From a virus: DNA of 23,425 bases. Within the stretch, counting starts at the first letter, position 1, and each line of letters opens with the position of its first letter. A program made the translations under genes and the position numbers. Under the pieces are notes generated by a model. It saw nothing but the letters and a program-made list of their open reading frames with translations. It did not search any database and was not told the DNA's origin. The stretch is from the IMG/VR virus record IMGVR_UViG_3300047094_001324, positions 1 through 23,425 of that record; one strand, 5' to 3'. Of the stretch, positions 1 to 23,425 are shown piece by piece.

Positions 1-1
1 G

Positions 2-565
2 TTTAAGTCAGAAGTTGAAAGACCGTTATTGGGTGTAAATGTTCATTTTCCTGTTTTATTGACCACTAGTAAAGAATATAATAAAGAATCTTTCATACAG
101 TCTAATTGTGTTAAAACTTATATTAAAAAACCACACTCAGTTATTGTATCTTTAAGAAGAGATAATGTTGATTCTGAATATAGAGTGACTATTGAATACT
201 TTATTAAGTATAGTGGTGGTAAAGTAGTTGAATTGAAAAGAGTACAATCATTAGGTAAATTTAATTATAACTTTGGGGAAGATTGGTCAATTATTTTAGA
301 AAACCTTGATAGACGAATAGATAACTTGGTTAAAAAAGAATTGTTTGTTTTACCTGAGATAGAATCTATATTTGGTCACAAAACAATCAAAAGTAAATTA
401 GTTGAAATAGGCCCAAACCAATTTTATGATGTTCATAACAGAGGTAGTGAAACTAAATTAGATTGGGATAATGATATGATATATAATGTTGCTTTAAAAC
501 AAAGTATATTTGATGATTTTGAACCTAATAATTTACTAAATATGATTAATGAATTAGATTTTTAA
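2..565 (+). CDS. Hypothetical protein, 5' end cut by window edge
   Basis: I do not recognise this protein. The frame is open from base 2 to the stop at 563-565, so the gene very likely begins before the window. A TTG at 29 is an internal Leu codon rather than a convincing start: the codons before it read as ordinary coding sequence (KSEVERPLLG) and no start signal precedes it. The visible 187 or so residues are a soluble mix of Lys and Asp/Glu with beta-rich stretches, ending in an acidic tail. No signal peptide, membrane segment or catalytic motif is visible. Only one base separates it from the next gene, so the two are probably co-transcribed with the thioredoxin and glutaredoxin genes downstream. 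Confidence 0.75.
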   Translation, partial: FKSEVERPLLGVNVHFPVLLTTSKEYNKESFIQSNCVKTYIKKPHSVIVSLRRDNVDSEYRVTIEYFIKYSGGKVVELKRVQSLGKFNYNFGEDWSIILENLDRRIDNLVKKELFVLPEIESIFGHKTIKSKLVEIGPNQFYDVHNRGSETKLDWDNDMIYNVALKQSIFDDFEPNNLLNMINELDF

Positions 566-566
566 G

Positions 567-878
567 ATGAAAGAAATTCCTTTATTTTGTGTTGAAATGT
601 TTACCAAAAAGTATGGTGTTCATCCTAGTTTTGTTGAGGTGATGTTACCATATTCAGAATCCGCAATTAAAACGGTAATTAAGAAATCGTATTTACTATG
701 GTACAATGACTTTGTTAATGAGAAAGGTGAAGTGTTAACTAAAGACACGTTATATGAATACGATTCAACAGGAGTTCTTTTGTATTTTAAAAACGGTACT
801 CATATATTTATATTAACAAAACCCGACAAGAAAAGTATTGTTGAGTTTTTTATACATAACTTAAAAAAAATAAAATAA
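567..878 (+). CDS. Hypothetical protein (103 aa)
   Basis: Small soluble protein that I do not recognise. It starts with MKEIPLFCVEMFTKKYG and ends in a Lys-rich tail after a hydrophobic stretch (IVEFFIHNLKK). No signal peptide or known catalytic motif is visible. The ATG lies one base after the preceding stop, and the stop is three bases before the thioredoxin ATG, which fits a polycistronic unit running from before base 1 to the terminator at 1481-1504. A role linked to redox or nucleotide metabolism could be guessed from the neighbours, but nothing in the sequence itself supports it. Confidence 0.7.
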   Translation: MKEIPLFCVEMFTKKYGVHPSFVEVMLPYSESAIKTVIKKSYLLWYNDFVNEKGEVLTKDTLYEYDSTGVLLYFKNGTHIFILTKPDKKSIVEFFIHNLKKIK

Positions 879-881
879 ACT

Positions 882-1205
882 ATGGAAATTACACAAGAAT
901 TATTACAGGAAAAAATTAACAACGGAGAAAAATTAGTTGTGGATTTTTGGGCACCTTGGTGTGGCCCTTGTAAAATGATGAAACCTGTTTTTGAAACCGT
1001 TGCGGAAAAATATCAAAAAGAAAATTCTGAAGTACAATTATATACATTGAATGTTGAAGAGAATAAAGAATTTTCGTCCAAGTTAGGAATTAGAGCAATC
1101 CCTACAATAAAATCTTTTGCCAATGGTAAAGAACAATTTTCAAGACCAGGATTACAAATGGAGTCTCAAATAAATGATATTGCAAAAAATTTATTAAATG
1201 GATAA
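882..1205 (+). CDS. trxA: Thioredoxin
   Basis: Dithiol-disulfide oxidoreductase of the thioredoxin fold. The 107 residues match the usual length of thioredoxin. The classical active site WCGPC is at residues 26-30, preceded by VVDFWAP, with the buried Asp at 21 and the cis-proline loop AIPT at 72-75. There is no signal peptide, so it acts in the cytoplasm. Phage thioredoxins usually feed electrons to ribonucleotide reductase or serve as a polymerase processivity factor; neither partner is in this window, so its exact job is open. Its last eight bases overlap the start of the glutaredoxin gene, so the two are probably translated together. Confidence 0.96.
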   Translation: MEITQELLQEKINNGEKLVVDFWAPWCGPCKMMKPVFETVAEKYQKENSEVQLYTLNVEENKEFSSKLGIRAIPTIKSFANGKEQFSRPGLQMESQINDIAKNLLNG

Positions 1206-1482
1206 AGTATTAATTCTTTTCACAATGGAGGGTTGTCCTTTTTGTGATATAATGAAAGAACAATTAAATGAGATTGATATCGATTATGTGGTTAGGGATA
1301 TTAACGAATATGAGGAAGAATATGACATGTTTGTTGAGATTACCGAAAATGACTTTGTACCGGCATTTATGATTATTGAATCACCTGATGAAAATCCTAA
1401 GACCATGTTATTTGCTCCTGATAGAGATTTCAATGAAATTGAAGACGGGGTTAAAATAATTAAAGAACATTTTAATTTATAA
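1198..1482 (+). CDS. Glutaredoxin-like protein
   Basis: Thioredoxin-fold oxidoreductase of the glutaredoxin type. The N-terminal strand VLILFTMEGCPFC carries a CPFC dithiol site at residues 13-16, and VPAF at 54-57 gives the cis-proline loop. At 94 residues it has the usual glutaredoxin size. The typical glutaredoxin TVP-x-[FIV]F and GG glutathione-binding signatures are weak: there is no GG after the cis-Pro, so it may accept electrons from thioredoxin reductase or another donor rather than glutathione. It overlaps the end of the thioredoxin gene by eight bases and is followed at once by a strong terminator, making it the last gene of its operon. Confidence 0.88.
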   Translation: MDKVLILFTMEGCPFCDIMKEQLNEIDIDYVVRDINEYEEEYDMFVEITENDFVPAFMIIESPDENPKTMLFAPDRDFNEIEDGVKIIKEHFNL

Positions 1483-1504
1483 AAATCCTTCACTGGATTT
1501 TTTT
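1481..1504 (+). terminator. Rho-independent terminator after glutaredoxin
   Basis: Arms AAAAATCC and GGATTTTT enclose a six-base loop (TTCACT) and are followed by more T residues. The hairpin starts inside the glutaredoxin stop codon and ends the thioredoxin/glutaredoxin operon. Confidence 0.8.
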
Positions 1505-1517
1505 ATGTATTTACGAT

Positions 1518-2042
1518 ATGAATTTGACTTTTAAAAAAAATGGTGTCACTCATCATCCTGCAAGAACTTGGGAATTAACTGACGGTAATTACATTAATAT
1601 TTATCAGGGTAGTCGTGGACACAATCCAGAGTTAGATTTTATTGTTAAATATAAAACTGAAAAATCTAGATTAAGAGCACCATCACATACTCATTGGATT
1701 GTTGATTTACTTTTAAAATGTGAACATAATCCAAATGGAGTTAATTCTTATGTAACTGAATGGTTAGAGATATACGATGTTGCCTCAGCATTCAACTCTA
1801 TTGAGGAACGTAATAATTATTGTTTAATGTATAACGATTATTTTACCGAAAAATATGATTTATTACAAAATTTAGGTGTTTTTTCAGTTGAATTTTTATC
1901 CGCAATGATTGAATTGTTTATTAAGTGTGAAAAACAAACGCCCAATGCCTTCATGTTTAAAACCCTTTTAGTTTTAATTAAAGATTATTGTGAGGGTAAA
2001 AAAGACTTCTACCAAGTAGTGTCCTATTCTAAACGAGTTTAA
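1518..2042 (+). CDS. Hypothetical protein (174 aa)
   Basis: I do not recognise this protein. It is soluble, with a basic, beta-rich N-terminal half (HHPARTWELTDGNYINIYQG, residues 12-31) and a helical C-terminal half rich in Leu and Phe (LSAMIELFIKCEKQ). Cysteines at scattered positions show no clear metal-binding spacing. The ATG is 13 bases past the upstream terminator, with GTATTTACG just before it, a weak relative of the TATTTATA boxes found elsewhere in the window, so it may have its own promoter. Its last four bases overlap the end of the leftward gene 2039-2860, with no obvious hairpin between the two convergent genes. Confidence 0.75.
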   Translation: MNLTFKKNGVTHHPARTWELTDGNYINIYQGSRGHNPELDFIVKYKTEKSRLRAPSHTHWIVDLLLKCEHNPNGVNSYVTEWLEIYDVASAFNSIEERNNYCLMYNDYFTEKYDLLQNLGVFSVEFLSAMIELFIKCEKQTPNAFMFKTLLVLIKDYCEGKKDFYQVVSYSKRV

Positions 2043-2860
2043 AAAATAATTAAATCTTTTGTTCTATCATGGATTAACCATGGTTTATCACTAATAGGAT
2101 TATTTAAATCCTCAGAAACATCGTAGTTTAATATGGTAGTTTGAAATTTATTTAAATTAAAATCAAATACATCCAATACCATAGATTTAATTGTTTCTTC
2201 CTGATAAATCGAATCTGAAATTATTCTTATATTAAAATCGTAATCTTGGTTTTTAAGCGTTGATATTTTGAATAATATCTTATTTGAATTAATTACTTTG
2301 AATAACTGATTACAAATATATTCTGAATAATAAAAATATAATCTACCCATACTTAAACTATGTCCGTATGGGAATTCTGATGAAATATTAAGAGGTGAAT
2401 AAGAGAAGTAACTTAATTTTGTTGTATCTTCATGACCAAAATCTAACTCAACCATGAACCCTTTATGGTCCGATACTGAATTATATTTAACAGTATTATC
2501 TGATTGAACAAAGTCAATCATTTTTTGGTTAAATGACGGTCTTTCAGTATTATAGAAGGTGAACCAATATTCTTCCTTCTTAACTAATTCATTATTGTAT
2601 AAGATTAGGTCGACAACATTTATATTATCATAACCGTACTTGTTCAACAAGGATTCGTTTTCTTTATAAAACCTTTCTTTAACGTCAGACATGTCTAATA
2701 TCTTAGAAGAGTTTGTCATACCGTTTATTACAAAGAATTTACCACAATCAGTTATCTCAACTACCGTATCGTATTTTGTATCTTTGTTTATCTCTTTTAA
2801 AACAAAATCGGCAAAACTGTTTACGATTCCTTTATTTGAATATTTATTGATGTAGTTCAT
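2039..2860 (-). CDS. Hypothetical protein (273 aa)
   Basis: Leftward gene coding for an unrecognised soluble protein rich in Asn, Asp, Tyr and Phe. It has no signal peptide, membrane segment or visible catalytic motif. Stretches such as FMVELDFGHEDTTKLSYFSY and GRLYFYYSEYICNQLFKVI suggest a mixed alpha/beta fold. It is one of three leftward genes in a window that otherwise reads rightward. A TATTTATA box on the minus strand (2909 to 2902) lies about 40 bases before the start, directly after the terminator of the small gene 2960-3133, so it probably has its own promoter. Its 3' end converges with gene 1518-2042. Confidence 0.78.
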   Translation of the reverse strand: MNYINKYSNKGIVNSFADFVLKEINKDTKYDTVVEITDCGKFFVINGMTNSSKILDMSDVKERFYKENESLLNKYGYDNINVVDLILYNNELVKKEEYWFTFYNTERPSFNQKMIDFVQSDNTVKYNSVSDHKGFMVELDFGHEDTTKLSYFSYSPLNISSEFPYGHSLSMGRLYFYYSEYICNQLFKVINSNKILFKISTLKNQDYDFNIRIISDSIYQEETIKSMVLDVFDFNLNKFQTTILNYDVSEDLNNPISDKPWLIHDRTKDLIIF

Positions 2861-2901
2861 TTTTAATAATTATACCAATTAATAGTAAAAATAATTTAGA
2901 T

Positions 2902-2909
2902 TATAAATA
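2902..2909 (-). promoter_or_regulatory. TATTTATA promoter-like box (leftward)
   Basis: Reads TATTTATA on the minus strand, about 40 bases before the start of gene 2039-2860 and directly after the leftward terminator 2911-2937. It is assigned as a promoter by its recurrence in intergenic regions, not by any experimental match. Confidence 0.4.
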
Positions 2910-2910
2910 G

Positions 2911-2937
2911 AAAAAGAGGTGTTTATCACCCCTTTTT
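2911..2937 (-). terminator. Terminator for the leftward MGCGC gene
   Basis: An 11-base stem with a five-base loop. On the minus strand the arms AAAAAGGGGTG and CACCTCTTTTT pair throughout if one G-U is allowed, and a T-rich tract follows; on the plus strand the same site would carry an A-C mismatch. It therefore most likely ends the transcript of gene 2960-3133. Confidence 0.7.
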
Positions 2938-2959
2938 AATAACAGAAATAAGAAATATA

Positions 2960-3133
2960 TTACTTCTTATTGTAGTACTTCTCAACAACTTTCTTAATTG
3001 ACTCTTGAATAGAAGAGTTATTAGTAGTTTGCCCTTGAACCTGAGCCAAAGTTTGATTTTGACTACTTTGTTGAGGGGTCGAAACTGTTTGAGGTTGAGT
3101 TTGATTTCCTTTATTTTTGCAACCGCAGCCCAT
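2960..3133 (-). CDS. Small Cys-rich, Gln/Asn-rich protein (57 aa)
   Basis: A short leftward gene, ATG at 3133 and stop TAA at 2960-2962. The product starts MGCGCKNKGN, followed by a Gln/Thr/Ser/Asn-rich linker (NQTQPQTVSTPQQSSQNQ) and a charged amphipathic C-terminal helix (SIQESIKKVVEKYYNKK). The two N-terminal cysteines in a CxC arrangement could bind a metal or form disulfide links; this is inference. Three things support a real gene: a well-placed leftward terminator just after the stop, a palindromic TATTTATAAATA element before the start, and the three-part protein organisation. The linker plus helix layout suggests an adaptor or virion-associated peptide. I know no named family for it. 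Confidence 0.72.
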   Translation of the reverse strand: MGCGCKNKGNQTQPQTVSTPQQSSQNQTLAQVQGQTTNNSSIQESIKKVVEKYYNKK

Positions 3134-3161
3134 GGTAATAATATTTAGATTTGTTTATTCT

Positions 3162-3173
3162 TATTTATAAATA
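3162..3173. promoter_or_regulatory. Palindromic TATTTATAAATA element between divergent genes
   Basis: The perfect palindrome TATTTATAAATA presents the TATTTATA box on both strands. It sits between the leftward gene 2960-3133 (28 bases away) and the rightward gene 3241-4605 (67 bases away), and so could drive both. Confidence 0.45.
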
Positions 3174-3229
3174 TCACCAATTAATATTTAATGTCAAGAA
3201 AATCAAGTTAAATTTATTTTATTTTCAAG

Positions 3230-3237
3230 TATTTATA
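3230..3237 (+). promoter_or_regulatory. TATTTATA box three bases before ATG
   Basis: The context AAGTATTTATAGAC is followed directly by ATG 3241. The same spacing is seen at 9125-9132. The position is too close to the start for a -10 box with a normal leader, so it could be a translation-initiation element or part of the promoter of a leaderless message. Confidence 0.35.
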
Positions 3238-3240
3238 GAC

Positions 3241-4605
3241 ATGGCAAATAAAGTGAGACTTACTGAACAGGGGTTACAACAACTAATTAAAAGAATTGTT
3301 GAGGAAGTTGATGGTGAATATTATAAAATATCACCAGAAGAATATTTAGAACTATTAAAGTTATCGGGGTATCACGGACAAGGAATTAGCAGATTACCAA
3401 AGTTTCAAGGAAAACCTTTGTGGATAACCGGTGATTTAAAAATAAGTAACACATCAACAGATTCTTTAGGGACTGTTGGTTATGTTGATGGTAGTTTAGA
3501 TATATCAAACACTAAGATAAGTGACATATCAAAAATTAATGTTAAAAACCATGTATGGGATGGCGGGACTCCAGTTCAACGAAAAAGATTGGCGGCCGAA
3601 TTACAAAAAAAGAAAAATGAAATGGATGTTCTTCGCGATAACGATGAATGGAACATTAATAATACAGATGATGTAGGTTTAAAGGCTAATGCCTTATTTA
3701 AATATTTAGTTTCTGTCGGTTTAGATGTATTAGACGAAGAGGGTCAAGAAAAATTATCTAACTTAAAAATTGAGTTAGATAAACTACAAGACAAATATAA
3801 CAACGTTGAAGAACCTGAATTAGTTTCTGGTTTATATGATGAAATTAGTGATTTAGAGGGTGATATTGAAGGTTTAGAGAATGAAAATAATGATGTTTAT
3901 ATCATTTCCCCAAATCGTTATAGTACCTATGGGTTACAAAGTTTTGAAGTCTTAAGCCCTGAGTTTACAGACATGGTTTATAGTGTTGGGACCTCTGATG
4001 AGATGGATGACGCGGCGTTAATATACGCTAAAAATTATATTGATGAGGTTGGACTTGATGGGTTTAATCGGGGTTTTATTGATGAATACATTGATATTAA
4101 TTATCTTAGAAGTTACTTTAGTGATTGGTTTGAAGATGATATACGACAAAATTCTGAAGTTTATTTTAGTGAAGATGATTTTAAATTAACTCAAAAACAA
4201 GAAGAAGAAAAAACTAAATTAGAACAAGAGATTGAAGAATATGAAGAAAGACAAAGTAATTTAGATTTTGACACTGAAGCTCCTGAGGAATTTCATAGAA
4301 TGTATGACCAAATACAAGACCACATCGATACCTTACAAGAAGAATTAGATAATATAACACCTGATGATGAACCTACCGAGGAAATGATAGAAGAACTTCT
4401 TGAAAGTAGGTTAAATGATGTTGAAGACAGTCCTATATATTATATTAAAGAATATGGTGCTGACATTAGAAATTTTATTGACGAAGACGCTTTAGCTAAA
4501 GGACTTGTTGATAGCGACGGATGGGGTGTTATGAACGGGTATGATGGAGATTATGAGGAAGTAACCGTAAATGGGCAAGATTTTTATATTATGAGAGTCG
4601 AGTAA
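3241..4605 (+). CDS. Acidic coiled-coil protein, candidate packaged virion protein
   Basis: A 454-residue, very acidic protein. I chose ATG 3241 rather than an in-frame TTG at 3151, because the extra 30 residues would be translated AT-rich promoter sequence and because MANKVRLTEQGLQQLIKR matches the leaders of three other proteins here. Residues 6-21 (LTEQGLQQLIKRIVEE) form an amphipathic helix ending in I-x-E, as in T4 capsid-targeting leaders. Residues about 55-95 hold short solenoid-like repeats (LWITGDLKISNT, VDGSLDISNTKI). Two long heptad-rich coiled-coil stretches follow, around residues 115-210 and 320-370, with many Glu and Lys. The protein has no enzyme motif. A packaged or structural role is inferred from the leader and the late-type promoter boxes. 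Confidence 0.75.
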   Translation: MANKVRLTEQGLQQLIKRIVEEVDGEYYKISPEEYLELLKLSGYHGQGISRLPKFQGKPLWITGDLKISNTSTDSLGTVGYVDGSLDISNTKISDISKINVKNHVWDGGTPVQRKRLAAELQKKKNEMDVLRDNDEWNINNTDDVGLKANALFKYLVSVGLDVLDEEGQEKLSNLKIELDKLQDKYNNVEEPELVSGLYDEISDLEGDIEGLENENNDVYIISPNRYSTYGLQSFEVLSPEFTDMVYSVGTSDEMDDAALIYAKNYIDEVGLDGFNRGFIDEYIDINYLRSYFSDWFEDDIRQNSEVYFSEDDFKLTQKQEEEKTKLEQEIEEYEERQSNLDFDTEAPEEFHRMYDQIQDHIDTLQEELDNITPDDEPTEEMIEELLESRLNDVEDSPIYYIKEYGADIRNFIDEDALAKGLVDSDGWGVMNGYDGDYEEVTVNGQDFYIMRVE

Positions 4606-4616
4606 AAGTATTCATT

Positions 4617-4624
4617 TATTTATA
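4617..4624 (+). promoter_or_regulatory. TATTTATA promoter-like box before gene 4648
   Basis: The box lies 23 bases before ATG 4648, followed by TTTTTGTATATTTTT, which also partly resembles the host-type TAnnTTTG element. Either could be the active promoter of the 4648-6829 unit. Confidence 0.35.
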
Positions 4625-4647
4625 AAATTTTTGTATATTTTTAATAA

Positions 4648-5424
4648 ATGGAAAAGAAAGGGAGACATAAAAAAGTTGAGTTTATAATGGATACTGATTG
4701 GTTATTTCAAGGTATCTTAGATGCTGAACAAAAACAATACGTTTTATTAGACTATTTCCAAAAATTAAATAAACATTTGGAATTAATGGAGGTCTATCCA
4801 ATGTTTATTGAACTATCACTACATTTAGGGAATATTCAAACCTTACTTAATAAAAACCAAATTTTATATACTGATAAAAAATTTTTAACTAATGATGATG
4901 AGTTAGTATTATCGGATTTAAAAGTTAAAGACATTCCTGTTCTTGCGGACGAAGAAATTGACGAGTACCATCAGATTTTAAAAAATACACAACCACAATT
5001 ATTTTACTACTTTAATTTTGCAAAATCAATTTGGAGTATGGTGTATGATTCTGTCGATATTGTTGTAAAAAAAAATAAAAATAATTTTAAAAGTAATTCA
5101 GGGTTTTTTTATTTTAAATCTAAAAATATTGTTTATGTATGGCAATATACCACCAAAAAAGTTTATAGGGTTAAGAATCAAAGTAAAACAACTACAAAAT
5201 TAGTTTACGAAGGACCACAAAATAATTTGACAATGTTAGAAATTATTTCTAAATTTTCTAAAACATATGAAAAGAACGAGGAAGTTAATAATCCTGTTTT
5301 TGAAATGTTTTGTAAAGATATATTTCCGCTTGAGGAAACGTTAATTCCAATCTTTAAAAGAAAAGTGTTAACATATATTAGTCAAAGTGGTGGTAGTAAA
5401 AAAACGGTTAAATATATAGAATAA
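4648..5424 (+). CDS. Hypothetical protein (258 aa)
   Basis: Unrecognised soluble protein with a basic N terminus (MEKKGRHKKVEFIMDTDWL), a mostly helical first half (LLDYFQKLNKHLELMEVYPM) and an aromatic-rich middle (FFYFKSKNIVYVWQYTTKKVYRV would be a beta region around residues 155-175). It shows no signal peptide and no catalytic signature. The C terminus is basic (GGSKKTVKYIE). Its stop codon shares one base with the start of the next gene (TAATG), so the two are likely translationally coupled and travel with glutamine synthetase. Its abundance of charged and aromatic residues would suit a DNA-binding or structural role, but that is not supported by a motif. Confidence 0.75.
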   Translation: MEKKGRHKKVEFIMDTDWLFQGILDAEQKQYVLLDYFQKLNKHLELMEVYPMFIELSLHLGNIQTLLNKNQILYTDKKFLTNDDELVLSDLKVKDIPVLADEEIDEYHQILKNTQPQLFYYFNFAKSIWSMVYDSVDIVVKKNKNNFKSNSGFFYFKSKNIVYVWQYTTKKVYRVKNQSKTTTKLVYEGPQNNLTMLEIISKFSKTYEKNEEVNNPVFEMFCKDIFPLEETLIPIFKRKVLTYISQSGGSKKTVKYIE

Positions 5425-5630
5425 TGGGGCTCAAAAGTAGATTTATTGATATTGATAGCATCAATCATTACTTAAAAGGTAATGAAAAATTAGATATGTT
5501 ATTTAAGGCGGATTCTTTTATTTTTATGGATGAAACTGCGTCTAAAGTTTACGAGTGGTATATTAAAAAGTTAACTGATGAAGAAATAAAATTAAAAATC
5601 AGTGAGTATTATATAAATAAAATAAAGTAA
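5424..5630 (+). CDS. Hypothetical protein (68 aa)
   Basis: Small unrecognised protein beginning MGLKSRFIDIDSINHYLKG. Its ATG overlaps the preceding stop by one base, and five bases separate its stop from the glutamine synthetase start, so it lies inside a co-transcribed run. It is predicted soluble and alpha-helical, with a Lys-rich C terminus. No motif is visible. Size and position suggest an accessory protein of the upstream 258-residue product. Confidence 0.65.
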   Translation: MGLKSRFIDIDSINHYLKGNEKLDMLFKADSFIFMDETASKVYEWYIKKLTDEEIKLKISEYYINKIK

Positions 5631-5635
5631 AAAAG

Positions 5636-6829
5636 ATGATAAAAATTGAATATGTATGGTTAGATGGATATGCACCAGAACCTAATTTAAGAAGTAAGAT
5701 AAAAGTAATTGAAGGTGTGATTACTGATTTAACAAAAGTACCTGAATGGAACTTTGATGGTTCGTCAACAAAACAAGCCGAAGGATATAGTTCTGATTGT
5801 ATATTAAAACCCGTTCGAATATATCGTGAGAATGATTGTTATAATAAAGTGTATGTGTTTTGTGAGGTAATGAATCCTGACGGAACACCACATGAATCAA
5901 ACCATAGAACCATGTTAGGTGACGAGGTTAATGATATGTGGTTTGGGTTTGAACAAGAATATTTTATTCAAGAGGGTATTGGGAAATCAATATTAGGATT
6001 TAATCGAGGTCATATTGAAGGACAAGGTAAATACTATTGTGGTGTCGGTAGTAATGTTGTTGGACGACAATTAGTTGAAGAACATATGGATTTATGTTTA
6101 AATATGGGGATTGAAATTACCGGAGTTAATGCTGAAGTTGCTTTGGGACAATGGGAATATCAAGTGTTTGCTAAAGGTAAAATTAAAGCTGGTGATGATT
6201 TATGGATGTCAAGATATTTGATGGAGAAATTATCTGAAAAATACGGATATCATATTAACTACCACCCAAAACCTATTACTGCGGGTGATTGGAATGGTTC
6301 GGGTTTACATACAAACTTTTCAACAAAAAAGATGAGAGAAGTTGGGGGTGAAGGTTATTTCAAAACACTATTCAATGCGCTTGAGTCAAGAAAAGAACAA
6401 CATATTGAAGTTTACGGTTCAGATAATAATCTTAGATTAACTGGTAAACATGAGACACAATCAATCCATAAATTTAGTTGGGGGGTAAGTGACAGAGGAG
6501 CTTCAATTAGAGTTCCAAGGTTAGTTGCAGAATTATGGAAAGGGTATCTTGAAGATAGACGGCCAGCATCCAATGCAAACCCATACGAGGTTATCAAAGC
6601 AATTAGTGATACTATTGATATGGCTGACGAATTATCGGTTACATTAAGTAATATGTTTTCAAATGTTAATACTAAAAACTTTGATGATTTAAAATCTAAA
6701 TACAATGGAATACCAACCGCAGAAGAACTTTTGGAGGAGTATAAAAATGATGATGATTATGAGTTATCTGAAAAAATGATGGAGTCTAAAGCAAATGTTA
6801 AACCAGAGTTTATTAATAACAAAAACTAA
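5636..6829 (+). CDS. glnII: Glutamine synthetase, type II (GSII)
   Basis: Joins ammonia to glutamate with ATP to make glutamine. The type II (eukaryote-like) family is clear: the beta-grasp region ends in WNFDGSST (38-45), the metal-binding FGFEQEYF (Glu106, Glu108), GVNAEVALGQWEYQV near 162-176, KPITAGDWNGSGLHTNFST near 212-230, RLTGKHETQSIHKFSWGV near 267-284, then DRGASIRVPR and EDRRPASNANPY near 306-318. All catalytic blocks look intact. The usual bacterial GSII length is about 340 residues; this one has 397 because of an acidic C-terminal tail of some 60 residues. It sits in a phage-like operon, preceded by a hypothetical gene by five bases and followed by DUF3310 by eight. It is probably acquired from a Bacteroidota host and may raise glutamine supply for nucleotide synthesis during infection (inference). 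Confidence 0.95.
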   Translation: MIKIEYVWLDGYAPEPNLRSKIKVIEGVITDLTKVPEWNFDGSSTKQAEGYSSDCILKPVRIYRENDCYNKVYVFCEVMNPDGTPHESNHRTMLGDEVNDMWFGFEQEYFIQEGIGKSILGFNRGHIEGQGKYYCGVGSNVVGRQLVEEHMDLCLNMGIEITGVNAEVALGQWEYQVFAKGKIKAGDDLWMSRYLMEKLSEKYGYHINYHPKPITAGDWNGSGLHTNFSTKKMREVGGEGYFKTLFNALESRKEQHIEVYGSDNNLRLTGKHETQSIHKFSWGVSDRGASIRVPRLVAELWKGYLEDRRPASNANPYEVIKAISDTIDMADELSVTLSNMFSNVNTKNFDDLKSKYNGIPTAEELLEEYKNDDDYELSEKMMESKANVKPEFINNKN

Positions 6830-6837
6830 TAATATAA

Positions 6838-7137
6838 ATGAAAGATAATTGTGTGTGTAACCCAATAAATGGGGGAGATGGTAATTGCCAGTGTGTAAAT
6901 TCATCTAATGTTAACATAGAAAAAGAAATGGTAAATCATCCTGACCATTACCAATTTGGTAAAAATAATGAATACGAAGCAATAAAAGTTATTGACGCTT
7001 GGGATTTAGGGTTTAGTTTAGGAAATGCAATAAAATATATTAGTCGTGCAGGAAAAAAAAGAAAAGATACAGAACTTGAAGACCTCAGAAAAGGACTTTG
7101 GTACCTCCAACACCATATCGAAAACATCGAAAAATAA
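6838..7137 (+). CDS. DUF3310 family protein with Cys-rich N terminus
   Basis: The core VNHPDHYQFGK (32-42), then EAIKVIDAWDLGFSLGNAIKYISRAGKK and EDLRKGLWYLQHHIE, matches the DUF3310 family, a small helical protein widespread in phages and sometimes annotated as a nucleotide kinase-like or SaV-like protein; its biochemical role is unsettled. An extra N-terminal segment with two CxC pairs (Cys5/Cys7 and Cys17/Cys19) precedes the conserved core and could bind a metal. The gene follows glutamine synthetase by eight bases. The following membrane-protein frame overlaps its end or is fused to it by frameshifting, which is discussed in that entry. Confidence 0.88.
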   Translation: MKDNCVCNPINGGDGNCQCVNSSNVNIEKEMVNHPDHYQFGKNNEYEAIKVIDAWDLGFSLGNAIKYISRAGKKRKDTELEDLRKGLWYLQHHIENIEK

Positions 7138-7441
7138 AACAGGACTTAGTAAAGAAATTTCAGTTTTAGATGCAATTACAACACCAAGTGAATTACTACG
7201 AGAAACTTTTATTAATTTTATGTGGGGATTTTTAGGTAATTCTATTGTTGTGTTTGTCGCAAAAGAATTGGACTTTTTAGTTTTAATAAATTATATTTTG
7301 TATTACGTTTTAATTTCGTATATTGTCAACAGAAAAAAATATGATACAATTTTAGGTAAGTTTATAGTTCTCCCTGGTTCGGCCGCGGGAGGAGCATTTG
7401 CGGGATATAAATTAGCTCAAATAATTACAGAAATGGTTTAA
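7046..7441 (+). CDS. Small membrane protein, start uncertain
   Basis: The frame ends at 7441 and encodes two or three hydrophobic segments: MWGFLGNSIVVFVAKEL, LVLINYILYYVLISYIV and a Gly/Ala-rich C-terminal helix (PGSAAGGAFAGYKLAQII). The only GTG/ATG starts are a GTG at 7046, which would overlap DUF3310 by 92 bases, and an ATG at 7220, which falls inside the first membrane segment. The codons between 7138 and 7219 look coding (LDAITTPSELLRETFINF) but lack a standard start, so the true start could be a rare codon, the GTG, or a +1 shift from the DUF3310 stop. The Gly-rich segment resembles phage lysis or membrane-perturbing peptides, but I cannot call it a holin. Confidence 0.5.
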   Translation: MQEKKEKIQNLKTSEKDFGTSNTISKTSKNKTGLSKEISVLDAITTPSELLRETFINFMWGFLGNSIVVFVAKELDFLVLINYILYYVLISYIVNRKKYDTILGKFIVLPGSAAGGAFAGYKLAQIITEMV

Positions 7442-7458
7442 TTAAAAAAAGATAAGAT

Positions 7459-7530
7459 ATGATAGGTAGTTTAGTGTATGTAAGTTTGTTATTGAATGTA
7501 GTATTAATTTTAAAATTGATACGCAAATGA
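7459..7530 (+). CDS. Membrane micro-protein (23 aa)
   Basis: Encodes MIGSLVYVSLLLNVVLILKL followed by IRK: one hydrophobic helix with a short basic end, the shape expected of a single-pass peptide with its C terminus in the cytoplasm. The stop overlaps the start of the next micro-gene (ATGATG), which itself overlaps gene 7613. This chain of start/stop overlaps is the main evidence that it is translated. The start is preceded by AAAAAAAGATAAGAT, a modest purine-rich stretch. Function unknown. Confidence 0.5.
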   Translation: MIGSLVYVSLLLNVVLILKLIRK

Positions 7531-7616
7531 TGATAGTAATGGGAATTTTAATTGTTGTTGCGATAGTGTTAACAACTGTGTTAGTGATGGACATTTTAAT
7601 TGATATAATAATATGA
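7527..7616 (+). CDS. Membrane micro-protein (29 aa)
   Basis: Starts with two Met codons (7527 or 7530) and reads MMIVMGILIVVAIVLTTVLV followed by MDILIDIII. It is almost entirely hydrophobic, with two Asp residues near the end. The start overlaps the stop of the 23-residue micro-gene by four bases, and its own stop overlaps the ATG of gene 7613 (ATGA). Such tight coupling on both sides is typical of a real operon member. Function unknown; a role in membrane modification or as a lysis accessory is possible. Confidence 0.5.
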   Translation: MMIVMGILIVVAIVLTTVLVMDILIDIII

Positions 7617-8143
7617 AATACTACAAAATAATTTTGGCCGGTAAAGGAGCTGAACTTTACCCATTTCAATTAAACACAAAACAATACGAAACTTTTCGTG
7701 ATAACGGGGTAGAACAAGATGAGATGGAATGCGATGATATATGTGAAATATTAGAAGTTGAAAGTTTCCTTGATTCGACAAACGAATCTATTATGGGGCC
7801 TTTTGCGGATTCATTTATTTTAAGAGTTGAAGATGAGTATGGAAAAGTTGTTTATGAAACAGAAGTTTTGGATATAAAAAAAATTGATTACGAAGAAAAA
7901 TATTGTAGTAATAAAGCTTTTTTAATTGTTGAAAATTATTGTAAAGGTGAACAAGTAATTTATGATATACCACTTGAAGAAGATTTTGATATTGATAAAT
8001 TAAGATTAAAAGTCTATGATGTTGGTTGTAGAGTCGAAGTAGTAAACGAAATTATATATGATGAAAAATCATATGAAATTTATAAATCATATGGTGATAC
8101 AACTAGTAAAGGATTTAATTATCATTTAACCGCAGGAATTTAA
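7613..8143 (+). CDS. Hypothetical protein (176 aa)
   Basis: Unrecognised soluble, acidic protein starting MKYYKIILAGKGAELYPFQL. The N-terminal half contains an acidic patch (EQDEMECDDICEILEVE, about 34-50), and repeated short beta-type segments follow. No catalytic motif or signal peptide is visible. It is joined by ATGA overlap to the membrane micro-gene upstream and lies five bases before the DNA methyltransferase, so it belongs to the same transcript. It may be a partner of the micro-proteins, but this rests only on coupling. Confidence 0.75.
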   Translation: MKYYKIILAGKGAELYPFQLNTKQYETFRDNGVEQDEMECDDICEILEVESFLDSTNESIMGPFADSFILRVEDEYGKVVYETEVLDIKKIDYEEKYCSNKAFLIVENYCKGEQVIYDIPLEEDFDIDKLRLKVYDVGCRVEVVNEIIYDEKSYEIYKSYGDTTSKGFNYHLTAGI

Positions 8144-8148
8144 AAATT

Positions 8149-8997
8149 ATGGAAACAGGAAAAATAATAAATGGAGATTGTATTGAGGTAATGAAAACAT
8201 TATCTGATGGGTGTGTTGATTTGGTTGTGACATCACCACCATATAATTGCGGAATTAAATATGATACCCACATAGATGACTTACCTATGGATAAATATTG
8301 GGGTTGGACAAGAGAATGGTTAACAGAAACTTACCGATTGATTAAAGATGACGGTAGAGTCTCAATTAACATTCCCTACGAAGTGAATGTTCAAGATAGA
8401 GGAGGTAGAGTATTTTTTGTTTCAGAATTTTATCAAATAATGAAAGAGGTTGGATTTAAATTCTTTGGAATCGTGGATTTAGAAGAAGATTCGCCACACA
8501 GAAGTAAGACAACCGCATGGGGTTCTTGGATGAGTCCTAGTTCTCCATATATTTATAATCCAAAAGAATGTGTAATATTAGCTTATAAAAAACAACACAT
8601 TAAAAAAGTTAAAGGTGAGCCAGAGTGGAAAGGAGTCCCAACTGAGATTGAACAGGAAGATGGGACATTAAAGAAAAAAATTGTATATGAGGAAAAAGAT
8701 AAGAAAGAGTTTATGGAACTTGTATTTGGTCAGTGGAATTACTTTGCAGATACTAAATCACTCACCAAGGCAACTTTCTCAATGGACATACCGACCAAGG
8801 CTATTAAGATACTATCCTACAAGAACGATGTAATATTAGATCCATTTGCTGGTTCAGGTACAACATTAGTGGCGGCTCAGATATTAGAACGTAGATGGTT
8901 AGGTATTGAGTTAAGTGAAAATTACAAACAAATTGCCGAAACAAGAATTAATTATTTCAAAGCTTTAGAACAAATAAAAGAACTCCCATTTAATTAA
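8149..8997 (+). CDS. Orphan DNA methyltransferase, beta class (amino-methyltransferase)
   Basis: Transfers a methyl group from S-adenosylmethionine to an exocyclic amino group in DNA. The catalytic motif IV SPPYN is at residues 29-33 and the SAM-binding motif I DPFAGSGTT is at about 230-238, the permuted order that defines the beta class. SPPY is found in both N4-cytosine and some N6-adenine enzymes, so the modified base cannot be settled. At 282 residues it is a complete enzyme. No restriction endonuclease gene is adjacent, so it is probably an orphan enzyme that marks phage DNA against host restriction or regulates it. It ends an operon: its stop lies within a strong terminator hairpin. Confidence 0.92.
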   Translation: METGKIINGDCIEVMKTLSDGCVDLVVTSPPYNCGIKYDTHIDDLPMDKYWGWTREWLTETYRLIKDDGRVSINIPYEVNVQDRGGRVFFVSEFYQIMKEVGFKFFGIVDLEEDSPHRSKTTAWGSWMSPSSPYIYNPKECVILAYKKQHIKKVKGEPEWKGVPTEIEQEDGTLKKKIVYEEKDKKEFMELVFGQWNYFADTKSLTKATFSMDIPTKAIKILSYKNDVILDPFAGSGTTLVAAQILERRWLGIELSENYKQIAETRINYFKALEQIKELPFN

Positions 8998-9015
8998 ATG
9001 GGATTTTTTATTTTT
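8984..9015 (+). terminator. Terminator after methyltransferase
   Basis: Stem TCCCATTT / AAATGGGA with an AATT loop, then a T tract (9004-9015 with one A). The TAA stop of the methyltransferase lies inside the hairpin. Confidence 0.85.
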
Positions 9016-9021
9016 ACGTAG

Positions 9022-9029
9022 TATTTATA
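9022..9029 (+). promoter_or_regulatory. TATTTATA promoter-like box after terminator
   Basis: The context GTAGTATTTATAACA lies just past the methyltransferase terminator, 14 bases before a 15-codon ORF and 106 bases before the DHH gene. It is the best placed candidate promoter for the DHH gene. Confidence 0.45.
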
Positions 9030-9043
9030 ACAAATTATTTATT

Positions 9044-9091
9044 ATGGAAGATGATTATGAATGGGGAGATCACACCATTTCTGAGTTTTAA
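9044..9091 (+). CDS. Possible leader micro-ORF (15 aa)
   Basis: Encodes MEDDYEWGDHTISEF then TAA. It is acidic, hydrophilic and non-repetitive, and it follows a TATTTATA box by 14 bases in a gap with no other gene. It may be a real small peptide, a translated leader for the DHH gene, or chance. Nothing beyond position and composition supports it. Confidence 0.25.
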   Translation: MEDDYEWGDHTISEF

Positions 9092-9124
9092 TTTATTATC
9101 TGCAAACTTTTTTTTGTTGAAAAC

Positions 9125-9132
9125 TATTTATA
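9125..9132 (+). promoter_or_regulatory. TATTTATA box three bases before DHH gene
   Basis: The context AAAACTATTTATAACT runs directly into ATG 9136, the same close spacing as at 3230-3237. Confidence 0.35.
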
Positions 9133-9135
9133 ACT

Positions 9136-10692
9136 ATGAAGAAAAAGTTAATAACGGAATCAGGAATAAGAAACATCAGAGAATTATCTAAAAGATACCC
9201 TGAGGCTAAGATATATTTTCACCAAGATTTAGATGGTGTAACCACCGCTTTAGGTATGAAAAGTTACTTAGAACAAAACGGAATAAAGGTGGTAGATGCT
9301 GAGATCATTCAATATGGTGATAAGGAATTTGCAATTAAGAAGTTGGATGCTGAGGGTGATGTTATGCCGGTGTTAGTTGACTTTGCTCACGGTAAACCAA
9401 TGTTCATTATACATACTGACCACCACGACACACAAGCGGGAGTTGAGCAAGGTACCTCAACTAATTTTAAATCTTCAAGATCTAACGTTGAGACAATATC
9501 TCAAACCGTATCTCCAAGAGATATTTTTCCATCTGACGATATCACTTTGATATCTACGGTGGATTCAGCAAATTATGCTCAACATGATATTAGTCCTGAA
9601 CAAGTAATGAACTATTTGTTTAAGGTAGATAAGGATCAATCACTACAAAAAAACAAAATGATAATGGGTATGGTTGCTAATAAATTATTATTGGCATTCA
9701 AAAACAAACCAGGGTTCTTGGAAAATATTGTAATGAATGCAAATCCATCGTTATTAAGTATATTGTTAAACATCAGATCTCAGATCAAAGAAAAAAGTTA
9801 TGCTGATGTTGGAGATTTAGAAAAAAACAAAGAGAGTTATGTTCAAACAATGAAAACTCACAAAAATGTTAAAGTTGATGATAAAATTATAGTTCAGTAT
9901 GGTGGAGGTAGTATGATGAAACCAGGATCATATGATAGATACACACCATTCAGAAATAATCCTGATGCGGACTTCTTGGTGATTGCTTGGCCATTAGGAT
10001 TGGTACAAGCGTCTTGTAATCCATTTAAGAAAGAAAGAGCACTTAAAGGTGTAAATTTAGGTGAGATCAAAGATGATGTCTTAAACAAGTGGAAATCACA
10101 ATTACAAGACAAGGACATTCCTTTATCAACAATAAAATGGATATCAGAATCAGGAAAAGGTTTTGGTGAACAATCAGTTGGTTTTACATTCAGAGATTTT
10201 AACGCCTTATATGGTAAAGAATTTAAACAAATGGCAGATGGGGAGGATATACTTGGTGATGTTGAAGAAGCAATGAAAAAACCATTCAGTAATTTAACAG
10301 ATAAAGAAATGAGAATGTTAGATTCTATTAGTGTAAACGCTTGGGATTTAATTCAATCTAATAGTGGGGGACATAAATGTATTACTAACATTTCTGGTTT
10401 AAGTTATTTAGGTAGATCTAAAAGACCACCTAAAGATAAATACAAATATAATGAAGAGTCAGATGATACACCTTATATTAAATTTACCAAGATGGTACAG
10501 AATGAATTTGTTAGAGTTTTGAAAGAAAAAATTAATGAAGATAGTGGTAATAGATATGAACCAAATTTTGAGGTTGAAATGACCGAACACGCAAGGTCAT
10601 TAGGAAATGCTAGAAAACAAGGTCAAGGATTAAGATTTTCAAGGTCGGCAGTAAAATCAAATCAAATGAGATTCAGACCAAATAATAGATAA
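9136..10692 (+). CDS. DHH-family phosphoesterase
   Basis: A 518-residue member of the DHH/DHHA1 phosphoesterases (RecJ, NrnA and relatives), manganese-dependent enzymes that cut phosphodiester bonds in single-stranded DNA, short RNA or cyclic dinucleotides. Visible motifs are HQDLDGVTT with Asp31 and Asp33, the signature DHHD at 95-98, a further VDSAN-type Asp near 136, and GGHK at 411-414 resembling the DHHA1 glycine-rich GGH site. The tail from about 480 is basic and may bind nucleic acid. The N terminus KLITESGIRNI closely resembles the leader IKLTESEIRNI of gene 12434, but here it runs straight into the catalytic domain with no cleavage spacer. It has no signal peptide. Its stop is two bases from the convergent DUF192 gene. 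Confidence 0.88.
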   Translation: MKKKLITESGIRNIRELSKRYPEAKIYFHQDLDGVTTALGMKSYLEQNGIKVVDAEIIQYGDKEFAIKKLDAEGDVMPVLVDFAHGKPMFIIHTDHHDTQAGVEQGTSTNFKSSRSNVETISQTVSPRDIFPSDDITLISTVDSANYAQHDISPEQVMNYLFKVDKDQSLQKNKMIMGMVANKLLLAFKNKPGFLENIVMNANPSLLSILLNIRSQIKEKSYADVGDLEKNKESYVQTMKTHKNVKVDDKIIVQYGGGSMMKPGSYDRYTPFRNNPDADFLVIAWPLGLVQASCNPFKKERALKGVNLGEIKDDVLNKWKSQLQDKDIPLSTIKWISESGKGFGEQSVGFTFRDFNALYGKEFKQMADGEDILGDVEEAMKKPFSNLTDKEMRMLDSISVNAWDLIQSNSGGHKCITNISGLSYLGRSKRPPKDKYKYNEESDDTPYIKFTKMVQNEFVRVLKEKINEDSGNRYEPNFEVEMTEHARSLGNARKQGQGLRFSRSAVKSNQMRFRPNNR

Positions 10693-10694
10693 TA

Positions 10695-11042
10695 TTAATC
10701 TTGTAACATTATGGTATCACCTTCGGTAATATCATACTTTATACAAGTACCACCTTTAAGTTCTAATATCATATCACCATTACCAGTATAACGATCACAC
10801 TCAGGTGTATTACATGGTTTACAATTATTATGTATTTTGTTGATTTTATTATTTTTTATAAAAATTATATCTAAAGAGATGATACAGTCCTTCATCCAAA
10901 AAGAATGATTACTGTCCTTCATTATGAATAACATACCATCAAAACTTTTGTCAAATTTTTTACCCATCATACCTTTTTGTATGTCTTTAGTGGTTATTAC
11001 ACATTTGACATTGAATAAATTATTATTTACTATTAACTCCAT
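10695..11042 (-). CDS. DUF192 family protein
   Basis: Leftward 115-residue protein matching DUF192. The core GMMGKKF...FDGMLFIMKDSNHSFWMKDCIISLDIIFI carries the conserved G-M-L-F and S-F-W-M-K-x-x-x-x-x-L-D-I-I-F-I blocks (about 24-62). The function of the family is unknown. Host members usually carry a signal peptide; this one does not, so it should remain in the cytoplasm. An insertion with several cysteines (NNCKPCNTPECDRYTG, about 73-88) is often seen in this family and may hold a metal. The start is five bases from a TATTTATA box on the minus strand in the shared divergent region with the Nudix gene. Confidence 0.88.
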   Translation of the reverse strand: MELIVNNNLFNVKCVITTKDIQKGMMGKKFDKSFDGMLFIMKDSNHSFWMKDCIISLDIIFIKNNKINKIHNNCKPCNTPECDRYTGNGDMILELKGGTCIKYDITEGDTIMLQD

Positions 11043-11047
11043 ATAGT

Positions 11048-11055
11048 TATAAATA
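11048..11055. promoter_or_regulatory. Divergent promoter-like box (TATAAATA/TATTTATA)
   Basis: Reads TATAAATA on the + strand and TATTTATA on the - strand. It fills most of the 23-base gap between the divergent DUF192 and Nudix genes, so any promoters of both genes must overlap it or lie within the coding regions. Confidence 0.4.
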
Positions 11056-11065
11056 TATTCTTATT

Positions 11066-11476
11066 ATGAAATCAAATAGAAGTTCAGGTGTAATATTAAA
11101 ATTTGGTGATAAAGTTTTGTTATGTAAACGTGCTGACCACGAAACTTATTCAGGGGAATGGTTTATTCCAACAGGTCATTTAGAAAAAAATGAAACACCA
11201 AAAGATTGTGCTTATCGTGAATTTTATGAGGAAACAAATATTAAGATTGATCAGGATATAAGTTTGGTTGGATTCATAACAAAGAAAAATAAAAAAGGAG
11301 AACCAAAGGGTTTAATTTATGTGTATTTATATGAATCTGATGAAAAAAAGATGCCAAACTTGGATAAGGCAGAAGATGGTCACGAACATTCAGATTGTGG
11401 GTTTTTTACGTTAGAAGACCTTCCTGTAGAAAAAAATGAGGAGTTATATAAGATTTTAACAAAAATTTTGTCTTAA
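11066..11476 (+). CDS. Nudix hydrolase
   Basis: Hydrolyses nucleoside diphosphates linked to another group, X. The 23-residue Nudix box begins at Gly37 (GHLEKNETPKDCAY) and continues REFYEETNI, satisfying G-x5-E-x7-REUxEExGU except that the usual Gly near the end is Asn. The N-terminal strands SSGVILKFGDKVLLCKR and EWFIPTGH are typical of the family. At 136 residues it is a single-domain member. Substrate cannot be read from the sequence; phage Nudix proteins act on damaged nucleotides, dinucleoside polyphosphates, NAD-like molecules or RNA caps. It has no signal peptide. The gene stands alone, with the DUF192 gene divergent upstream and a non-coding stretch downstream. Confidence 0.92.
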   Translation: MKSNRSSGVILKFGDKVLLCKRADHETYSGEWFIPTGHLEKNETPKDCAYREFYEETNIKIDQDISLVGFITKKNKKGEPKGLIYVYLYESDEKKMPNLDKAEDGHEHSDCGFFTLEDLPVEKNEELYKILTKILS

Positions 11477-11512
11477 AAGTAAAAATTCATTGACTTTTAC
11501 TAAAGTATTGTA

Positions 11513-11520
11513 TATTTATA
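11513..11520 (+). promoter_or_regulatory. Promoter-like element (TTGAC ... TATATTTATA)
   Basis: TTGAC at 11490-11494 is followed 16 bases later by TATATTTATA. No gene starts within 100 bases; the nearest downstream element is a hairpin and a strong terminator. Confidence 0.35.
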
Positions 11521-11524
11521 TTAC

Positions 11525-11616
11525 ACAAAAACAACCAATACCCTTCCTTTCTATGAATTAATTGGTTTATCAATATTAATCCCATATTTTTTGAGAAAAA
11601 ACTATGGGATTTTTTG
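11525..11616 (+). ncRNA. Candidate small RNA between Nudix and gene 11661
   Basis: The 184-base gap 11477-11660 holds a promoter-like element (11490-11520), then a hairpin with arms AACCAAT (11533-11539) and ATTGGTT (11561-11567), then a strong terminator at 11579-11616, but no credible ORF (the one ATG, at 11553, is followed two codons later by a stop). A transcript from about 11525 to 11616 would be about 90 bases with a 5' hairpin and a terminator hairpin. It could also be simply the 3' end of the Nudix message. I know no matching RNA family. Confidence 0.3.
11579..11616 (+). terminator. Strong terminator
   Basis: Arms AATCCCATA (11579-11587) and TATGGGATT (11603-11611), extended by TTTTTT pairing with AAAAAA inside, followed by a T tract. 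The T tract also supplies the TTTG of the promoter for gene 11661. Confidence 0.85.
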
Positions 11617-11644
11617 TGCGATGTCAATTTTATTTGTATATTTG
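11613..11644 (+). promoter_or_regulatory. Host-type (Bacteroidota) promoter for gene 11661
   Basis: TTTG at 11613-11616, a 20-base spacer, and TATATTTG at 11637-11644 fit the Bacteroidota TTTG / TAnnTTTG promoter pattern. The ATG follows 16 bases after the box, so transcription would start a few bases before the start codon. Confidence 0.65.
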
Positions 11645-11660
11645 TATAAATAAAAAACAT

Positions 11661-11993
11661 ATGGGAACTTACATTAACACATTCAAGAAAAAATTTAACA
11701 AGAAAGCAACCCTTGATGAACAAGAAATAATTGTTGGTCAGGCAACATTTTTATGTAGACAAGATTGGTTAGGTAATTACTCACCATCTGAGAATAGAGA
11801 AATGACAAGAGCTTATGCTTTGACTAAAAATGACCAACCTGAATACATTACATTTGATGGTGAAATGGTTTATAAAAATAATAAAAAAGGTGTTTGGTCA
11901 GACGGATCTGGGTTTTGGGGAGGTATTGACCATAAAAATGATTTTGTTGGGACACTAAAAAAAGTTGGTAGAAAATTTGTTATTGTTAAATAA
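11661..11993 (+). CDS. Hypothetical protein (110 aa)
   Basis: Unrecognised small soluble protein. I place the start at ATG 11661 (MGTYINTFKKKFNKK) because the in-frame ATG at 11604 lies inside the terminator hairpin and its 19 extra residues would translate the promoter. The protein has a basic N-terminal helix, then QEIIVGQATFLCRQDWLGNYSP and a C-terminal Gly/Trp-rich stretch (GVWSDGSGFWGGIDHK) that suggests a compact beta fold. No catalytic motif is visible. It is driven by a host-type promoter, which suggests expression early in infection (inference). Confidence 0.7.
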   Translation: MGTYINTFKKKFNKKATLDEQEIIVGQATFLCRQDWLGNYSPSENREMTRAYALTKNDQPEYITFDGEMVYKNNKKGVWSDGSGFWGGIDHKNDFVGTLKKVGRKFVIVK

Positions 11994-12006
11994 TTTAGTA
12001 TCTTTG
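11976..12006 (+). promoter_or_regulatory. Host-type promoter for gene 12011
   Basis: TTTG at 11976-11979, a 19-base spacer and TATCTTTG at 11999-12006. The -33 element lies within the end of the preceding gene. The box is four bases from ATG 12011, so the message would be leaderless or would start translation at ATG 12020. Confidence 0.6.
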
Positions 12007-12010
12007 ATAT

Positions 12011-12286
12011 ATGAATAAGATGGGTTTTAATATAAAAGTAGTTAGTGATAAGTTTGGTGATTTAATCAACGAGACATTCATGGATCAGACGCAATTCAAA
12101 ATCTTTTTGAAGATGGTGCACGGATCATTGGTATTAGAAGAAGACCTAAGTTTCTTCAATGGTGATACATTCTTGGTTCATATTCCAAGTAAAGTTTTGA
12201 AAGACTCTGTTATTTTCACAAACGTTAAACAAGTTTCCTTAACTGAACAAGTTAAAAGTAAAATTGAGGCGTTGGTAACAATATAA
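12011..12286 (+). CDS. Hypothetical protein (91 aa)
   Basis: Small unrecognised soluble protein. Two starts are possible: ATG 12011 (MNKMGFNIK) or ATG 12020 (MGFNIKVVSDKF). The promoter box ends four bases before the first, so the second is the more natural start for a message with a short leader. The protein contains a helical middle (MDQTQFKIFLKMVHGSL) and a basic C-terminal helix (LTEQVKSKIEALVTI). No motif is recognised. It is followed by a structured 3' region and a UUCG-type terminator. Confidence 0.7.
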   Translation: MNKMGFNIKVVSDKFGDLINETFMDQTQFKIFLKMVHGSLVLEEDLSFFNGDTFLVHIPSKVLKDSVIFTNVKQVSLTEQVKSKIEALVTI

Positions 12287-12351
12287 TTGTTTCCTTGTTT
12301 AGAAAAATAAGGTGGTGGAGTCAGACAAATATTCAATGTCGGGACTAAAAT

Positions 12352-12374
12352 GGGAACTTCGGTTCCCTTTTTTT
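12352..12374 (+). terminator. UUCG tetraloop terminator
   Basis: GGGAAC, the stable loop TTCG, GTTCCC, then seven T residues: a textbook intrinsic terminator. The 65 bases before it contain no gene but hold further short inverted repeats (for example GACA 12324-12327 with TGTC 12337-12340). Confidence 0.92.
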
Positions 12375-12397
12375 ATTTATTTTTTATTATATGGTTA

Positions 12398-12405
12398 TAT
12401 TTATA
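12398..12405 (+). promoter_or_regulatory. TATTTATA promoter-like box before the 12434/12650 operon
   Basis: Located between the UUCG terminator and ATG 12434, with 28 bases to the start. It is the only promoter candidate for the two leader-bearing peptidoglycan-binding genes. A related TATTTATG also overlaps the start codon itself (12429-12436). Confidence 0.45.
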
Positions 12406-12433
12406 TAATAAATAAATTTAATAAGCAATATTT

Positions 12434-12646
12434 ATGTTACCTAAAATAAAATTAACGGAAAGTGAAATCAGAAACATTTTGAGTCAACATGGTGTAAAAA
12501 CAAATATTTTGGTTGAACAAAGTAATTATACAACTGCAGATATACAGAGTTGGTTAAACTCAAATAAAAGTGCAGGTTTAGATGTTGACGGTAAAATGGG
12601 TATTTTAACGCTTAGGGCCATAAAAAATGCTTTAAATATAGGATAA
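12434..12646 (+). CDS. Small peptidoglycan-binding-domain protein with packaging-like leader
   Basis: A 70-residue protein in two parts. Residues 1-28 form a leader (IKLTESEIRNILSQHG, then ILVE), like those of genes 3241, 12650 and 21629, with a candidate prohead-protease site after LVE. Residues 33-69 look like a PG_binding_1 domain: TADIQSWLNSN, then GLDVDGKMGILTLRAIKNAL with the DGxxGxxT core. Such domains bind peptidoglycan and often sit on phage lysins or virion proteins. There is no hydrolase domain, so it may act as an adaptor or stay in the virion. Three bases separate it from the larger gene 12650, and the two are probably co-expressed late. Confidence 0.78.
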   Translation: MLPKIKLTESEIRNILSQHGVKTNILVEQSNYTTADIQSWLNSNKSAGLDVDGKMGILTLRAIKNALNIG

Positions 12647-12649
12647 GAT

Positions 12650-14731
12650 ATGAAAAGAATGATAGATAGTTTTATAAAAAATATTGTTAGACAAAGTCTA
12701 AATGAAAATTATGGTTTGTTAAATGAGGATGAAAAGTCGTTAGAAAAATGTCCGGCTGGTGGTTTTTGTTTAAATGATGGTAGTTTATTGAAAGCAGAAA
12801 AATTAAATAAAACATTATCTCCGGCGAATAATAGTACTGCGGCTTCACAACTTATTATTAAATTAAAATCAAACTGTAATAATTTAAATTATGGTCCAGC
12901 AAATGAGACTATTGCTAGTCGGGCGGTGGAAGGTATTGGGATTGAACATTCAAAAACATTTACTGACGAAAATAAAGTTAAAAGACTAATTAATACTTTA
13001 GGTTTTCCAGAATGGTGTTTGGGAATAGAACTTGCTCAAGAAAAAGGTTATGCTGATGATGATAATTTTTGGGAGAAATTGTATGAGGGTGGTTTGTATT
13101 CATACACTTATGTAGCAAATCCATCCCTTGAAGTATTTCGTAGAACAATTAAAAAAACAGGAACACTTAAAAAAGACTATGACGAAAAAAGATCAACAGA
13201 TAAAATAAAATGGGATGAAGGATTAAAAAAATCTGGTTGGTGGGATGGTAAATTAATAAATAAAGATAAAGCTTATGCCGAGTGGAAGAAATCAGGGTTT
13301 AAAGACAAACCAATAGAGTATACAATTGGTGGTGGAGGTAATTCCGCTAATCAAGTATCATTTGAAGGATATGATTGTATAACTAATCATCCGGCATTAA
13401 TAAAAACACCAGTAAAAAATTTCCCTAACGGTGTAGGTTATAAATTAGACGTTACCAATCCAACTATTAAAAGTTTTATTTTTGGGGTTCAAAAACAAGG
13501 TCCTAAAGATAGTGCTATTGATCAAGGTGTGATAATGAAAGACGATGGGTCAGGCATTACCGTTAACTTTAATTGTCCAAGTAAATATTTAGAAGTCTCA
13601 CTATCAACTATTGCTTGGGATTATAATGCGGTTATAGATAGTGGTGGAAAAATTGCTTTAACCACAGATCCTGCTCGTGAAGAAAATTTTACAAATGAAA
13701 GTTATAGACATAAAGGTTTCAGACACAATTTATTAACTGAGGTAGAATTGAAATTAAAAGATACAGGTGAAGAAGTTGGTAAGATACAAAGTAAATTAGG
13801 ATTACCTGTGGAAAAAAATCCAACTTTTGGACCAAAGACATTAGCTGCAGTAATTAATCACCAAAAAACAGAAGGTGCTAAACTTACTACACCATTAAGA
13901 ATTGATGGTGTTGTTGATGATGCAACTTACGCATCAATAATGGCAATACAACCACCCCCATTTGAATTATCGGCAGCAAAAAAATCTAAGGGTGACGATG
14001 TTACATTAATTCAAAAACAGTTAGGGGCAAAGGGTGGAACATTTGGACCTGAAACTGAGGCTAAGGTAAAAGAATTTCAAACCAATTATGGTAAAACGGT
14101 TACTCCAGTATTAAGAACTGATGGTGTTGTTGATCAGCCAACTTTTGATTTAATTAAAAAATACAAAGGTTCTGATTCAAATAAAGTTTATTCAGGTAAA
14201 AAACATAATTATGTTATTGGTAATTGGATTAAAGTTACTCCTGAAACTGTAGATGAACAATTAAGTGGTAATGATGGGTATTTTAAAATAACTAATGTAA
14301 CTGAATATACTGTAGTTATTGATGCTGATTTTTTATCTAGTGGGACTACAGGAGGATCAACACAAAGAGTTTTATTTGGTGAAGACGCAAAAAATGGTAC
14401 TCAAGAGGTTATTAAAAGAGATAGAAATAACTCAGGCACAAGAACTAAGGGAAGCACAAGAACTAAGGGAAGTACAAGAAGTCGTACTTCAAGTACAGGT
14501 GATGTGGAGACTAAAAAACGAAGAGATGTACGTAATTCAGAATATTGTGATAGCTTAAGAAAGATAAAAAAACATTTAAATTTAAAGGTAAATTGCAAAA
14601 CATATCAAAGCACATTAAATAAAATTATGTTGGCACTTACAGGTGGAGCTCAAATTAAACCAGTTACCCCAGTTGCCCCAGTTGCCCCAGTTGCCCCAAT
14701 TACACCATCGGGAAATGTAACGATATATTAA
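12650..14731 (+). CDS. Large virion-associated candidate with two peptidoglycan-binding domains
   Basis: A 693-residue protein. Residues 1-26 form a leader (FIKNIVRQSLNENYGLLNED) with L-N-E sites resembling prohead-protease cuts. A Cys-containing region of unknown fold follows to about 370. PG_binding_1-like domains lie at about 374-428 (GKIQSKLG...FGPKTLAAV...DGVVDDATY) and 449-502 (TLIQKQLG...FGPETEAKVKEFQ...DGVVDQPTF). The C-terminal part has a basic Thr/Arg/Ser repeat (GTRTKGSTRTKGSTRSRTSS, about 597-616) and a PVAPVAPVAPITP repeat near the end. No lysozyme, amidase or endopeptidase motif is visible, so the unknown region may hold a novel enzyme or structural fold. It ends at a strong terminator. 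Confidence 0.78.
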   Translation: MKRMIDSFIKNIVRQSLNENYGLLNEDEKSLEKCPAGGFCLNDGSLLKAEKLNKTLSPANNSTAASQLIIKLKSNCNNLNYGPANETIASRAVEGIGIEHSKTFTDENKVKRLINTLGFPEWCLGIELAQEKGYADDDNFWEKLYEGGLYSYTYVANPSLEVFRRTIKKTGTLKKDYDEKRSTDKIKWDEGLKKSGWWDGKLINKDKAYAEWKKSGFKDKPIEYTIGGGGNSANQVSFEGYDCITNHPALIKTPVKNFPNGVGYKLDVTNPTIKSFIFGVQKQGPKDSAIDQGVIMKDDGSGITVNFNCPSKYLEVSLSTIAWDYNAVIDSGGKIALTTDPAREENFTNESYRHKGFRHNLLTEVELKLKDTGEEVGKIQSKLGLPVEKNPTFGPKTLAAVINHQKTEGAKLTTPLRIDGVVDDATYASIMAIQPPPFELSAAKKSKGDDVTLIQKQLGAKGGTFGPETEAKVKEFQTNYGKTVTPVLRTDGVVDQPTFDLIKKYKGSDSNKVYSGKKHNYVIGNWIKVTPETVDEQLSGNDGYFKITNVTEYTVVIDADFLSSGTTGGSTQRVLFGEDAKNGTQEVIKRDRNNSGTRTKGSTRTKGSTRSRTSSTGDVETKKRRDVRNSEYCDSLRKIKKHLNLKVNCKTYQSTLNKIMLALTGGAQIKPVTPVAPVAPVAPITPSGNVTIY
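14436..14480 (+). repeat. Tandem 18-base repeat in gene 12650
   Basis: GCACAAGAACTAAGGGAA occurs twice in tandem (14436-14453 and 14454-14471) with a diverged partial third copy starting GTACAAGAA. It encodes the Thr/Arg/Lys/Gly/Ser-rich repeat and keeps frame, so slippage would change length by six residues. Confidence 0.9.
14660..14698 (+). repeat. Tandem nine-base repeat in gene 12650
   Basis: Four consecutive units of nine bases, one CCAGTTACC and three CCAGTTGCC, encode the P-V-A repeat in the C-terminal tail. The unit is a whole number of codons, so gain or loss keeps frame. Confidence 0.9.
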
Positions 14732-14751
14732 TAAAAAACAATAAATTTATG

Positions 14752-14777
14752 AAGGGAGATTGATCTCCCTTTTTTTT
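14752..14777 (+). terminator. Terminator after gene 12650
   Basis: AAGGGAGA, loop TTGA, TCTCCCTT, then a run of T. It separates the late-type operon from the repair cluster. Confidence 0.9.
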
Positions 14778-14792
14778 ATGCCGTTTTTTTTA

Positions 14793-14800
14793 TATATTTG
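14793..14800 (+). promoter_or_regulatory. Host-type promoter box for the repair operon
   Basis: TATATTTG, four bases before ATG 14805. The upstream -33 element is only a T-rich tract (part of the preceding terminator), so it is weaker than the box at 11637. Confidence 0.5.
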
Positions 14801-14804
14801 TATT

Positions 14805-15194
14805 ATGGAAAAAATGATATATTTAGTTAGAGGAATACCGGGAAGTGGTAAGACAACTTTTGCAAAACAATTAACCCCAAATGTGTTTGAAGCGGATCAT
14901 TATTTTTATGATAATGATGGGAACTACAATTTTATTGCGTCTGAAATAAAAGAAGCTCATAAAGAGTGTCAACAATATGTTGGATATGCAATGGAGTCAA
15001 ACACACCAAAAATTGCAGTCTCAAACACATTCACACAAGAATGGGAACTTCAACCATATTATGAATTGGCAATTAAGTATGGTTATTATGTGACCTCTAT
15101 TATTGTGGAAAATAGACACGGAGGAACAAATAAACACGATTGTCCTGAAGATAAAATAGAATTAATGCGTAACCGTTTTGAAATAAAATTATAA
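14805..15194 (+). CDS. N4BP2-like P-loop kinase
   Basis: A 129-residue P-loop protein with Walker A GIPGSGKTT at about 10-18, an early acidic EADHYF segment near 31-36, and VSNTFTQEWELQPYYELA near 73-90, which matches the pattern of small AAA/zeta-toxin-like kinases related to human N4BP2 and to the kinase half of polynucleotide kinases. It therefore probably phosphorylates the 5'-OH end of RNA or DNA, though nucleotide or other substrates are possible. I place the start at ATG 14805, just after the promoter box; an in-frame ATG at 14760 would translate the terminator. Its stop overlaps the metallophosphoesterase start by one base (TAATG), suggesting the two work together in end repair. Confidence 0.88.
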   Translation: MEKMIYLVRGIPGSGKTTFAKQLTPNVFEADHYFYDNDGNYNFIASEIKEAHKECQQYVGYAMESNTPKIAVSNTFTQEWELQPYYELAIKYGYYVTSIIVENRHGGTNKHDCPEDKIELMRNRFEIKL

Positions 15195-15847
15195 TGAAAT
15201 TTGATAAAATATTAACAACAGGTAGAGTGTGGGTCACGTCTGATCCGCACTACAACCATAAAAACATTTGTAGAGGAGTTACCGGTTGGAGAACACTTGA
15301 TGGGAAAGTACCGAAAGATAATACAAGAGATTTCCAAACGTTAGAACTAATGAATAACACATTGGTTGATAATATCAATTCAAAGGTTGGTCAAAACGAC
15401 ACATTAATTATGTTAGGTGACGTTTCATTTGGTGGTTTTGAGTTTATTAAAATTTTCTTGGACAGATTGGTATGTAAAAACATTCACTTGGTTCTTGGAA
15501 ACCATGATCACCATATCAGAAACAATAGGGATAACATTAAAGATATGTTCTTATCTGTTAGTGATTACTTACAGGTTAACATTGTTGGTGAGAACTTTGT
15601 AATGACTCACTATCCATTTGCAAGTTGGAATGGACTTAACAAAGGTGTTGTTCACCTTCACGGACACGTTCACTTACCTGCAAGTAAAAAATGGGGTAAA
15701 GGTAAAAGATTAGATGTTGGTATGGATGGTAACAACCTATACCCATATAGTTTAACTGAGATTGTACACATGATGGATAAACGAGACATTGTTTCTGAAA
15801 TTGATAATGATCACCATCTAGATGATATAGTTGGGGTTGTAGGTTAA
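15194..15847 (+). CDS. Metallophosphoesterase (phage type)
   Basis: A calcineurin-like phosphoesterase of 217 residues with all five metal-site blocks: SDPHYNH (Asp17, His19), GDVSFGG near 75-81, GNHDHH near 101-106, THYP near 136-139, and HGHVH near 155-159. The D-x-H form with Pro at the first site is common in phage members. It would remove or cut phosphate esters, perhaps 2',3'-cyclic or 3'-phosphate RNA ends (inference from the coupled kinase upstream and the RNA ligase downstream). There is no signal peptide. The start overlaps the kinase stop, and the C-terminal tail is acidic and Asp-rich. Confidence 0.9.
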   Translation: MKFDKILTTGRVWVTSDPHYNHKNICRGVTGWRTLDGKVPKDNTRDFQTLELMNNTLVDNINSKVGQNDTLIMLGDVSFGGFEFIKIFLDRLVCKNIHLVLGNHDHHIRNNRDNIKDMFLSVSDYLQVNIVGENFVMTHYPFASWNGLNKGVVHLHGHVHLPASKKWGKGKRLDVGMDGNNLYPYSLTEIVHMMDKRDIVSEIDNDHHLDDIVGVVG

Positions 15848-15873
15848 ATGACAACTCCAATATATTTATTACT

Positions 15874-16359
15874 ATGAATGATACGTTTGCTTATGACTCA
15901 CAATTTTTACCTGGAACACAAATTACCGTTGTATTTAAAGAAAATCCAAATTATGGTCAATTAAATGAATTTTTTAATGATTATGGTTATGGGTTTTATG
16001 TTCCTGAATTTAAAACAATTTTTATAGATGGTGAGGTTTTTTTAGGGGAAGATGGATTAACTATGGATGATTTACGTTTTATAGAGGCACACGAAATATC
16101 ACATTTAATATTAAACCATGATGGTCCAAGATCTGAAAATGATGAATTAGAAGCGGATTTAGGAGCATACATTCTTTTAAAGAATAAAAATTTACCCACT
16201 GATCGTCTTGTTGATGAGTTTGAATATAGACACGGAATAGAATTCTCTGAAGATCTTATAAATAAGATTGGAAATAAATTCCCACATACATTAAGAGAGA
16301 ATAGTATAATCAATTGGGAACTACATCAACAACTGATGAAAAATAAAAACCGAATTTAA
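15874..16359 (+). CDS. HExxH metalloprotease-like protein (ImmA/IrrE-like)
   Basis: A 161-residue protein with the zinc-binding motif HEISH at residues 73-77 and ELEAD at 91-95, the spacing and E-x-E-A-D pattern typical of ImmA/IrrE-type and related single-domain metallopeptidases. Residues LILNHDGPRSENDELEADLG follow directly after the HEISH motif. In mobile elements, members of this group cleave repressors or toxins; here the target is unknown. No signal peptide is present. The ATG is preceded by TATATTTATTACT, a weak relative of the TATTTATA box, so it may be transcribed independently of the metallophosphoesterase. The C-terminal 60 residues have no recognisable domain. Confidence 0.8.
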   Translation: MNDTFAYDSQFLPGTQITVVFKENPNYGQLNEFFNDYGYGFYVPEFKTIFIDGEVFLGEDGLTMDDLRFIEAHEISHLILNHDGPRSENDELEADLGAYILLKNKNLPTDRLVDEFEYRHGIEFSEDLINKIGNKFPHTLRENSIINWELHQQLMKNKNRI

Positions 16360-16394
16360 ATTCAAAAAATAGTAGTTAGTTTAGATTATTTTAC

Positions 16395-16402
16395 TATCTT
16401 TG
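16395..16402 (+). promoter_or_regulatory. Host-type promoter box before gene 16410
   Basis: TATCTTTG with seven bases to ATG 16410, in a 50-base gap after gene 15874. The -33 region (TTAGTTTAG) is weak. Confidence 0.55.
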
Positions 16403-16409
16403 TTCTTAT

Positions 16410-16601
16410 ATGAAAACCCCATGTAAGGAATGTCCTCACGTTATTAAAAATCGTCATAATGATATGATTGTGGAGTTCGGTAAAAGAACAGGAAAGAAAC
16501 ATAATTGTCATATGACCGAAGGGGTGAAAGATTTGTGGAATATTAAAAACAAAAAATTAGAATGTTATGGATCAAAGAGAGATGATTTACGGAGTGTGTG
16601 A
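16410..16601 (+). CDS. Small Cys/His zinc-binding-type protein (DUF6283-like)
   Basis: A 63-residue protein beginning MKTPCKECPHVIKNRHNDM. Cys5 and Cys8 form a CxxC knuckle, and Cys33/His34 and Cys52 provide later ligands, the arrangement of small phage proteins of the DUF6283 type. It probably binds one zinc ion; its function is unknown. The host-type promoter just before it suggests expression early in infection. Its last 35 bases overlap the following ORF if that gene starts at 16567. Confidence 0.72.
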   Translation: MKTPCKECPHVIKNRHNDMIVEFGKRTGKKHNCHMTEGVKDLWNIKNKKLECYGSKRDDLRSV

Positions 16602-16788
16602 TAAGACAGGGAAATGTGATTCCTATTTTGGGTTCTTCAAAAATGAGAAAGATGCGGAACACGAAGTTGAAATCCAATCCAACAGACTTAAGGAAGACTT
16701 GGGTATGATGGATATTGACATTCAAACAGACCGAGCATTATTCAATGGTAAATTAGTAATAGTAATTCATAGATACGTATTAAGATGA
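16567..16788 (+). CDS. Hypothetical protein (73 aa)
   Basis: Small unrecognised protein. ATG 16567 or ATG 16582 (MIYGVCDKTGKCDSYFGFF) may be the start; the second reduces the overlap with the preceding gene from 35 to 20 bases and gives a more natural N terminus. It has a CDKTGKCD segment near the N terminus and an acidic, helical middle (NEKDAEHEVEIQSNRLKEDL). Its stop overlaps the start of the next gene (ATGA), so translation is probably coupled. No function can be assigned. Confidence 0.7.
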   Translation: MDQREMIYGVCDKTGKCDSYFGFFKNEKDAEHEVEIQSNRLKEDLGMMDIDIQTDRALFNGKLVIVIHRYVLR

Positions 16789-17147
16789 AAACAAGAGAAA
16801 CTAAATTTGGAACATATATAGAAATGGAAACAGAAACAAGCACAAAATTAACTGGTGATAAAATCACGGTATTTGTGGAGAGATTAAAAAAAATTGGAAT
16901 TGATGTAAAACTATCAGGAAACTTCCCTTGGGTATATATTACTGAAATCTGTGGTAAAAGAGTAACTGAAAAATTTGCGGGTAATCACGGATTTACATTA
17001 ATATTTTTACCAGGTAGAAATGATAGCCCACCATCTGATTTTACTGATATTGGAGAGACATTCAAACTAATAAGAAAATATAGTAGAGAGGCTCTTTTGG
17101 TAAAAATGATGAAGGATGATCAAGAACTTGGTTTATATGATAATTAA
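16785..17147 (+). CDS. Hypothetical protein (120 aa)
   Basis: Unrecognised soluble protein, coupled to the preceding gene by an ATGA overlap and 11 bases before the RNA ligase. It contains DKITVFVERLKKIGIDVKLS, NFPWVYITEICGKRVTEKF and a conserved-looking GNHGFTLIFLPGR block near 69-81, then a helical C terminus. Neither the sequence nor any visible motif gives a function. Position suggests an accessory protein of the repair cluster. Confidence 0.75.
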   Translation: MKTRETKFGTYIEMETETSTKLTGDKITVFVERLKKIGIDVKLSGNFPWVYITEICGKRVTEKFAGNHGFTLIFLPGRNDSPPSDFTDIGETFKLIRKYSREALLVKMMKDDQELGLYDN

Positions 17148-17158
17148 AAAATTATAAA

Positions 17159-18277
17159 ATGGAAAATAATAATAGTGTATGTTATGTTGGTTTGATCGGT
17201 GAGATTATACCAATAGAAGGTGCGGATAACATTGAACTTGCATTGGTTGGTGGTTGGCAAGCCATCACCAAGAAAGGTGAATACCAAGTTGGTGATATGG
17301 TTGTTGTTGCAACTACCGATGCGGTTATACCACAAAAACTTTCTGATGACTTAGGTGTTACAAGTTATCTTCGTAAAGGTCAGAGAGTAAGAACTATAAA
17401 ACTTCGTAAGGTTTATTCTGAATGTTTAATAATACCAATAGGGTTTGTACCTGATAAATATAGATATGATGGTTCTGACTGCATGGAGTTACTTGAAGTG
17501 TTCAAATACGAACCACCAGTTAAGATGGTTCAGTTAAGTGGGGGTAGAAAATTTAAATACCACCAAAATCCTAACTTCAAAGTATATTACAAATTTCCTA
17601 ATCAAAAGAACGTACCTGATATGTTCAATAAGGAAGATGAGGTTGTTATAACTCGTAAGTTACATGGGACTAACGCTCGTTATGGGATAGTTAGAAAGAA
17701 AAAACTTTCTTTATTAGATCGTATCAAAATGTTATTTGGAAACCAATGGGCGGCATTTGAATACGTTTATGGTTCTCATAATGTTGAAAAAGGATCTGAC
17801 TCTCAAGGTTTCTACAATACCGATGTATGGAATACTGTTGCAAACCAATACGATATAAGAGGTAAATTATGGGATTACGTAAAAGACACATACGAACCAA
17901 ATGAGTTAACTGAAGGTGTTGTAATATATGGTGAGATATATGGTGGTGGAATACAAAAAAACTATGACTATGGTTTAACTGATGTTAAATTTGTTGGGTT
18001 TGACATAGAGGTTGATGGTGTTTACCAACCATACCTTAATGAAACTGTACACTTTGATTGTTTAGAATTACCTAAAGTTGAATTATTGTATCAAGGTAAT
18101 TGGAATAAAGAAGAACAAGACAAATATGTCTTTAGTAACTTTATAGAAGGAACTAAAGTTCCTCACGAAGGTATAGTTGTTAAATCTGTTACTGGTGATC
18201 GTAGAAAGGTATCTAAAGTTATCAATCCTGATTATAGTATATTTAGTGAAAAAAATAACGTAGGTGACTCCCATTAA
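17159..18277 (+). CDS. RNA ligase, Rnl5 (DraRnl)-like
   Basis: An ATP-dependent ligase of 372 residues with the full set of nucleotidyltransferase motifs: motif I KLHGTN with the catalytic Lys at 167, III near VVIYGEIYGGG (about 254-264), IIIa KFVGFDIEVDG (about 278-288), IV HEGIVVKS (about 336-343) and V around VSKVINPDY (about 351-359). An N-terminal domain of some 150 residues with an OB-like pattern (IEGADNIELALVGGWQAI) comes before motif I, as in the Deinococcus DraRnl (Rnl5) group, which seals nicks with a 3'-ribonucleotide end. With the kinase and metallophosphoesterase upstream, it could complete an end-healing and sealing pathway, perhaps restoring tRNAs cut by host nucleases (inference). 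A terminator overlaps its stop. Confidence 0.9.
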   Translation: MENNNSVCYVGLIGEIIPIEGADNIELALVGGWQAITKKGEYQVGDMVVVATTDAVIPQKLSDDLGVTSYLRKGQRVRTIKLRKVYSECLIIPIGFVPDKYRYDGSDCMELLEVFKYEPPVKMVQLSGGRKFKYHQNPNFKVYYKFPNQKNVPDMFNKEDEVVITRKLHGTNARYGIVRKKKLSLLDRIKMLFGNQWAAFEYVYGSHNVEKGSDSQGFYNTDVWNTVANQYDIRGKLWDYVKDTYEPNELTEGVVIYGEIYGGGIQKNYDYGLTDVKFVGFDIEVDGVYQPYLNETVHFDCLELPKVELLYQGNWNKEEQDKYVFSNFIEGTKVPHEGIVVKSVTGDRRKVSKVINPDYSIFSEKNNVGDSH

Positions 18278-18299
18278 CTTGATGGGGTCACTTTTTTTT
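18264..18299 (+). terminator. Terminator after RNA ligase
   Basis: GTGACTCCCAT pairs with ATGGGGTCAC (one bulged base), then a T tract at 18292-18299. The ligase stop codon lies in the loop. Confidence 0.85.
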
Positions 18300-18315
18300 A
18301 TTATTATTAAATAAC

Positions 18316-18516
18316 ATGGAACAAAAATTAAATGTATTTTCATTCCTATCAAAGAATCTTTTAATCTACGCAATTATTTTATTGATAGAGAATGATTACA
18401 ATCCACTTAATTGGTGGATATTAAGCGGGTTCTTTCAGATTGTAATAACAATAGTTTTTGAGTTATATATACTTGGAACATCATTAGAAGAAAAAAATAT
18501 AGAAAATGGGAATTAA
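18316..18516 (+). CDS. Small two-pass membrane protein (66 aa)
   Basis: Two predicted membrane helices, about residues 12-25 (KNLLIYAIILLIE) and 32-53 (NWWILSGFFQIVITIVFELYIL), joined by a short polar loop, with an acidic C terminus. It is the first gene after the ligase terminator, and its stop overlaps the following gene by 11 bases. No family is recognised. Its size would suit a holin or a superinfection-exclusion peptide, but neither is supported by a lysis cassette nearby. Confidence 0.7.
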   Translation: MEQKLNVFSFLSKNLLIYAIILLIENDYNPLNWWILSGFFQIVITIVFELYILGTSLEEKNIENGN

Positions 18517-19444
18517 GAAAATTAAAAAAGAAAACAATTCAATTAACATTAGTTTAGTTGATTTAATGGGTAAATTAGATAATAGTGAGACTAAAAAGTA
18601 TACACAATTTTTAGTTAAAATACTTAAAAAAAATTTTGATAATGAACAGGATTTCTTGGTAAGAGATTCTTCACATAGGGAAAGAAAGATTGATCAAGTT
18701 TTAAATGACAGTACGTTTGATGGTTGGATTACAAAAAAAATACTTAGTAATTTATATGGTTGGGATGAAGTTGATTCATTTATTCATTTTTGTGAATTTA
18801 TGGAAAGAGGATTAACTAATGAAAAAGACATTAGTAAATACGATAGTTGGGAAATGGTTACAAGTGAGGTATTCCAAGCTAAAAATCGTAACTTATTTAA
18901 AATGGCCAAAAAAGAAGTTAAAGTTATTTACGAGGACGATCAATATTTGTGTATTAAACCATTAACTTATGCGGCATCTGTTTCATATGGTTATCAAACT
19001 AGATGGTGTACTGCTTCAGTTCAGGAACCTAGTTATTTCTACAATCACTCAAAAGACGGAGTACTTGTATATTTAATTGATAAAGTTAATAATGTGAAAT
19101 TTGGATTTTACCATAATAGTTATCAAATTCAAATATTCAATCAAAAAGACGATAGAGTAGATTCAATGGAGACAGGTATTCCGGTAGAATTATTACATAA
19201 ATTGATTGGTGAAATGAAATCTGAGGCTAAAAATAAAAATTTTAACTATAAGTTATTTGGTGAAAGTGAATTGGAAAACATGAAAAAATATAGACATGGA
19301 GAGGAAATACCGGTGGATGATTTATTGGATGATATGATAAATCCTGTGGAGGAAAGTGTGTCTGAAATGTTAAATAATTTACAAGAAAGAGTTCACAGAT
19401 TAAGACCTACAAATCCACTTGAGATTGGTGATAATTTACCATAA
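18506..19444 (+). CDS. Phage protein with RWCTA motif (312 aa)
   Basis: Unrecognised by name, but the central block YGYQTRWCTAS (about 161-171), followed by SKDGVLVYLIDK and VKFGFYH, belongs to a pattern I associate with large phages and with PcfJ-like proteins (a [KR]WCTA box followed by G-x-L-x-Y-x-I-D). The function of this pattern is not known; the invariant Trp-Cys-Thr suggests an active or binding site. The N-terminal half is charged and helical and the C terminus is acidic. It overlaps the upstream membrane-protein gene by 11 bases and is followed by a 94-residue gene after 17 bases. The protein is predicted cytoplasmic. Confidence 0.75.
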   Translation: MGIKKIKKENNSINISLVDLMGKLDNSETKKYTQFLVKILKKNFDNEQDFLVRDSSHRERKIDQVLNDSTFDGWITKKILSNLYGWDEVDSFIHFCEFMERGLTNEKDISKYDSWEMVTSEVFQAKNRNLFKMAKKEVKVIYEDDQYLCIKPLTYAASVSYGYQTRWCTASVQEPSYFYNHSKDGVLVYLIDKVNNVKFGFYHNSYQIQIFNQKDDRVDSMETGIPVELLHKLIGEMKSEAKNKNFNYKLFGESELENMKKYRHGEEIPVDDLLDDMINPVEESVSEMLNNLQERVHRLRPTNPLEIGDNLP

Positions 19445-19461
19445 TTTTAAAAAATTATAAT

Positions 19462-19746
19462 ATGGATAATTTAAATAAAAACATTAAAAAAATGTATTTG
19501 AGAATAAATGGTGAAGTAAATGACAATGAAATACCACCTACTCCATCAAAAAAAGTTAAAACTTTTACTCTTGATGAGGATCAGGTTAAAAAATTGGAGG
19601 AGTGGCAAGAACACATCAAAGCAATATACGGTAAGTACGGTGATTATGAATATAGGTTTACTTCAAATGGAATTGGTCAAATAGTTGAGGTCTATAGTGG
19701 ATTAGCTGATGTAACTTTAGATCTTACAGATGTTGACAAATGGTAA
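19462..19746 (+). CDS. Hypothetical protein (94 aa)
   Basis: Small acidic protein with a basic, flexible N terminus (MDNLNKNIKKMYLRING) and a compact C-terminal half containing LDEDQVKKLEEWQEHIKAIY and the regular stretch YEYRFTSNGIGQIVEVYSG, ending DLTDVDKW. It has the look of a conserved phage protein of unknown role; I know no Pfam name for it. It is the last gene before the terminator at 19771-19797 and belongs to the 18316-19746 run. Confidence 0.72.
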   Translation: MDNLNKNIKKMYLRINGEVNDNEIPPTPSKKVKTFTLDEDQVKKLEEWQEHIKAIYGKYGDYEYRFTSNGIGQIVEVYSGLADVTLDLTDVDKW

Positions 19747-19770
19747 AAGCAAACTTGACAAATTATATGG

Positions 19771-19797
19771 AACCCTCACAGAAATGTGGGGGTTTTT
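19771..19797 (+). terminator. GAAA tetraloop terminator before the T9SS cassette
   Basis: AACCCTCACA, loop GAAA, TGTGGGGGTT, then T residues. It insulates the following gene from upstream transcription. Confidence 0.9.
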
Positions 19798-19830
19798 ATG
19801 TTAACCAAAAGTTAAGGGTATTAGGGTTTT

Positions 19831-19860
19831 GTTAAATTGTGGTAAGTGAATTGATTTAAC
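19831..19860. repeat. Inverted repeat, possible operator
   Basis: GTTAAAT (19831-19837) and ATTTAAC (19854-19860) are perfect inverted copies with a 16-base spacer. The right arm ends 15 bases before the -7 box of the T9SS gene and spans its expected -33 region, so a repressor bound here would block transcription. A second short palindrome, TTAAC-N5-GTTAA, is at 19801-19815. Confidence 0.4.
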
Positions 19861-19875
19861 CTATTTGTTGGACTA

Positions 19876-19883
19876 TATATTTG
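19876..19883 (+). promoter_or_regulatory. Host-type promoter box for the T9SS cargo gene
   Basis: TATATTTG, the Bacteroidota -7 consensus, 25 bases before ATG 19909. The leader is A-rich with no Shine-Dalgarno site, as is usual in this phylum. Confidence 0.7.
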
Positions 19884-19908
19884 TGTAATAAAAATATAAA
19901 AATAAAAT

Positions 19909-21474
19909 ATGAAAAAAATTTACGCAAGTATCGTAATGTTAATGTTTGTTTTCTTAACAAACGCACAAAGTCAGTTTTGGACTGACACTGATTATAAGGG
20001 AGGATTTCCTGTAACAGACAATACACCACAAACAGATTGGACTTATGGGTGGTCTAATTTTGATCCAGAAAATACAAATTACCCAACAACACAAACAACC
20101 GTTAGTACGGACATTACAACAAACACAACTTGGTCAGGAGTAATCAAACTTCAAAACAAGGTTTATGTTAAAAACGGAGCAACTCTTACTATTTTACCGG
20201 GAACAATTATCAGAGGTGACTACGCAACACAAGGAACTTTGATTGTTACAAGAGGTTCTAAACTTATCGCTGACGGAGAACAATTTAATCCAATTGTTTT
20301 TACATCTAACAATCCAATTCAACAAAGAACTGGTGGTGATTGGGGTGGTGTTATTATCTTGGGTAATGCTATTAACAACCAACCTGGTGGTGTTGCAAAT
20401 ATTGAAGGACTTACGGCTACAAATTTTACACAACACGGAGGTACTAACGATAACGATGACTCAGGTGTAATTAGATTCGTACGTATTGAGTTTGCAGGTA
20501 TTCCACTTGAACCAAACAAAGAGATAAATGGTATTACTTTTGGTTCTGTAGGTAATCAAACGTTAGTTGATTACGTACAAGTAAGTTACTCTGGTGACGA
20601 CTCTTTTGAGTGGTTTGGAGGAACTGTAAATTGTAAACACTTAATTGCATATTCATCAATTGATGATGACTTTGATACTGACTTTGGATACAGAGGTAAT
20701 GTTCAATTTGGTTTGTCGATTAGAAATGAAAATTTGTCAGACGCTCCTGGCGACTCAAATTGTTTTGAATCGGATAATGACTCACAAGGTAGTGCGGCAC
20801 AACCATTGACGGCACCTATTTTTTCTAACTTCACAATAATTGGGGCTAAAGCTAACGGGACGGTTTCCCTACCAATTGGTGAAAAATTTGAAAAGGCTTT
20901 CAGATTAAGAAGAAATACCGCAACTTCTGTTTTCAACACTATTGTTACTGGATGGGAAAAAGGATTATCCATTGAAGGTCTACCTGTAGAAGATAATATT
21001 TTAGGAGACACAATGCATTTCCACAGTAACATTCTTTCTAACTTTAACCCTGGTACCGTTTGTATTACACTAACACCTGGATTATTATCATCGTATTTTT
21101 CACAAAACGCAAATGACTCAGTTTCAACACATTTAAACATCAATTGGGTAACACCATTTGTTCCACTTGGATTGACTCCTGATTATAGATTACAAGAAGG
21201 TTCTACTGCTGCGGTTGGTGCAAGTTTTCCACAAGGAGTATTTGGTGATTTAGCATCGGTAAAAGAAAAATCAGATGACTTTATAATCTATCCAAACCCC
21301 GCAAGTGATGTGGTTTATGTTAGTAAAAAATCATACATGGAGATAATCAACCAAAATGGTCAAGTAATCAACAGTGTAAATGATAGTAAGATTGATTTAA
21401 GAAACTTACCTGAAGGTGTGTATTTTTTAAGAGTAAATAAAGTAAAAACTAAAAAACTAATAATTAAGAAATGA
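19909..21474 (+). CDS. Secreted beta-helix protein with T9SS C-terminal sorting domain
   Basis: A 521-residue exported protein. Residues 1-19 are a signal peptide (MKKIYASIVMLMFVFLTNA) with Gln after the cut site, typical of Bacteroidota. Residues about 75-430 are Gly/Asn-rich repeats of a right-handed beta-helix kind (KNGATLTILPGTIIRGD, GGDWGGVIILGNA, VSYSGDDSFEWFGGTVN, SIDDDFDTDFGYRGNVQFG), a layout seen in many Bacteroidota surface proteins. Residues about 455-521 form a type A sorting domain (FIIYPNPASDVVYV, then LPEGVYFLRVN, ending in KTKKLIIKK), recognised by the type IX secretion system. It should be carried across the outer membrane and released or anchored at the surface. It is bounded by terminators with its own promoter, the layout of a phage moron, and was probably acquired from a host. 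Confidence 0.92.
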   Translation: MKKIYASIVMLMFVFLTNAQSQFWTDTDYKGGFPVTDNTPQTDWTYGWSNFDPENTNYPTTQTTVSTDITTNTTWSGVIKLQNKVYVKNGATLTILPGTIIRGDYATQGTLIVTRGSKLIADGEQFNPIVFTSNNPIQQRTGGDWGGVIILGNAINNQPGGVANIEGLTATNFTQHGGTNDNDDSGVIRFVRIEFAGIPLEPNKEINGITFGSVGNQTLVDYVQVSYSGDDSFEWFGGTVNCKHLIAYSSIDDDFDTDFGYRGNVQFGLSIRNENLSDAPGDSNCFESDNDSQGSAAQPLTAPIFSNFTIIGAKANGTVSLPIGEKFEKAFRLRRNTATSVFNTIVTGWEKGLSIEGLPVEDNILGDTMHFHSNILSNFNPGTVCITLTPGLLSSYFSQNANDSVSTHLNINWVTPFVPLGLTPDYRLQEGSTAAVGASFPQGVFGDLASVKEKSDDFIIYPNPASDVVYVSKKSYMEIINQNGQVINSVNDSKIDLRNLPEGVYFLRVNKVKTKKLIIKK

Positions 21475-21560
21475 TCTATCTTTGGTTATTGTTGAGTATA
21501 ATGTTACTTTTTATAATAAATAAAGATAGAAAAGATTATTTTGAATGGTCTGAAAAATAA
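21471..21560 (+). CDS. Membrane micro-protein (29 aa) coupled to T9SS gene
   Basis: The ATG overlaps the stop of the T9SS gene (ATGA). The product is MIYLWLLLSIMLLFIIN followed by KDRKDYFEWSEK: one hydrophobic helix and a charged C-terminal tail. Strong coupling and a terminator starting three bases later support a real gene. Function unknown; it might assist the exported partner or act on the inner membrane. It has the same design as the micro-gene at 22863. Confidence 0.55.
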   Translation: MIYLWLLLSIMLLFIINKDRKDYFEWSEK

Positions 21561-21563
21561 AAT

Positions 21564-21596
21564 AAACCCCATCTCTAAAAAGAGTGGGGGTTTTTT
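21564..21596 (+). terminator. Terminator closing the T9SS cassette
   Basis: AAACCCCA and CTCT pair with AGAG and TGGGGGTTT around a short A-rich loop, then a T tract. Its sequence is nearly the same as the terminator at 22804-22833. Confidence 0.9.
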
Positions 21597-21607
21597 GTTT
21601 TATAAAG

Positions 21608-21615
21608 TATTTATA
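21608..21615 (+). promoter_or_regulatory. TATTTATA promoter-like box before gene 21629
   Basis: The context ATAAAGTATTTATATTA starts 12 bases after the upstream terminator and ends 13 bases before ATG 21629. With terminators on both sides, the following gene needs its own promoter and this is the only candidate. Confidence 0.5.
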
Positions 21616-21628
21616 TTAAAAACCATTA

Positions 21629-22786
21629 ATGGAAAATAAAAAAATTATTACTGAAGAATTAAGTAGGATTAAAAATCTTATGGGTTATGATAGATCTAAA
21701 ACATTAAATGAAAATATTAATGAAGGTTGGTTTGATACTTTATATGACACTGTGGATGGTGAAATAGCGAGATATTTATTACCTTCAGGTGATATCATTA
21801 CCGCAGATAAACTAAAAGGGGGACCACCTAAAGGGTCGGTACAGTTAAATAGTAAAGATGTAGAAACAGCGCTTGGAGTTGCCAGTGGGGTAAAAACCGC
21901 TTCCTCTCTTCTTGGTGGTGGAGGATCAACTGTGGCGGCAACAGGTGCTGCTAAGGCTGGAGCGGCTGCTGCTGCTGAGGCTGGAGCTGGAGCGGCTGCT
22001 GCTACTGCTGAGGTTGGAGCGGCAGCAACTACTGCGGCTGCGGCAGGTGGAGAAGCCGCTGCGGCGACTACGTTTTTAGGTTTAGGTCCTGTTGGTTGGA
22101 CAATAATCGGAGTTGCCGGAATTGCAGCACTTGGTTATTGGGCAGCAACAAAAGACGATAAAATGAGTATGATTAAAAATTTATTTGGAATTTGTAAGTC
22201 AAGTAAAGATAAGAACAAGTGGAAAAGATATATGAGTGATACTGAAGTTAGAAAAAATTCAGGTATATTATACCATGCTATGGAAGGTTTAGGAACAGAT
22301 GAACCTAAAATTTATGATGTATTTAGATTGTTTAAAAGTCCTGGTGATTTTTGTGCGGTAAGTGAAAAATATGAAAGTACATTTGACGAATCATTATTAG
22401 ATGCTTTAGATGGAGACTTTGATTATGGTTGGGAACCAATTGCAAAATCTTTAGTTGATATGACTAAAAACTACGCTAAAACTGAGTCTGAAGAATATTG
22501 TAAAACTCACGTTCAGGAATGTGCGGACAAATTAAGGTTGTATTGTGAACAAAATCCTAAAGATAATAAATGTAAAGTTTTAAAAACTAATGTTGTTGAC
22601 TTTAAAAATTGTAATGGTGAATACTATAAAGGATGTAAAGGACCAAAAATAGTACAAGTACAAAAATGTTTAGGTGTGAGCGTTGATGGTAAATTTGGTG
22701 AGGATACAGAAAAAAAATTAGAAGAAAAAATAAAAAGAAAAACTTTCAAAGACGAAGACATTAAAATAATATGTGATAAAAAATAA
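21629..22786 (+). CDS. Packaging-leader protein with Ala-rich membrane segment, annexin-like repeat and peptidoglycan-binding domain
   Basis: A 385-residue multidomain protein. Residues 6-20 (IITEELSRIKNLMGY) form a leader like those of genes 3241, 12434 and 12650, followed by LNE and NE sites that could be cut by a prohead protease, leaving a mature start at GWFDTLYD. Residues about 90-147 are Ala/Gly-rich, then a hydrophobic helix (LGPVGWTIIGVAGIAALGYW, about 151-170). Residues about 210-265 resemble one annexin repeat (YHAMEGLGTDEPKIYDVF with the G-x-GTDE signature at 220-225). The C terminus has a peptidoglycan-binding motif (VQVQKCLGVSVDGKFGEDTE). The set suggests an injected or membrane-acting virion protein. 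The gene has its own late-type promoter box and terminator. Confidence 0.82.
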   Translation: MENKKIITEELSRIKNLMGYDRSKTLNENINEGWFDTLYDTVDGEIARYLLPSGDIITADKLKGGPPKGSVQLNSKDVETALGVASGVKTASSLLGGGGSTVAATGAAKAGAAAAAEAGAGAAAATAEVGAAATTAAAAGGEAAAATTFLGLGPVGWTIIGVAGIAALGYWAATKDDKMSMIKNLFGICKSSKDKNKWKRYMSDTEVRKNSGILYHAMEGLGTDEPKIYDVFRLFKSPGDFCAVSEKYESTFDESLLDALDGDFDYGWEPIAKSLVDMTKNYAKTESEEYCKTHVQECADKLRLYCEQNPKDNKCKVLKTNVVDFKNCNGEYYKGCKGPKIVQVQKCLGVSVDGKFGEDTEKKLEEKIKRKTFKDEDIKIICDKK

Positions 22787-22803
22787 AATATTAACACATT
22801 TTT

Positions 22804-22833
22804 AAACCCCATTTCTAAAGAGTGGGGTTTTTT
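22804..22833 (+). terminator. Terminator after gene 21629
   Basis: AAACCCCA pairs with TGGGGTTT, with an imperfect inner stem (CT/AG), then a T tract. It is almost a copy of the terminator at 21564-21596. Confidence 0.85.
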
Positions 22834-22850
22834 ATTTAAAATAAATTCAC

Positions 22851-22858
22851 TATCTTTG
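22851..22858 (+). promoter_or_regulatory. Host-type promoter box before gene 22863
   Basis: TATCTTTG, four bases before ATG 22863. The upstream TTTTTTATTT in the terminator tract may act as a weak -33 region. Confidence 0.55.
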
Positions 22859-22862
22859 TACT

Positions 22863-22970
22863 ATGGTAGGTTTTATACTTTTTTTACTGATAATAATGGT
22901 CTTGTTTTTTATTAGGAAAGTCAATAAATATAAGGATCACCCATTCAATAAATTTTTTAATGATAGGTAA
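22863..22970 (+). CDS. Membrane micro-protein (35 aa)
   Basis: Starts MVGFILFLLIIMVLFFI, one hydrophobic helix, followed by a basic, polar tail (RKVNKYKDHPFNKFFNDR). The positive-inside rule places the tail in the cytoplasm. A host-type promoter box four bases upstream and an 11-base overlap with the next gene (22960) support translation. Same design as the micro-gene at 21471. Function unknown. Confidence 0.55.
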   Translation: MVGFILFLLIIMVLFFIRKVNKYKDHPFNKFFNDR

Positions 22971-23235
22971 GAATAAGATATTAGTTATTTTAAATTTTTT
23001 GGACACACATTATGGTGACTTAGTGTGTAGCCCAAAAAATCTTTATTATCATAAAGAGGGTGAGATTTATTTTAGATTTAACTTAAAAGATAAAATTATT
23101 TTTTTAGAGTATAAAAATTTTATCCAACCAATATGTAAAGCGTTGAATATAAAAGAAGATATGTTAAATGATCTTTATGAAATAATTAAAGAATGGATTG
23201 AATATGTTTTTAAAATTGAAGGAAAAATAATGTAA
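22960..23235 (+). CDS. Hypothetical protein (91 aa)
   Basis: Unrecognised soluble protein starting MIGKNKILVILNFLDTHYGD and rich in Lys, Ile and Tyr, with a helical C-terminal half (ALNIKEDMLNDLYEIIKEWI). No motif or signal peptide is visible. It overlaps the upstream membrane micro-gene by 11 bases and is two bases before the HAD gene, so the three form a transcript running out of the window. Confidence 0.7.
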   Translation: MIGKNKILVILNFLDTHYGDLVCSPKNLYYHKEGEIYFRFNLKDKIIFLEYKNFIQPICKALNIKEDMLNDLYEIIKEWIEYVFKIEGKIM

Positions 23236-23237
23236 TT

Positions 23238-23425
23238 ATGAAAGTATTGATGTTAGATAACGATGGTGTAATTTGTCTATCCAATAATTGGGGTGGACGA
23301 ACAAAGAAATGGGCAAAATACCGAAGTGCAAATCCTGATTTAAGTGGTGAGAAAAAAAATGCTCCTGTATCTGTACGATTTGATGACTTTGATAAAAAAG
23401 CAATTAAAATCCTTAATGAGATACT
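23238..23425 (+). CDS. HAD-superfamily phosphatase, 3' end cut by window edge
   Basis: Starts MKVLMLDNDGVICLSNNWGG. The DxDGV signature (Asp7 and Asp9) is motif I of the haloacid dehalogenase superfamily, where the first Asp forms the phospho-enzyme. The frame stays open to base 23425, so only about 62 residues are visible and motifs II-IV are outside. A nucleic-acid 3'-phosphatase or nucleotidase is possible. Given the kinase and ligase elsewhere in the window, a phosphatase for RNA ends would fit, but this is inference. Confidence 0.72.
   Translation, partial: MKVLMLDNDGVICLSNNWGGRTKKWAKYRSANPDLSGEKKNAPVSVRFDDFDKKAIKILNEI

Follow-up and report, generated by a model that had tools for sequence, protein, structure and literature searches.

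Why would a phage carry a gene for a protein that looks addressed to the type IX secretion system (T9SS) of its host? The question is raised by one gene in the window, that is, the whole stretch of viral DNA analysed here (23,425 nt, positions 1 to 23,425 of IMG/VR record IMGVR_UViG_3300047094_001324). In a preliminary description the gene was read as a T9SS cargo in a moron-like cassette, which might block superinfection or alter adhesion.

Cargo protein and sorting domain

The gene at 19909..21474 on the plus strand (as are all features below) starts with ATG and encodes 521 amino acids; the assignment draws on the open reading frame list, profile searches, an AlphaFold model (pTM 0.81, mean pLDDT 87.8), a tree and an alignment. 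Its N-terminus, MKKIYASIVMLMFVFLTNA/QS, is hydrophobic and ends in NA/Q, and residues 1-19 (19909..19965; the residue after is Q) were judged by eye to be signal-peptide-like, with a helix at residues 2-17 in the model. The body (residues ~53-430, 20065..21198), delimited by the model, the alignment and fold comparison, is a beta-helix that matched right-handed beta-helix proteins with Z of about 22 in VIA-align. In a 17-sequence alignment the acidic positions E205, D230, D231, E234, D252, D253, D256 and E287 of the body were invariant, being kept across phage copies and lipoprotein relatives.

The C-terminal residues 460-520 (21286..21468) matched the T9SS type A sorting profiles TIGR04183 (39 bits, 5.7e-10, cut-off 23) and PF18962 (45.8 bits, 7.7e-12, cut-off 27), in agreement with the sorting domain proposed in the preliminary description. 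In the model this region forms a beta-sandwich at the extreme C-terminus, which resembles solved T9SS C-terminal domains (CTDs), with TM scores, normalised by target, of 0.69 for NucA (8glk_D), 0.66 for FspA (8glj_D) and 0.51 for RgpB (7pq4); the NucA-CTD structure is one within the T9SS translocon. No match for the gene was found in PHROG. By domain and fold the product is thus a T9SS type A cargo, the export of which is predicted.

Cassette boundaries and phage setting

The cassette is bounded by two stem-loops ending in T-tails, one at its left edge (19769..19796, folding at -17.1 kcal/mol) and one at its right edge (21564..21593, -14.5 kcal/mol). Terminators had been proposed at both edges and the folding bears this out, though a consensus terminator scan listed neither, so the calls rest on folding. 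The left neighbour (19462..19746, 94 amino acids, cluster 17), which flanks the cassette on the left in sister phages too, L027 among them, is the last gene before the empty site of L186, a relative about 97% identical to the window; there it is directly joined to the right neighbour (21629..22786, a phage protein of 385 amino acids) and the cassette is absent, the difference being a gain or a loss. L186 matched the window at 14189-19802 (96.6%) and at 21576-23257 (97.1%), the two matches overlapping by 24 nt in L186, and the segment that it lacks (19803..21575) has edges uncertain by about 24 nt.

In lambdoid phages, morons are extra genes that part two genes which a relative has side by side. 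The present cassette likewise has its own terminator, together with candidate promoter elements, whereas it resides in large metagenomic phages. The cassette of the window phage is moron-like, a mobile accessory gene between genes that are adjacent in L186, and its absence from that relative suggests that it is dispensable for the phage. The moron-like layout was corroborated by a 1.8-kb unit found at 96% in L001-L003, which gave no further DNA match with the window under the thresholds applied. Recurrence at the same locus was also seen, since L027, the closest receptor-bearing backbone, has the cargo gene at the same place.

The left junction of the cassette recurs at 99.9% in L013 and at 97.8% in L038, near-identical contigs that stop inside the cargo gene. 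Because the exact 3' end of the cargo gene had no match among the other viral contigs, the right junction is documented by the window contig alone. DNA similarity to the receptor-bearing loci L017-L019, L023-L027 and L037 stops at 21191..21195, a probable recombination junction past which the C-terminus of the window protein differs from those relatives and the receptor gene is absent; for L020-L022 and L028 the similarity already stops at 21037.

The cargo gene is borne by 41 further IMG/VR loci (42 phage loci with the window), one of which lies on a 290-kb contig having terminase and Gp23. Terminase (PF03237) was found in 7/22 phage records and Gp23 in 5/17, many of the records being fragments; neither was found in the 175-kb record of L040 or the 274-kb record of L016, and in L032 Gp23 lies within a few kb of the cargo gene. 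PF18962 exceeded its cut-off in all 23 phage records examined, with the matches in LR745206 falling in other genes. Given the IMG/VR record, the repeated left junction and the flanks joined in L186, the window does not look like a bacterial chromosome, and the earlier reading of the gene as phage-borne stands. Compared with its neighbours, as the preliminary description had suggested, the gene has ordinary codon use (GC3 0.223 vs 0.15-0.30 in 17 other genes tested), and no sign of a recent import with foreign codon use was seen.

Promoter repeats

Two elements were noted ahead of the cargo gene. At 19800..19816, repeat scans detected GTTAACCAAAAGTTAAG, a Pho-box-like direct repeat of two TTAA units 11 bp apart, and at 19876..19883 lies TATATTTG, which we take to be a -7-type element of Bacteroidota promoters. 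Only the -7-type element is plain: no clear -33 element was seen upstream of the gene, and a sigma-70 scan gave no excess of sites (6 observed vs 11.6 expected).

The pattern TTAA-N7-TTAA was present in 8/12 dereplicated phage promoters vs 11/362 control upstreams (Fisher 3.8e-9) and in 43/48 bacterial receptor promoters vs 56/429 controls; the exact 11-bp repeat is missing from the other 4/12 phage promoters. A 20-bp spacing was enriched in phages as well (5/12 vs 3.4%) and a spacing of 21-22 bp in bacterial promoters, which makes the box grammar tentative, and OmpR-type regulators other than PhoB could use the 11-bp repeats. The phage repeats resemble the bacterial ones and suggest phosphate control, as a prediction from sequence.

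Receptor partner and bacterial relatives

A TonB-dependent receptor gene is the next gene downstream on the same strand in 22/42 phage loci; another gene takes that position in 17/42, the window included, and 3/42 are cut inside the cargo gene. Among the loci read in detail, cargo and receptor genes are separated by 5 nt or less or overlap shortly in L017, L020, L024, L027, L032 and L040, and the receptor Plug and barrel domains scored above their cut-offs in L020, L032, L040 and L017. The receptor is not obligatory, because a Plug domain is absent from 10/22 phage records, including three of 274-291 kb. In the 635-kb phage LR745206 the version is an independent one whose partner is lipoprotein-like. 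As the window contains no receptor gene, its cargo gene is called here a relative of the ElpS/FII-type family, not a complete pair.

ElpS (CC0170) of Caulobacter adjoins the gene of the TonB receptor CC0171 and is induced by phosphate starvation (PMC2996285), and in Flavobacterium johnsoniae the surface protein FII (Fjoh_0546), modelled on polygalacturonase, lies beside the receptor Fjoh_0545 in the phoBR cluster (PMC8115612). A table in the latter paper gives, for Fjoh_0543-0546 under phosphate depletion, fold changes of 8.02 for the receptor and 9.91 for FII. In the same way, the phage cargo is a predicted surface protein often encoded beside a TonB receptor; ElpS and FII are chromosomal lipoproteins, whereas here the gene is a phage gene and a T9SS CTD takes the place of the lipid anchor. 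The cargo body is homologous to lipoprotein-like relatives, conserved acidic positions included, some of which have an FII-like layout. For ElpS and Fjoh_0546 themselves, layout and the published descriptions point to homology, and the Flavobacterium counterpart of the cargo protein is probably FII.

In the best 80 of 476 bacterial relatives, a TonB receptor is adjacent in 73/80 loci and both PhoB-like and PhoR-like genes are nearby in 39/80 (34/61 among loci with 2.5 kb or more downstream); 41/80 lack one or both, some of them with short flanks. These proteins matched Pho models best (the kinases PnpS and PhoR), with scores below the curated cut-offs. In 12 Flavobacteriaceae loci hand-picked among matches of 41-46% identity, the lipoprotein-like form has an adjacent receptor in 12/12 and PhoB plus PhoR beside it in 5/12, which share the layout of Fjoh_0543-0546, while 7/12 are without. 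Relatives lacking a receptor partner also exist, since none was found beside the cargo homologue in the 14 top-ranked Flavobacteriaceae loci (L155-L168, short flanks). No phosphate transporter was found among the other bacterial neighbour clusters 4, 21, 83, 107, 110 and 155, which are, respectively, OmpA-like, a SpoIIE phosphatase, without match, an M43 peptidase, without match and PcrB.

In the trees, 24 distinct phage cargo rows form one phage-only clade (SH-aLRT 99), as do 15 phage receptors (SH-aLRT 98), and both phage clades sit among Flavobacteriales rows. On this sequence evidence, the cassette is a phage-borne gene of host origin.

Proposed function and alternatives

These facts lead us to an explanation that we hold to be rather likely: the cassette would be a host-derived outer-membrane module for phosphorus uptake, with host PhoB as its switch and the host T9SS as its export route. 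The carriers would be large, partly T4-like phages infecting Flavobacteriales-like bacteria, in which the cassette acts as a moron and, in effect, as an auxiliary metabolic gene. When the infected cell runs short of phosphate, host PhoB would bind the 11-bp repeats and switch the cassette on. The cargo, a putative beta-helix surface protein of the ElpS/FII family delivered by the host T9SS instead of a lipid anchor, would pass Sec, have its CTD recognised and cross the outer membrane via the T9SS. On or near the cell surface, it may capture or process a phosphorus source together with a TonB-dependent receptor, and the phosphorus passed inward would feed phage DNA synthesis. Many sister phages encode this receptor directly after the cargo gene; the window phage would need the host, or another part of its own genome, to provide it.

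Phages commonly use TonB receptors to attach, and keeping rivals out is a frequent effect of moron products. The exported cargo, with the phage receptor in relatives, might cover or replace the surface receptors of competing phages, and the passing of the cassette as a unit between otherwise dissimilar phages would suit such a role. The same idea has been put forward for Cryophage cargo (PMC7468147). However, purifying selection acts on the body (dN/dS 0.05-0.15 across 15 tested pairs; some pairs give higher values for the CTD, to a maximum of 0.37), the acidic positions are invariant from phages to lipoprotein relatives, the bacterial versions often lie beside PhoB/PhoR-like genes and the promoter repeats suggest phosphate control. 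Because of the receptor and PhoB/PhoR layout and the low dN/dS, the superinfection or adhesion role that the preliminary description had suggested was lowered to a rival explanation, which we consider unlikely. Judged from the bacterial relatives, the probably exported cargo more likely helps the cell to obtain scarce phosphorus than blocks rival viruses.

The same receptor-partner design could also serve to take up a polysaccharide, vitamin or metal, the PhoB/PhoR neighbours being coincidental for some family members. A beta-helix body is a typical trait of polysaccharide-active proteins, FII itself was likened to a polygalacturonase (PMC8115612), and at least one of the PhoB- and PhoR-like genes is missing in 41/80 of the best 80 of 476 bacterial loci (some short-flanked), as is PhoBR in 7/12 of the Flavobacteriaceae loci. 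Against this, phosphate induction has been published for ElpS and FII (PMC2996285, PMC8115612), both Pho-like genes occur in 39/80 of the same best 80 loci, and the promoters carry 11-bp repeats, which makes a substrate other than phosphorus quite improbable in our view.

A virion component, namely a tail-spike-like beta-helix with a C-terminal beta-sandwich that merely resembles a T9SS CTD, is very doubtful: the body does align with tailspikes (5w6p_D, Z 22.1) and Gp23 lies a few kb away in L032, but it aligns equally with many non-viral beta-helices, the start is signal-peptide-like, the CTD scores exceed curated cut-offs, its relatives in bacteria are lipoproteins and proteins of the T9SS type, and the gene is paired with a TonB receptor in many phages. 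A chimeric assembly joining a foreign gene to a phage contig, to which the ends of L013 and L038 inside the cargo gene and the unmatched 3' end might point, is hardly credible and already largely contradicted by the left junction shared with those two contigs, the copies in 41 further phage loci, the single phage clade of the 24 distinct tree rows and the cargo gene at the same place in L027.

Known systems and implications

The preliminary description knew of no phage system working by T9SS export; this does not hold, as it is preceded by the Cryophage cargo of 2020 (PMC7468147) and the sorting domains of crAss-like phages (PMC6949934). For Cryophage, three genes with T9SS sorting domains were reported, with cargo that varies between phages, and both hijacking of the host secretion system and superinfection exclusion were already proposed (PMC7468147). 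The cassette thus resembles these phages in bearing a sorting domain on a phage gene, while their cargo (endoglucanase, GH39, a PA14 protein and BACON proteins) is unlike that found here and, in the cited passages, is described without a receptor partner or a phosphate link (PMC7468147, PMC6949934). Among the matches listed in openly licensed PMC papers, no account of a TonB receptor borne by a phage was found; of the papers listed, only PMC10013915 contains the term, once.

Our broader proposal, to which we give an even chance, is that large Bacteroidota phages carry and exchange a complete PhoB-controlled module of a TonB receptor and a T9SS-exported partner. The outer surface of the infected cell would be rebuilt for phosphorus import, with the phage giving the importer and borrowing TonB energy, the T9SS and PhoB sensing from the host. 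Phage phosphate-supply genes are best known from cyanophages. There, pstS and other genes serve phosphate acquisition or answer host PhoBR, a precedent for host PhoB control of phage genes, and pstS, mazG, hli2 and gp43, as presented in the cited part of that work, are neither outer-membrane receptors nor T9SS users (PMC10976474). Known phage phosphate genes act inside the outer membrane, from which a receptor with a T9SS partner would differ. The cassette offers a directly testable case of phage T9SS use, so far a proposal in the published work cited here, and also of phage genes being turned on by host PhoB beyond the cyanobacteria. If the proposal is true, viral metabolic take-over would extend to the outer membrane and to the T9SS, a system limited to Bacteroidota and relatives, and to a phylum important for the cycling of carbon and phosphorus in lakes, soils and guts.

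Domains and fold of the encoded protein

The frame at 19909-21474 is open without interruption over 521 codons. Its last ~61 residues matched the T9SS type A sorting domain in both NCBIfam (TIGR04183, 39 bits, curated cut-off 23) and Pfam (PF18962, 45.8 bits, curated cut-off 27), and a sequence profile of 48 relatives found solved T9SS C-terminal domains (CTDs) in the PDB, with 8glk and 8glj among the five hits. The AlphaFold model of the 521-aa protein, for which 48 rows were input, had a pLDDT of 87.8 and a pTM of 0.81; the modelled CTD superposed on the NucA-CTD bound in the T9SS translocon (8glk_D) with a TM of 0.69, on FspA-CTD with 0.66 and on RgpB-CTD with 0.51. The body before the CTD is a beta-helix, which in VIA-align 2 gave Z 22.1 to a tailspike (rmsd 3.4, 276 residues), 21.9 to NosD and 21.8 to a mannuronan epimerase. 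Since these scores are tied, the fold alone is uninformative on function. The type A sorting domain and the beta-helix body claimed in the preliminary description were thus both confirmed. The N-terminus was signal-peptide-like by eye and followed by Q, a pattern described in the Bacteroidetes Q-rule paper (PMC5837995).

Phage carriage and mobility of the cassette

The gene is a phage gene. The window is itself an IMG/VR record of 23,425 bases, and copies of the protein with 56-100% identity are encoded at 41 other IMG/VR loci. Both ends were complete in 38 of the 42 phage ORFs (window copy included), and these 38 reduced to 24 different sequences, all of which, by eye, end in a tail like a sorting domain. 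A search of phage records with a sorting-domain profile, proposed earlier as a check, placed PF18962 above cut-off in 23/23 records examined; in LR745206 (locus L152, a huge phage of 634,780 bp) the matches belong to other genes. Terminase was matched in 7 of 22 records and Gp23 in 5 of 17, many of the others scanned being short fragments. Both were present in the 290-kb L014 record, Gp23 lay 1.7 kb past the receptor gene in L032, and neither was seen in the 175-kb L040 or the 274-kb L016 record.

The gene stands in a mobile cassette, and the moron-like layout suggested earlier was supported. A different contig, L186, was 96.6% identical to the window up to 19802 and 97.1% from 21576 onwards. 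Its two matching segments overlap by 24 nt, the cassette is missing, and one weaker stem-loop stands at this empty site in place of the window's two. Contigs L001-L003 shared the cassette (19786-21614) at 96% identity, and the rest of the window had no match in them at the thresholds used. Similarity to the window began at 19872-19874 in L004-L012, L029 and L035 (19966 in L006 and L010) and ended at the right terminator (21595-21606) in L004-L012 and L035; the L029 contig breaks off within the gene. Beyond the cassette, most of these contigs have only one window gene, near 9163-10578, at ~70%. The preliminary description had also asked whether the gene recurs at the same locus, and L027 carries it at the same place, with a backbone 83-92% identical in matching stretches. 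With L027 in view, L186 may have lost the cassette or the window may have gained it.

A TonB-dependent receptor as partner

The gene that follows downstream encodes a TonB-dependent receptor (853-929 aa) in 22 of 42 phage loci, at a distance of ≤5 nt or with a short overlap in the loci examined in detail. Another gene occupies this position in 17/42, including the window, and 3/42 are cut inside the gene. Plug and barrel domains scored over cut-offs in all four phage receptors tested; 12 of 22 phage records had a Plug match, in single copy each, and the three records of 274-291 kb had none. Matches of the window's DNA to receptor-bearing relatives break off at or before 21192, so that a single recombination event may have given the gene another C-terminus and deleted the receptor gene, or acted in the opposite direction. 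LR745206 has a distant lipoprotein-like version of the pair. Its 431-aa protein begins like a lipobox protein and, by eye, lacks a CTD; a TonB receptor-like gene of the phage's own lies downstream. Elsewhere this record contains one T9SS sorting domain over cut-off.

Bacterial relatives

The best 80 of 476 bacterial loci from a genome scan were analysed, mostly MAGs labelled Crocinitomicaceae or other Flavobacteriales, with some bin labels evidently wrong. Among these 80, the receptor adjoined the gene in 73, and PhoB-like and PhoR-like genes occurred together in 39, or in 34 of the 61 loci with at least 2.5 kb downstream. The regulators matched PhoB best and the kinases PnpS/PhoR, at scores below curated cut-offs. 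The family of one Flavobacteriaceae MAG had a match in 56 of 60 genomes at E ≤0.001, two of them only at ~1e-4. Twelve loci of this family, hand-picked among matches of 41-46% identity, were lipoprotein-like by eye, with an adjacent receptor in 12/12 and PhoB plus PhoR in 5/12. No receptor was seen beside the gene in the 14 top-ranked Flavobacteriaceae loci, L155-L168, which have short flanks.

The layout of these bacterial loci is that of the F. johnsoniae cluster of PhoR (0543), PhoB (0544), a TonB transporter (0545) and FII (0546) (PMC8115612), and the likeness to FII/ElpS is drawn from layout and papers. Under phosphate depletion, table values of FC 8.02 (0545) and 9.91 (0546) were reported, which the text of that paper calls log2FC, and FII was tied there to Caulobacter ElpS (PMC8115612). 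ElpS is induced by phosphate starvation, is encoded next to a TonB receptor and has been associated with activity of phosphatase (PMC2996285).

Evolution and selection

In quick trees of best-hit samples, the 24 IMG/VR phage rows, window included, formed one phage-only clade of the body tree (109 sequences, SH-aLRT 99), standing among Flavobacteriales rows; LR745206 and the gut contig L153, an unverified record, were placed elsewhere on long branches. The 15 IMG/VR phage rows of the receptor tree (85 sequences) likewise formed one clade (98), with internal branching compatible with that of the body tree. Body dN/dS was 0.05-0.15 in the 15 pairs tested, one of them the window against L001 (0.095), neither of which has the receptor; CTD values scattered from 0 to 0.37. 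Eight acidic positions (E205, D230, D231, E234, D252, D253, D256 and E287) did not vary in an alignment of 17 sequences that spanned phages and lipoprotein-like relatives; they may mark a binding or active site.

Promoter repeats

The PhoB box consists of 11-bp direct repeats. TTAA pairs exactly 11 bp apart were found in 8 of 12 dereplicated phage upstreams versus 11 of 362 dereplicated controls (Fisher 3.8e-9), some of the phage control matches being divergent genes on the same upstream region, and in 43 of 48 dereplicated bacterial receptor upstreams versus 56 of 429 non-dereplicated controls. Among periods 7-22, 11 bp was the most prominent; spacings of 20 bp in phages (5/12 vs 3.4%) and 21-22 bp in bacteria were also enriched. 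The exact 11-bp pattern was absent from 4 of the 12 phage promoters (L005, L020, L023, L028). Phage genes under host PhoBR control have been described for a cyanophage (PMC10976474).

Neighbouring genes

In L017-L019 the pair is followed by genes for a family 2 glycosyltransferase, a calcineurin-like phosphoesterase and a YceI protein (L017:12566-14644). The phosphoesterase clusters with genes in bacterial loci L052, L057, L101, L104 and L122. These neighbours resemble a set for lipid remodelling under phosphate starvation and could form a putative phosphate-saving island of that kind in the phage, which would count as weaker support for a phosphate role. Glycosyltransferase 2, phosphoesterase and YceI genes were also observed beside the surface protein in L011 and L012, and in L020 an SprB-repeat protein (PF13573, 14209-15201), possibly a further surface protein, comes right after the receptor gene.

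Further metabolic genes in the window are a glutamine synthetase (5636-6829; PF00120 and PF03951 over cut-off) and, by eye, thioredoxin- and glutaredoxin-like frames at 882 and 1198. The left neighbour (19462-19746) matched the PPDK ATP-binding domain PF01326 below cut-off (1.3e-4), probably by chance. Short N-terminal leaders (LTE..L..I, IR.IL.E) are common to many otherwise unrelated phage proteins, including those at 3238, 9136, 12434, 12650 and 21629 of the window and many in L003 and L014. Two simple leader patterns in the first 25 residues occurred in 32/488 and 48/488 proteins, versus means of 4.25 and 2.75 in random stretches; they may be candidate capsid-targeting leaders of injected virion proteins.

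Relation to published systems

The preliminary description had known of no phage system working by T9SS export. That claim did not hold, since phage T9SS cargo had already been proposed (PMC7468147) and phage proteins with T9SS sorting domains are also in print (PMC6949934); BFVD likewise contains viral proteins whose names refer to this domain. TonB was without mention in the main text of a survey of phage phosphorus genes, by term search (PMC10987575). The cargo is in print as a proposal, and among the matches listed in openly licensed papers, one of which has the term a single time, none was found to deal with a TonB receptor encoded by a phage; the new part is thus the receptor-partner module.

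Follow-up and report, generated by a model that had tools for sequence, protein, structure and literature searches.

A single annexin repeat in a protein of an environmental phage: predicted calcium site and possible head packaging

Annexins are the textbook calcium-dependent membrane module of eukaryotes (animals and plants), later found in some bacteria as well, and classical annexins have four repeats. As for the phages, the genome entry of large myoviruses is poorly understood. The survey by Kodavali et al. (2014, PMC3894181) found no annexins in viruses, and the bacterial annexins it describes include single-domain forms in Bacteroidota. Single annexin domains also occur in toxins delivered by phage-tail-like PVC systems, for which a role in breaching membranes has been proposed (Zhang et al. 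2012, PMC3482391). T4 internal head proteins have only the capsid targeting sequence in common (PMC3012670). In the searchable open literature, covered in part, no report of phage-encoded annexins after 2014 was found.

The DNA analyzed here, referred to as the window, comprises 23,425 nucleotides, positions 1 to 23,425 of the IMG/VR record IMGVR_UViG_3300047094_001324. The gene of interest is an open frame according to the ORF check, and both the ORF and the string YHAMEGLGTDEPKIYDVF lie where a first-pass annotation, made from the sequence alone, had put them. That annotation spoke of a phage protein, which agrees with the origin of the record and with the homologues, located on viral contigs of 75-295 kb. 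From the N- to the C-terminus the product consists of a tag, a short conserved region, an Ala/Gly-rich stretch, a hydrophobic segment, the annexin repeat, a Cys-containing linker, and a C-terminal domain (Table 1). The annotation had likewise named an Ala/Gly-rich membrane segment, and both an Ala/Gly-rich stretch and a hydrophobic segment were found. PHROG matches, to tape measure proteins and to internal proteins of virions, were rejected as low-complexity matches to the former. The latter contains FLGLGPVGW, invariant in the family alignment, and judging by its sequence it is probably membrane-inserted. No typical signal peptide was seen at the N-terminus of the window protein. The full-length AF2 model is poor (pLDDT 49, pTM 0.32), and its top Foldseek match, annexin A8, is not significant.

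Table 1. Positions of the annexin-repeat gene and of the parts of its product in the window (res, residues; a slash marks a candidate cut).
Feature	Position	Strand	Basis or remark
CDS, annexin-repeat protein, 385 aa	21629..22786	+	open frame; other viral contigs carry homologues (45-98% identity)
N-terminal tag MENKKIITEELSRIKNLMGYDRSKTLNENINE (res 1-32)	21629..21724	+	near-invariant in family
Candidate protease sites in tag: LNE/N (after res 28), INE/G (after res 32)	within 21629..21724	+	
Ala/Gly-rich low-complexity stretch (res ~83-147)	21875..22069	+	length and sequence vary (alignment); disordered in AF2
Hydrophobic segment FLGLGPVGWTIIGVAGIAALGYWAA (res ~148-172)	22070..22144	+	hydropathy maximum 1.76
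Annexin repeat, helices A-E (res ~205-282)	22241..22474	+	PF00191, PDB profile, AF2, Foldseek
Type II calcium loop MEGLGTDE (res 218-225), predicted	22280..22303	+	sequence
D263, position of annexin bidentate acidic Ca2+ ligand	22415..22417	+	D/E in 47/48 viral repeats
Cys-containing linker (res ~284-325)	22478..22603	+	C291, C298, C306, C315 invariant (alignment)
C-terminal small domain, weakly peptidoglycan-binding-like (res ~326-385)	22604..22783	+	AF2 pLDDT mostly 75-87

According to sequence profiles, predicted fold, and ligand conservation, the window protein holds one genuine annexin repeat, which confirms the main claim of the first-pass annotation. Against Pfam family PF00191 the protein has an E-value of 5.4e-5, above noise and thus no refutation of the annexin reading, and a score of 23.6 bits, just below the curated cut-off of 25; the nucleotide-level search of the window with this family yields 24-25 bits and is reported as "over cut-off". 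Two homologues that were fetched by similarity to the window protein and not by the loop motif exceed the Pfam cut-off (L003 with 31.5 bits and L033 with 29.7 bits), and 26 of 35 viral repeats match PF00191 at E <= 0.01. When the window protein alone is compared with the PDB using phmmer, annexins occupy the first 43 places (best E 6.1e-10), with no rival family. Profile A5, built from nine sequences gathered through homology with no use of the motif, matches annexin VI with an E-value of 3e-36, followed by many further annexins. Profile A4, from which the sequence through the end of the GxGTDE loop was cut away, still has annexins in all 17 top places, but these matches are weak (best E 0.014). 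Thus, the likeness spans the repeat, with the loop carrying much of the signal but not all of it. Regarding the structure, the AF2 model of the repeat alone, computed with 35 viral sequences, has five helices (pLDDT 91.7, pTM 0.84), and each of the 50 top PDB entries in the Foldseek list is either an annexin structure or a fusion construct with annexin A2 (probability 1.00, E 0.003-0.03); the predicted fold is annexin-like, which again leaves the annexin reading standing. With one core repeat instead of four (or eight), the window protein is not a classical four-repeat annexin.

The first-pass annotation also called the protein packaged. What speaks for this part of the claim, all of it indirectly, is a modular tag whose end resembles a cleavage site of T4-type proteases, together with prohead protease and capsid genes in larger relatives. 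The window-type tag, EELxRIKxLMGYDxSKTLxEN, was found on many proteins with unrelated bodies, and the same is true of two other tag types (EEExxRILxMH and LTESDLxRIVRRVI). An N-terminal sequence of the targeting kind is hence common to unrelated proteins, the tags being not necessarily homologous to each other or to the tag of T4. In the 295 kb phage G002 the tag MKNLLNISEEEKNRILEMHTSATNKHYLxEQ is nearly identical on the annexin protein and on a different protein of 148 aa. The motif [LIV]xE followed by Q/N/S/G/A/D/K stands after the tag in 32 of 37 cases vs 13% of other ORFs, a comparison in which the sequences are not independent and the background ORFs may include non-genes. In large relatives with tagged proteins, which are phages of 230-295 kb, genes were identified for a prohead protease of the gp21 type (E ~1e-24 to 1e-26) and for a capsid protein of the gp23 type (E ~1e-64); in G002 this capsid protein shows LINE/ASS near residue 57. 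No gp21 or gp23 matches were obtained in the contigs nearest the window (G006-G008), which are fragments. A tag with an [LIV]-x-E end, as in the 230-295 kb phages, suggests by analogy with T4 that the window protein is head-packaged.

Tags were also observed outside the annexin family. Modular N-terminal tags followed by [LIV]xE are present on many unrelated proteins (L046-L060 of G002, 295 kb; L061-L074; L081), and such a system may be the hallmark of numerous head-packaged proteins. A tag-like peptide, INEDYTRIMSLMSYKKNTQ, is located at the C-terminus of a second annexin protein and a homologue fragment (L063:8407-10257, L067:19649-19999). A 321-aa protein of the 295 kb phage (L053:8817-9785) combines the window-type tag with a Gly-rich hydrophobic stretch, and no annexin repeat was detected in it. 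In the window itself, a 70-aa protein with an LTES-type N-terminus (12434-12646) adjoins a 693-aa protein (12650-14731) that has a clear peptidoglycan-binding domain (PF01471, E 2.5e-8) and a possible tag; both products are candidates for further packaged proteins.

As for the membrane, a transmembrane-like segment, defined as a 19-residue stretch with mean hydropathy of 1.6 or more, is present in 20 of the 39 non-redundant viral annexin-repeat proteins vs 30 of 260 (11.5%) other ORFs of the same contigs (odds ratio 8, p 6e-8, with kinship ignored and a background that may include non-gene ORFs). In nearly all 20 proteins the segment is N-terminal to the repeat, and for about half of the viral annexin-repeat proteins no such segment is predicted. 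The C-terminal domain, which the first-pass annotation had described as peptidoglycan-binding, weakly resembles such domains in sequence, at a sub-threshold level. In homologues, PF01471 and PF09374 appear with E-values of 0.029-0.12, all below cut-offs (for instance, 0.029 for PF01471 in L032 and 0.042 for PF09374 in L018), and neither was reported for the window protein. The PDB profile search with this domain returns an endolysin, an ErfK/YbiS-family protein, and a cell-wall peptidase chain at E 0.3-0.9, all outranked by designed TPR proteins.

The neighbours of the gene in the window are auxiliary genes (RNA ligase, methyltransferase, glutamine synthetase-like) and not structural ones, and gene order is kept among relatives. 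In comparison with its neighbours the annexin protein diverges faster, with 51% vs 83% for the RNA ligase in L028 and 57% vs 92% in L027. In the alignment, L010 joins an L003-like N-terminal half to an L009-like annexin and C-terminal half, which suggests module exchange. A 521-aa secreted protein is encoded at 19909-21474 of the window; its T9SS C-terminal sorting domain (PF18962, E 7.7e-12) indicates a Bacteroidota host. In L016, L028, and L030 the annexin gene is directly followed by a homologue of it (69%), which did not turn up near the annexin gene in the other relatives compared, as if the 19909-21474 gene were mobile.

Dozens of further environmental phages possess annexin repeats. The degenerate pattern A-M-x-G-x-G-T-D/N-E retrieves 118 stretches from IMG/VR, and an iterated profile search over all fetched loci yields 57 proteins with 59 domains, 39 proteins of viral contigs being non-redundant at strong E-values. 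The viral proteins include short ones of 133-210 aa, some anchored and others not, longer ones of 240-620 aa, many of which bear a tag, and the longest of 840-880 aa; the fragment G006 (86 kb) carries two annexin-repeat proteins. Among INPHARED phages, neither the window protein nor L033 had a tblastn match at E <= 1. A stricter pattern retrieves 20 stretches from 84,980 prokaryote species, all of them true annexin repeats according to the viral profile. Many of these are in Bacteroidota, so a bacterial reservoir exists in the likely host phylum, and some proteins of other phyla have 3-5 repeats. In genome_contigs, searched with the profile A2 patterns, no relative sharing the architecture of the window protein was found. 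In Bacteroidota genomes (L202, L205-L207, L209-L211, L213, L215), short chromosome-encoded proteins of about 140-190 aa carry one annexin repeat; they resemble the phage ones, and several have a visibly hydrophobic N-terminus. On one viral contig, three adjoining small genes (L105:3173-4930) each encode a hydrophobic N-terminus and one annexin repeat, and the three chains together could form a multi-repeat annexin.

The reading preferred here, to which slightly less than an even chance is given, is a head-packaged protein that acts in the envelope after ejection and combines a hydrophobic anchor, a repeat contacting lipid in a Ca2+-dependent way, and an end weakly resembling peptidoglycan-binding domains. 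The gene would belong to a large, probably T4-like, Bacteroidota-infecting phage, with the product acting on the envelope as an accessory protein. The N-terminal tag would be a capsid-targeting peptide, cut after L/I-x-E by the prohead protease, and the mature protein would be packaged and would leave the head together with the DNA. The hydrophobic segment would then insert into a membrane of the host envelope, the annexin repeat would dock on anionic phospholipid via a single Ca2+ site of type II, formed by loop 218-225 and D263, at periplasmic calcium concentration, and the small C-terminal domain would touch the cell wall, so that the inner membrane might be fixed or perturbed at the entry site. 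Against this reading, the affinity of one repeat for calcium and lipid may be too low to be relevant. Also weighing against it are the homologues with a degenerate or undetected repeat (L035, L038, L039), the viral annexin-repeat proteins in which no transmembrane segment is predicted, the auxiliary surroundings of the gene, and the sub-threshold likeness of the C-terminal domain. Alternatively, a real annexin repeat could act inside the infected cell, in a protein that would be produced in the course of infection, be tethered to the inner membrane, and serve superinfection exclusion, envelope remodelling, or lysis. The transmembrane-like segment and the cell-wall-like end agree with such a role, as do the position of the gene amid auxiliary genes and the small proteins with a transmembrane segment and one repeat in phages (L105, with three genes consecutively, and L126) and in Bacteroidota genomes. 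A tag and protease-like site common to unrelated bodies, however, fits packaging better, and the N-terminus lacks a typical signal peptide. Action inside the cell is an unlikely but serious competitor to the packaged envelope protein.

The proposed calcium-dependent step would depend on the loop, and here the G-x-GTDE signature pointed out in the first-pass annotation is present. The window repeat carries M218-E-G220-L-G222-T223-D-E (signature M-x-G-x-G-T-D-E) and D263, and thus has the residues of a type II Ca2+ site, i.e., a GxGT loop (G220, G222, T223) and D or E about 40 residues on (D263). Among 48 aligned viral repeats G220 is kept in 47, and G222 and T223 are kept in all 48, a conservation that is partly circular since much of the set was chosen by the loop motif. 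The column of D263, which lay outside the motif search pattern, holds D or E in 47 of 48. Annexin-repeat homology is firm; binding of Ca2+ and lipid is plausible, as is the role in passing the host inner membrane during injection that the first-pass annotation proposed. The annexin fold could still be kept as a structural or protein/nucleic-acid-binding module, with calcium and lipid binding lost or irrelevant. In support, the loop is broken in the homologue L035 (GLGNTN), no annexin repeat is detectable in L038 and L039, which keep the tag and the C-terminal domain, and a single annexin repeat is expected to show low calcium affinity. In contrast, loop and acidic ligand are kept together in nearly all viral repeats, although many share no more than 17-25% identity with the window repeat, and loss of binding is accordingly considered rather improbable. 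A convergent or chance match to the annexin loop with no annexin homology is rejected as highly improbable, since, even with the window repeat by itself slightly below the Pfam cut-off and weak E-values for the loop-free profile, the profile, PDB, and Foldseek evidence covers the whole repeat and sequence and predicted fold agree across it.

Taken together, diverse conserved viral annexin repeats, anchors, and packaging-like tags suggest that phages make use of Ca2+ for docking on membranes, possibly while the genome enters the host. As a tentative generalization of the packaged envelope protein, environmental phages, some of them T4-like, may carry a wide class of annexin repeats, of which the capsid-tagged ones would be head-packed, with periplasmic calcium signalling inner-membrane docking during DNA entry. 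Viral single-repeat annexins also provide material for probing what one repeat can do.

In comparison with known systems, the window repeat shares with annexins (PF00191; annexin A5/A6) the five helices, the GxGTD loop between helices A and B, and the acidic ligand about 40 residues on. Unlike annexin A5/A6, with four or eight repeats, the window protein has one, in a chain that further comprises a tag, a hydrophobic anchor, and a C-terminal domain. Single repeats are also present among bacterial annexins, and small Bacteroidales proteins with a hydrophobic N-terminus and one repeat resemble some of the phage ones, whereas the patterns used retrieved nothing from genome_contigs with the architecture of the window protein. 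The toxins of PVC-SS likewise contain a single annexin domain, theirs in injector-delivered proteins; the window protein, in contrast, has no toxin domain, and its delivery, if any, would be from the phage head. With T4 internal head proteins it has in common a modular N-terminal tag on unrelated bodies and a protease-like site behind the tag, and a gp21-type protease is encoded in larger related phages. The tag sequences, however, differ from those of T4, and the window protein is a putative packaged protein.
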